Shown piece after piece: positions 1-64,000 of a DNA stretch of 64,000 bases. The translations under genes and the position numbers were made by a program. The first letter of the stretch is position 1. Every line of letters starts with the position of its first letter. This DNA comes from Adineta ricciae. Taxonomy: Eukaryota > Rotifera > Eurotatoria > Adinetida > Adinetidae. The notes beneath the pieces are model-generated. The model was not told the origin of the DNA, made no database searches, and saw only the letters and a program-made list of their open reading frames with translations. Where the stretch lies: the NCBI GenBank assembly GCA_905250025.1, contig CAJNOJ010000454.1, forward strand, positions 1 to 64,000, in the 5' to 3' direction.

Positions 1-1187
1 GAATATGAAAGCGAGATTTCTTTGATCTAAATAGATTCAAATCAAAAAGTTTCTAATTAACTTTTACTAAAGCTTGAAGAGAGCTTGTAAATCATAATCA
101 AGCAAAGCTTATCAGACAATTTTCATAGTATATTAATTAGGAAGAACATATTTTAAGATATGAAGAGAAACACAACAGACGCATTCATTCGTGCATATCG
201 TCAAGATGATCACTATTTAACTATTTTTGTCATTAAAGATCATTTCGATATAAGTTCAAAACCCAAATTGACGAACTCAAAACTGATAGAACTGTGGAAG
301 CCAATTCCATCGGAAAGGAAAGGTACAGCATATATATATTCGTCCTATCTTGATAATTAGAAGACAAGTAACGATACGCGTGAGAGCAAATATAATAAGG
401 ATCAGAGTAATCAGCGTTTATGTTACTTCAATTACCAGCCTAATGACTGTTTTAGATCTCCGTCTATCATACACCACATCAAGTGCTTTGTAAGAAGTTT
501 AAAAAAACTGCAATTCGTTGATTGCATATTAGATATCACAGAAAAAGAGAAGATTTTCTTTTGATTAGATAAAATGCCAAATGATTAGTCCTATTTGGTT
601 GTGAATTAAATCTAGACGGTGGTTTTTAATGATGAAAGGAGAAAAGTCACGTCACACAGCAATCAACATTGTAGTTCTAACGCGCTAACCAGTTTTGAAA
701 GAAGATGAAATAAGAATAATGAATAGTAGTAAAAATATCGCTTGCACCTGCGTTCACACCTTTTTTGCTGATATCCCAGATTCCAGAAATAAATGTATTC
801 TGCAGCAGTTATCCAAAAATCCTGGTCTCAAATCTTGCTACTATGAAATCCTCATAGTATCAGAGGAAGCGACTGACTTTGACTCAAGATTTTCTAATCT
901 AGGTTATCTTCGCTTAAAAATATAAACCCAAGCATCGGTTTCGATCGTAACATTATTATCTTATCAATATTTTGATCTTTTAGTAATTTCAATTCATGAT
1001 CGCTTGTGCCGTTAAAGAACAACTTTGTTTTTCTCTCCAAGTATTTAGCGTCCTTCTTGATCTCGAGTGCTCAAAAAGCAAAATGAAAGAAAAGATCACG
1101 CAGCTAAATCCATTGTCTAGAAGAGAAAAAGAATCATTGAAATAAAACATAGTTGAGCGTCGGAACAAATCCGAAACGTTTACAAAT
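1..1187. other. No recognised gene
   Basis: AT-rich sequence. Two short open frames (160-360 and 695-925, plus) have no recognisable domain, no clear splice partners and no second copy in the window, so I do not call them genes. They may be decayed exons. Confidence 0.5.
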
Positions 1188-1630
1188 TCTGTCTAGCGGA
1201 TGTGTAATTAATAAAGTTTGTTCGATTTTATCAAATATCACTTGATTAGTTCCTCAAATAGTTTCAGTAATAGTTTAGTTCAATCTGTCAAAGCGTACAC
1301 CTTTTGTAGAAATAACATAATATGCTGAAAAATGAATTCTGTACGTTTATTTGGAGATGAAGGCCATTTTATTAGAAAAAACATTTTTGCAGAAGATTTT
1401 CCTTTCGTNTCTGTCTAGCGGATGTGTAATTAATAAAGTTTGTTCGATTTTATCAAATATCACTTGATTAGTTCCTCAAATAGTTTCAGTAATAGTTTAG
1501 TTCAATCTGTCAAAGCGTACACCTTTTGTAGAAATAACATAATATGCTGAAAAATGAATTCTGTACGTTTATTTGGAGATGAAGGCCATTTTATTAGAAA
1601 AAACATTTTTGCAGAAGATTTTCCTTTCGT
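1188..1630. repeat. 221-bp exact direct repeat across a gap
   Basis: Bases 1188-1408 recur without change at 1410-1630, separated by the single N at 1409. The same sequence begins again immediately after the N at 37060. This is the signature of two overlapping contig ends joined without merging, not of a biological tandem duplication. Confidence 0.9.
1409..1409. other. Assembly gap (single N)
   Basis: Single N between two identical 221-bp sequences; an unmerged contig join. Confidence 0.95.
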
Positions 1631-2106
1631 TTGAAGTTTTTTTTGTCATAATCCAGTAAAAAAGAACAACTGCGCATTTACAAACTAGCTTGGTTTACAG
1701 AGCAAAGAGGTGTGATGAAAGGTGTGGTACCTCATCACATCCTCATTATTATTCTTGATAAATCTAACGGAAAAAACATCTTCTATTATTTATTTTGTCT
1801 ACATTGAGTTTGCTTCAGAACAAAAAAACAGGAATTGTTTGAAAGTACCTACGTCTAAGATAGTTGGAGAGAAAAACAAAACTAATCTGAAAATCGTATT
1901 GCGTTGAATATCTGTCTCTCATTCAGTATAAATCTACTTATAGGTGTTGCGTTTTTATCTTTCGATTTTAAATTTTACATGAGTAAAAATCATTCATCGA
2001 TAAATAGATTTCCCTTTACTGTGCGTCTATATTCTTCAGCGAAACAATACACATTCTTCTTAGTCTTTTTTTCTCACAAGAATACATTTACGTATAGAAT
2101 TTGAAA

Positions 2107-4380
2107 ATGATTTCTTTTTTGAATGTAATAAGGCAAATCATGGCGAAGCAATCTATTCATGATATTCAAGAAATGCGAATTCGAACATTAACAATGCATT
2201 CTGCTATCGCTCCTGAAAATCTTCAATTTGTAAATAATCATCAAGTAAGATTCAATTTGTTAAAAGAGAACATGAATCATGCGTCTTATTTTGATGATTA
2301 TTGTACAAACTATTTCAATCTATGTTCTCTGTAACAATAGAAATGGACATCATCATTAATCTGGGCTGTTCTGGTTGTAACATTTTCAACTAGTTTCGTT
2401 ATGGGTGTGAATAATGGTGGTCCGAATCAATATAATTCAGTAATTATACTAATTTTGCCCTTCAAGATTTGAAGAAAACATTTTTTTAGTTTATTATTCC
2501 TTGGGCAAGAGGATATCCGTTTCCGTGTCAAAAAGCTGATGGCGTCGCACAATGGGTAGCGACTGTTTGGTGGGGCTGTAATTATACTGCAACTTCATAT
2601 TTTAATAAGACAGGCTATTATTATTTACCAAGAATACCTGTCGATAAACAGGTTGTACAAAGTATTATCGATTCGATGCATTCGATTTGTCTTGTTATTG
2701 GTGGGACAATTGGAGGTTTAACTGGGCAATATTGGTATTTGCTTTTTACAAGGTTAATAATCTCTCAAACATTTTTTCTATTTTTTCTTTGAATTTCCAT
2801 ATTATTTGTTTGTTCTGTAGACGCAATGCTATTTGTGTTAGTATGGTTTTTCAAGTAGTAGCGTCAATTCTTATGGTAATTCCATTGGAAATTTATAATG
2901 GATATAAAAAAGGCGATCCTGATCGAAACGAGATCAATTATGCACTTGAAAATAAAGACATTGCAGTTGCTATTCTTTATATCTCACGTTTTCTTTCCGG
3001 ATGGTCATCTGGTAAGTTAGTCAATAAACAAAGAAATGTAAATTTTATTTGAAAATAGGTTTGTGTTGTGTTGTATCGACTATTTACTTAATGGACATAA
3101 GTCCACGTCCCATGCGTGGTAAAGTTGTCACATTTCATCAGTTATTCGTCGTTATTGGACTTCTTATGGGGCAAATAGTTGGCCTTCCATGGTTGCTTGG
3201 CCAACATGAGTAAGTTTCTCAATACATAATTCTTTCCTTATCTTTGTATCAACGATAGCAAATGGAATTGGGGTATGTCGTGGATTGGATTGTTCTCATT
3301 CGCAGGTTGTTTTCTCCTGTGGACATTACCAGAAAGTCCACGATGGCTTGTCCAAGAACGACAACGAACTGAAGCAGCTGCATCATTACGTATTCTTCGA
3401 CAAGTTAATTTAATTGATGCAGAACTTGATGAAATTGAACGCGAAGAAGCAACTGTTGCAAGACAAAACATATCCATTTATGAGATGTTTATTTTAGATC
3501 GTTATCGTTGGCCGTTGTTGACTAGTATTGCACTGAATGCTATTCAACAATTGTCCGGTATTAATACTGTAAGTATTCATATATACAAAAAAAGGAGTTC
3601 AAATGAAAGAGATCAAAATAATGAATACTTTAAATTGAAGGTATTTTTTTATTCCAATGAAACGTTGTCGGATATTGGTTTTGTTGATGACAAAGTATAT
3701 TGGGGTGTGCTTTCAACTGGTATTATCAATCTCATTATGACAGCAGCAGCAGTTAAATTTGTTGAAATATTCGGCCGTCGTCCATTGATTTTATATCCTC
3801 TTATCATAATTACAATAGTTATGATGCTACTTTGTTTCTCTATTCAATATCATATACGTATGTTTCTTCTATAGATTATAGTCAAAGTCTTTTCTAGAAC
3901 AGAATATTTTAGCAATACTATCTTTGGTATTAATATTAATATTTATTGCAGTATCGGCAGTTGGACTCGGCCCCATTCCTTATATATATCCAAACGAAGT
4001 ATTTACAATTGATATGCGACCAGCGGCTCTATCGATATCAATATTTGCTAGTTGGTTATGTAATACAAGTAACTATAACTTTTCTTTATTCAAATGCTAA
4101 TCATGATCGATCACGTCTGTTCTGTTTATCTAATATATAGTCATCAATCTATTATTTCCATTGTTAAAATCAGTGTTGGCTGGATATACTTTTCTTATCT
4201 TTTGCCTTTTCTGTACAACAGCTTTTGTTCTTCTTTGGTTTAAAGTAAGTGTTTTATTTGTTTACGTATGGATGACAAACACAAGACGAAGATTTTTATT
4301 GGTGATTTTTATTTTAGATGCCTGAGACAAAACGTAAGAAGTTATCCGAAATCGAAGCCTATTGGGGTTACATTAATTGA
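2107..4380 (+). CDS. GLUT/SLC2-type facilitated sugar transporter, 10 exons
   Basis: Major facilitator superfamily sugar transporter, a plasma-membrane uniporter by family. Ten exons splice in frame: 2107-2244, 2341-2439, 2490-2752, 2821-3011, 3059-3209, 3259-3568, 3641-3857, 3913-4068, 4141-4244 and 4318-4380. They give 563 aa, slightly long for the family because of an extended first extracellular loop. Family signatures appear in order: PESPRWL after TM6, QQLSGIN in TM7, GRRPL in the loop after TM8, GPIPYIYPNE in TM10 and PETK after TM12. PMRGK, a variant of the usual RG-K loop motif, precedes TM5. All introns are GT-AG and about 48-96 bp. The ATG at 2107 is the only one that reaches the exon 1 donor in frame. 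The substrate cannot be told from sequence. A second, broken copy lies at 37756-39923. This copy shows no lesion, so it is probably functional. Confidence 0.88.
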
Positions 4381-6857
4381 AAAATAGAAATCATCTACTG
4401 TGGACATATATCATCATATTTCAGAACAGACTTGTTATCGATTTACTCTACAAAGAAAGCATTCGGATTCAATTCTGTTTTACCTATTACAATAATAAAC
4501 CTTCACTTAACTAATGGCTTCGCGCAAAATATCCTCGTATTGTTTAACTACTTATAGGCAACTAATCAAAATTGAAAGCAGTCAGAGATGTTCAACATTT
4601 GAGGCCGTAGTTAAAGAGTCTCTCGACCGTTCTCATCCTCAGTAGAATTGTTGATCAGATTTTACTTTTCGGCGAATTTTCGATTGTATTTGCATAAAAT
4701 TCATTTTTTGTCTCCTAATGAAACCATGCCTTCTCTTTCGAAAAGTATCATTAATGGTCATCATGAATAACATCAGACAGAAAAAAACGACGTAACGGAA
4801 GTTAGCAGCGGATTCGAGTATTTCTTGCTGATATTCGCTCAAGGACTTGTGATGGATCTCTAAGCTCTTGTGATGGATAGATCTCGTCATTCTGCATCGA
4901 ATGATGTAAGATAACTCGGGGGTCATCCACCATAAGTGGGGATTATACCAGTAAATACTAGTAAAATAGTGATTTTTACCAGTGTATCCGGCTGACATTC
5001 GCTCAGCGACTTGTGATCAGTCTGAAATTTCTGGGACTGATGAAACTTGACGAGCTCCACAACTTTGTCTAATAACAATTTTCTGCCAGACTCTTCCTTC
5101 AGTCCGAAATATGTCAAGAACCGACCCTAATCCGTGAAAAACCTAGATTTTGGCGCCTAGTTTTGTCTAAAAGTGCTTTCCAGTGAAACAATCACTGGTT
5201 TCAAGTAGATCTTGGTTATCGCTATTGATATCATATCGAATTCATCAATTTCTAATTTGTGGGCATCACGAACAACGCTAATTAGCAATAAATCCGCTAC
5301 ATACATCTCTTCCCGCTCACTTATTGGTTCATTCTTGTGAACCAATAGAAATAAAGCAATAGAAAATAGTATACTTTTCAGAAATTTTATTGTGATAAAC
5401 TGGCTAAAATTGTAAATAGTGGTAGAATAGTCTTTTCTCTGAATTATTCTATGTAATTCGAGCAGAAAACTATATATATGCCTTTGTGTGGTCTTTTTTC
5501 AGACAAGCAACTATTATTCTGAACTGATAGTGAGATTCTATAATTTTCCTAATTGGTGAATTTCTTCTGTTGAAGAAAGAAGATGAAAGTAAGTATGTAT
5601 TGAAACGAAAATCTTATCTCGCAAATTTTCTGAGAAGTGAATTTAAAAATTTCCGCAGTTTAAAACTAAAAATTAGTTTTCTTGCCAGAAATAACAAACG
5701 GAATGGTTTGATTTTTGGTTTGAGGTTGGAGTGATCTTTGTTTGTCAAGTATGAATTGATGTTATCGAAATATATCCGTCTGGGCATTATGCAATCGATG
5801 TTGTATATTATAATAGATATATTATAATTGTGTGAAATATTTGTTTTTCTTCGTAATGAGCCGTAGTCGCGAGTTCGCACATTCTGGAATTTATTTCGAA
5901 TATATATAGTTTTGAGATTTATTCAAAGTATGATGCAGTTTAGTGTCTTTGCTTCTGATATACATACTGCGAATTAATAGAATATTTATTGTGTGAAGGA
6001 AGTTTTATTTAACATAGTTGAGAACTAGGAAGATTCATCGTTTCCACTCGCTTCACCATCGACCATGGCGAACAAGAGCAGCTCATGTCTGAGTTAGCTG
6101 TGCAGCCATTTCAGTTAACAGCTCTATTCACGGTATCGACTTGTACCGATCGACTTATTTCATCAGAATTCTAGGAAAGGAACAAAAATACTCTTTTCGG
6201 GCAACATTTTCACTCGACTTTGGAGTATGGCACTTGGCCAACGACCAGAGGTAATATTATTGGACTACGAATTCGTATATATTCCAGTCTAGCATTTGAG
6301 AGCCTCTTTTACCCACACCCTGATTGCACTGGAAATCTTTTGAAATCCTGGCAGGGTAAAACTTAAATGCTTTCTGCTACCAATGTAGAAAGATGGCTAA
6401 TTATGTGACCATCGCACACCTCAAGAATTGCACTTAATGAATCCCACCCATTTATTCAGTATGGTAGAGGGGACTCATCAATCACACTTTTAACTATCTT
6501 CTGCTCTTTAGCATTAGCGTGTTTCACCTATTACCCTCAATCTAAACACAAGCACATAGAACAGGAAACAGCATTTTTTGCATGACCCTCGCCACAATTG
6601 AGAATATAGCCCTAAGTCCTTTCTTCGTGGTTGACTTTTATATCTGACTGACTTTGACCTTATATAACTTAGCCAGTACCATCAGAGTCTCCTCTCTAGC
6701 AACAACCCTGTGTGTGACATATCCACACTTACAGATTGATTGCCATTGCTAAATTCACATTTTCAAGGCAGTCCGAGAAGTATTCACGACAGATCAACTA
6801 TAACTAATGGAAAAACATATTCAGTTTTATACTCAAGAACATCACTCAGCAACACAA
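4381..6857. other. Gene-poor stretch
   Basis: No gene recognised. The part at about 4550-4790 recurs beside the second transporter copy (about 40090-40310) and again at 46360-46570, so it belongs to a repeated segment. A short motif reading ATTCGCTCA..GACTTGTGAT occurs twice (about 4833 and 4988). Open frames here are short and without domains. Confidence 0.5.
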
Positions 6858-7240
6858 TCGGTGTGAAGCTAGCACGAAGGAGCTAGCACGAACAAACGAT
6901 ATGTTAGCTAAAAAATTTTTTACTGAGTATGTCCCGTCCATAAAAACTACACCATTAGACTCAGAATTAAACTCTGCATCGAATGGTGGCATTTGAATTC
7001 GCCGGACAAACTTTGGAAATTTTTCTATCTATACTTTTGTTCGTTTCCTTTAGGTCTATTTATAATTCAGATAGAATTTTTTCAAAGTTTGTCCGGCGAA
7101 TTCAAATGCCACCATTCGATGCAGAGTTTAATTCTGAGTCTAATGGTGTAGTTTTCATGGACGGCACATACTTAGTAAAAACGTTTTTAGCTAACATATC
7201 GTTTGTTCGTGCTAGCTCCTTCGTGCTAGCTTCACACCGA
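6858..7240. repeat. 383-bp near-perfect palindrome (foldback/MITE-like)
   Basis: The sequence from 6858 (TCGGTGTGAAGCTAGCACGA) reappears as its reverse complement ending at 7240. Arms are roughly 160-175 bp around a short spacer near 7035-7068. Arm ends are GC-richer than the surroundings, and a sub-motif GCTAGCACGAA is repeated inside each arm. No clear target duplication is visible. The right edge abuts coding sequence of a minus-strand relic gene, so it probably inserted there. An open frame over the arms (6983-7255) is a by-product of the palindrome. Confidence 0.8.
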
Positions 7241-9014
7241 TATACTATCGTCTAAACTAGTATTATAATCTACAGATATACCTCGTTCTTGTGCTTTTTT
7301 CAATTGAAATTCCTCCTCACCCCCAAGTCGCCATAGTATTCCATCCGCACAAAACTTGAATTCCGGTGCGTTTGATTGTAATAAAGATTTAAGCCTTTCG
7401 ATAAATCTTTTATCGATTTTCTAGAATTTTGCTGCTTTTGAATTGAAGCTGATCGTCCAGATAAGATCAAGAGCTAATTGCTGAATTGTTTCACGATCAA
7501 ACTCATCAACACATGCTGATTTGGTCAATGATGGTAGGCCATCTTGATCAATCAATCCATTTCTCATATGTCTATTTTGAGTAATTACTAGAATATAAAA
7601 AAGTATCAATCATTTATGATGTTATTAACTGTACCTTTCATAGCTTGAAGTAACGTTCGTAAATGAATACCGCCATGTGTTTGAGTCGAGTTTCTAACCA
7701 TGTTTGATAAATATGTTGTATATTTTGATGCTAAATCTTCAGGTTGCTGCAAATCAACAATGTTATCGATGATTAGTGCAAATAGATTTTTTGCTAAAAA
7801 TTGAAATTTTTCCTCATATCTCCTCTTTCTTTCTACGTTTGCTTCATCTTGACTTCTATCCTTATATTTACACAGAAATACAAGCATTTCATTATATTTT
7901 TCTCTTGCATTATTAGCTTCCATCGAATCTTTTAGGATGGATACTAATCTGGTACTTAACGTCAAATTATAAAGTAAAACCAATACAGTATATACATGTG
8001 ATTTATGCTTAATAGAGAAGAGCTTTTGTCCACTTTTATCGGTATGTATCTCTGTTAATGACACTATAATATCTAAAAGATCTTTGATGATATCATTTGG
8101 GAATTGTTCACGTGTTGTCTTAAATGACGCACAAATGGTTAAAATTTCTAAATATCGAATAAAAGCGTTAGAATCGTGCTTAGAATTTCGAATTTTCAAG
8201 TTCTCCAGTTGACAATCAGAAAATGAAGGAAACCATTTGTGATAAATGCGCAACCAATATTTCAGAAATGGCTCATATAGTTTAAGTGCAATTTATTCGT
8301 CTTGTTTGGTGCAATACGTCGATAGATATAAAGGACATGATTCTGTGAAAAATAGAGCATTTTCTTTATCCAAATGATCGAAAATTTCTATGTATGGTTT
8401 TGATAATAAGCAACGTATGTATGGTTCAAGGATTTGCAATTGAATTTGTTCACGCATATGAGATGAAGTACTTAAACAGAAGCAATGAAGTATTTCTTTT
8501 AAAACTATGCAACGTATTGTTAAAGAGGAGTCGTTGGAAACTAGTATGAGACATTTTCTAAACATGTCTATGACACGATCGGTAAATAAGCATTTTTGAA
8601 TAACTGGATGTGCATTGTTTTGAGATGATTTTAAGCTATTCAAGAGAACACACATTGATTTAAACGTTTTCCCATCGTTTTCAGTAAGTGTACAATCGGA
8701 TGATTGACAAGCATTTTCTAATAGAAATAAAAATGTGTTATGAAAAACTTGCCAAAATTCATGTCGTTCAATCGATGGATGTATTGATTTTCTATAGCCA
8801 TTAGTCAAACCTTGACAAATTATTTGCATAACTTTCCGTGCCAAATCAGATTGAGCAATGCCATCTTCGATAAGATTCTGTAAATCATGATGTGCTGTAC
8901 TCACGACATATGTTACAATATACTCATCCTGAAGAGCAGCATTGGTAATAGTGAGTTGATCGATATCTAATTTAACTTTTTTAAATATATCACGATCTGT
9001 ACGAGCAGTACTGT
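7241..9014 (-). pseudogene. Helical-repeat protein relic with in-frame stops
   Basis: On the minus strand one frame runs from about 9014 to the intron near 7632-7591, then continues in frame to 7241, but is broken by TAA at 8293-8295 and TAG at 7421-7423. Sequence on both sides of each stop stays coding-like, so these are nonsense changes rather than gene ends. The product would be leucine-rich and alpha-helical (ARM/HEAT-like character). The segment after the second stop (FCADGILWRLGGEEE) resembles, from memory, the linker that precedes TIR domains in some bdelloid ARM-TIR proteins; that link is weak. The 3' end is cut by the palindrome at 6858-7240, and the 5' exon upstream of an acceptor near 9015 was not found. 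Function unknown. Confidence 0.6.
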
Positions 9015-9610
9015 CTTCTATTAGTGATGATTATTTTAAGTCTATATTTCAGTTGCGAACTTGAATGTATCTTCAATGCAGAAAAACTTATAAACTTTTT
9101 CAATTATTTAGTATTAAGTCGCTGTATAACATAAATATACTCGCAATGGCCATTTTTATCGGATGTAACAGAAAAATACGATTTCTTATCGATTAAATAA
9201 AACTAAAGAAAAAGAGAAGAATAAGAGACAGACCGAGCAAATAATTCCTGTAGAAAATTCACAATACAATTTGTATTTGTATTTGCACAGTTCTGATTTG
9301 CGAGCGATAAAAATACTAGTTCTATAAAATTTTAAATTTATATATCATCAAACTTTTTATTTGAAGAGAAATTTCATAAGACTGGCATTTTTATGAAATA
9401 CTTACCTTTATGATCCCTCTCATCAATAAAACAATTAGCAAAATTTGAGGACTATCTGAGTTACTCAAAACTCTACTTTCTCCTTGAGGGTGTAGGTCAA
9501 CGTGTTAGTGAACTTGATGGGTAATAATGACATTCTAATTCATAAATGGTGACGACACTTTATAGCGATGTTGTAGAATAATACTAAGTTTATCGTCTAT
9601 TTTTTATTAT
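9015..9610. other. No recognised gene
   Basis: AT-rich interval upstream of the helical-repeat relic. It may contain its missing first exons, but I could not identify any. Confidence 0.4.
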
Positions 9611-9904
9611 TCAAATTTTGTTTTCTGCGATGCCCGTGATAAACTCGAGATCGCGTTGATTTTTCAATAAATCTCTATGATTTGGAGGTAATCCCCTCTT
9701 TAAAATATAGTCAGTTTGCCTCAAGTATTTGAGAGACAAGTGGATTAATTGCTGATCTATGTTTGCACTTTCAACAATTGCTTGAAGTCCAAGTGATGTA
9801 CCAATCAAATTATAGCAAACCCCAATAGTTGGATCGATTGAAGATAAGTAATTTAATCGTATTTTGAAGGTGTGGGTGAGGGTGAAAGAAAAACCATTTT
9901 TCAT
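9611..9904 (-). CDS. Hypothetical 97-aa open frame
   Basis: Uninterrupted minus-strand frame from an ATG at 9904 with a mixed, globular-looking composition (LIHLSLKYLRQTDYILKRG). It has no recognised domain, signal peptide or membrane segment. It shares its strand with the relic gene at 7241-9014 and could be one of its exons, or a chance frame. Confidence 0.25.
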   Translation of the reverse strand: MKNGFSFTLTHTFKIRLNYLSSIDPTIGVCYNLIGTSLGLQAIVESANIDQQLIHLSLKYLRQTDYILKRGLPPNHRDLLKNQRDLEFITGIAENKI

Positions 9905-10073
9905 AACGGATTTTTATGTGGAGTCTTGTGCTATCAAATATGTTTCGGCGACAATATAAAAAAAAGATAAGACAAGATAAAATAATAAAATCGAAGCATC
10001 ACATATTTTTTTGTGTTCGTCTCATAAACACATTTTCTTTTTCTAAAAAAATAAAGCACAACTTCCAATAATA

Positions 10074-12861
10074 ATGACACAAGTACCATTAGTCGATCAT
10101 ACTCAACGCATTCCGTTTACAACGGAACATTCTACTACTATTGATTCTAATAGTTTAAAAGAGTAGGTAATAATACAATTTTACAATATCAAAATATTTC
10201 CTATCATTCTATAGAATAAATGAATATAAATGGCAACGATGTTGGAATGAAAGACGTAAATTACATCGAAATCGTAATTATAATAATGAATGTGATTGTG
10301 AATGTGGCAGCGATGAAGATGATATTTTTGAATTAGAAGATTTGGATAGACGTCTACGTCAACTTAAAAATTTCAATCGAATACCAAAGTCAATAGATGA
10401 TAATTTTGAAATCGATGCTCTTGAACAACGGATCAATATTTTACAAGAACAAATAATTATGAAAAACAATAAACGTGCATCGAACTTCTATGAAGAATGT
10501 ATGCATGAAGCACGAGTGATGTTGCATCGAATGCGAGCACCATTATGTGCTGATGATCAAGAATGGAAAAGAATGCTTGATAATCTTGAAAATGATATGG
10601 AAGTAGATGAGGAATATATAATTAATCAACAAGACAATCGAATTTTAAATTCTATCATCAATGAAGGTCCTATGAAAACACTACCGACTGTTTATCTTAA
10701 TAAAAACGAAAAAAACCATCCTCATTCATCCGAAACAACAATTGTATTTAATAATGCTACTGAATGTCACAAATACATATCATCTTTACATGAACCGATC
10801 CAATTGATTATTTCAAATGAATATATTAATGACAAAGAACTTATGAAAACCTTCTATAATAATTTCAAAATTAGTTCTATAATACAATTAGATGATAATA
10901 ATGAAATTGAACAGAAGCAAAGTTTCAAACCATTGTTACTACGCAATCAACAACGTTTAATAATTATTATTCTTACATCAGATAGTCAAGATGACGAAAT
11001 ATTAAATCTTAGTAAACAATTGATTCTAACTACTGATTGTATTAATATTTTTGATAATGCTGTAGATTGTTTTGATTATATTTCTACAACAAAAAATTCT
11101 CTTATTTCAGTTATTGTTCTTGGTGATTATGCAAATAATCAAAAAATACTTAATATGCTCAATGAATGTCCTTCAGTAACAATGATTTATTGCCAGACAG
11201 ATAATCAAGAATTCACAAATATTTATCCTAAACTTCAAGCTACATTTATTGAACTTAATCCACTTTGCCAACGTATTAATACCAATTTGCCTGTAGTACC
11301 TGAGACTTTCAATGTATTCAGTCCAAATAATATCGAACAATCAATTCGAGATCTTAATACAGAGAATATAGCATTTATATGGTATCAAATTATGATTGAT
11401 CTTATACGATCATTTCCAAATACAGATCAAACACGAAACAATTTTCTAATGGAATGTCGACAACAATGTATCGGTGATAATTATCGTCTGCGAGAAATTG
11501 ATGATTTTGAACGGAATTATCGTTCGACAGCTGCATGTGAATACTATAAAAAAACAGCATGTTTCTTTCAAATTATTAATGAAGCATTGCGAAAACAGAA
11601 TGTAACAAAAATTTACAATTTGAGAATGTTTATCAATGATATTTCTACTCAAATATTAGAAAAAAATGATACAACTATAAAAAAGATCACAGTTTATCGT
11701 GGTCAATGTATTGGTAATGAAGAAATTGATAAATTACAAGGAAAAGAAGAAAGTTTCATAGCATTTAATTCATTTTTATCCACAACTCTAAATGAAGAAG
11801 TTGCGAACGCTTTTGGTGGTGGTGGTTTTTCAACAAATTCTGAAACTCATTCTTTCTTAATTATAGAAATTGAAACAACAACAAATATGTGTTGTGATCT
11901 TAGTAAATATCCTGGTTTTCCCGACGAAGAGGAATATTTATTTATGATTGGAACTATATTCAAAATAATTTCATTTAAATTTGAATCAAATAAAACTTAT
12001 AAGATGAAACTTTCCTGTTATGAAGATCAAGATTGTAAACAATTGGATATTATTAAAAAACATTTTCAACAAAAGATTTCATTTGATTATGGTCCAATTA
12101 ATCTTATTTGGGGACGTTTTCTATATCATATAGGAGAATATAATTCAGCAAAAGAATATTATATAAAATTATTGGAAGAATTAACAAATAATCAATCGGA
12201 TTTAATTATTACAATCACAAATGATCTTGCACAAATATATTTTCGGCAAGGTTTATACATTGAAGCGAATAATTATCAAGAAAAAGCTTTAAATCAAGCA
12301 AATCAATTATTTCCAACATCAAATGAATCTATTCTTTATGAGAATCATGGAAATATTCTTGTCAAACTAAATAAATATGCCAAAGCACTTGATGCTTATC
12401 GACATGCATTAATTATTGAAAATAGACGAAAACCACAAAGAAAAGAACATCTCGCACGTATTCATTCAAATATGGGTATGGTTCATAATTATTTACATCA
12501 ATTTCCATTAGCTCTTCGTTGTTTTCGTCATGCATTTCAAATACAACGTCGTATATCACTTGCTAATGCAACAGATTTAGCAGCTACATGTAATAATCTT
12601 GGTATTGTTTATACAAATATTGGAGAACATAAACTCGCTCATAAATATTATTCGGAAGCTTTTAGTATCGCATTACGTTCTTTACCATATGATCATCCAA
12701 CAACACAAATGTATTTAAGAAATCGTGATATTTATTTAACTGCAACACCCCTACATGAAAACAAAAAACCATATTTTATTGAAATCGCACATTTATATAG
12801 ACGTGATAGTAATGCTACTATAGCTGAAATTGAAATTACACTTGATTCAGCAAATAACTAG
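10074..12861 (+). CDS. ADP-ribosyltransferase (ART) with C-terminal TPR repeats
   Basis: Two exons (10074-10162 and 10215-12861) give 911 aa. The N-terminal half has an acidic, Cys-containing stretch and two related alpha/beta segments (each with a '..A.[ED]C..YIS' signature, about residues 135-330). The ART core lies at about 518-625 and shows the R-S-E pattern of arginine-type enzymes: TVYRGQ, FNSFLSTT and PDEEEYLF. That predicts transfer of ADP-ribose from NAD to a protein target. From about residue 645 to 890 come repeated helix pairs with TPR character (AKEYYIKLLEE, ALDAYRHALIIE, ALRCFRHAFQIQ, AHKYYSEAFSIA), like the kinesin-light-chain-type repeats joined to ART in bdelloid families. 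No signal peptide, so probably cytosolic. Converges on the DnaJ-FYVE gene with only 18 bp between stop codons. No lesions seen. Confidence 0.85.
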
Positions 12862-12879
12862 ATAAAAAATACATATATG

Positions 12880-15800
12880 TCAATTTTTGTCATTGTTATC
12901 TTCAGTCTCATCATCGATGTTTTGTTTAATAAGTAATGGATTTAATTGTTCTGTTATACCACGTTGTTCTAACCATTCTTCTTTGTATTTTCTTAGCCTT
13001 GAGTCATTCGATTGTCGTAATCGAGTAATTCTTTCACAAGTTGTTAAGGTCGTACTTGGAGCAACTTCTTGAACAACTTGTGTATTATTTTTAATTGTTG
13101 AGTTCTCTTGTACAGTATGTATGAGTACATTAGATTGAGTATTTTCAATAGTATCAACTTGATTTACTATGAAAAATAAAATAAGGAAAGTCTTGGTGAA
13201 TTTATCGAATCAAACGATTTTAATAAGATTATACATACGAATATTACCAGGATATTTTTCTTTAAGATATTGTATAAGTGGAGATGGTTCTGGTAGGCTT
13301 TCTGGAATATAATCTCGTAATAAACTCTTAACAGTTTCTAATAGATGGAAATTGGTGAAATCAATTGGCATTTCAGTGGAAGTAGACGTTGAATCAGTTT
13401 TTTCGAAGGTTTGCTTTGCTTCAGAAAGTTTAGTTGTATTATCGTGTGTTTCTGTAGATGAGAAGATTATTATCTGATGTGGGTTTTTTTTGTAAAACTT
13501 CAACAATTACCTGAAGATTTTGGTGGATACATGCGGTTAGAAATATTATTTGTACCTATGATAAAAGATAAAATAGAAATTAAACGATAGTTGTCATACT
13601 TGAATTTGTATCTTTAAGCAATGATGATGTTTTGTTGGAATCTTTTGTCGATGGGTGTTTCACTTCAGGAATTATGATCTTCTTGGGTACGTTTTGAAGA
13701 AGTGTAAGAGCATTATATCGGCATACTCCAGGGATAAGTGGTACAACACCTGAATGAATATTGATAGATAATTGTAAACCACCGTAAACACGTGAAATAT
13801 TGTTGGTTGTATGAAAAACTGCAGGAACCCAATGACAAAATTTAGTTGCGTTGATCTCTGTTGATGGTACTTGATAGATGAAAAAAAAGTATGTTATTTA
13901 AGACTTGTTAATAGAGATTATCTCGGTGAATGAGTATTATACTAACCAATTTCATTATTATTCAGTTTAATCTTCATTTTTTCAATAGGTTTCAGAAGCC
14001 TTTTATTATAATTATTCATTGAGTCAGCGATAAAATTAGTCAGAGAATCATTTGCTTTGCTTTCAAGCCATTGTTTGACGTATGATCGAGCAGTATATTT
14101 ATCACTTGAATGACACTCTTCACAAATGATGTCTGTATATTCACCAACAAGTTGCTGATCTCTATTTTCAAGATGGCGAAGAATTTTGCTTTTCACTCTC
14201 TGTTCTTCAGCTGATGACACATCACTTGCATTAATCATATTTCTGGCTAAGCAATGTTGATATTCTATGGACACTTTTGCATGAGTGGCATATGGATATT
14301 CAATACGACGATGCCAGTCTGACAGTGAACTTGATATTGAATTTATTGAAATAGGTCGTGCTAGTCTTTTATATGCATCACGTATAAAATCGAGTATAAC
14401 TCCAAGTTTAACAAGTTCTTTTAATCGAAGAAGTTCAGGAAAATATTTTCCAATTTCATCATAATTTTCCGTAAAAGCTCGAGCAAATTGACTTTCTGAC
14501 GAATCATGTTCATCTAAATTTTCATCATCATCATCAATCAATATACCTTTATTATTGGCAATTAATCGACGTTTCCGAACACGTAATCGAACATTCCCTA
14601 CTCTCATAGAAAATTGATATGAATTATTTTGAACTTGCTTTACTTCATAAGTTGTATCATCTGCTTGAATCCAAAATCGATGGGTACTATGCTTTTTATC
14701 CTTATGATCTTTTCGCATTTCATCCAAAGGACGTAATTTTTGTCGTAGATGTTCTGGTAATCGTTGAAAAAATCCTTCGTCGATAGAACGAGTAATAAAA
14801 GGTATCTTAGCACATACTTCAATGCCTGTCGTCAACATTTTCAGTAGATAATCAGCGTGCAACATCGTTTCTAGATAACGTGTATTTAATAATGTTTTTG
14901 GTTTATATTTCATTTCTTGAAATGGATGATAAAGTAAATCTCCATCGGGTTGATCCAATGAAAAATATGTGTCACTTAAATCATTTTGAAGAACTTCAGC
15001 AACATCTTTTTCATCAAATAAACCATCATTTGGATTCAAAGCCGGTTGAAAAAGAAAATAAACTTCACCAGTAGTCATATCAACTGAAATACCATCAGCT
15101 CGTTGAAAACATATCTTATCTTTTGTTAGAATCAATGGTCGTCGTTCACAATAAAGCCATCCTTGAGATGTTCGAGGAATTATTGAAGATTGAAGAAGAT
15201 TTTGGACATCATTCATATTCCATTGTTTGCTTTTAAGAAGAATCTCCATAGAAATATATCGAACATCTGAAAATATTCGATTTCTTATCCATCCTAACCA
15301 TATCCCTTCTAAAATATAATATTGATAAGGTATTAATGAATTTTGTTCTTTTGTCATCATATCAAGATAAGAAATCATAAAAGATTCATTAATAGTTTCG
15401 AAATAGATTGTATCAAAAGTAAGTGATACAGGAATATTCATTAGTGGTGCAATATCAGTTAAATGAATTGTTCTATTAAGTAATTGATAAATTAAACCAG
15501 CATATTGTTTTGATATTATTTTTTCTTGAATAATTAAATTTTTATTTGTTGACGATTGTAAAACTATAACACGAAAGATAGATGTTGCTCGACATAATAA
15601 ACTAATCATTATACGACATGCATAATGTTGCATTGATGGTGATAGATTATGAATTGCAAGATTATATGTCATATTACAAAGTAATTCAATTGATTGACGA
15701 TATGCATAGACAAGTGCTGGAGATTGACGATTTTGTAAAAGTATATTATAGAAATAAATACCAGCTAAGAGTAAATTTGAGATAATAATAGTAGAATTAT

Positions 15801-17037
15801 GTGTTGCATCACACATATCAATATATGAAAGTGCATTTTTTATAGAAAATCGACTTCGTTGATTTAAAATTGCTTGTTCATATTGACGTATGAAAGATAA
15901 ATGATTACTTGGTTTTAAACAATTATCGTTATTTAATATTATTGGTGGTGGTTCAATATCACATGCGAATCCACCTAATTTATCTATATTCATATCATTT
16001 AAATTCAAAAGTAATTCTGCAAGAAGAGCTGAAATAAAATCGGAATCTTGAAGAAGTATACATAAAGCTATATTTGTATCATTTGAAGGATAACATATCA
16101 TTGCTGTATGAAAACTACCAACAGCATTGACATATTGATTTTGAAGTTTATCACGAATACCAGTAATTAACCACATTTTAGCACGAAATTCATCACATGC
16201 ATTAGCAATTATTCGTTCATTGAAATGTTCCGAAAGGATTTCTTCGATGACATCAACGTTATTAATATTAATTAATATTTTAGCTAATGACAAGATAGGT
16301 TCATGTATGATAGATTTAAGTTGTTGCCGTACAAAAGTTCGAACACGATTTGGATGATTTTTAATAAGATTTTGTAGATTTTTCATATGAGCTATGTGAT
16401 GAAGACATGCATCATAAATTTGAAAAAATTCTTCATATTTACTTAATTCATTTAGTAAATGTATATATAATGAAGAAGGATATTCTGACTTCTGAATGGA
16501 TTGAATTCCTCGAGCAAGAATATTAAATGTTAATTCATTTGTTTGACAATATTCAACTAAGAATTCAATTGTAATAATTAAACAATTTATATCATTTTTT
16601 ATCTTCTTATAAGTAGTTAATATACATTGAAGTTTTTCCTTCGATGATAAAAAATTTTTTGCAAATTTTAGTACAGATTCAACAATCTTTCGCTGTGGAA
16701 AACTTGTATCAAGACAAAGACAAATATAATTCATAGCTAATTGTGATTGATCTTCTTTAATCGATTGTTCAGCAAGTTGTTGCCAATTTTTTCCTGTTAA
16801 TAATCGTTTCAATTCATATGCAATTGGTTCATTATCATACAGACCATTTTCAATCCATTGTATATTAAGATTTGAATTTGAATATAAAATTGTTCTTACT
16901 TTATAACATATCATAACTGCAAGAAACATGTTTTTCTCAAGAAACATTGTTTGAAGATCTGTCCAGTTTAAATTTGGATTTAAATGATAAATAAATGCTA
17001 TATTCATAATCACTTGATCGATATTAATGATATTACA
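12880..17037 (-). CDS. DnaJ-FYVE gene, 3' part (interrupted gene)
   Basis: Continues the gene at 20063-21985 after the inserted element. Main exon about 17037-13954; further exons about 13870-13600, 13553-13512, 13452-13240 and 13163-12880, all with GT-AG introns. The long N-terminal part is alpha-solenoid-like (many Leu/Ile-rich helices). The middle has a compact segment (PLILTKDKICFQRADG, MTTGEVYFLFQPALNPNDG). An Arg-rich stretch (RVRKRRL) comes before an acidic DDDDENLDEHDSSE. The C-terminal exons are Ser/Thr-rich and end in a charged tail. I recognise no named domain in this part. The stop codon (12880-12882) is 18 bp from that of the convergent ART gene. A near-identical second copy of this end is at 17298-19902. 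Confidence 0.7.
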
Positions 17038-17296
17038 TATCTGTTGGGGGCAAAATTGAGATTTGGTCAAATTTGGAATCTGACCGGGCAAAACTAGAAT
17101 TCCAATTCTGCCCAGACAAAATTAGAATTCCAAATTAGACTAGAATTTTCTTGGGCAAACTTGGGATTTCAATTCTGCCCAGACAAAATTAGAATTCCAA
17201 ATTAGACTAGAATTTTCTTGGGCAAACTTGGAATTCCAAGTCTGCCCAGACAAAACTAGGATCTCATATTTGACCAGTACTTTCCTTTGGGCAAAC

Positions 17297-17297
17297 N
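17297..17297. other. Assembly gap (single N)
   Basis: Joins the left arm of the inverted-repeat element to an unrelated contig that copies 12963 onward. Confidence 0.95.
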
Positions 17298-19902
17298 GTT
17301 GTTCTAACCATTCTTCTTTGTATTTTCTTAGCCTTGAGTCATTCGATTGTCGTAATTGAGTAATTCTCTCACAAGTTGTTAAGGTCGTACTTGGAGCAAC
17401 TTCTTGAACAACTTGTGTATTATTTTTAATTGTTGAGTTCTCTTGTGCAGTATGTATGAGTACATTAGATTGAGCATTTTCAATAGTATCAATTTGATTT
17501 ACTATGAAAAATAAAATAAGGAAAGTCTTGGTGAATTTATAGAATCAAAAGATTTTAATAAGATTATACATACGAATATTACCAGGATATTTTTCTTTAA
17601 GATATTGTATAAGTGGAGATGGTTCCGGTAGGTTTTCTGGAATATAATCTCGTAATAAACTCTTAACAGTTTCTAATAGATGGAAATTGGTGAAATCCAT
17701 TGGCATTTCAGTGGAAGTAGACGTTGAATCAGTTTTTTCGAAGGTTTGCTTTGCTTCAGAAAGTTTAGTTGTATTATTGTGTGTTTCTGTAGATGAGAAG
17801 ATTATTATCTCATGTGGGTTTTTTTGTAAAACTTCAACAATTACCTGAGGATTTTGGTGGATACGTGCGGTTAGAAATATTATTTGTACCTATGATAAAA
17901 GATAAAATAGAAATTAAAAGATAGTTGTCATACTTGAATTTGTATCTTTAAGCAATGATGATGTTTTGTTGAAATCTTTTGTCGATGGGTGTTTCTCTTC
18001 AGGAATTATGATCTTCTTTGGTACGTTTTGAAGAAGTGTAAGAGCATTATATCGGCATACTCCAGGGATAAGTGGTACAACACCTGAACGAATATCGATA
18101 GATAATTGTAAACCACCATAGACGCGTGAAGAATTGCTTGTTCTATGAAAAACTGCAGGAACCCAATGACAAAATTTAGTTGCATTGACCTCTGTCGATG
18201 ATACTTGATAAATAGAAAAAATATGTATGTTATTTAAGATTTGTTAATTTAGAGATTATCTAGATGAATACTACTATACTAACCATTTTCATTGTCATTA
18301 AGTTTAATCTTCATTTTTTCAATAGGTTTAAGAAGTCTTTTATTGTAATTGTTCATTGAATTAGCAATAAAATTAGTCAGAGAATCATTTTCCTTGCTTT
18401 CAAGCCATTGTTTGACATATGATCGAGCAGTGTATCTATCACTTGAATGATACTTCTCACAAATGTAGTTTGTGTATTTATCAACAGTTTCCTGATCTAT
18501 ACTCTCAAGGTATTGATAAATTTCGTTTTTTACTCTCTGCTCTTCAGCCGATGACACATCTCTTGCATCAACCATATTCCACGTTAGGCAATCCTGATAT
18601 TCTGTGGACTCATTTGCATGAGTTGCACAAGGATATTTAATGCGACGACGCCAGTCTGCTAAGTACGTCGCTATTGAATTTATTGAAACAGGTCGTGCTA
18701 GTATTTCATATGCATCACGTATAAAACTGAGTATAATTCCAAGTTTAACAAGTTCTTTTAATCGAAGAAGTTCAGGAAAATATTTTCCAATTTCATCATA
18801 ATTTTCCGTAAAAGCTCGAGCAAATTGACTTTCTGGTGAATCATGTTCATCTAAATTTTCATCATCATCATCAATCAATATACCTTTATTATTGGCAATT
18901 AATCGACGTTTCCGAACACGTAATCGAACATTCCCTACTCTCATAGAAAATTGATTTGAATTATTTTGAACTTGCTTTATTTCATAAGTTGTATCATCTG
19001 CTTGAATCCAAAATCGATGGGTTCTATGTTTTTTATCCTTATGATCATTTCGCATTTCATGCAAAGGACGTAATTTTTGTCGTAGATGTTCTGGTAATCG
19101 TTGAAAAAATCCTTCGTCAATAGAACGTATAGTAAAAGGTATCTTAGCACAAACTTCAACACCTGTCGTAAACATTTTGAGTAAATAATCCGCATGTAAC
19201 ATCGTATCTAGATAACGTGTATTTAATAATGTTTTTGGTTTATATTTCATTTCTTGAAATGGATGATAAAGTAAATCTCCATCGGGTTGTTCCAATGAAA
19301 AATATGTATACGTTAAATCATTTTGAAGAACTTCTGCAACATCTCTTTCATCAAATAAACCATCATTTGGATTCAAAGCCGGTTGAAAGAGAAAATATAT
19401 TTCACCAGTAGTCGTATCAACTGAAATACCATCAACTCGTTGAAAACATATCTTGTCTTTGGTTAGAATCAATGGTTGTCGTTCACAATAAAGCCATCCT
19501 TGAGATGTTCGAGGAATGATCGAACATAGAAGAAGTTTTTCAACATCGACCATATTCCATTGTTTGCTTTTAAGAAGAATCTTCATAGAAATATATCGAA
19601 TATCTGAAAATACTTGATTTCTTATCCATCCTAACCATACACCTTCTAAAACGTAATATTGATAAGGTATTAATGAAATTTGTTCTTTTGTCATCATATC
19701 AAGATAAGAAATCATAAACGATTCATTAATTGCTTCGAAATAAATCGTATCAAAAGTAAGTGATACAGGAATATTCATTATTGGTGCAATATCAGTTAAA
19801 TGAATTGTTCTATTAAGTAATTGATAAATTAAACCAGCATATTGTTTTGATATTATTTTTTCTTGAATAATTAAATTTTTATTTGTTGACGATTGTAAAA
19901 CT
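17298..19902 (-). CDS. Second copy of DnaJ-FYVE gene 3' end (partial, misplaced contig)
   Basis: Aligns end to end with 12963-15568, including the 499-aa main-exon frame (18279-19778) and the small 3' exons, with scattered substitutions. Differences are mostly conservative in the protein (for example FETINESF against FEAINESF), so this copy has been under selection: an allele or homeologue of the gene in which it is scaffolded. It is cut by Ns at both ends, lies in the same orientation as the host gene, and lacks the last C-terminal residues. Its position between the arms of a transposable element is almost certainly an assembly choice. Confidence 0.7.
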
Positions 19903-19903
19903 N
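19903..19903. other. Assembly gap (single N)
   Basis: Joins the stray gene copy to the right arm of the inverted-repeat element. Confidence 0.95.
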
Positions 19904-20062
19904 AATTCTAATTTTGTCTGGGCAGAATTGAAATCCCAAGTTTGCCCAAGAAAATTCTAGTCTAATTTGGAATTCTAATTTTGTCTGGGCAGAATTGGAA
20001 TTCTAGTTTTGCCCGGTCAGATTCTAAATTTGACCAAATCTCAATTTTGCCCCCAACATATC

Positions 20063-21985
20063 CATTCATCAATTTTTAGTATAGAATTTCGTAAGAAAAT
20101 TGAAATTGATCTTAAAAACGGATGAGTAAATTCTTGTGAATATGGTTGTAATGCTAAAAGAATTTCAATTGTAATGATATATTCTTGTTTATTTGCAAAT
20201 TCTTCTAAAATATTTTTCCATTCTGATGAAGATAAACTTGCTAATTGTAATTGTTTAATAGCAAATTGTCGAATTTGATTCTCTTTTAAATATTGTTGTA
20301 ATTGATTGAGAAATTTCGATTTATTTTCATTTGATATTTTTTCAATTTTACATTGAATATAATATGATAAATAAATTTGAATTTTATCATGAATTGTTGA
20401 TATTAATATTAACCAAGTCTTTTCAATACTTAGATTGATTTGTTCATAACAAAGTAATGCTAATATAAATCGTTTTTTTTCAAAATAATTATTTGCTTTA
20501 TTAATCCAAAATGTATCAGATCTTGTTGAAATCACACGAAAACAAACAGCTGCAAATTCATACAATGAATATTCATCACAAAATTTCTCCGCAAGTTCTA
20601 TCCAATCTTGTTCATTAGCAAAATAAGTATAACATTGTAATACACGATTAAATTCTTTTTTTTTCCCAAAAATATCGAATAGCACGTTGATAAATTTGAT
20701 TCGAATCAAAATCTTTTCCATAATAATCTAATAAAGCTAAATAAATATGAGTATAATCCGAATATGGTTGAGCAATTAATCGTTCAATTTGTTGATATAA
20801 TACTTTCGCAAGATATATATGATGTTGTTGAGAACATGAAAGACATATTCGAACTGGTTGAATATATCCAAAATGACGACATGTTTGCCAAACTTGACAA
20901 TTATCACATTGTATATGACCACACATTCGACAACGATGTTTATTTCGTAAGAAATTAAATCTTTCTTTACAAATATTACATTCGATAGAATTGGTTTTAT
21001 CAATAAAAATTGTTTGTCGTTCAATTTGAAACATAAGTTTTTTTAATACATTCATTTCATCTGTTTGACTAACAATACAAATAGAACCTGTACGAGGAAA
21101 ATCATTTTCATGATTATTTGATATATTTTTAAAAAAGTTTCCTTTTTGTATTCGTTGTTCATTGTTAATTAAATTGATATATAATGATATATTTGGAAGA
21201 TATTCAATTGATTGAATATTTACTATTGATAATATTACAGATTTGATTGATTGATCAATAATAAATGGTTTTATTTGAGATTTGTTTTTAAGAATTTGAA
21301 TAGATGTTGCAATTGAATCTATTAAAGATTGAAGTTTATACCATTTTTCATTACACCATAATTCTTTAATAATCGAAGGAACTTTTGATATTGGTTTCCA
21401 ATTCCATTCATTGGGAAAATTCAACGTAAGATATTCATCCAATGTTGAATTACTATATTGAACAAGAAATGTATTTAAAATCTTTTTTTTATTTTCTTTA
21501 TGAATGTTAAGATTATAAAATAATTCATGACATACATTACAACGAATTTTTACTAAATTATGCTTGAATTTTTCTTTGTATTTATTTGATAATTCTATGA
21601 TTATACTGGATAATTCACTATCAACATTGTCTAGAAATGTTCTAGTTGGATATTCATTAATCCATCCTTTCATTTTCTTTTCAAATATTTCCGAACGTTT
21701 TGAACCTGTTTCTAAAGATAAATGATTTAGAAATGAATCAAGATCTTCATCTTCATCATCATTATCATTAAATATTTCATCGTATTTTTGTCTAGTCATA
21801 TCATTTGAGAGAATTTCATAAGCTCTTTGAATATCTCGAAACATTCTTCCAGCATCTTCGTCATTTACAGCACGTTTATCTGGATGCCATTCAATTATTT
21901 TTCGACGCCATGCTTGTCGAATGATTTCTAATGTATCATTCCATTCAACTTCTAAAATTTTATATGGATTTAATATTTGACTCAT
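20063..21985 (-). CDS. DnaJ-FYVE protein, 5' part (interrupted gene)
   Basis: ATG at 21985. Residues 6-72 form a J domain with the HPD tripeptide at about 34-36 (EWHPDKR), the motif that stimulates Hsp70 ATPase. At about 330-385 lies a FYVE-type zinc finger (CNICKERF, RNKHRCRMCG, CDNC, RICLSC), a fold that usually binds phosphatidylinositol 3-phosphate on endosomes. The basic patch is RNKHRCR rather than the classical RRHHCR, so lipid binding is uncertain. Helical-repeat sequence follows. At about 20655-20663 a run of nine A (coding strand) shifts the frame; eight would keep it open, so this is either a real frameshift or a homopolymer error. The frame then runs to the insertion at 20058 and resumes at 17037. 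A role linking a chaperone to endosomal membranes is inferred from domains only. Confidence 0.75.
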
Positions 21986-22045
21986 ATCGTTCGAATGAAG
22001 TTTTGTTATATATCTAAAAACAAAAAGAACTTTACTAACAATCAT

Positions 22046-22646
22046 CGAAAGGAAGTCAATAGTATGAATCTTTTCTTCTTCATATGTTCTGTCAATTCTT
22101 TATGATTTTGTAATTGAACGATGACATTACTATCGAGTCAGTGTCTACTTTCACTGCTTATATTCAAATTTCGCCGAATAGAAAAAGTAAAATGCACTAG
22201 TCCACCTTTTATCTTTCATTGTGAGAGAACGCAGGAGAATAAATTACTTTTTCATATACTAATGCAAAGATCAAAGAGCACATCACATTTGATGCTAATA
22301 TAATGTTTATGATTAATTAGTTTTCGGAGAAACGTTCGTTTATAACCTATCGAATTAAATCACGATTAAACTTACCGTTTATATAATTGTCGAATATATT
22401 TTCTCCTTTAATCAATGTAAAAATATAATCGATAAGATATTTATTTGCAGTCGATAAAAAAAAACGTGCATTGTTTTATATACAAAAATATGGTAGTATA
22501 TTGTTTTTTTATTTATGTGAAAGTTTGATAAATATATCACTATCTGATAACGTCGTTCGGCGAATGAAATATGAAAAGAGAATATTAGTGGGTGTGGATG
22601 AGTCAACTTCAGGTTCACTGATATTCATATTCACAAGATCTGTAGT
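22046..22646. other. Intergenic, no recognised gene
   Basis: Between the 5' end of the DnaJ-FYVE gene and the 3' end of the lectin gene, both on the minus strand. Only short open frames without domains. Confidence 0.5.
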
Positions 22647-23469
22647 TTATTTTTGTAGAATGAAAATATTTGAAAGAAAAAATAAAAAGAGAATATTAAA
22701 AATATTCAAACTATTTGGTGATCCATCACTAAGTAGATATGATGTTGTTGTTGACTGTTCGAATATTCTATTTTCACAATATTTTCCTGTATATTCCGGT
22801 GAACAAACACATATTTGTATTCCCATATTTAGAAAACATTTTCCATTATTTTGACAATTTCCAGTTGTATTGCATGAAACTATAAATCAGAATATAAATA
22901 AAAATATTATATACCAGATGAAGAAAACTGACTTTGATATTCACAAATAAATGGTAATAATTTAAATTGATTTTCATTCATTAATTGATATTTGAGTTCA
23001 CTTGAATTAAAACTTAATTTATAATTCGTTCCATGTCCTGTTAAAAGTGTTTCATTTGGACAAAACATGTTCTTTCATTGCTTGATTTGACCAAGTCCAT
23101 AATAATGTTGAAACTTCACCATCAATCCAAAAATCATTAAAAATATTATATGCTAAGAGAATTTCAAAGAAAATGATCAAAATTTCATAATTAATTTATC
23201 AAAAACTTACCTTTGATCCAATAGAAAAGTCCGGATTTTTCAACAGGATTTTCAAATGCAACAAGATGTGTTGTTCCATGGATATTTAATCTTCTAAAAT
23301 CATCATGACAATATTGTTTTGCATTTGACCATGTCATTTGTATATTAACAATTATTTTATAACAACCATTTAGAATCACACTGTATGTATCTGGACATAA
23401 ACTTGTTTCTCCATTGATAAACAAAATGAATAATACAAATCCAAATAGTATTTGAGCTGGGACAGACAT
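22647..23469 (-). CDS. C-type lectin-like / EGF surface protein (one frameshift)
   Basis: Three exons: 23469-23211, 23152 to about 22924, and about 22870-22647. Exon 1 has a signal peptide (ILFGFVLFILFINGETSLC) and the first half of a C-type lectin fold (NGCYKI, MTWSNAKQYCHDD, THLVAFENPVEK, FYWIKG). Exon 2 carries the second half (FWIDGEV, LWTWSNQ, FCPNETLL, LLPFICEYQ). Exon 3 is an EGF-like module (C...C....C......C.C.....G.YC) followed by a hydrophobic C-terminus (NILFLFFLSNIFIL) without a cytoplasmic tail, as in GPI-anchored proteins. No QPD/EPN sugar-binding motif is evident, so ligand binding is open. One extra base near 23060-23072 breaks the frame in exon 2: pseudogene or sequencing error. 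Confidence 0.68.
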
Positions 23470-24098
23470 TGAAAATCTTGATTTAAATAATGAAGATCAA
23501 TAAGTCGAATCATAGATGTATATATATATCAAATCAGAACAAATAATTAAGAGAAGATATGAAATTCCAAACGAAATTTCAAAAGACAAAATAAATATTT
23601 TTTAGAAATGATTCGAATTTCAAATTGAAATTCAATAAGTTTACTAGTTTTATATTCGTTTGATAGAATTTCAGTAGTTCAAACAAATAAAGAAAAAATT
23701 CGAAAAATATGACATTTACTTTAGTTGTAGCAAAATTTCGCAACACATCACGATATGAATGAACTTTACCCTATAACTAGAATATACTATTTTCACATTC
23801 GTTCATTCTATCATATACACAATATTCATCACTTAAACTTATTTTTCTTCAAATTGAATTCAAATGATTTCCTGAAAAGTATAATCAAGCTACTTGATCA
23901 ATTATAAATGAAACTATCTTTGGTAACTTTATAAAGGTAAAGAACGGTGTCTTTTATAGATATATTTTTTCTCAAACAAGTAATAAAAACAGTTTGCACA
24001 GGAAAGAACAAAAAAAACATGTGTTATTCATTTATGCAAATAAACTATTTTTGAGTCGATTTTCTTCACTTTTTTAAAAAGTAATTCGACAAGAGAGA
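23470..24098. other. Intergenic, divergent promoter region
   Basis: AT-rich space between the divergently oriented lectin gene and the C2-domain relic. No gene seen. Confidence 0.5.
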
Positions 24099-24601
24099 AT
24101 GAGTTCATCTCAACGTATCAAAGGTCTTTTATCAATTACAATTCTTAAAGCGAATAATTTGACACAAAGTGATTGGCTTGGTGAAAATGATTGTTATGTT
24201 GTTGTTTCTCTGGAACCACTTCCAAATGAATCAAAAGGAAGATCAAGAAATAAAGATCGACAAACAAAAATGGATCAAATCCAATTTTTGATGAAAAACT
24301 TATCTTTTCAGTTCCAGTTCCAGAGAAATTAGAAGCAAAATATATTCACTTATGGGATGATGATCAAGGCGGTCGATTTGATACAAATTTAAAGAAAGAA
24401 TGGCTTCATATAACAACAGTTTCATTAAAGAAAAGCAGGTAGAACAATAGATCTTGTTCTTCATTATATTCCTGAAACTGTCGCTTCTTATATGAGTAAA
24501 AGACTTGACAAAGCTCAAGATGATTTAAAGAAAAAATTATATCAAAAGTTAGTGATGCAGCGACAGATAAAGTTGCTGGATATATGAGATTTGCTGATTA
24601 A
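24099..24601 (+). pseudogene. C2-domain protein, broken by frameshifts
   Basis: The start reads as a C2 domain (GLLSITILKANNLTQSDWLGENDCYVVV begins at residue 9), the Ca2+/phospholipid-binding fold. Later strands NPIFDEKLIF and KYIHLWDDDQGG are present but in another frame, reached by a shift near 24275-24280. A second shift near 24435 leads to RTIDLVLHYIPE, and a third near 24535 to the last stretch (SDAATDKVAGYMRFAD). The DxD pair of the last loop is retained as WDDDQGG. Length (about 165 aa if repaired) fits a single-C2 protein. At least three indels make it a pseudogene unless the assembly is poor here. A copy of its last codons begins at 35608. Confidence 0.7.
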
Positions 24602-24893
24602 AATTGATAGAGCATGAATAATCTTTCGTTTTTCTTTTATGTTGACAAATAAAAAAAATTCATGAATCATAAAATATAGATTTGAAATGATTTAATCATT
24701 CAGTTAATATCGATCACAAAGCGAGTTTTGATGACAAGCAATTGTGCACAGAAAAGAGTAGAAAGAAAAACATGTGTGTTATTCCCTCGACTGAATGGAG
24801 GGGTTTGCCGGAAAAAAGTGGTCTTAAAAACTGAAATACGTTTGTATGTACAGGGTGTCCGGAAAGTCATCTAACAAAAAGAAATGTTCAGAG

Positions 24894-25170
24894 TAGGGGT
24901 GGCACTTTAACTTTATTTTACTTTGAAAAAGTAAAGTAAAGTAAAGTATTTTACTTTACTTTACTCAGTAAAGTAAAGTCAAAGATCTTACTTTACTTTC
25001 TCGAGTAAAGTAAAGTTACTTTTTTATGCTTTACTTTACTGGATAAAGTAAAGTAAAGTACTTTACTTTATCCAGTAAAGTAAAGTTAACTCACTTTATC
25101 AGAAAAGTAAAGTAAAGTAAAGTAAAGTAAAGTCAGGTCGACAAAGTGTCTCAGGTTTGCTAATACACTC
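24894..25170. repeat. Left subterminal AGTAAA array of the hAT element
   Basis: Dozens of overlapping AAAGT/TAAAG units in both orientations from about 24910 to 25135, broken by short spacers (TCAAAGATC, CTCGAG). Then comes CGACAAAGTGTCTCAG, which reappears inverted near 31850 at the other end. Such dense short repeats are typical hAT transposase binding sites. Confidence 0.8.
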
Positions 25171-26573
25171 AAAAAACATACTCAGCTTGTTCACTGCTCT
25201 TTCAATGACACATTTAACACTTCTTGGTTTTCTTCTTACAGTGAAGACTTGATTGAAAATTTAAGTAGTGAGCCGCTACTAGTGAGTCCTTTGATCTTCA
25301 TAAATCAAAAAATAATTATTGATAAAAGACTTTGAAATTTAACTGAAAAATGCAATGCAACTGAAATGATGAATAAATAAATGCGAAATAGGAATAATGC
25401 AATACTCGCCAATAGTTTTTTGAATCGGGTCGCACTACTAATAGTGAAATATCTTAACTGTACAGTAGTTTCTACCATGTTAAATAATGAGAAAATAATA
25501 ATCAATTATGTATTTTTATATGTAGCTAGGTATGCATCAGGACAGTTGGAATGAGTGGAAAGTAATGCTGCATCTCCTACCAAGTTCATTCATAGTTTAA
25601 GCATCAATTGGTAGAATTAGAACTCAATACCCAGTCGACCTAGCTGACCATCTAAGACTGGCAATAGTCCATCAATTACGACTGAAAACAGGTGCATGCT
25701 TAAATGCAACCCTTCCATTTAAGAAGCAACGTCAAATGCAGAGCAGTTTTTACCATGGGAGTATCAAATAAGAAAAATTTATACGAACCTCTCGATAACC
25801 AAGCTAATATAAATTAACACATGTTTGTCAGAAGAAACAAGAACGCCCTGCTAAGATTTAGACATTTCGTCTGACAAAAGACTGCAAATATATCTCAACT
25901 TTCAGACGCCATTTGGCTTTTATTTATCTCCGTTATTAAATTACAACTTCTTGTTTCAGTCGTTCTTTTTGTATACCGTATCTCTCCATGTCAAACGGTA
26001 CTAATTTGAATTATATCAACTTTCGCCTTCAAAACACTATACCAACAAACCGAAAAATAACAATTTCATTAAATGAACATACATTTTCTTTCCTTCCGAC
26101 TTATATTTGCTAGGCTTCACGCATCGCTTATCATTCTCCTAATATATAATTCACACTGTCTAGTCGCCTTAGTTGGAGACGGAAATATCTTGTATTAAAA
26201 TAATATTAGAAAAACTATGTGTTGTTGATTTCATACGTTCAAATCCATTTCAACTTCAAGTCAACACTTCTCTATATTTCTGCAAAACAGCGCTAAAAAT
26301 TGTTCATCTAAATGACGATAATTTGACCAATACATCATTAAACTCTCTGATTTATCATGCTTAAACTAAGCCTATCTTTATATATTTCAGTGAAAGGGTT
26401 TGCTAGAACCATAGTTTAAAATTTCTATTGGAAACACTAGTGTTGAAAATTGCAGTAGGAATATACTCCAACAGTTCGTTTGTTATTCTCGTATAAATGA
26501 AACACAAAACGAAATTCGAATAGATCAAATTATCATTCTGTGTGTGTATGTGCACGAGAAAGAGAAAGGCAGC

Positions 26574-26574
26574 T

Positions 26575-26602
<28 letters not shown>
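26574..26602. repeat. (GA)n microsatellite
   Basis: Uninterrupted GA run of about 29 bp in the 5' non-coding part of the hAT element. Confidence 0.85.
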
Positions 26603-26606
<4 letters not shown>

Positions 26607-26827
26607 GGCAGCTGGAGAGAGAGATATACACGTTCAATGCCATCCTTTTTTTACTTTCCTCTCTATGTTGTTGTAATTGCATATACATATACAAGCAAAA
26701 GTCACAGAACACATTGTAACAGAATCGTTGATATAGATTTGTGAAAGTTCATTGCAGTGCGGTTCTTTTTGACGCAAGGTTCATTTTGCTAGCTTATTTA
26801 TCAAATATATAGTAGAATAACTAAGAA

Positions 26828-29800
26828 ATGGCATCAGGGGAAGAAACAACAAGTGCGTCTGCTATTCCTGAACGTGAACTACGATCAAAAACGAAAGCAG
26901 CTGTTTCATTTCAAACTCAAAGCTCTCCAAGTCGAACAAACCGTCGTAGTTTTCGTGGCCGAGCAAAATCATCAACAGCAAGTCCTATACTCAGTAGAAA
27001 ACTAATCAAATCCATTTCAAGAAGAAATTCGACCCAAATCACAGTGGATTCTATCGAGATTAATGAATCAATGGCGTTAGATCAAAATAATACCAATGAT
27101 CAAATTAGCGTGTTAGATGATACCATGGATTGCGATATTATCGAACGCACTACAACATCGAATAATCTTCCGGATGGAATTGTTCCTAATTTAACGATCG
27201 ATGACAATCCAACGACCGATGATAATCAAACGGCTGCTATGGAAAACGATCATTTGAATCAAAGTAGTGATACCGATGAAGAGAACAGTGTCAAGCGAAC
27301 AATGAAAACAACAAAAACAACAAAGAAAGATGTTTTCAAGCATTTTGAAAAATTAGTAGATGGTAGTTACAAATGTACTTTATGCGTCAATAGTGATAAG
27401 GTAAGATTTCGTGTATTAATCAACTTCTTCATCTGTTTTTTGGGGTTATCGTTCTTTGGTTAAAAAAAGACAAGTGAATATCTCACTACTAACCTGGAAT
27501 AATCTAGTACGGGCATGGCGTTTCGAATAATAGCTTAGCTGTAGGTTTTCTCAATCAATAGTACTCTCTTTCAACACCCTGAAACGAAAAAATTTGTTCA
27601 ATTATCAGTTCATTTTACCTAAGAAATATCTTAAGAGTAAGAAAACAAGTCCATTCTATTTTTTCATGCTTTAGGTTTTCAGTAAAAACAACGAAAACTC
27701 TGACAGTAACTTGCGTAGTCATCTCGGCAAAACGCATCGAATGCAAGATTTTCTTTATCCATCTCAAAAAGCTCAACACCAACCAAAACCAAAAATGATT
27801 TCTTCTGGAGAAAAGGCCATCCTGGATGCTGCTGCTATCGAAGCAATCACACAAGACTCATTACCTTACAACCATTTCAGAAAAAAAGGTATGACCAAAT
27901 TTTTATCGCTCATGAAACCTGGATATCGAGGACCACACAGAAAGACTGTTAGTAAACGTCTTTCATTATTATACCAAGAAAAACGAAAATTGATTAAAGA
28001 GCAATTGTCATCTGTGCACAATGTTAGTTTAACAGCTGATGTATGGAAGAGTAAAACACACGATTATTTTATTTGTTTAACTTGCCATTATTTCACCGCA
28101 TCGCTTGAAAATAAATCGATTGTCTTGTCATTTCGTCGGTTTTCTGATAAACATTCTGGAGAAAATTTCCGAAATTTTATTATCCATGAATTAAAAAAAA
28201 TGAATCTGGAAAACAAGATCCAATCTATTACCACCGACGGCGGACCGGATATCAAGTGTGCTACTCAAGGTGAAACCTTTGGAATTCGTATTGGATGTGC
28301 AGCGCATAATCTTAATCTGGTCGTCAAAAAGGCTTTATGGCTATTTGATAAAACATCAACAAAGTAAGAAAGTTTGTCCTATTTTGTCCTGTTCTTTTTT
28401 CTGAGCAAAACTGAGAGTAGAGTAATACTCGAGTAGAGAATTAACTTTCAATCCTGTCTTTCAAAGATATACACTTGAGGACAGCGTGTTTTCACTGATT
28501 TTTACTTGATCGATCAGTGTTGTACCGTAACTGCTGCTCTTAGAATTCCTATTTCTCATTAGCGTTAAAAGCCACAGACTATAGCTTATTACACTTGCAG
28601 GGAAACATGTGTCTATATCATCTTGGCTAACTTTTGCTTCTATTAACTAGACAAAGTGCCACGATTCCTGGCTAGCCTATGACATCGTGACTTTTCCCCA
28701 ATTTTTAGAACACATTCATATCTGAATGGAGAAAGTAGATACTGAGCTTTTTTTAAATATCCATGCAGTAATTAGTATGGCAAGAAAAGTCGATGATCAC
28801 ACTTTATCAGTTGTTAACTTTGAAAAATTCAATGCTTTTTAAAATTTTTTCAGAGCCAAATCTTCATCGGATGCAACAACTAAACCAAATGATGATCACA
28901 ATGATTATGAGGAATGTGACGACAATGAAGACGACGAGGAATACGAGGATTATGTTGCTGAAATTGAAGTATTAAACCTAGATGCTACCGGAGACGGTTA
29001 TTGTAGCGATGTTTCTGATGATTTTACTTCTAACCATGATGCTGCGAATACTTCGGTCGTATCTAATGATGATTTATCGAGCAACGATGATATGAATGGA
29101 ACTGACGACGAAAACGAAGCATCGCCTCGGGTTATCGAAAGCATCCAACGGCCGCGGAATGAACAAACAGCTACTACAGCTACCTATCATTCCGACGAAT
29201 TACCAACCACCATTTTTAATCTGTTAAAACGGATCAGAAAATTAGTCAATTTTATTCGAAAGTCTAGTGTTCTCAGTCGATATGTTCGCCACCAAATCCA
29301 TTTGAAACAAACCGAACTAACGCGACGTGCTGAAGAACAAAAGACTGCAGCCATTAAATTGAATAACTTCGTTCTCGATTTTCGTATTCGATGGAACACA
29401 ACTTATACCATGTTGTCTCGATTTATTGCCCTTAGTGGAATCGTTAATGATATTACATTATCACCAAGCACCGAAATTGGTTTGACAAAACGACAATATG
29501 AAAAGCTAAGAAAACTTTCGTTTTCTTCGAATGATTGGTTATGTCTATCAGCACTTAAAAATGTTTTGTTTCCTTTTTACAAAGCGACGTCATTACTATC
29601 CGGATCGAAATATCCAACATTATCGATATCATTTCAAGTTTTGAAAGGACTGAAAATCTTTTTAACCAAAAACAAAAATGATCAACCGTTGGAAAATGCA
29701 ATGAAACATCTGCTCTTTGGACAATTTCATCATTATTTCGAACGAGAAACCAAATGGGAACAAAAGCAAGCTACTTTGGTATGTATAACGTTTTCAAATA

Positions 29801-30956
29801 TCGAACAGAGTCGCAAGAATGCATAACGCAGTTTTTGAAAAAGACTAGAAAGATTTGCTTTAATCAACTTGAGCTTTTATGGTAGTCATTACATAATGGT
29901 TTCCTTTAAAAACTTTGTTCACATTAGAAAAAGCTGCTAACAGAAATGAAACAGTGAAGTGCATACGTTAACCTTCTTCTGACAGAAGAATTCGCTAAAT
30001 TTCGCTGAGTCGTCTTGAAAAACTAAAAAACATCGTCTGTGAGAATATCGAACTTGAGACTTTACATATCGTACAGCCTCTTTCATGACTTGTTAAAGAG
30101 AAAGCATTCTGAAAATTTTTACTTGTATTAACCGAGTGAAGGATTTGATTTCATCTACCTGTATAAAATATTTTTGATGCTGATGAGATTAGGGTTTTGT
30201 AGCTAGCACGACATTTTGAAAAAAATGCAATCAAGTAATTGCATGGAATGAATCTATTCAGATCCATGCGTTACAGGATTTAAGCAGTATTGTTGCATCG
30301 GCACAACAGAATGAATTTCAATTGTAGATAAAAAATATATCGTTGTATTACATACAGTACATATTTAGTTCTTCAACTTTCTCTGCCAAAAACACATAAT
30401 TTTTCTTTTCTTGTTTTTTATGTAGATTGCTGCCTTTCTTGACCCAACTACCTATCGACTATTGGAAGACGAGGAGCGTTTTGAAGCAGAACGATTACTT
30501 TTAGTAGAGTTTGATATCAATCAATCATTGGAAGGATTGCGAATCAACATTCCTGCAACAACGGCAAACAGCGAATCAACATCATCACATCATGAGCCGA
30601 TGCTAAGCAGTACCACATCTAAACAGACATCTTCATTGAATGAATTTTTATCGATTTGTGAAATGACTTTACCTGAATGTACACCAACACCTTTCGTCAA
30701 AGAGACATTCACGTTCAAAGAAGAATTATGCCACTACATGGCCACAAATCGTTCGCAATCGGATTTCGCCAAATATTGGCTTCAAGAGGAGAAAAATCTT
30801 CCAAAGCTTTTACAATTCGTCAAGCGATACAACTGTATACCGGCGACGAGTGTGCCAGCTGAAAGTGCATTCAGTGTGGCTGGATACATTCAGCGTAAAA
30901 CTCGATCATCTCTTTCAACGACAGGACTTAGATACTCAATGATTTTGCGTGAATAA
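26828..30956 (+). CDS. hAT transposase with BED zinc finger
   Basis: Four exons, 26828-27400, 27675-28363, 28854-29778 and 30426-30956, splice in frame to 905 aa with no lesion. The N-terminus is Ser/Thr- and basic-rich. A BED-type finger spans exons 1-2 (YKCTLC ... HLGKTH). The RNase H-like catalytic core shows TADVWKS (first Asp) and TTDGGPDIKCA (second Asp), followed by GCAAHNLNLVVKKAL, a hallmark of hAT enzymes. An acidic linker (exon 3 start) interrupts the core. The C-terminus has the hAT dimerisation region with PATSVPAESAFSVAG and RKTRSSLS. It would excise and reinsert its own element through the subterminal repeats. Intact coding capacity, intact ends and an empty site suggest recent or present activity. 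Confidence 0.92.
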
Positions 30957-31839
30957 TGCTGAAATTATTTGTGTGAGAGACATCTTTATGTTTTGTTTCT
31001 ATTTGCGTTGTGCTGAAACTACCCAAGCAAACATTATGAAGTTCATTTATGTGTGAAACATTGTTTTGTGTTGTGTCTATTTTTTGCGGTGTATTAGAGT
31101 TATCGATACTTTTGAAAGCGTGTTTTTTTTTCGATGAAACATGAGATAGATAAATGTGGAACCTGCAATTTCGTAGAACTGCACTGTCTTTCGAAATAAA
31201 ATGAATTGTTGAAATTATAGGTATTGAACGAAACACAGTTTTTGTCTTATTTTGGCATAATCTTGAAAATAATGTGCTCTCAGGGTGTAAAATATTCATA
31301 TCTTTTTCAAAAAATCGCCAGATTTTGTTCTGAATAAGCTCTTTCATATTGTTCTTGTTTTATCTTACGATTATCTCATTGTGATGTATTGTGTGGTTTG
31401 AAGATGGTCTTCATTTAATTCGTGGCACCGAACAGCATTCTTTATCATTTTTTTCTAAAATGGCAATCAATGCGAATCAACATATATTGAATGGAAAATG
31501 AGAAAATTTGGCGTTCTTAGCAATTATTAAGCAATCTTCGCGATTAGATGAGAAAACAGTAAAATATAAATCAAATGTGTACAGCTTATTATTTATTTTT
31601 CATAATCATCTAAACTGCCAGAAAAAACGAAATGCATTGATTTTCGTAAAGTAGAAAATAATTAATAATTTTAGTGCAAAGGCATTCAAGTCTTTTAAAT
31701 GTGTTACTAACAAACAAGTTTTCAAACTCCCTTGCAATCATCTTGAAGTTGATTCATAGAACATTAAGCTTTTTGAATATGGTTTAAATATCTTGATGTT
31801 CTCGACGATCCATGGTCAATTCGCGTATGTTTCTTGAGT
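30957..31839. other. 3' non-coding part of the hAT element
   Basis: No gene supported. A minus-strand open frame (30928-31347) overlaps the transposase end and shows no domain. Confidence 0.5.
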
Positions 31840-32101
31840 GCATTAGCAAATCTGAGACACTTTGTAGATCTGACTTTACTTTACTTTACTTTACTTTACT
31901 TTTCTGATAAAGTGAGTTAACTTTACTTTACTGGATAAAGTAAAGTACTTTACTTTACTTTATCCAGTAAAGTAAAGCATAAAAAAGTAACTTTACTTTA
32001 CTCGAGAAAGTAAAGTAAGATTTTTTACTTTACTTTACTGAGTAAAGTAAAGTATTTTACTTTACTTTAATCGGTAAAGTAAAGATAAAGTGCCACCCCT
32101 A
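31840..32101. repeat. Right subterminal TTTAC array of the hAT element
   Basis: Mirror image of the left array: GAGACACTTTGTAG, then TTTACTTTAC runs to about 32085, then the terminal TAAAGTGCCACCCCTA. Confidence 0.8.
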
Positions 32102-32430
32102 GTTCAGAGCTTATATTCATAACGACGTGCCTAATGAAACTATTTGTTAACTATGAAACATGGACTTCAACAAGAAAATTCCGCTTTTTTCACAGATAGG
32201 AAAAAATATATATAGAATGATGCAAAAGTCACTTTGTCCACAAACAGAATTGAATAATTTCACCAAAGCTCAGATAAATGAGCTGATATTTTTACCGGTG
32301 ATATAGGTGCATTCAAGCTTTATATTCATACAGATACACGTAAAGAGATTCTTTGCTAAATATGCTGATTTTTATCCTATCGGTGAAAAAGTGGAATTTT
32401 CTTTTTGTTAGATGACTTTCCGGACACCTG

Positions 32431-32855
32431 TACTTAATCCGGCGCAAAATCGCAGATTTAACGAAATGACCCTAGTGCATTGGTTGAGAGAACGAGGTTG
32501 GATTATACCTTATTATACTCTAGCGGCTAATGCCAGTGATATTACTATGCGCAGAATCGTCGTACGCTAAACGTTTACTCATAATCTCACGTCAATTCTT
32601 CTTGACGAAATTCGTCTTGTCCTCATTACCTTAGCAAATTATTATGGAAATCAAGAATTGATTCAATCATTGGAAGTAGTACGCGATGAAATGCATGAAC
32701 ATCGACGCACGAAGCAACATCATCAACGAACAACAAAGAATATTCGTTCCAAGTCGCATACAGAAACCAGTAGAAATCATGACAATATGGAGAAAGATTC
32801 CAATGTTGTCAAAGGCAAAAAAGGTGGACATCGTACTGTGCATGTAATTTGTTAG
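32431..32855 (+). pseudogene. Glutamate decarboxylase C-terminal relic
   Basis: From about 32460 the frame reads FNEMTLVHWLRERGWIIPYYTLAANASDI and then RRIVVR, the C-terminal domain of pyridoxal-phosphate glutamate decarboxylase of the bacterial/plant/fungal type rather than animal GAD65/67. A TAA at 32567-32569 stands where the family has Glu (RIVVRE). The frame stays open afterwards (FTHNLTSILLDEIR) and ends in a basic tail with HVIC, like the K-T-H-x-(V/I)-C ends of fungal enzymes. The catalytic, PLP-binding part is missing: upstream is the TA-flanked element. The nonsense codon is shared with the copy at 36299-36703, so it predates their separation. Family assignment is from remembered motifs. 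Confidence 0.6.
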
Positions 32856-33144
32856 ACATTTCATCAATAAGAATACTAATTGCCTAACAATTTTTCTGTA
32901 GTGTTTTTTCGAAATTTTATCAATCGAATGTATGAATCTATCAATACATTGTAAACATTAAGTTCGTGTCTAAGCTTTTTAATCCTTCGAATACGTTTCG
33001 TCTCTCTTATATACATAAGGATATAATATTATATGAGACATTATATGTACAAAAGAATTAGTGATGAGATTAAGACGGAGACAATTGTTGTATATAGTAC
33101 ATACTGTACGTCAACAAAATTCTTTCATTCGTATAAAAATATAA

Positions 33145-33675
33145 ATGATGAAAAATCTTTACTACTATTCTCTTACTTTGGCATTATTAACAATAATAAA
33201 TGGAAGATCATTGCAAGAGAATAACAATAATAATTATATACGATCAATTTCCCGTGGCAGTAATGCATTGCTTTGTTATGGCTATTGTCTTTATTCAATG
33301 AATATTACATCTAGTCCACCACAAATAATTGTTTCTAAGAAATCATTTACAAACGTAATGAAAAATCTACCTTTTATGGATGGTTATCCACCATTAGAGA
33401 AGATTTATCCATTTTCTTCAAATGAATGGAATGAACTTGTTTCTTTATTTGATTCAGATAAATTTAAATCTTTGGATGATCATGTAACCGATTCTTATGG
33501 AGGTGTAACAGATTGGTCAGAATGGATTCAAATCGATTGGACAAATACAAGTAAAAAGATTACTTTCAATATACTAACAATTCCAGGTTTTGAATCATTT
33601 ATTAACAAATTGAATGAAATTAGTAACCAACACCAATTAATTACTTCAACAGAAGTTACTCCTTCTGATGAATAA
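33145..33675 (+). CDS. Small secreted protein, unknown function
   Basis: Single exon of 176 aa. Residues 1-21 make a signal peptide (YYYSLTLALLTIINGRS). The mature part has an Asn run, two nearby Cys (LCYGYC) and a C-terminal segment, GGVTDWSEWIQIDWTNTSKKITF, that looks like alternating beta strands. No family recognised. No lesion seen and no second copy in the window. Transcription start is probably in the AT-rich stretch just upstream (about 33000-33130). Confidence 0.6.
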   Translation: MMKNLYYYSLTLALLTIINGRSLQENNNNNYIRSISRGSNALLCYGYCLYSMNITSSPPQIIVSKKSFTNVMKNLPFMDGYPPLEKIYPFSSNEWNELVSLFDSDKFKSLDDHVTDSYGGVTDWSEWIQIDWTNTSKKITFNILTIPGFESFINKLNEISNQHQLITSTEVTPSDE

Positions 33676-34673
33676 AAATTTAGAATTATTTTATCGACAA
33701 TCGAAGATAAACCTTTTTCTCTTTTTCATATATCTTTTATCATTATATAACAATGGAACATTCTATTACCGCGTATATTAAATATTCAAAAACAACAATT
33801 TTTTCAAATAAATATTATTTATCTTGTTGAAATAATTGAATTTGTTTTCGAAAATTCTTCATTTCTTTATGAGATTCAAAATAACAATAAACAGAAGAAA
33901 AAAAGAACATATGTGTTTTATTTGACGTACTTTCCAACATTTTAAAGGTGATTTTTGTTGTTCAAGAAAATTATTATAACTCGAGTATGATGTGAAATGT
34001 ACTAGTCAGACTGTTCTCAAATTAAACTTCATGTCAAAGACATAACTTTTCATCAGACAGAATTTGAAAATTTCGCATTGTTCATTCTTTTTATCATGAA
34101 ACTATGATGTTTATCGTTTGAATACCGCTATCTTTAGATTGAAAACAAGACAAAAAACACGAGATATTTTATGTAATTACGTCAAATTGTTTATCAACTA
34201 TATTTGGTAGAGAGAGAGAGAGTGATGCGCCATCTTTTCTTTTCGATATTCCAGAGGTTAACACTAGAGTTCATTTGATCTTTCTTTCATATTGTTAAAT
34301 CTTTCAAAGAAATCATATTTTCTAATTGTGAATACTTCTGGAATTGTTTCTCTAAATAAAGTGAATATGAAATTTTTTTTCTATCAGGAAACTTTGTGTT
34401 TTATTAACGATCAACATTTTAAATTTTGACTGATTTCTTAATATTCAATACGATTAAAATCGAGAAATAAAAGATACCTTCGAATAATTATTAAAAAAAT
34501 ATTTATGTTCCGATAATTTGTATCAATAGAGAAAATTTTCATGAAGAAATAAAAATTGTATTGTTTGTAAAACTAATGTTAGTCTATATGGTTATGTTAA
34601 TGAGAAAAGAAAAGAAAAAATTTATATTAATTCGTATTTGTCTTTTGTGATTAAATCATAGATTCAACATGAT
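33676..34673. other. Intergenic, no recognised gene
   Basis: About 1 kb of AT-rich sequence between two converging genes; no open frame of note. Confidence 0.5.
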
Positions 34674-35207
34674 GGTCGTCCAACATTATCAACATACAAA
34701 TTGTTGTAATTTCCACCCGGAAAATAATTTGCAACTACATAGAGTTGAGTTCCATCTTGTGTTAGTGCTCTACCAATACCTAACTATTTTGAAGCTTTCC
34801 AGACTACTTGTGTAAAATGTCCAGTACCTTTTGAAAATCCAGGATTGTCATACTTATAATCTTTTATTTCATCATACCAAGCTGTAACTGGTGTACCACC
34901 TGACCAAAGATAAACATAATTTGAAAAAATGAAAAACACAGATGTGTATCACTATACCTGATTCATACAATAGTTTATTTCCTCCGGACTTGTAAAGATT
35001 TTCTCCCATCCATTCTCCATTGAATCTCCTACCGCTATGTTCAAATGTGTTCGTTGATGCTAAGCGCTCTGCATATTGTTGAGCAATATCATTGAGTGTT
35101 GCATTTAGTTTGAGTGGAGCTGCACAATGTTTACTACGATACAAATTATGTTGTTCTAATGCCTGCTGTCGATACACTTCGATAGATACGAGTTCGTGGG
35201 GAATTTG
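34674..35207 (-). pseudogene. CAP/SCP (GAPR-1-like) domain protein with nonsense codon
   Basis: Two exons: about 35207-34961 and 34905-34674. The product is a CAP-superfamily domain: QALEQHNLYRSKHCAAPL (helix 1), [27 protein letters not shown], then the signature [12 protein letters not shown] and YFPGGNYNN, closest in style to GAPR-1/GLIPR2. In-frame TAG (34784-34786) follows KASK at the place where relatives have a residue before LG(I/V)G. Everything after it is still conserved, so the stop is recent or an error. The N-terminal start is not found; the frame is open to about 35207 and no signal peptide is visible. Confidence 0.72.
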
Positions 35208-35366
35208 ATTTTACGGCAAATTCGAATTTAATGACATTTTTCGACAAAATTAAATGATCAATATACTTATGCAATGCGCTAAGAAAACGGCTTAACACTT
35301 GTTTTATAAGAGAGTTTGTATGCGTAGAAATTTGTGATAGACTATAGTAACCATAGCTGTATTATG

Positions 35367-35421
35367 ATCTTTGTGGTCTTGGTGGTTTTGGTGGTCTTGG
35401 TGGTTTTGGTTGTCTTGTGGT
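35367..35421. repeat. GGTCTTGGTGGTTTT minisatellite
   Basis: Three to four imperfect 15-18 bp units of the type TGGTCTTGGTGGTTT. No coding frame supported. Confidence 0.7.
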
Positions 35422-35606
35422 CTGTGAGATATGATATTTTTTGTAATTCTGTAAAAATCGTGATTTAGGTATGGATATATAAAGAGTTGACTTTATACTG
35501 ACGAAGACATCGAGCAAGTTCTATGACGGTACTGTAAGGAAGATTTGCAAGGAAAGATATGTCGCCTGACATCAGTAAGTAACGTTCGTCATTGCGACTC
35601 ACTTAA

Positions 35607-35607
35607 N
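35607..35607. other. Assembly gap (single N)
   Basis: Sequence after it repeats 24590 onward. Confidence 0.95.
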
Positions 35608-35870
35608 TTTGCTGATTAAAATTGATAGAGCATGAATAATCTTTCGTTTTTCTTTTATGTTGACAAATAGAAAACATCGATGAATCATAAAATATAGATT
35701 TGAAATGATTTAATCATTCAGTTAATATCGATCACAAAGCGAGTTTTGATGACAAACAATTGTGCACAGAAAAGAGTAGAAAGAAAAACATGTGTGTTAT
35801 TTCCTCGACTGAATGGAGGGGTTTGCCGGAAAAAAAAGTGGTCTTAAAAACTGAAATACGTTTGTATGTA

Positions 35871-36296
35871 CAGGGTGTCCGGAAAGTCATCTAACAAAAA
35901 GAAAATTGTATATACCGTTATTTCTCGTTCAAATTGAACAATTCTTTTTTCTAAGCGGAAAAGAAATGTTCAGAGCTTATATTCATAACGACGTGCCTAA
36001 TGAAACTATTTGTTAACTATGAAACATGGACTTCAACAAGAAAATTCCGCTTTTTTCACAGATAGGAAAAAATATATATAGAATGATGCAAAAGTCACTT
36101 TGTCCACAAAGAGAATTGAATAATTTCACCAAAGCTCAGATAAATGAGCTGGTATTTTTACCGGTGATATAGGTGCATTCAAGCTTTATATTCATACAGA
36201 TACACGTAAAGAGATTCTTTGCTAAATATACTGATTTTTATCCTATCAGTGGAAAAGTGGAATTTTCTTTTTGTTAGATGACTTTCCGGACACCTG
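35871..36296. mobile_element. 426-bp TA-flanked inverted-repeat element (MITE), unsplit copy
   Basis: Ends CAGGGTGTCCGGAAAGTCAT and its complement; TA on both sides (35869-35870 and 36297-36298). Non-coding. Counterpart of the split element at 24851-32430. Confidence 0.8.
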
Positions 36297-36298
36297 TA

Positions 36299-36703
36299 CT
36301 TAATCCGGCGCAAAATCCCAGATTTAACGAAATGACCCTAGTGCATTGGTTGAGAGAACGAGGTTGGATTATACCTTATTATACTCTAGCGGCTAATGCC
36401 AGTGATATTACTATGTGCAGAATCGTCGTGCGCTAAACGTTTACTCATAATCTCACGTCAATTCTTCTTGACGAAATTCGTCTTGTCCTCATTACCTTAG
36501 CAAATTATTATGGACATCAAGAATTGATTCAATCATTGGAAGTAGTACGCGATGAAATGCATGAACATCGATGCACGAAGCAACATCATCAACGAACAAC
36601 AAAGAATATTCGTTCCAAGTCGCATACAGAAATCATGACAATATGGAGAAAGATTCCAATGTTGTCAAAGGCAAAAAAGGTGGACATCGTACTGTGCATG
36701 TGA
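36299..36703 (+). pseudogene. Glutamate decarboxylase relic, second copy
   Basis: Same sequence as 32431-32855 with the same in-frame TAA after RIVVR (about 36433-36435), and in addition a 10-bp deletion near 36630 that removes the basic tail and HVIC end from the frame. Decay has gone further here. Confidence 0.6.
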
Positions 36704-36893
36704 TTTGTTAGACATTTCATCAATAAGAATACTAATTGTCTAACAATTTTTCTGTAGTGTTTTTTCGAAATTTTATCAATCGAATGTATGAATCTATCAA
36801 TACATTGTAAACATTAAGTTCGTGTCAAAGCTTTTTAATCCTTCGAATACGTTTCGTCTCTCTTATATACATAAGGATATAATATTATATGAG

Positions 36894-37059
36894 TGTAACG
36901 ACAAACTTTATTCAAGGTGATTCGACTGGCTTTATTTCAACCAAACATTTCCTTTTATATTCGTTCTCTCTGTTCTCTTTTCTTTTGAGCGCATCGGTCA
37001 AGAGAGAACAGGGAGAGAAAGAGACGGACAGAGAGAAACACGAAGAAGAGAAAAGAATC
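36894..37059. mobile_element. LTR-like fragment, cut by gap
   Basis: The copy of the locus breaks off exactly at ATGAG and continues with TGTAACGACAAACT, the same first 14 bases as the solo LTR at 45999. The first copy reads straight through this point (ATGAGACATTATATG near 33030), giving an empty site. A purine-rich GAGA tract precedes the N at 37060. The right end is not visible, so a target duplication cannot be checked. Confidence 0.5.
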
Positions 37060-37060
37060 N
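37060..37060. other. Assembly gap (single N)
   Basis: Sequence after it starts at the same base as the repeat after the gap at 1409. Confidence 0.95.
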
Positions 37061-37755
37061 TCTGTCTAGCGGATGTGTAATTAATAAAGTTTGTTCGATT
37101 TTATCAAATATCACTTGATTAGTTCCTCAAATAGTTTCAGTAATAGTTTAGTTCAATCTGTCAAAGCGTACACCTTTTGTACAAATAATATAATATGCTG
37201 AAAAATGAATTCTGTAAGTTTATTTGGAGATGAAGGCCATTTGATTAAAAAAAACATTTTTGCAGAAGATTTTCCTTTCATTTTAAGTTTTTTTTTGTCA
37301 TAATCCAGTAAAAAAAACTGCACATTTACAAACTAGCTTGGTCTAGAGAGGAAAGAGGTGTGATGAAAGGTGTGGTACCTCATCACGTCCACATTATTAT
37401 TCTTGATAAATCTAACGGAAAAAAACATCTTCTATTATTTATTCTGTCTACATTAAGTTTGCTTTAGAAAAAAAAAACAGGAATTGTTTGAAAGTACCTA
37501 CGTGAAAGATAGTTGGAGAGAAAAACAAAACTAATCTGAAAATCCTATTGCGTTGAATATCTGTCTCTCATTCAGTAAAAATCTACTTATAGGTGTTGTT
37601 TTTTTATCTTTCGATTTTAAATTTTACATGAGTAAAAATCATTCATCGATAAATAGATTTCCTTTTACTGTGCGTCTATATTCTTCAACGAAACAATACA
37701 CATTCTTCTTAGTCTTTTTTTCTCATAAGAATACATTTACGTATAGAATTTGAAA

Positions 37756-39923
37756 ATGATTTCTTTTTTGAATATAATAAGGCAAATCATGGCGAAACAA
37801 TCTATTCAAGGTATTCAAGAAATGCGAATTCGAACATTAACAACGCATTCGGTTATCGCTCCTGAAAATCTTCAATTTGTTAAAAGAGAACATGAATCAT
37901 GCGTCTTATTTTGATGATTATTGTACAAGCTATTTCAATCTATGTTCTCTGTAACAATAGAAATGGACATCATCATTAATCTGGGCTGCTCTGATTGTAA
38001 CATTTTCAACTAGTTTCGTTATGGGTGTGAATAATGGTGGTCCGAATCAATATAATTCAGTAATTATACTAATTTTGCCCTTCAAGATTTCAAGAAAACA
38101 TTTTTTTAGTTTATTATTCCTTGGACAAGAGGATATCCATTTCCGTATCAAAAAGCTGATGGCGTCGCACAATGGGTAGCGACTGTTTGGTGGGACTGTA
38201 ATTATACTGCAACTTCATCTTTTAATAAGACAGGCTATTACTATTTACCAAGAATACCTGTCGATAAACAGGTTGTACAAAGTATTGTCGATTCGATGCA
38301 TTCGATTTGTCTTGTTATTGGTGGAACAATTGGAGGTTTAACTGGGCAATATTGGTATTTGCTGTTTACAAGGTTAATAATCTCTAAAACATTTGTTTCT
38401 ATTTTTTCTTTAAATTTCCATATTATTTGTTTGTTCTGCAGACGCAATGCTATTTGTGTTAGTATGGTTTTTCAAGTAGTAGCGTCGATTCTTATGATAA
38501 TTCCATTGGAAATTTATAATGGATATACAAAAGGTGATCCTGATCGAAGAGAGATCAATAATGCACTTGAAAGTTAAAGATATTGCGGTTGCTATTCTTT
38601 ATATCTCACGTTTTCTTTCCGGACGGTCATCTGATAAGTTAGTCAATAAACAAAGAAATGTAAATTTTATTTGAAATAGGTTTGTGTTGTGTTGTATCGA
38701 CTATTTACTTAATGGACATAAGTGCGCGTGCCATGCGTGGTAAAGTTGTCACATTTCATCAGTTATTCGTCGTTATTGGACTTCCATGGTTGCTTGGCCA
38801 ACATGAGTAAGTTTCTCAATACATAATTCTTTCCTTATCTTTGTATCAATGATAGCAAATGGAATTGGGATATGTCGTGGATTGGATTGTTCTCATTCGT
38901 AGGTTGTTTTCTCCTTTGGACATTACCAGAAAGTCCACGATGGCTTGTGCAAGAACAACAACGAACTGAAGCAACTGCATCATTACGTATTCTTCGACAA
39001 GTTAATTTAATTGATGCAGAACTTGATGAAATTGAACGCGAAGAAGCAACTGTTGCAAGACAAAACATATCCATTTATGAGATGTTTGTTTTATATCGTT
39101 ATCGTTGGCCGTTATTGACTAGTACTGCACTGAATGCTGTTCAACAATTGTCCGGTATTAATACTGTAAGTATTCAAATATAAAAAAAAGGAATTCAAAT
39201 GAAAGAGATCAAAATAATGAATACTTTAAATTAAAGGTATTTTTTTATTCCAATGAAACGTTGTCGAATATTGGTTTTGTTGATGACAAAGTATATTGGG
39301 GTGTGCTTTCAACTGGTATTGTCAATCTCATTATGACAGCAACAGCAGTTAAATTTGTTGAAATATTCGGCCGTCGTCCATAGATTTTATATCCTCTTAT
39401 CATAATTACAATAGTTATGATGTTACTTTGTTTCTCTATTCAATATCATATACGTAAGTTTCTTGTATAGATTATAGTCAAAGTATTAATCTTAATATTT
39501 ATTGCTGTATCAGCAGTTGGACTCGGCCCCATTCCATATATATATCCAAACGAAGTATTTACAATTGATATGCGACCAGCGGCTCTATCAATATCAATAT
39601 TTGCTAGTTGGTTATGTAATACAAGTAACTATAACTTTTCTTTATCCAGATACTAATCATGATCGATCACGTCTGTTCTGTTTATCTAATATATAGTCAT
39701 CAATGTATTATTTCCATTGTTAAAATCAGTGTTGGCTGGATATACTTTTCTTATTTTTTGCCTTTTCTGTACAATAGCTTTTGCTCTTCTTTGGTTTAAA
39801 GTAAGTGTTTTATTTGTTTACGTATGGATGAAAAACACAAGACGAAGATTTTTATTTTAGATGCCTGAGACAAAACGTAAGAAGTTATCCGAAATCGAAG
39901 CCTATTGGGCTTACATTAATTGA
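37756..39923 (+). pseudogene. GLUT-type sugar transporter, decayed copy
   Basis: Collinear with the intact gene at 2107-4380 but with many lesions: a 28-bp deletion near 37879 removes the exon 1 donor (between two CAATTTG repeats); an insertion near 38572 gives an immediate TAA; the next donor is changed from GGTAAG to GATAAG (about 38631); a 24-bp in-frame deletion near 38780 removes eight residues of a TM helix; TAG at 39381-39383 follows GRRP; and a deletion near 39482 removes the acceptor and start of exon 8. The flanks also match (1411-2100 and 37061-37750), so the whole locus was copied. Remaining exons still show PESPRWL and QQLSGIN. Confidence 0.9.
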
Positions 39924-40887
39924 AAAATACAAATCATCTTCTGTGTACATATGTCATCATATTTCAGAACAGACTTGTTATCGATTTACTGTACAAAGAA
40001 AGCATTCTGATTCAACTCTATTTTACCTATTACAATAATAAACCTTCACTTAACTAATAGCTTCGCGCAAAATATCCTCGTATTGTTTAACTACTTATAG
40101 GCAACTAATCAGAATTGAAAGCAGTCAGAGATGATCAACACTTGAGGCCGTAGTTAGAGAAGTCTCCCGACCATTCTCATCCTCAGTAGAATTGTTGATC
40201 AGAGTTTACTTTTCGGTGAATTTTCGATTGTATTTGCATAAAATTCATTTTTTGTCTCCTAATGAAACCATGCCTTCTCTTTCGAAAAGTATCATTAATG
40301 GTCATGAATAACATCAGAAAGAAAACAAAAGAAAAAGCTGGCTCCAACAAAAAACAAAAGAATAGCGATCGAGCAGCTGTCTCATGTATGAAAAGGGATG
40401 ACAAAAATATCTTCGCTAATTGCCAGAAATAACGTTTAAAAGTAGTCATATATACTTCTTTGAATATTCATTTGTGACAAAGATGCCACGTATGAAAAAC
40501 TTGATATAAGTCGACAGTTTCTGCAAAATACATCTCGATGAAAACATCTCCTATGAGCTTTCTCATGTATTGTTGATGTCTTGATGTAATTATAATTCTG
40601 CTTGAACTGCCAAAATCCTATACGAATACAAGTGAAAGATCGTTGTAGTATATAAACATTCTTCAATTGATCTCAGCATGCTCTCGGTTGTGAGATAGGA
40701 TGATCTCCTTTCTTCTACAAGGGATTTCTTCAAGTTAGCTGTTTTCATGGATTCATATATGGTACGTATACGTGAGTACTGTCAATCAAATTCAAAATTC
40801 ATTGAAAAGGACACATTGCAAAAATCTATTCTTAGAATAAAAGTGCCGTTGCATAAAGTACATCACACCGAATTCGAAAAAATACAA

Positions 40888-41331
40888 TCAAATGTAAAGT
40901 TTATAGTCTTCGATCCAGACTTTGCTCGCTTCCAAATGTACATTCTTACAACATTTCAATGGATAAACACAGCTGATGAAAACAAGAACGGCAAATACCA
41001 TGCAAACAATGGCGCTACTGGAGAACATTGGATTTCCAGCTGTAGTGGAACTGTATTCGTAATATGGTACAGTAACAATCTGGTCTGCTGATGGTATTGT
41101 TGTAATACTTGAACTTGTCACCTCTGTTTGTTTCATTTCAGTAATCAATACTGTGGTGGTCTCATACAAATCAGTAGAATTCTGCATCAAGTTATTATTG
41201 TTTTCTGCAGAATTTGTTATCGAAGAAGTTGGAAATGTGTTCATCAGAGGTAATAGAAAAATATCTGAAATAATGAATTCAAAATACGGAAAATATTTGA
41301 ATAATTACTCACAAATTACAATGGCTACCAT
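40888..41331 (-). CDS. Miniature single-pass membrane protein 1, block A
   Basis: Exons 41331-41313 (19 nt) and 41264-40888 splice in frame to 131 aa. The tiny first exon supplies the start of a signal peptide (MVAIVI + YIFLLPLMNTFPTS). A Ser/Thr/Asn-rich ectodomain follows, likely O-glycosylated, then one TM helix (SAIVCMVFAVLVFISCVYPL), then a short tail CCKNVHLEASKVWIEDYKLYI of which KVWIED is shared with the paralogue at 43771-44214. No known domain; a small receptor, adaptor or mucin-like surface protein is possible but unproven. Open and intact, with a matching copy at 47145-47561 that differs mainly by a deletion in the ectodomain. Confidence 0.65.
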
Positions 41332-42169
41332 TGATACACACTGATTGTCTCGTTGTTAAAAAAAAAGAATGATATGCTAATATGTATCGAAGATGTATTC
41401 GTGTCTCGTCGACAACTTTTTCTGTTTTATCGGCAAATGCGCTAATCAGCAATTTTATAGATCTTACTAAAAATGTGTTACTTATAGAAAAATGAATAGA
41501 GCAAAACATCATGACATCACTTCAAGGTACCCGAATAGATTTTCTCATACTAACACAAGAGGGTAGGCAAACGCTTTTCGTTTATAAATAGAGTTAATCA
41601 TCATGATGTGAAAGACTACGAATAGAATATTAGTACGAGTGTTTCTTTTCAATATCATAATAAGTTTGTACCACATTTTGTATTGTATTCATCATCGTAT
41701 CACTTATTTTGTGTAACTGGCCCATGCGTTAGCAGCATGAGGCCATTTGGCTCTTTTGTTTAAGAGCTTGTGTAATGGAAATTAATACTACGAAGTAAAT
41801 TCTTATTTGCGTCTGATTTTTTTTTCAAACCAAAGAGCAAATTTCTCTACGAAATGACATGAATCTCTCTTTTATAACAACGAGATACACGGAATGTTGA
41901 TTTTACATTTAGACGGAACAAACGCGGATCGTTTGTTTTTTGTTTGATGAATACTTACACAAACGCATCAGAGATGCGAATCATAGGTTTCCATCGATGA
42001 AAATTCAATTAGGATGACGAGTGAGAAGCGATTTGAATAATTCAAAGTATTTAAATCCTGCAATATCATGTAAATCATGAAACGTTTTTCCACTCAAATT
42101 GATTCTGACATGTTCAACGTCGCGAAACGGATCGTACCGAACTGGAAAAGATAAAATGAAATATTAAGT
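41332..42169. other. Spacer between miniature membrane-protein genes
   Basis: No gene recognised; conserved with 47562-48428 in block B. Confidence 0.45.
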
Positions 42170-42577
42170 TTAATTATCACCCCAAATTTTCGCATATTCT
42201 CAATGACCAGACTTGGAGCATATCAATACACAAACACAACAGAGAATCGCGAGTATACTAATTACTATACCAACAGTGGCACCGCTCCGAGAGCGATGGA
42301 CTTTTGGCTGTGGTATAATAGCAACTTTTTCTTTTAGTATCGTCTAATTCTTATATGATAGTGTAAATTCCAGTTGAATTGAAACATGCAAACCAGCCTG
42401 CTCGTTTGTTGTAGAAAGATCTGTTAAACTTTGCACCGAGTTGTTATCGAAGAAGTTGGAATCGTGTCAGCTAGAGGACACAAAAGAATATCTGAAACAA
42501 TTAATTGAAAATATAGATTAGCAATCGTGTTAGACAAAGTGTTTTAATGAGAACTTACAAAAGAAAATTCCTACCAT
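42170..42577 (-). pseudogene. Miniature membrane protein 2, decayed, block A
   Basis: Keeps the family layout: a 19-nt-type first exon at 42577 (MVGIFF), acceptor near 42500, signal peptide continuation YILLCPLADTIPTSS, a Thr-rich ectodomain, a TM segment (GIVISILAILCCVCVLI) and the tail. The frame meets TAA soon after CKV, and the conserved SGHWENAKVW tail reads SGH-stop-EYAKIWGDN because Trp became TGA. Several lesions, so non-functional. Confidence 0.65.
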
Positions 42578-43770
42578 TTGTGTGTTGCTTCTCTCATGTC
42601 AAAATGAATTTGTTTTAGAAAAACGATGATGCGACTATTTTTAATTAAACGATATTCTCGTTCCGGCGACCAATGTTTTAATCAGCAATTGATACATCCG
42701 CGTGAAACAATGTTAGTCATTAAAAAGACGAATTGTGTAAAACATAGAGAGTCAGTCGTAACATGCAACCCTGTAAATAGAATGTCAATACACGAATAAG
42801 TTACTTCTCGTCAACATCATCATGATTTCGAATCATGTTCTACATTGTATCAATGACTCATAAGTTAATAATGCGGGATTACTTGAATTAGTAAGCGTAC
42901 AGCGATGGAGGATTTTCACAACAAGAATTGAAACGATAACATCTATATACATTCTCTCAATTTGGCCAAATTTGAAAATAGTAGTTGAGCAGCGACTGGA
43001 GATATCAATCGTGCTCTACGTGTCATAGATAATATCATAAAGTCAACTGTTTTTTTTCTATATTTTGTCGTTATTCCAAATGGTGATGGACAATAATACA
43101 CTAATCTTCGCTTGCATTTTATTCTTTTGCGCAGTTAAGTTCATCAATCTGACTAATGCCAGAAAAACAAATACAATAAAATAAAATAAAACATTTACTC
43201 AATGACACATTTGACTATGTTCAATAATGAAAAATAATCGACAAAACTAATAAGAGGTTCAGAAAAGATCATTGTGACCATATATCGTTATTTGTTCAAT
43301 TTATATTTCTATTCAAAACATCATCGTTAGATGTACAATAATTGGCAAAACTTTTTCATATTCAATGTAGTTGAATGTATCAGCAGCTTTATTTCGAGAA
43401 CAACTGTCACGTAGTTGCACATACGTCTGGAAGCAAGTCATGTCTCGACAATTACTATTAAAGTGAACAATATCTTAATTATTATAGAAACTATTAAAAT
43501 GAGACCTGAACGCGGTGTTTGAAAGGGCAAAATCTTGAGGGAACGTATTGAATCGTGTAAATTACAATTGGGAGGCCCTAAAGCTCATTAAGAGTACGGA
43601 AGTAAACGTGCTTTGGATGAACGGTGCCACACATGAGTCATTGGCATGACTGTACGAATGACGCCTATCACTGTTGAGAAACAAATTGAAAGCGTTTATT
43701 TCCGGGATAAAAACTGAGTTGAATAAAATAAATCAAAAGAAACATGAAAAAATAAAGTAAAATATCAAGT
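42578..43770. other. Spacer, no recognised gene
   Basis: About 1.2 kb conserved in block B (48861-50053). No open frame with coding character found. Confidence 0.45.
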
Positions 43771-44214
43771 TTAATCTTCGACCCAAACCTTGGCATTTTC
43801 CCAATGGCCAGACTTTTTACAACACATACCAACACAACAGAGAAGAACAAGCACACCAATTGCGATACCAGTAATAGCACCGCCCGAAAGTGATGATGAT
43901 GATGGTGAACCTGTAGTTCTATTATGATAATACGTAGTAGTAGTAGCAGCTTTTCCTATTGCTAGTCTAGTTGTATTAGTTAAATATGTAATTTTCATTT
44001 CATGCATATCAGAAATCGATGGTGTATTGCTTTGATATGATAATGCGACGCTTGATTGAGTTGACACATCAAAACTCGTCTGTTCATTTGTTTTGAAAGT
44101 TAGCATGGTGTTAACCAACGCGAAGGAAAACACATCTGAAACATTCAGTTGAAAAGACATCTATGAATGAGCATCGCACATAAAGAATTTCTCACATAAA
44201 AATATCAGCACCAT
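43771..44214 (-). CDS. Miniature single-pass membrane protein 3, block A
   Basis: Exons 44214-44196 (19 nt) and 44135-43771 give 127 aa. Signal peptide MVLIFL + YVFSFALVNTM; ectodomain rich in Thr/Ser with possible N-glycosylation sites (TNTT, HNRT); TM helix GAITGIAIGVLVLLCCVGMC; tail CKKSGHWENAKVWVED at the very end. Exon layout, phase and the terminal KVW-V/I-E-D motif match protein 1, so they are paralogues despite different ectodomains. Intact. Block B copy: 50054-50494. Confidence 0.68.
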
Positions 44215-45012
44215 CTGTTTACTGTCACTGAAATACGATTTTTGTTGCACATGAGAGTGTAATGGTATGTTTCAAAATGCTCGTACATCTGTGGCTTTTT
44301 ATACCTGATTCCGTATGACTCACATGGGAAAGTACCAACTGTAGAAGCAGAGGCGATGCGATATTCTCCTGATTCAGTTGGAAAATTTTAAAGAAAGGAA
44401 ATAGTTTCAATTAGCTCAAGTACCGTAAAGAAGGTGGCTTTTTTACAGTTCGTCAACAAAAAAAATACGTGTATAGCCGCCTTTATTTGCATTAAGTAAA
44501 TAACAATTTCGAGGACTTTTATTCTGTTTTCTTGAATAGACCAATTGGAATATTCTGTTTGCTGTATTGTGCCATTCTATTGAATATGATATTAATCAAC
44601 AAACATGGATTTTTTCTCGTTTTTTTGTTATTATATGTCAGACTTTCACCTACAGCCTTTGTAGAATCAAATTCAACCAAAGCATGACTTTATTGTTGTT
44701 AAAAAACTGTGGAACAGTCGTTGAATTAAATTTTCTGCACATTTTCTCACGAAAGCAAGATGTAACTCGATTGTTGCCTTCAAAAATTGACGATGATCTA
44801 TTCAGATAAAATAAAGTAGCATTCACACAAAAATATAAACGACAATGAATAGTGGATTTCATCGAACTTTATTAAAAGAATACTCAGACGTCTATTAGCT
44901 CATCCAATCACATATTTTTTTGATTGAGTTCCTCATGTGTTGGTAGCGTATTGTTGCTCGAATTTTTCATAAATGTATAACAATCAAGAGTTTCTAATGA
45001 TTGGAACGAAGA
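44215..45012. other. Spacer, no recognised gene
   Basis: Conserved in part with 50495-51012. Plus-strand frame 44567-44809 and its antisense partner look like chance frames. Confidence 0.4.
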
Positions 45013-45235
45013 TCATTGCGAATCTTGAACAAAGGCTGTACATACAAAATCAGCTTGCTTTTCAGCTTCTCGTCGGAGGGAACAGCATGATAAGCAAATG
45101 GCCATACCAATAATACACAGAACAACAGTTCCGATGATGACTATGATCATCTTGCTAGTATCATCGATTAGTTCAGTTTCAGTATCAATGCATGATTCAA
45201 ATGTTTCCCCATACACACGTCCGCGTGTCTAAACA
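45013..45235 (-). CDS. Miniature membrane protein 4, block A (C-terminally shortened)
   Basis: Only the exon with the membrane part is clear: an acceptor near 45235, then CIDTETELIDDTSK, TM helix MIIVIIGTVVLCIIGMAICL, and a Cys/Arg-rich tail (SCCSLRREAEKQADFVCTAFVQDSQ). The codon after DSQ is TGA here but CGA in block B, where about 35 more residues follow, so this copy is truncated. The first exon was not located; by analogy with its neighbours it should be a tiny signal-peptide exon upstream. No KVWVED tail. Confidence 0.45.
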
Positions 45236-45593
45236 CATCAGAACTTGTTCTTGGGAAATCATGATATTTGAAGCTTTTTCACTAGAACACTTCCACGTGC
45301 TCGTATCCGAAATACAGTTGTAATCTACTTTAAGAAAGAATACATATTTTGAACAAGCTGTCTTGTAGTACATAGACTATCTTACAGTCTACTCTGGGCT
45401 GTGCTGCCCTATTTAACGAGAAAAAACTAATATTTCCACGTCATAGGCACACACGATATATCATCTATAACAGGCAAAGTACATACAGTCGCGTCGGTAA
45501 ATATGGCTTCCTGCACAACTTCAATAACATTTCAAACCATATAATAGGCAATTCGTAGGCGAAATGAGTCAGGTTTAGTAGGGGGTTAATTGT

Positions 45594-45765
45594 ATGCGTC
45601 TATCACATTCTCTTTCTTGTGTCAATATTATTGCACCACACCATGTAAGAAATGAAGTAAAAATTTTGCAATATATATATGTACAAATACATTCTCAATT
45701 ACGTCGTTTACAGATGACAACGTTCGGTGGTAAAGTAAGGAAGGGTGATGTAGATTTGCGGAATT
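45594..45765 (+). CDS. 2OG-Fe(II) oxygenase, first exons only (cut by gap)
   Basis: Same as the first exons of the gene at 51693: MRLSHSLSCVNIIAPHH, intron GTAAGAAATG to TTTACAG, then MTTFGGKVRKGDVDLRN before the N at 45766. The rest is missing. Confidence 0.6.
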
Positions 45766-45766
45766 N
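45766..45766. other. Assembly gap (single N)
   Basis: Cuts the oxygenase gene of block A; unrelated sequence follows. Confidence 0.95.
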
Positions 45767-45998
45767 GTATACCGTCCGTCTATGAGTGACTTAGTATAAC
45801 ATTTATGAAAATTTCCATGTGCGCGATGTGAAAATAGAAAAACAGATGACAAAGGTCAATGGTTGGCCGTGAGTGGCCGACTGACTAGCCGTTGAGCGAT
45901 GAATTTTTCAGTCAACATAGTTAGTGCTGGAGAATTATCCACTGACAAATGGCTAATCGGTCTGATTCCTAGAAAGACCTCTGTATCTTATTTATTCT

Positions 45999-46205
45999 TG
46001 TAACGACAAACTGGTTGAGTAGTTGACCGCTTCTCACGGTATCGATGTTTATTGACTACTCTACATGACCAGAATGTATCTATTTCACAATAAGACACGC
46101 GCTTATATAGAGAAGAGGAAAAGAGAGATATGACCCGGAGATAGTATGATATAGAGGTGAGAGAATAAAGAACAGAAGGAGATGAACGATATCATTATCG
46201 TTACA
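45999..46205. mobile_element. Solo LTR (207 bp) with 5-bp target duplication
   Basis: Begins TGTAACGACAAACT and ends TATCGTTACA, so it has TG...CA ends with short inverted termini (TGTAACGA/TCGTTACA). It is flanked by ATTCT on both sides (45994-45998 and 46206-46210). It contains a TATA-like box (CGCTTATATAGAGAAG, about 46091-46106) followed by a purine-rich stretch. No internal retroelement region, so it is what remains after recombination between two LTRs. A related start lies at 36894. Confidence 0.72.
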
Positions 46206-47144
46206 ATTCTAGTTCTAGTGTGTGACATAATACCATGATTCAGTTGAGCGCCAGTAGCAATCGCAGTGCGTTTTTTCTCTTTCGAAGTCTCTGAATGTGT
46301 TCAGCATTCGGAAAAGTCTTGAGGGTGAGGGTCAGCGAATCCAAAGGATGAGCGTTACTTGTAGGCAACTAATCAAAATTGAAAGCAGTCAGAGATGTTC
46401 AACATGTGAGGCCGTAGTTAAAGAAGTCTCTCGATCATTCTCATCCTCAGTAGAATTGTTGATCAGATTTTACTTTTCGGTGAATTTTCGATTGTATTTG
46501 CATAAAATTCATTTTTTGTCTCCTAATGAAACTATGCCTTCTCTTTCGAAAAGTATCATTAATGTTCATGAATAACATCAGAAAGAAAAAAAAAAGAAAA
46601 AGCTGGCTCCAACAAAAACGAAAGAACAGCGATCGAGCAGCTGTCTCATGTATGAAAAGGGATGATAAATATATCTTCGCTAATTGCCAGAAATAACGTT
46701 TAAAAGTAGTCATATATATTTCTTTGAATATCCATTTGTGACAAAGATGCCACGTATGAAAAACTTGATACAAGTCGACAGTTTCTGCAAAATACATCTC
46801 GATGAAAACATCTCCTATGAGCTTTCTCATGTATTGTTGATGTCTTGATGTAATTATAATTCTGCTTGAACTGCCAAAATACTATACGAATACAAGTGAA
46901 AGGTCGTTGTAGTGTGTAAACATTCTTCAACTGATCTCAGCATGTTCTCGGTTGTGAGATAGGATGATCTCCCTTCTTCTACAAGGGATTTCTTCAAGTT
47001 AGCTGTTTTCATGGATTCATATTATACGTGAGTACTGTCAATCAAATTCAAAATTCATTGAAAAAGACACATTGCAAAAATATATTCTTAGAATAAAAGT
47101 GCCGTTGCATAAAGTACATCACACCAAATTCGAAAAAAATACAA

Positions 47145-47561
47145 TCAAATGTAAAGTTTATAGTCTTCGATCCAGACTTTGCTCGCTTCCAAATGTACAT
47201 TCTTACAACATTTCAATGGATAAACACAGCCGATGAAAACAAGAACGGCAAATACCATGCAAACAATGGCGCTGCTGGAGAACATTGGATTTCCAGCTGA
47301 AGCGTAATTATATTCGTAATATGGTACAGTCGTATTGCTTGAACTTGTCGTTTCTGTTTCTTTCATTTCAGTAATCAATACTGTGGTGGTCTCATGCAAA
47401 TCAGTAGAATTCTGCATCAAGTTATTATTGTTGTCTGCAGAATTTGTTATCAAAGAAGTTGGAAATGTGTTCATTAGAGGTAATAGAAAAATATCTGAAA
47501 TGATGAATTCAAAATACGGAAAATATTTTAATAATTACTCACAAATTACAATGGCTACCAT
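47145..47561 (-). CDS. Miniature single-pass membrane protein 1, block B
   Basis: Exons 47561-47543 and 47494-47145 give 122 aa. Same signal peptide, TM helix and SKVWIEDYKLYI tail as the block A copy. The ectodomain is nine residues shorter (a repeat of the ITTIPSADQIVTV type is missing) and reads NYASAG where A has SSTTAG. TM and tail are almost unchanged while the ectodomain varies, which fits a surface protein. Confidence 0.65.
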
Positions 47562-48428
47562 TGATACACACTGATTGTCTCGTTGTTAAAAAAAAAGAAT
47601 GATATGCTAATACGTATCGAAGATGTATTCGTGTCTCGTCGACAACCTTTTCTGTCTTATCGGCAAATGCGCTAATCAGCAATTTTATAGATCTTACTAA
47701 AAATGTGTTACTTATAGAAAAATGAATAGAGCAAAACATCATGACATCACTTCAAGGTACCCGAATAGATTTTCTCGTACTAACACAAGAGGGTAGGCAA
47801 ACGCTTTTCGTTTATGAATAGAGTTACTCATCATGATGTGAAAGACTATGAATAGAATATAAGTACGAGCGTTTCTTTTCAGTGTCATAATAAGTTTGTA
47901 CCACATTTTGTATTGTATCCATGCATCGTATCACTTATTTTCTGTAACTGGCCCATGCGTTAGCGGCATGAGGCCATTTGGCTCTTTTGTTTAAGAGCTT
48001 GTGTAACGGAAATTAATACTACGAAGTAAATTCCTATTTGTGTCTGATTTTTTTTCAAACCAAAGAGCAAATTTCTCTACGAAATGACATGAATCTCTCT
48101 TTTATAACAGGGACACGCAAAAACATAATTTTTCATCTAAAATTCGACTGATACATCCAGCAGAGGGCCAGTGGTGTGAGCTGCTCATTCGTTTGTTTCT
48201 GTTGGATGAATACTCGCACAAACGCATCAGAGATGTGAATGATATGTTTCAATCGATGAAAATTCAATTAGGCTGACGAGTGAGAAACGATTTGAATAAT
48301 TCAAAGTATTTGAATCCTGCAATATCACGTAAATCATGAAGCGTTTTTCCACTCATATTGATTCCGACATGTTCAACGTCGCGAAACGGATCGTACCAAA
48401 CTGGAAAAGATAAAATGAAATATTAAGT

Positions 48429-48860
48429 TTAATTATCACCCCAAATTTTCGCATTTTCTCAATGACCAGACTTGGAGCATGTCAATACACAAACACAACA
48501 GAGAATCGTGAGTATTACTAATTACTATACCAGCAGTGGCACCGCTCCGAGAGCGATGGACTTTTGGCTGTCGTATAATAGCACTGGTAGTAAGGTGTAA
48601 TAGCAACTTTTTTCTTTTAGTATCGTCTAGTTCTTATATGATAGTGTAAATTCCAGTTGAATTGAAACATGCAAATCAGCCTGCTCGTTTGTTGTAGAAA
48701 GATCCGTTGAACTTTGCACCGAGTTGTTATTGAAGAACTTGGAATCGTGTTAGCTAGAGGACACAAAAGAATATCTGAAACAATTAATTCAAAATATAGA
48801 TTAGCGATCGTGTTAGACAAAGTGTTTTAATGAGAACTTACAAAAGAAAATTACTACCAT
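48429..48860 (-). pseudogene. Miniature membrane protein 2, decayed, block B
   Basis: Same relic as 42170-42577. First exon at 48860 (MVVIFF-like), then YILLCPLANTIPSSS. A frameshift after TTRC separates this from the true ectodomain frame (STDLSTTNEQADLHVS). The tail again has TGA in place of Trp after SGH. The shared TGA shows the gene was dead before the blocks diverged. Confidence 0.62.
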
Positions 48861-50053
48861 TTGTATGTTACTTCTCTCGTGTCAAAATGAATTTGTTTTA
48901 GAAAAACGATGACGCGACTATTTTTAATTCAACGATATTCTCGTTCCGGCGACCAATGTGTTAATCAGTAATTGATGATACATCCGCGTGAAACAGTGTT
49001 AGTCATTAAAAAGACGAATTGTGTAAAACATAGAGAGTCAGTTGTAACACGTAAGCCTGTAAATAGAATGTCAATACACGAATGCTTCTCGTCAACATCA
49101 TCATGATTTCGAATCATGTTCTACATTGTATCAATGACTCATAAGTTAATAATGCGAGATTACCTGAATTAATAAGCGTACAGCGATGGAGGATTTTCAC
49201 AACAAGAATTGAAACGATAACATCTATATACATTCTCTCAATTTGGTCAAATTTGAAAATAGTAGTTGAGCAGCGACTGGAGATATCAATCGTGCTCTAC
49301 GTGTCATAGATAATATCATAAAGTCAACTGTTTTTTTTCTATATTTTGTCGTTATTCCAAATGGTGATGGCCAATAATACACTAATCTTCGCTTGCATTT
49401 TATTCTTTTGCGCAGTTAAGTTCATCAACTTGACTAATGCCAGAAAAACAAATACAATAAAATAAAATAAAACATTTACTCAATGGCACATTTGGACTAT
49501 GTTCAATAATGAAAAATAATCGACAAAACTAATAAGAGGTTCAGAAAAGATCATTGTGACCATATATCGATATTTGTTCAATTCATATTTCTATTCAAAA
49601 CATCATCGTTAGATGTACAATAATTGGCGAAATATTTTTCATATTCAATGTGGTTGAATGTATCAGCAGCTTTGTTTCGAGAACAACTGTCACGTAGTTG
49701 CACATACGTCCGGAAGCAAGTCATGTCTCGACAATTATTATTAAAGTGAACAATATCTTAATTATTATAGAAACTATTAAAATGAGACCTGAACGCGGTG
49801 TTTGAAAAGGCAAAACCTTGAAAGAACGTATTTAATCGTGTAAATTACAATTGGGAGGCCTTAAAGCTCATTGAGAGTGCGGAAGTAAACGTGCTTTGGA
49901 TGGACGGTGCCACACATGAGTCATTGACATGACTGCACGAATGACGCCTATCACTGTTGAGAAACAAATTGAAAGCGTTTATTTCCGGGATAAAAACTGA
50001 GTTGTGTAAAATAAATCAAATGAAACATGAAAAAATAAAGTAAAATATCAAGT

Positions 50054-50494
50054 TTAATGTTCGACCCAAACCTTTACATTTTCCCAATGGCCAGACCTTT
50101 TACCACATATACCAACACAACAGAGAAGAACAAGCACACCAATTACGATACCAACAATAGCACTGCCCGAAAGTGATGATGGTGATGGTGAATCTGTAGT
50201 TGTAGTATAATAAAACGTAGCAGTAGCAACTTTTCCTATTGCTACTCTAGTTCTATTAGTTAGATCTGTAATTTTCATTTCATGCATATCAGAAATCGAT
50301 GGCGTATTGCTTTGATATGATGATGAGACGCTTGATTGAGTTGACACATCAAAACTCGTCTGTTCATTTGTTTTGAAAGTTGGCATGGTGTTAACCAATG
50401 TGAAGGAAAACACATCTGAAACATTCAGTTGAAAAGACATCTATGAATGAGCATCGCACATAAAGGATTTCTCACATAGAAATATCAGCACCAT
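50054..50494 (-). CDS. Miniature single-pass membrane protein 3, block B
   Basis: Exons 50494-50476 and 50415-50054 give 126 aa. Matches 43771-44214: same signal peptide and TM region (SAIVGIVIGVLVLLCCVGIC), with many replacements in the Thr-rich ectodomain (RTRVAIGKVATATFYYTT). The tail ends SGHWENVKVWVEH, so the last Asp is His. Intact. Confidence 0.66.
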
Positions 50495-51012
50495 CTGTTT
50501 ACTGTCACTATGAAATACGATTGTTGTTGCAAATGAGAGTGTAATGGTATATTTGAAAATACTCGTACATCTGTGGCTTTTTATACCTGATTGAGGGTGA
50601 CTCACATACATAGGTAAGTACCAATTGTAGAAGCAGAGACGGTGATGTCCTGCTGATTACGTGGGAGAATTTTAAAGAAAGGATATAATTTCAATTAATA
50701 AACATGGATTTTTCCCGGTTTTTTTTTGTTATTATATGTCAGACTTTCACCTACGTACAGTCTTTGTAGAATCGAATTCAACAAAAGCATGACTTTATTG
50801 TTGTTAAAAATCTGTGGACCAGTGGTTGAATTAAATTTTCTGCATATTTTCTCACGAAAGCAACATGTAACTCGATTGTTGCCTTCAAAAATTGACGATA
50901 ATCTATTCAGATAAAATAAAGTAGCATTCACACAAAAATATAAACGACAATGAATAGTTAATTTCATCGAACTTTATTAAAAGAATACTCAGACGTCTAT
51001 TAGCTCATCCAA

Positions 51013-51345
51013 TCACATATTTTGATTGAGTTCTTCGTCATGTGTTGGCAGCGTATTGTTGCTCGAATTTTTCATAAATGTATAATAATCAAGAGTTTTT
51101 AATGACTGGAACGAAGATCGTTGCGAATCTTGAACAAAGGCTGTACATACAGAATCAGCTTGCTTTTCAGCTTCTCGTCGGAGGGAACAGCAAGATAAGC
51201 AAATGGCCATACCAATAATACACAGAACAACAGTTCCGATGATGACTATGATCATCTTGCTAGTATCATTGATTAGTTCAGTTTCAGTATCAATGCATGA
51301 TTGAAATGTTTTCCAACACATCTACGTGTCTGAACACATCAAAAC
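51013..51345 (-). CDS. Miniature membrane protein 4, block B
   Basis: Like 45013-45235 but with the full tail: after FVQDSQ it runs RSSFQSLKTLDYYTFMKNSSNNTLPTHDEELNQNM (shown for the start only: RSSFQSLKTLDYY). TM helix MIIVIIGTVVLCIIGMAICL and CCSLRREAEKQAD are identical. Just upstream of the Cys of CIDTETE a 4-bp deletion relative to block A changes the frame, so this copy may have lost its start. Each block thus has a different lesion in this gene. Confidence 0.42.
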
Positions 51346-51692
51346 TTGTTCTTGGGAAATCATGATATGTGAAGCTTTTTCACCAGAACACTCCCACATG
51401 CTCGTATCCTAAATACAGTTGTAATCTACTTTAAGAAAGAATACATATTTTGAACAAGTTGTCTTGCAGTACATAAACTATCTTACAGTCTACTCTGGGT
51501 GGTACTGCCCTATTTAACGAGGAAAAACTAATATTTCCACGTTATAGGCACACACGATATATCATCTATAACAGTTAAAGTACATACAGCCGCGACGCCA
51601 AATATGGCTTTCTGTACAACTTCAATAACATTTCAGACTATAATAGGCAATTCGTAGGCGAAATGAGTCAGGTTTAGTAGGGGGTTAATTGT

Positions 51693-52549
51693 ATGCGTCT
51701 ATCACATTCTCTTTCTTGTGTCAATATTATTGCACCACATCATGTAAGAAATGAAGTAAAAATTTTGCAATATATATATGTACAAATACATTCTCAATTA
51801 CGTCGTTTACAGATGACAACGTTCGGTGGTAAAGTAACGAAGCGTGATGTATATTTGCCGAATTCTGAGGATGAAGGTAAACTAGCTTTTATTATATTCA
51901 ATGTCTTTACTCCTGATGAATGTCAACAGTGGATTGAATTGAGTGAACAACGTGGTTATAGTCCAGCGACAGTTAATGTGGGTGCTGCTGAGTTAGTGCT
52001 GATGACAGATTTTCGAAACAGTGGTCGGTGTATTATTGATGATGCATCAATGGCAAATACGCTTTTTCAAAGACTCGAACAATTCCTTCCTAAAACATGG
52101 AAGAATTTTGAACTAGTCGGGCTCAACGAACGATTACGATTTCTTCGGTATGAACCAGGTCAATTCTTTGAAGCTCACATGGGTAAATATCTTAACGAAA
52201 GTATAGAATAGCGTCTAGATATTCTTCATTTCATAGATGGTGAATATCATCGTCCCGATGGATCAGGTGAACAAAGTTTCATAGTAAATATCTATTTTTT
52301 CGATTCAAAGTTCATTACTTATTTTGGTCTTTTTTATAGACCATCCAACTTTATTTAAACGAAGGCTACAAGGGTGGTGAAACTACATTTATTCACTACT
52401 CCGACGCACACAAAAATGTTCGGTGCATACCACGCACAGGAATGGTCCTTGTCTTCGAGCATCGACTACTACATGAAGGTTCAACACTGATCGAAGGACG
52501 AAAATACACGGTTCGCACGGATGTCATGTATCGACCCAAAAACAAATGA
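51693..52549 (+). CDS. Prolyl 4-hydroxylase-like 2OG-Fe(II) oxygenase
   Basis: Four exons, 51693-51743, 51813-52182, 52237-52283 and 52340-52549, give 225 aa. The P4Hc fold is clear: RFLRYEPGQFFEAHMD, where the iron-binding H-x-D pair (H139, D141) is completed only across the 54-bp intron. RRPDGSGEQSFITIQLYLN-type sequence follows (here GEYHRPDGSGEQSFI), then GGETTF, RTGMVLVFEH, and LLHEGSTLIEGRKYTVRTDV with the distal His and the Lys that holds 2-oxoglutarate. No signal peptide, so probably cytosolic or nuclear, unlike collagen P4H. Translation might start at 51813 (MTTFGG) instead. The gene lies tail to tail with an F-box gene, 7 bp from its stop. Confidence 0.85.
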
Positions 52550-52556
52550 CACTTTT

Positions 52557-52926
52557 TTAATCTCCCCACCATAAATAAAAGTTTTTATCGATGATTTTGA
52601 TGGAATAGTCATCGAAAACTCCATGTGCTTTGATCTGATCTTTCCAATATGTCATCCAATCTTGATACACCTCTCGAATGCACAACGAAAATAGGCGAAG
52701 AGTTGCATCGTTGATTTCTGACAGGAGATAATGCACAGTAGCATCCAGTGATCGCTCAGATCGGCCAATAGAAATGTATTGAACTCGAGGACAGAGATGA
52801 ACTAATACTTCCATCATCTTTTTCGTATAACGAGACGTAATGGTGATAGTTTTAATTCGATTTTCTTGCGAAACTAACTGAAAATCTTCACTTTCCACCA
52901 ACGACAGCAAGTTCTTCGGAGATTTT
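52557..52926 (-). CDS. F-box gene, 3' end only (cut by gap)
   Basis: Last 122 codons or so of an F-box protein identical in layout to 53386-55228, ending FYLWWGD. The N at 52927 removes the rest. Allelic or duplicate copy. Confidence 0.7.
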
Positions 52927-52927
52927 N
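52927..52927. other. Assembly gap (single N)
   Basis: About 830 bp before it (52098-52926) recur right after it (52928-53757). Confidence 0.95.
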
Positions 52928-53378
52928 GGAAGAATTTTGAACTAGTCGGGCTCAACGAACGATTACGCTTTCTTCGATATGAACCAGGACAATTCTTTGA
53001 AGCTCACATGGGTAAATGTCTTGACGAAAGTATAGAATAGCGTCTAGACATTCTTCATTTCATAGATGGTGAATATCATCGTCCCGATGGATCAGGTGAA
53101 CAAAGTTTCATAGTAAATATCTATTTTTTCGATTCAAAGTTCATTACTTATTTTGGCCTCTTTTATAGACCATCCAGCTTTATTTAAACGAAGGCTACAA
53201 GGGTGGTGAAACTACATTTATTCACTACTCTGATGCACAGAGAAATGTTCGGTGCATACCACGCACAGGAATGGTCCTTGTCTTCGAGCATCGACTACTA
53301 CATGAAGGTTCCACACTGATCGAAGGACGAAAATACACGGTTCGCACGGATGTCATGTATCGACCCAAAAACAAATGA
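52928..53378 (+). CDS. 2OG-Fe(II) oxygenase, 3' part (cut by gap)
   Basis: Copies 52098-52549: end of exon 2, both small introns and the last two exons, including the H-x-D completed across the intron and LLHEGSTLIEGRKYTVRTDV. Few silent or conservative differences (AHKNVR against AQRNVR). Its start lies beyond the gap at 52927. Confidence 0.7.
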
Positions 53379-53385
53379 CACTTTT

Positions 53386-55228
53386 TCAATCTCCCCACCA
53401 TAAATAAAAGTTTTTATCGATGATTTTGATGGAATAGTCATTGAAAACTCCATGTGTTTTGATCTGATCTTTCCAATATGTCATCCAATCTTGATACGCC
53501 TCTCGAATGCACAACGAAAATAGGCGAAGAGTTGCATCGTTGATTTCTGACAGGAGATAATGCACAGTAGCATCCAGTGATCGATAGGACGGACCAAGAG
53601 ATATGTATTGAACTCGAGGACAGAGATGAACTAATACTTCCATCATCTTTTTCGTATAACGAGACGTAATGGTGATAGTTTTAATTCGATTTTCTTGCGA
53701 AACTAACTGAAAATCTTCACTTTCCACCAACGACAGCAAGTTGTTCGGAATTTTTTCGATGGATTCCCATGTAATTGTACGTACATTCGGTGCCAGTCGT
53801 AGTAGTTTGATGAATATGTCGAAGTCTTTTTCAATATAATTCATAGTTAATTTTGTCAAGCGTCTGAGATCAAGAATACGGAGCAGCTCGTCGGTTAAGC
53901 ATAATTTTTTATCTGTAAAATTTACATGATTAATGGATAAGTCAGTTGCCTTTGCAAAAAAATATTTCGAACAACAAGAAATTACATCCGGATCGTGTAT
54001 AATGACATGATTAATAGAGTTCGTATCTACCTTGTCATGACATTTGAAATTAGTTACATTGAATCTGGAATCGAGCTCGAAGTATTTCTTTCTAAAAATA
54101 GATATAAATTGCAATCTCAATTGTGTCTATATGTACGTCATACCTATGCAACTGACTAGAACAAAATATCTCGTGTAGGCACGCTTCTGACATTGGTTCA
54201 TGTGTGAAAAATTTTTGTTCCATGTATGCTGCGATTCCAAAAGTGCTCGTATAGATTAATCGGCAGAATTCATATGTCAGGCGGCAGGGCGTTGATTGTC
54301 CATATTCGAAATTGAATGTACTCACATGTGGAATGTATGACTGGATGGACTTCTCCCATGCTTCTCGGTCGCCTATGTTCGGTATTGGCGACACATGTAA
54401 TACACTTATACGATTACAATGCTCTTTTACAAACTGTTCAATACCTTCGAGTGATACACGATCACCAAGTAGTGAAAAATATGTTGAGTCATGAAATATG
54501 ATCTGACAGAAGAGCATGTATCGTACGGGATATTCGTGTTTACGAGTAATAGATAAAAAACGTAGTTTTGGGACGTATGATCGAATTACATTAATTTCAT
54601 CGAAACTATAATTATCCATGATGATGAGACGCTCAATAGGACTCACTGAATTTATTGAAATTGCAGATAGTTTCAATGGAGCATCCGTTTGAAAGTTTAG
54701 TTTGCAAGATTTTAATGCAGGTAATTGAAATACTAAACTGTAAACTGTCGCTTGTTTTCCAACGCCCCCAATATAAATCGATAGCGACACAAGATTTGGT
54801 GCAGATGCTAAGGTAATGAGAACACTTTCCAAACGCTCCCATTCAATGTTACCTAAAGTCAAGGTTTGCAGTTGCGAACATTGTGAAATAGTAAAATAAT
54901 CAATGACGAATGGATTGAATAAATAGAGAGATCGAATTCGATGTTGATGATGCGAGATCATATCGTTGAAAGAGCGTTCAAATATTGTTTTTGATGCTGA
55001 TGACATTCCGATTCGAAGTGAGAGATTGGCATTTAAACAGAGATATTGGAGGCGTTGATTGAGTGAAAAGAAGCTTTGATGGAGTTGCTGAGCATCAAGA
55101 TGATCAAAGATTTCGTAGATGAGTTCATTGGCTAAGTGTTCGAATCGAGCGATGGGAAAATCTTGTTTGAATTTCTTTTTTTCGGCATTATCGACTGTCG
55201 ACGTAGAATGTCGTTTGTTTACATTCAT
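53386..55228 (-). CDS. F-box protein with LRR-like C-terminal region
   Basis: Exons 55228-54144 and 54091-53386 give 596 aa. After a basic start (KKKFKQDFP) comes an F-box at about residues 28-72 (FEHLANELIYEIFDHL, FFSLNQRLQYLC), which would bind Skp1 in an SCF ubiquitin ligase. The remainder has repeating 'L..L.L.....' units (QLQTLTLGNIEW, NLVSLSI, KLRFLSITR, HVSTFNF), a divergent leucine-rich solenoid that would select substrates. The end is FYLWWGD. The single 52-bp intron is shared by all family members in the window. Intact; tail to tail with the oxygenase. Confidence 0.82.
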
Positions 55229-55339
55229 TCTTGGACGAAATTTATTTCATTTTGAACGCTGACTTTTATACTCACAAATAAAATTGAATTGCACAACGTG
55301 GTGTAATTACAAATACTAAAAGCAGAACAGAAAGCTTTT

Positions 55340-55445
55340 CCATATAATCATGTGCTCATACCAAAACAGGCGATGTATCTTTCTAAATATTGTAACAAAA
55401 TATGCTACTATGAGCCGAATGACAGCTGACAAACACCGACTGAAA
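55340..55445 (-). pseudogene. Relic of the 2-TM Cys-rich module C-terminus
   Basis: On the minus strand about 55436-55375 reads CLSAVIRLIVAYFVTIFRKI, matching GLSTVIRFIVPYFVSMIRNI at the end of the three-module gene (about 58120-58180). Only this last TM segment is left, upstream of an F-box gene. The same relic is at about 62990-63060. Confidence 0.55.
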
Positions 55446-55739
55446 AATGTACTTGACTTAGATTGGCAGAAACTTCAAAGTTGTTATGTATATATTGTTC
55501 AAAATCTACGTGGAAATTATATTGATGCCCCTGGTTATTAGTACTTGTTGATGAAGGAAAGTGATGTTGAAATGACATCATGGTGAGTCCTACTTGTGAA
55601 CTATCTTGATGAATGTTATATCTATCAATTTTCTCTAATACCTTAAGAGAAATCTGTGAGGAGTTAGAGAACATTTTGACTTCATCAAACACCTTTTTCA
55701 CTAGATTTAACTTTCACTTCATTATAGACTATTAACTCT

Positions 55740-55890
55740 ATCTATAGGTGTAGGTTACAGTGATGTTGAAACTACATTTATTCATTACTCTCAGACACAG
55801 GAATGGTCCTCGTGTTCGAGCATTGTCTGCTACATGAAGACTAAAAACTGTTCGCACTGATGTCATGTATCGACTTAAAAACAAGTGACA
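55740..55890 (+). pseudogene. Relic of the oxygenase last exon
   Basis: After an acceptor-like TATAG, the sequence still resembles the oxygenase end: GTTGAAACTACATTTATTCA (VETTFIHYS), then GGAATGGTCCTCGTGTTCGA and GATGTCATGTATCGACTTAA, with internal deletions that remove the distal His/Lys region. It lies next to the F-box stop exactly as in the intact pair. Another copy is at about 63350-63485. Confidence 0.65.
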
Positions 55891-55895
55891 CTTGT

Positions 55896-57679
55896 TTAAT
55901 CATTCCACCATAAATAAAAGTTCTTATCAATGACTTTGATCGAATAGTCATTGAAAACACCCTCTGATTCGATTTGATTTTTCCAATATGCCATCCAATT
56001 TGAACATGCTCGTCGAACGCACAGCGAAAACAGACGAAGAGTAGCACCATTGATTTCTGACAGGAGATAATGCACAGTAGCATCCAGTGATCGCTCAGAT
56101 CGGCCAATAGAAATGTATTGAACTCGAGGACAGAGATGAACTAATACTTCCATCATTTTCTTTGTATAATCATGCGTAATTATAATGGTTTTAACTTGAT
56201 TTTGCTTTGATAAGAGTTGAAAATTTTGTCTCTTTTCTAGCGAAGTAATATTTTTTGGTGTTTTTTCGATGGATACCCATTTGATTGTATGAACATTTGG
56301 TGATAACCGTAGTAATTTGATAAATATCTCAAATTCTTGGTCAATCTGTCTCATAGATAAGTTCGTTAGTTGACTGAGGGAAAGAATACGGGGCAAATCT
56401 TTGATTATGTGTGATTTGTCTGTAGTATTTTTATCGTCAATTGTTAATTCCGTTGTCTTTGAGAAATATCGCGTACATTGATGAACTTTTGTCAGATCAT
56501 TGATCAATAAATGACGAATAGAATCAGTATCTACTTTGTCATGACATTCGAAAGTAGTTGTAGCGAATTTACTATCTATTCGGAAATCTTTATGTCTAAA
56601 AATAGACAAAATATTATCGATTTTATATACATATATATTTAAATAGCATACTTGTTTAATGGACAAGAAGAAACTATTTCGTGTAGAGACACTTCAGACA
56701 TTGGTTCATGAGTAAAAAAGTATTGTTTTGTTTCTGATGTAATCATAAAAGAGCGATCGCGAATGTATTGATAGAGTTCGTCTGTTAAACGGCAGGCTAT
56801 TGATTTGTCGTGTGTAAAATTGACGGTACTAACATATGGAATATGTGACAGGATGGACTTTTCCCATGTCTGTAAATCGTTCACACCTGCCACCGGCGTA
56901 ACATCCAAGACGCGTATGCGATTCGAATGTTGTCTGACGAAGGCTTCAACATTTCCCAGTGACCAACGATTTCCTATCAGCAAAATACGTGCTGAGTCAT
57001 TAAACAAGTAACGTAGTTTTGGAACGTATGGAAGAATCATATTGATATCATCAAAACTGTAATTATCAATGATAATTAATCGTTCAATCGGACTTGTTGA
57101 GTTTGTTGAAACCGATAAGGAGTTCAATGGCGAATTTGTTTGAAAGTTTAGTTTGCAGTATTTCAACGCAGGAAATTGAAATATCAAGCTGTAGATCGTT
57201 GTTTGTACCCTACCATCTCCAATACACATCGATAATGACAGAACACTTGATACAGACACCAAAGTAGTGAGAAGAATTTCCAGACGCTCCCACCCAATGT
57301 TACCTAGAGCTAACGTTTCCAGTTGAGAACATTGTGACAAGGTAAAGTAATCGATGACGAACGGATTGTAGAGATAGAGCGATCGAATCTGATGTTGATG
57401 ATGCACGATAATATCATCGAAATAGCGTTCGAATGTCGTTTTCGACGATGATGCCATTCCGATTCGAAGAGAAAGATTTGCATGTAGACAGAGATGTCGG
57501 AGGCGTGCATTGAGTGAAAAGAAAGATTGATGAAGGTCATGAACGTCGAGATAATCGAAGATTTCGTAGATGAGTTCATTTGCCAAATGTTCGAAACGAG
57601 TGACGGGATAGTTTTGTTTGGATTTCTTTTTCTTTTTATCGTCGACAGTCGATGCACGAGGTCGTTTGTTCTTACTCAT
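55896..57679 (-). CDS. F-box protein, second family member
   Basis: Exons 57679-56652 and 56595-55896 give 575 aa. F-box at about residues 27-70 (FEHLANELIYEIFDYL, FFSLNARLRHLC) after a Lys-rich start; LRR-like remainder; end FYLWWND. Same intron position as 53386-55228, but the sequence is clearly diverged in the middle, and a stretch present in the other protein (RKHEYPVRYMLFCQIIF) is missing after PKLRYL. A true paralogue rather than an allele. Intact. Confidence 0.82.
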
Positions 57680-58094
57680 CTCTATAGTATAATGCTGACA
57701 CCTGTTGACTATCGAACAATATAGAATAAACTCTAAAAGGTCGAACAGAATAATAAAAATCGTTTTTCAATAACAGCTATCACTGAGATATCGATTGTAG
57801 ATAACTACGTGTAACTTTGACAAAGAATTTTAACTATTGGTCAAACACCGATTGACAAACAATCAATACACTTTATTTCTTCGTAAGATGAGTCTGTATT
57901 TAAACATGTTTTCAATATAATTTAGGAAACTTACTTCGCTCAAACTGAGTAGAGAAAAAGGATCAACGCAACACTGAAAGAATATGTTTTATTAAATTTC
58001 AGTCGTTAGTTTTATACGCAAATATAAAAATGAATTGCTCAATCTCATGCAATTACATTCTATAAAAGGAAAACTATTAGCAAATAGAAGAGCT
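57680..58094. other. Intergenic
   Basis: Between an F-box start and the three-module gene's stop, both on the minus strand; no gene seen. Confidence 0.5.
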
Positions 58095-61000
58095 TTATGT
58101 ACAAATACGACGACGGATATTTCTAATCATTGAAACAAAATATGGTACGATGAATCGAATAACAGTAGATAAGCCAGCATATACACTTAAGAATACTGTC
58201 AACAATTCGAACACATCGAATCGGTAGTAGTATTTATAAGTGCAAGAACTGGGAGCACAGCTGTTGAAAAATCTTTCATAAGAAACATTACTCATCCATG
58301 ATTCAATAAACAATTCGTAGGCGATTGTTTCGATTGTATCATCGATATTGAATCGTGTCAATGAGGAGTTCAGTTGAATAACTTCATCTGTACCATTGAA
58401 AACGAGGTTCAGATCAGCAAGATACATGAATGTATAATATCGGTAGTCATCAATACATGTTCTGAAATAAAAACACGATAATGATGATAGAAGTACTGTT
58501 TCAAGTGAATAACAGCCTAGTTTGAAACCTCTCAACGGCTTAGATGACGAGCCGTTATACATGATTGCTGGCATAGTACAAGTATGCTGAGCAGCACATG
58601 TGCAATTGGTATTTTGTTCGTCATTGAAATAGTAAACAGGTTCAGTACGAAATGTTGCATTTTTCCCTTGACTTGCTTCGTTTATTATAATTTGCCAATT
58701 GAATGGTATTTGACTAAACAAAGCATTTCCTTGTAATATTGTACGAATCAAATTTAATGTACGAGCAAATTCAATCGGTAATTTCTCTTGAAACTGATGG
58801 ATTATTTTATTAGATTCATTAGCAAACTGCTGGCGAGAGATCATTTGCTTGACGAACATGTTCGAATTACGAAATGTGAGAAGACTTTTTTCAATAGTCC
58901 TTTCTGCTAATGTGCACAGCTGTTTCATAACTCGAATGAAAACAGAATTTACATTGCGAAAATCATTTTTATTCGAAAAGCCGGACAAAGGAAGCGGCAT
59001 AGCTAAATCATAATATATGGATTTGTATTCTCGAATAAAATTACACTTGCCTGCTAGGAAAATGTTAACTATTACGTTAGTGGAACACACTTGATGGAAC
59101 GCACCTACGCGTAATTCTTTTATGAAATTATCATAAGGAATTGCGAGATATGCACACGGACAATTGACATTATCGGGATACAAATTTAATAAACGTTCAT
59201 AATCAGCAATCGATGGCGATGGATATGTTTTTGTAACACTTCGTTCGACGACTGCATTGTAAAAGAGTAAAACACCGAGTGAACTCGTAAACAGTAGAAT
59301 ATAAATTCTTGTGTATATTTTTTCAAGTTGTACTCCATTGGTTAATTCTGTTTTGTATAAGTTTAGGTTTGTAATTGAATTGTAAATAACACTGGTGAGG
59401 TGTTTAAAACGAGCGACGAGAGGATCTAATGCTAAAAATGAGATATGCGTCTTAATTCATCGCATACGGTCACTTAACATACTGATTACCTCGATTTTTA
59501 CGATAATCGATAAAGAAGAGAATGACTTTACCGATGCTTGGCACAAATATTCGAAGGATTCTGTTCAGTCCACCGCAAATTGATATGAAAAGAAGCAGAA
59601 GAACAAATGCATCGCGACGCTGCTTAATTGTATATGAACAAGAACTTGGCGCACATGCCTCATAAAACTGTTTAAAATCTGTGTTATTCGTCGTCGATGT
59701 TTCTAGAAACATCTGACGAAGTAAATCTTCCATTGTCTCATTGCGAAATCGAGTTGTCACTGATATATCGAGCTGGTCAAGCTTTGCCAACGATTGCGAG
59801 ACAAGTATTGAAGCATATGTTTCTTGAATTCTATTCAAATACGTTTTGTTATACCACCAAGCGAATGTCGATGCGAAAAATCCATTTAAAGGCATACAAC
59901 CAACTCGCACTTCAGGAAACATGTAGTCGTATCGAACTTGATGAGTACCGTTTGGAAATATAAAATTCCATCCGTAGCAATTGTAATCATCAATTTCAAA
60001 CCCACACCCGCAAAAACCAATCGCATAAACCCTATCCTCATCGATGGTAAACGCTGCCACAAAATAGCCATTTCTGAGATCTAATACACCGTTAACATCG
60101 ATAAAAATATAAAAATTTGTGTTTGTCCCAACCAAAACCTGATTGGTACTTAAACCAACTTGAACCCAGTCGATAGAACGTTGAAAATCATTGAGGATAC
60201 CAGCAATGTATGACTGAATTATAGTTGCTGTTTGTTGTATGAAGAGTGGCGCGGCAAGAGCATGATCATTGATAAATTGCGTATCAGTAAAAATACCTTG
60301 TGCATCTCTTATATGATTATTAGTGAGGGTGCAGAAAATAGCCAAAAGTTCGAAGTAAGAAGTGCCACTAGCGCGAAAATCAGTGAAATATGTCGGAGGT
60401 AATTGAATAGGATCAATAGATGCGATATAATCTAACCAATTTGATGAGATCAAATCACTCGAACATACCTGATGCAATTCAAATGTAACATTCATAAAAG
60501 TTTTGTATGGAATAGACACTTGTTGACAAGGACATTTTAATGCATCGGAGTACGTATCATACAATTGTTGATAAACGTCATAAGTAGGTCGTGGAACGGT
60601 GATAACTTGACTTTGACCAACGAAGAATATGTAAATTCCAACTCCAACAGAGCAAACAATAATCAGCAGAAGAAAGACTCTTGTTAAAAGTTTTTCTCGA
60701 AAAATATTACTAGTTGAACGTAGCGTTTGCGTTTCAAACAGATTTAAATTAATGATATTCTGTGTAATGTAGTTGAATAGTATTCGAACTTGACACAACC
60801 ATGCTATCACTAAAAATAGACTCAAGATGTAATGAAAAGTTAAGTTTTAACTTACATTTATTTTGCCGAATGACCGGTGCATTGCTGCCTGGCGCAACTC
60901 TATTTTTCCGACGTAATATTATCAAGGCAAGCAATGGTGCACTCTGTTTTAATATAAATGATAACCCGCCGAAAATACCAAAGAATGTTGTGAACACGAA

Positions 61001-62094
61001 AAGAACATCAAAACGATGTGCATACGAATACGCACAGTACATCGGTTGACACTGATCATAAAATAGATCAAATCGAATTGTACTGCTCATTTCATCAATC
61101 ATCATTTCATTCAATAGCGTTTCTATAGTTGATTTCATCACAAAATGTTTGTCTGAATCATTCGATAATGGTTTTAGCGTTATCGGTACTGTCTCATGTA
61201 AGAGAGAAATACATGTCTCATTATAATAGCATTCAAATGTAGAAGCAAGTGCACCATCGAGCACTAAACAATCTGAGATCATTCCTGGTACCATAATTAA
61301 ATGATCGTGGCTATCATTAAAAGTAGCAAGATGCGGACACCCTGCAATATTCAAACATGTGCAATTATTATACATTTGTGGCGCCATTTGTGGAACTGGT
61401 TGAAACTGTGTGCCGTCGCCAGCTGAATATTTCATATAGAAATTTGATCCTAAGCCAGATACCATTTGATTTCCACGAAATGTTTGTCGAATAGAACGTA
61501 AATCACGAATGAACGCTGACTGTACCATAGCTATTTGTTTCTTTAAATCTGCATAGACCTGAGCCCGCATAAGATCTTCCGAGATTGCTAATTGACTAAG
61601 AATTTGAGTTGCATCAAAGCCGACGACAACTTCGCTCCATGTTCTATTGCTAATCGTACAAAATCCTGCGATCAACTGCCAGAAAAAGATCAATCTCGTT
61701 CGAAAATCACCTGCCGATATAAACGTTCTATTTTGTGCAGCAAACATCATATCAATCCACGTTTGTTCAACAAACTGACTCGAACATACTTGATGAAATC
61801 GAACTTGAGTGACAACAAACGCATCGTAACCAATTCCGACTTTTGTACACGGGCAATGAATACTGTTCGGATACTTTGATGTTAGTACTAGAAATCGTTC
61901 GAATGACGGTGAGTATTCAATTTTATTCACCAGACGAGTGATCAAAGACGTCGTAATGGTAACTATGATGATAGCTATCGCCAGACAACAAACATAAATA
62001 CGAGTAGCGAGATATTCTTTGCAAGCAGTTTGATCATTGCTCGACGAGTTTTTGTAGAGATTCAACTGTAAAAAAGCTTGCCAGACGCGTCTTA
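58095..62094 (-). CDS. Three-module membrane protein: repeated [TM - Cys-rich ectodomain - TM] units
   Basis: Three exons, 62094(cut)-60856, 60809-59490 and 59431-58095, each about 1.25-1.34 kb, join in frame with phase-1 introns of 46 and 58 bp: about 1,298 aa, 5' end lost at the gap. Each exon encodes one module: a short NLNL(Y/F) lead, a TM helix, CPC plus Y..F, then (F/L)HQVCS(S/T), a long variable ectodomain with N-glycosylation sites, a C.P..C.Y.....R.D motif (CAPSSCSY in two modules), GG(L) and a second TM near the module end. Six TMs in all. Two TMs with a large Cys-rich outside part recall the layout of DEG/ENaC channels, but I see none of that family's signature motifs, and no known domain. 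A multi-subunit-in-one channel or receptor is speculation. Confidence 0.7.
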
Positions 62095-62095
62095 N
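62095..62095. other. Assembly gap (single N)
   Basis: Cuts the three-module gene and an F-box copy; sequence after it repeats 54498 onward. Confidence 0.95.
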
Positions 62096-62831
62096 GAAAT
62101 ATGATCTGACAGAAGAGCATGTATCGTACGGGATATTCGTGTTTACGAGTAATAGATAAAAAACGTAGTTTTGGGACGTATGATCGAATTACATTAATTT
62201 CATCGAAACTATAATTATCCATGATGATGAGACGCTCAATAGGACTCACTGAATTTATTGAAATTGCAGATAGTTTCAATGGAACATTCGTTTGAAAGTT
62301 TAGTTTGCAAGATTTTAATGCAGGTAATTGAAATACTAAACTGTAAACTGTCGCTTGTTTTCCAACGCCCCCAATATAAATCGATAGTGACACAAGATTT
62401 GGTGCAGATGCTAAGGTAATGAGAACATTTTCCAAACGCTCCCATTCAATGTTACCTAAAGTCAAGGTTTGCAGTTGCGAACATTGTGAAATAGTAAAAT
62501 AATCAATGATGAATGGATTGAATAGATAGAGAGATCGAATTCGATGTTGATGATGCGAGATAATATCGTTGAAAGAGCGTTCAAATATTGTTTTTGATGC
62601 TGATGACATTCCGATTCGAAGTGAGAGATTGGCATTTAAACAGAGATATTGGAAGCGTTGATTGAGTGAAAAGAAGCTTTGATGGAGTTGCTGAGCATCA
62701 AGATGATCAAAGATTGCGTAGATGAGTTCATTGGCTAAGTGTTCGAATTGAGCGATGGGAAAATCTTGTTTGAATTTCTTTTTTTCGGCATCATCGACTG
62801 TCGACGTAGAATGTCGTTTGTTTACATTCAT
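62096..62831 (-). CDS. F-box protein, first exon partial (third copy)
   Basis: ATG at 62831. Nearly identical to the start of 53386-55228 (ELIYAIFDHL where the other has ELIYEIFDHL), ending at the gap after FCQIIF. An allele or very recent duplicate. Confidence 0.72.
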
Positions 62832-62959
62832 TCTTGGACGAAATTTATTTCATTTTGTACGCTGACTTTTATACTCACAAATAAAATTGAATTGCACAAC
62901 GTGGTGTAATTACAAATACTAAAAGCAGAACAGAAAACTTTTCCATATAATCATGTGCT

Positions 62960-63490
62960 CATACCAAAACAGACGATGTATCTTTCTAAATATTGTAACA
63001 AAATATGCTACTATGAGCCGAATGACAGCTGACAAACACCGACTGAAAAATGTACTTGACTTAGATTGGTAGAAACTTGAAAGTTGTTTTATATATATAT
63101 TGTTCGAAATCTACGTGGAAATTATATTGATGCCCCGGTTGGTACCTGTTAATGAAGGAAAGTGATGTTGAAATGACATCATGGCGAGTCCTACTTGTGA
63201 ATTATCTTGATGAATGTTATATCTATGAATTTCCTCTAATACCCTAAGAGAAATCTGTGAGGAGTTAGAGAACATTTTGACTTCATCAAACGCCTTTTTC
63301 ACTAGATTTAACTTTCACTTCATTATAAACTATTAACTCTATCTATAGGTGTAGGTTACAAAGGGAAACTACATTTATTCATTACTCTCAAACACAGGAA
63401 TGGTCCTTGTGTTCGAGCATCGTCTGCTACATGAAGACTAAAAACTGTTCGTACTGATGTCATGCATCGACTCCAAAACAAGTGACACTT
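62960..63490. pseudogene. Second copy of the module and oxygenase relics
   Basis: Repeats 55340-55890 with small changes: the relic TM segment of the 2-TM module at about 62990-63060 (minus) and the degenerate oxygenase last exon at about 63350-63485 (plus). No intact frame. Confidence 0.55.
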
Positions 63491-63492
63491 GT

Positions 63493-64000
63493 TTAATCAT
63501 TCCACCATAAATAAAAGTTCTTATCAATGATTTTGATCGAATAGTCATTGAAAACACCCTCTGATTCGATTTGATTTTTCCAGTATGTCATCCAACTTGA
63601 ACATGCTCGTCGAACGCACAGAGAAAACAGACGAAGAGTAGCACCATTGATTTCTGACAGGAGATAATGCACAGTAGCATCGAGTGATCGCTCAGATCGA
63701 CCAATAGAAATGTATTGAACTCGAGGACAGAGATGAACTAACACTTCCATCATTTTCTTTGTATAATCACGCGTAATTATAATGGTTTTAACTTGATTTT
63801 GCTTCGATAACCGTTGAAAATTTTGTCTCTTTTCTAACGAAGTAATATTGTTTGGTGCTTTTTCGATGGATACCCATTTGATTGTATTAACATTTGGTGA
63901 TAACCATAATAGTTTGATAAATATCTCAAATTCTTGGTCAATCTGTCTCATAGATAAGTTCGTTAGTTGACTGAGGGAAAGAATACGGGGCAGATCTTTG
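63493..64000 (-). CDS. F-box protein, second exon partial (window edge)
   Basis: Matches exon 2 of 55896-57679 (end FYLWWND; RVQYISIGRSERSLDATVHY) with few replacements. Runs off the window end, so the F-box itself is not seen. Confidence 0.72.
   Translation of the reverse strand, partial: KDLPRILSLSQLTNLSMRQIDQEFEIFIKLLWLSPNVNTIKWVSIEKAPNNITSLEKRQNFQRLSKQNQVKTIIITRDYTKKMMEVLVHLCPRVQYISIGRSERSLDATVHYLLSEINGATLRLFSLCVRRACSSWMTYWKNQIESEGVFNDYSIKIIDKNFYLWWND

Follow-up and report, generated by a model that had tools for sequence, protein, structure and literature searches.

Mucin-like or sialomucin-like type I membrane glycoproteins have a signal peptide, a cysteine-free ectodomain rich in Ser and Thr, a single transmembrane (TM) segment and a short tail. 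FXYD regulators are small type I single-pass proteins with a PFxYD motif, and the VSPs of Giardia are characterized by CxxC repeats and a CRGKA tail. The locus described here was compared with these systems. It lies in a stretch of 64,000 nucleotides from Adineta ricciae (contig CAJNOJ010000454.1, positions 1 to 64,000), which is referred to as the window. A small gene family encoding short one-pass membrane proteins is almost certainly real at this locus, and its predicted products are best read as small surface proteins of type I, mucin-like in character and restricted to one lineage. The preliminary description knew of no account of such a family, and none was met in the literature listings searched. 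The features are as follows.

40092 to 45765: block A, the right part of contig C6 (37061-45765), which stops at the single N at 45766
40888 to 41331, minus strand: g1 copy A, exon 1 41331-41313 (19 nt), intron 41312-41265 (48 nt), exon 2 41264-40888; predicted protein of 131 aa with the tail KVWIEDYKLYI
42131 to 42588, minus strand: g2 copy A, pseudogene of the small membrane protein family, frame broken
43771 to 44214, minus strand: g3 copy A, exon 1 44214-44196 (19 nt), intron 44195-44136 (60 nt), exon 2 44135-43771; predicted protein of 127 aa, TATA-like box 89 nt 5' of the ATG, AATAAA 71 nt 3' of the stop
44908 to 45376, minus strand: gene 4 copy A, remnant of an unrelated coding sequence with a single TM segment, frame broken; AATAAA 35 nt beyond its last stop
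45766: single N separating the contig that ends in block A from the contig that holds block B
46356 to 51864: block B, within contig C7 (45767-52926), probably the other allele of block A
47145 to 47561, minus strand: g1 copy B, 122 aa, without 9 ectodomain codons of copy A
48390 to 48870, minus strand: g2 copy B, the same pseudogene as g2 copy A
50054 to 50494, minus strand: g3 copy B, predicted protein of 126 aa with the tail KVWVEH
51013 to 51441, minus strand: gene 4 copy B, a remnant with breaks at sites other than in copy A

Shared design and common descent of g1, g2 and g3

A 19-nt first exon in phase 1 had been proposed for these genes, and the predicted models of g1 and g3 bore this out, with a 19-nt first coding exon followed by a phase-1 GT-AG intron (48 nt in g1, 60 nt in g3). 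The N-terminus of both products was hydrophobic and resembled a signal peptide, and each product had one hydrophobic TM segment. Ser and Thr made up 35% of the ectodomain in g1A, 32% in g1B and 38% in g3A (g3B was left out of the count), and the counted ectodomains contained one or two N-glycosylation sequons each and no cysteines. The proposed tail motif KVW[IV]E[DH] was found in both genes, as KVWIED in g1A and g1B, KVWVED in g3A and KVWVEH in g3B; within the window, the tail pattern occurred in the four intact genes only. A strict scan of both strands of the window with first-exon lengths from 10 to 40 returned four matches, all of length 19, and these models were g1 and g3, each in two copies. 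In 40 first-order Markov random windows, no model appeared at a first-exon length of 19; the filters of the strict scan were chosen after the genes had been seen, so this result describes specificity and carries no p-value. A laxer first scan gave six models, two of which (starts at 60026 and 16193) were parts of unrelated larger reading frames.

The preliminary description had counted at least four genes of one design per block, some of them pseudogenes. The second part was borne out, with the g2 frame broken in both copies and its in-frame stops at the same places in A and B. The count was reduced to g1, the dead g2 and g3. Gene 4 was rejected as a fourth member, since neither copy matched the family profile (copy A scored E = 3.6, copy B was absent up to E = 10), and the strict 19-nt first-exon scan gave no model for it. 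Its frame was disrupted in both copies, at different places.

Sequence comparison established that the three predicted genes are paralogues, with the 19-nt exon and the intron position common to all three, and that the predicted signal peptide, TM segment and tail of the intact frames are of common descent. The paralogue similarity was reached in 0 of 2000 shuffles for the signal peptide, 0 of 2000 for the TM segment plus tail and 0 of 20000 for the tail alone; for the ectodomain it was weaker (41 of 2000). Between g1A and g3A, 10 of 70 ectodomain residues were identical versus 9 of 18 tail residues (p = 0.0025). Moreover, a protein profile made without g2 detected g2 copy A at E = 8.7e-6. Searched against the window, the profile of the four intact proteins found pieces of g2 and, beyond them, no convincing match, and the DNA profile found its six source copies, followed by a next match at E = 1.5.

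Probable allelic origin of the two blocks

The two blocks reported earlier were present as sequence (92.6% and 93.2% identical), but they probably do not represent two loci. Blocks A and B are very probably alleles of one locus, and on this reading the assembly would have joined two allelic contigs in a row, so that the locus appears twice in the window. Scaffolders can represent a negative gap by a single N. All eight single Ns lay one base from the edge of a duplicated stretch, and only 1.1% of positions lay within 3 bases of such an edge. Suffix-prefix overlaps occurred at two of the eight joints, one identical (1188-1408 / 1410-1630) and one at 96.6% (52099-52926 / 52928-53754). Furthermore, the contig at 35608-37059 lacked the transposon-like insert found at 24894-32101 in another contig and showed its site empty, with the 8-base duplication GTTCAGAG of this insert present there as a single copy. 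Against an allelic origin stood about 60 extra bases beside the empty site in that contig, the homology of C7 to C6, which began 589 bases inside C7, and the chimeric appearance of C6 at a shared repeat of 237-239 bp. Passages of PMC6733440 and PMC8110574 contained no explicit mention of one N as the sign of an overlap between joined contigs.

A true recent tandem duplication, by which the cluster would hold four intact family genes, was judged quite improbable. In the scaffold as it stands, the blocks follow each other directly in tandem, block B does not begin at an N on its left side, and assemblies can also be broken by genuine repeats that are nearly identical; however, block A stopped exactly at an N, as duplicate edges did at all eight, and the overlapping joints also argued against duplication. 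The block divergence (206 mismatches in 4392 columns and 63 in 1191) fell within what the remaining pairs bounded by Ns showed, 0 to 177 mismatches in 2607. Since the blocks are probably two alleles, comparing them does not bear out birth and death driven by duplication. One dead member out of three fits the proposed gene birth and loss on a very small scale. The more useful lesson is one of caution: the single Ns in this scaffold mark near-identical stretches, most likely alleles, joined end to end, and hence adjoining duplicates should not be taken for tandem gene families.

Divergence between copies and the possible role of the products

Between the copies of g1, 10 of 59 ectodomain residues differed, versus 1 of 47 residues in the TM segment and tail (Fisher p = 0.02), and the tail was identical. 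For g3, the values were 14 of 72 and 8 of 38 (p = 1.0); its tail differed at 4 of 17 residues. The claim of a variable ectodomain beside a kept TM segment and tail thus applied to the paralogues and to the g1 copies, but not to the g3 copies. The dN/dS between copies was 0.57 for g1 and 1.59 for g3, neither distinguishable from 1 (each p > 0.25); these values give no sign of purifying selection and would also fit weak or absent constraint. Coding indels between the copies, a point in favour of a real gene family, amounted to 27 nt in g1 and 3 nt in g3 versus 23 and 1 nt in g2, and both exon-2 indels of g1 and g3 preserved the frame. Nonsynonymous sites differed at 24 of 285 in g3 versus 122 of 2463 in pooled noncoding DNA (p = 0.018, two tests, uncorrected), which is a weak hint for the recognition or defence reading, and local divergence between the copies ranged from 1.7% to 11.7%; the g1 value against the same noncoding DNA was 12 of 283 (p = 0.77).

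A mucin-like surface-coat role is proposed tentatively, at slightly under an even chance, from the composition of the predicted proteins. One locus would hold three neighbouring paralogues, of which g1 and g3 have intact predicted frames and g2 is dead. The products would enter the secretory pathway, and the short Ser/Thr-rich, Asn-containing ectodomain would stand in the coat of the cell surface as an extended, mucin-like stalk, probably bearing glycans and with little constraint on its sequence. The juxtamembrane cysteines may be lipidated, and the KVW[IV]E[DH] tail may dock a sorting or cortical adaptor. AlphaFold models of the exon-2 peptides were of low confidence (mean pLDDT 48.4, pTM 0.17), with a helix at the place of the TM segment (residues 85-104 of the exon-2 peptide). 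No tandem repeats were found in 40500-51900, and each ectodomain had 2-3 prolines; a classical mucin was ruled out by the few prolines and the lack of tandem repeats.

It is unlikely that the products are small regulatory subunits with a filler ectodomain, binding through TM segment and tail to a partner such as a transporter, channel or pump. Their small size, the preservation of signal peptide, TM segment and tail between paralogues and a GxxxGxxxG pattern in the g3A TM segment would suit such subunits, but the g1 TM segment was without a GxxxG pattern, the g3 copies differed at 8 of 38 TM and tail residues, and neither an FXYD motif nor a Pfam family above the cut-off was found. Decay of the genes, with g2 and gene 4 dead and g3 near-neutral, was considered decidedly unlikely. 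The broken frames and the dN/dS values agree with it; nevertheless, the frames, splice sites and tail of g1 and g3 have survived far divergence of the ectodomain, the exon-2 indels kept the frame and the g1 tail was unchanged.

Surface recognition or defence, the role originally suggested, received no positive support from Pfam, the PDB, the low-confidence structure model or dN/dS, and receptors of this kind under diversifying selection are very unlikely. Although the ectodomain diverged faster than the tail between paralogues and between g1 copies, and the g3 nonsynonymous rate exceeded the noncoding rate, the TM segment and tail of g3 changed as much as its ectodomain, no domain and no ITAM-like motif were found, the counted parts of the four intact proteins had no ectodomain cysteines, and just two genes are intact. 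Slightly less probable still is a rotifer-like animal lineage with minimal surface receptors of its own, in which free ectodomains (g3 changing faster than noncoding DNA) would be combined with subunits pairing through GxxxG-type TM segments and an invariant Trp-containing tail would recruit one adaptor.

Comparison with known families

For the four predicted proteins, 100 pattern matches in viral contigs and 81 in prokaryotic genome contigs were obtained, none of which was confirmed (by tblastn for the viral contigs). The PDB profile search gave no match at E up to 10, and Rfam gave none in the window. These collections are prokaryotic, viral or curated, so they say little on absence in animals. 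Separately, Pfam found TPR repeats only, and no ADP-ribosyltransferase, in the reading frame at 10174-12858. If the family is expressed, it would add to the known lineage-restricted families of small surface proteins, and its conserved tail motif could serve in the search for relatives and for a partner that binds it.

Pfam searches with g1A and g3A gave no family above the cut-off. A single sub-threshold match linked g3A residues 55-112, around the TM segment, to the Giardia VSP family (PF03302; E = 0.0035), but it scored 16.7 bits where the curated cut-off is 31.4, g1A gave no match, and the four intact proteins lacked both CxxC and CRGK. The predicted g1 and g3 products are small, type I and single-pass, as are the FXYD regulators, but the PFxYD motif was present in none of the four intact proteins. 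With respect to mucin-like type I glycoproteins, the ectodomain of about 60-70 residues differs in its few prolines, its lack of repeats and the lack of a sequence match, whereas the signal peptide, the Ser/Thr-rich cysteine-free ectodomain, the single TM segment and the short tail of the predicted products all correspond.

Gene models of the small membrane proteins

The design proposed in the preliminary description was seen in the predicted models of g1 and g3, two genes that occur once in block A (40092-45765) and once in block B (46356-51864). The gene 4 remnant, which was claimed as a further member, is listed with them.

Predicted genes and remnant in the two blocks
41331-40888, minus strand, g1 copy A, 131 aa
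47561-47145, minus strand, g1 copy B, 122 aa
44214-43771, minus strand, g3 copy A, 127 aa
50494-50054, minus strand, g3 copy B, 126 aa
about 45376-44908 (copy A) and 51441-51013 (copy B), minus strand, gene 4, different single-TM remnant

In all predicted models of g1 and g3, the first coding exon measured exactly 19 nt. A GT-AG intron (48 or 60 nt) separated it from the second exon, in which the protein was completed. The N-terminus of each protein was hydrophobic and signal-like; a Ser/Thr-rich ectodomain, a single transmembrane (TM) segment and a short tail followed. The tail carried the motif KVW[IV]E[DH], which appeared as KVWIED, KVWVED or KVWVEH. For g3, a TATA-like box was located 89 or 91 nt 5' of the ATG, and AATAAA lay 71 nt 3' of the stop. 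For g1, the TATA-like box was 128 nt upstream (copy A had another at 255), and AATAAA/ATTAAA was absent within 300 nt. Both strands were scanned strictly (donor GT[AG]AG; acceptor CAG or TAG; hydropathy criteria for signal and TM; protein length 100-160 aa) with first-exon lengths of 10 to 40, and matches occurred at 19 nt only (n = 4). The same scan at 19 nt gave 0 models in 40 random windows, with filters that were tuned post hoc. A looser scan gave six models, two of which were pieces of larger unrelated frames.

At the DNA level, the pseudogene g2 matched the family in its entire layout, including the 19-nt exon and the intron. A protein profile built without g2 recovered its copy A at E = 8.7e-6 and its copy B in weaker pieces (E of 0.058 and above). 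The frame was broken in both copies, and the stops fell at equivalent positions of the alignment; hence, the death of g2 preceded the parting of the copies. According to windowed identity at 42131-42588 and 48390-48870, the 5' part of g2 was closer to g1 and the 3' part closer to g3, which hints that g2 may be a mosaic of g1-like and g3-like parts.

At least four genes of one design had been proposed per block. Gene 4 was ruled out as a family member because the family profile gave E = 3.6 for copy A and left copy B unlisted. Its two copies were broken at different places.

Paralogy and divergence between copies

The residues common to g1A and g3A numbered 8/16 in the signal peptide, 10/70 in the ectodomain, 8/21 around the TM segment and 9/18 in the tail. 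One partner was shuffled, and the scores were compared with the observed one. The observed score was reached by 0/2000 shuffles for the signal peptide, 0/2000 for TM plus tail and 0/20000 for the tail. The ectodomain homology was weak taken alone, because 41/2000 shuffles reached the observed score.

Between copies A and B, the Nei-Gojobori dN/dS was 0.57 for g1 (12 nonsynonymous, 6 synonymous; Fisher p = 0.26) and 1.59 for g3 (24 and 5; p = 0.50), and neither differed from 1. The expected contrast of a variable ectodomain with a conserved TM segment and tail held for g1 (10/59 versus 1/47, p = 0.02) and failed for g3 (14/72 versus 8/38, p = 1.0). The exon 2 indels were in frame in both genes (27 nt in g1, 3 nt in g3). 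Those of g2 were 23 and 1 nt, and gene 4 had 4 nt in the ectodomain part and none in the TM-tail part. The comparison pool consisted of introns, intergenic DNA and g2; gene 4 and the regions upstream of g1 and of g3 (the latter at 11.7%) were excluded. Relative to this pool, g3 had an excess of changes at nonsynonymous sites (24/285 versus 122/2463, p = 0.018), and g1 had none (12/283, p = 0.77). The g3 excess is explicable by local variation, because divergence between copies was 1.7% at its lowest, in the g3 intron, and 11.7% at its highest, upstream of g3.

Assembly joints and status of the two blocks

Eight single Ns (1409, 17297, 19903, 35607, 37060, 45766, 52927 and 62095) cut the window into nine contigs. 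Each of the eight was one base away from a terminus of a self-match (80 bases or longer), and 1.1% of all positions had such a terminus at a distance of three bases or less. Suffix-prefix overlaps were found at two joints: 1188-1408 equalled 1410-1630 with 0 mismatches, and 52099-52926 matched 52928-53754 at 96.6%. The N at 45766 was the exact end of block A, which matched the inside of the next contig; the first 589 bases of that contig had no match to block A. Contig 37061-45765 tracked two partners: as far as 40328 it matched contig 1410-17296, and from 40092 onward it matched contig 45767-52926. This partner switch lay in a 237-239-base repeat common to the three contigs (40092-40328, 4549-4787 and 46356-46592), and the contig is either chimeric or a real ectopic junction.

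Blocks A and B differed at 206/4392 and 63/1191 columns, and the other N-bounded pairs at 0/221 to 177/2607. According to excerpts of one report (PMC5916493), separately assembled homologous copies diverged by a median of 4.55% (A. ricciae) or 1.42% (A. vaga), and SSPACE served to scaffold the contigs of published bdelloid genomes. Blocks A and B are very likely alleles, and the scaffold probably consists of allelic contigs that overlap in a chain.

The window also contained an insert that resembles a transposon (24894-32101, about 7.2 kb); it had inverted ends and was accompanied by the target duplication GTTCAGAG (8 bases). The next contig, 35608-37059, matched both flanks (97.3% and 97.5%) and carried GTTCAGAG singly, as the empty site, with about 60 extra bases beside it. 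The insert is presumably hAT-like; two frames inside it had no named match in Pfam. Moreover, the 3' part of possibly one large minus-strand gene was present twice at 93.0% identity (12963-15565, 17298-19902 and 20041-22099). This putative gene adjoined a DnaJ-FYVE frame, and the second copy of the 3' part had Ns on both sides. Related minus-strand reading frames were present in several copies, with pieces 72-97% identical, at 52435-57670 and 62096-64000; the one frame of this group compared with Pfam had no match.

Possible working of the proteins

Judging from the anatomy, the signal peptide would direct the proteins to the secretion route, and the single helix would serve as a membrane anchor. 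The structure model was poor (mean pLDDT 48.4) and placed a helix over the TM segment. The ectodomain, which carried many Ser/Thr residues and one or two sequons for N-glycosylation, would be extended; a mucin-like coat protein is the tentative first choice. The cysteines at the inner membrane face are candidates for lipidation, and the tail motif may dock a partner. A small regulatory subunit is a rather unlikely reading, and a receptor is improbable. The three readings are not strictly exclusive. In the comparisons with known families, the g1 and g3 proteins showed none of the defining features that were tested.
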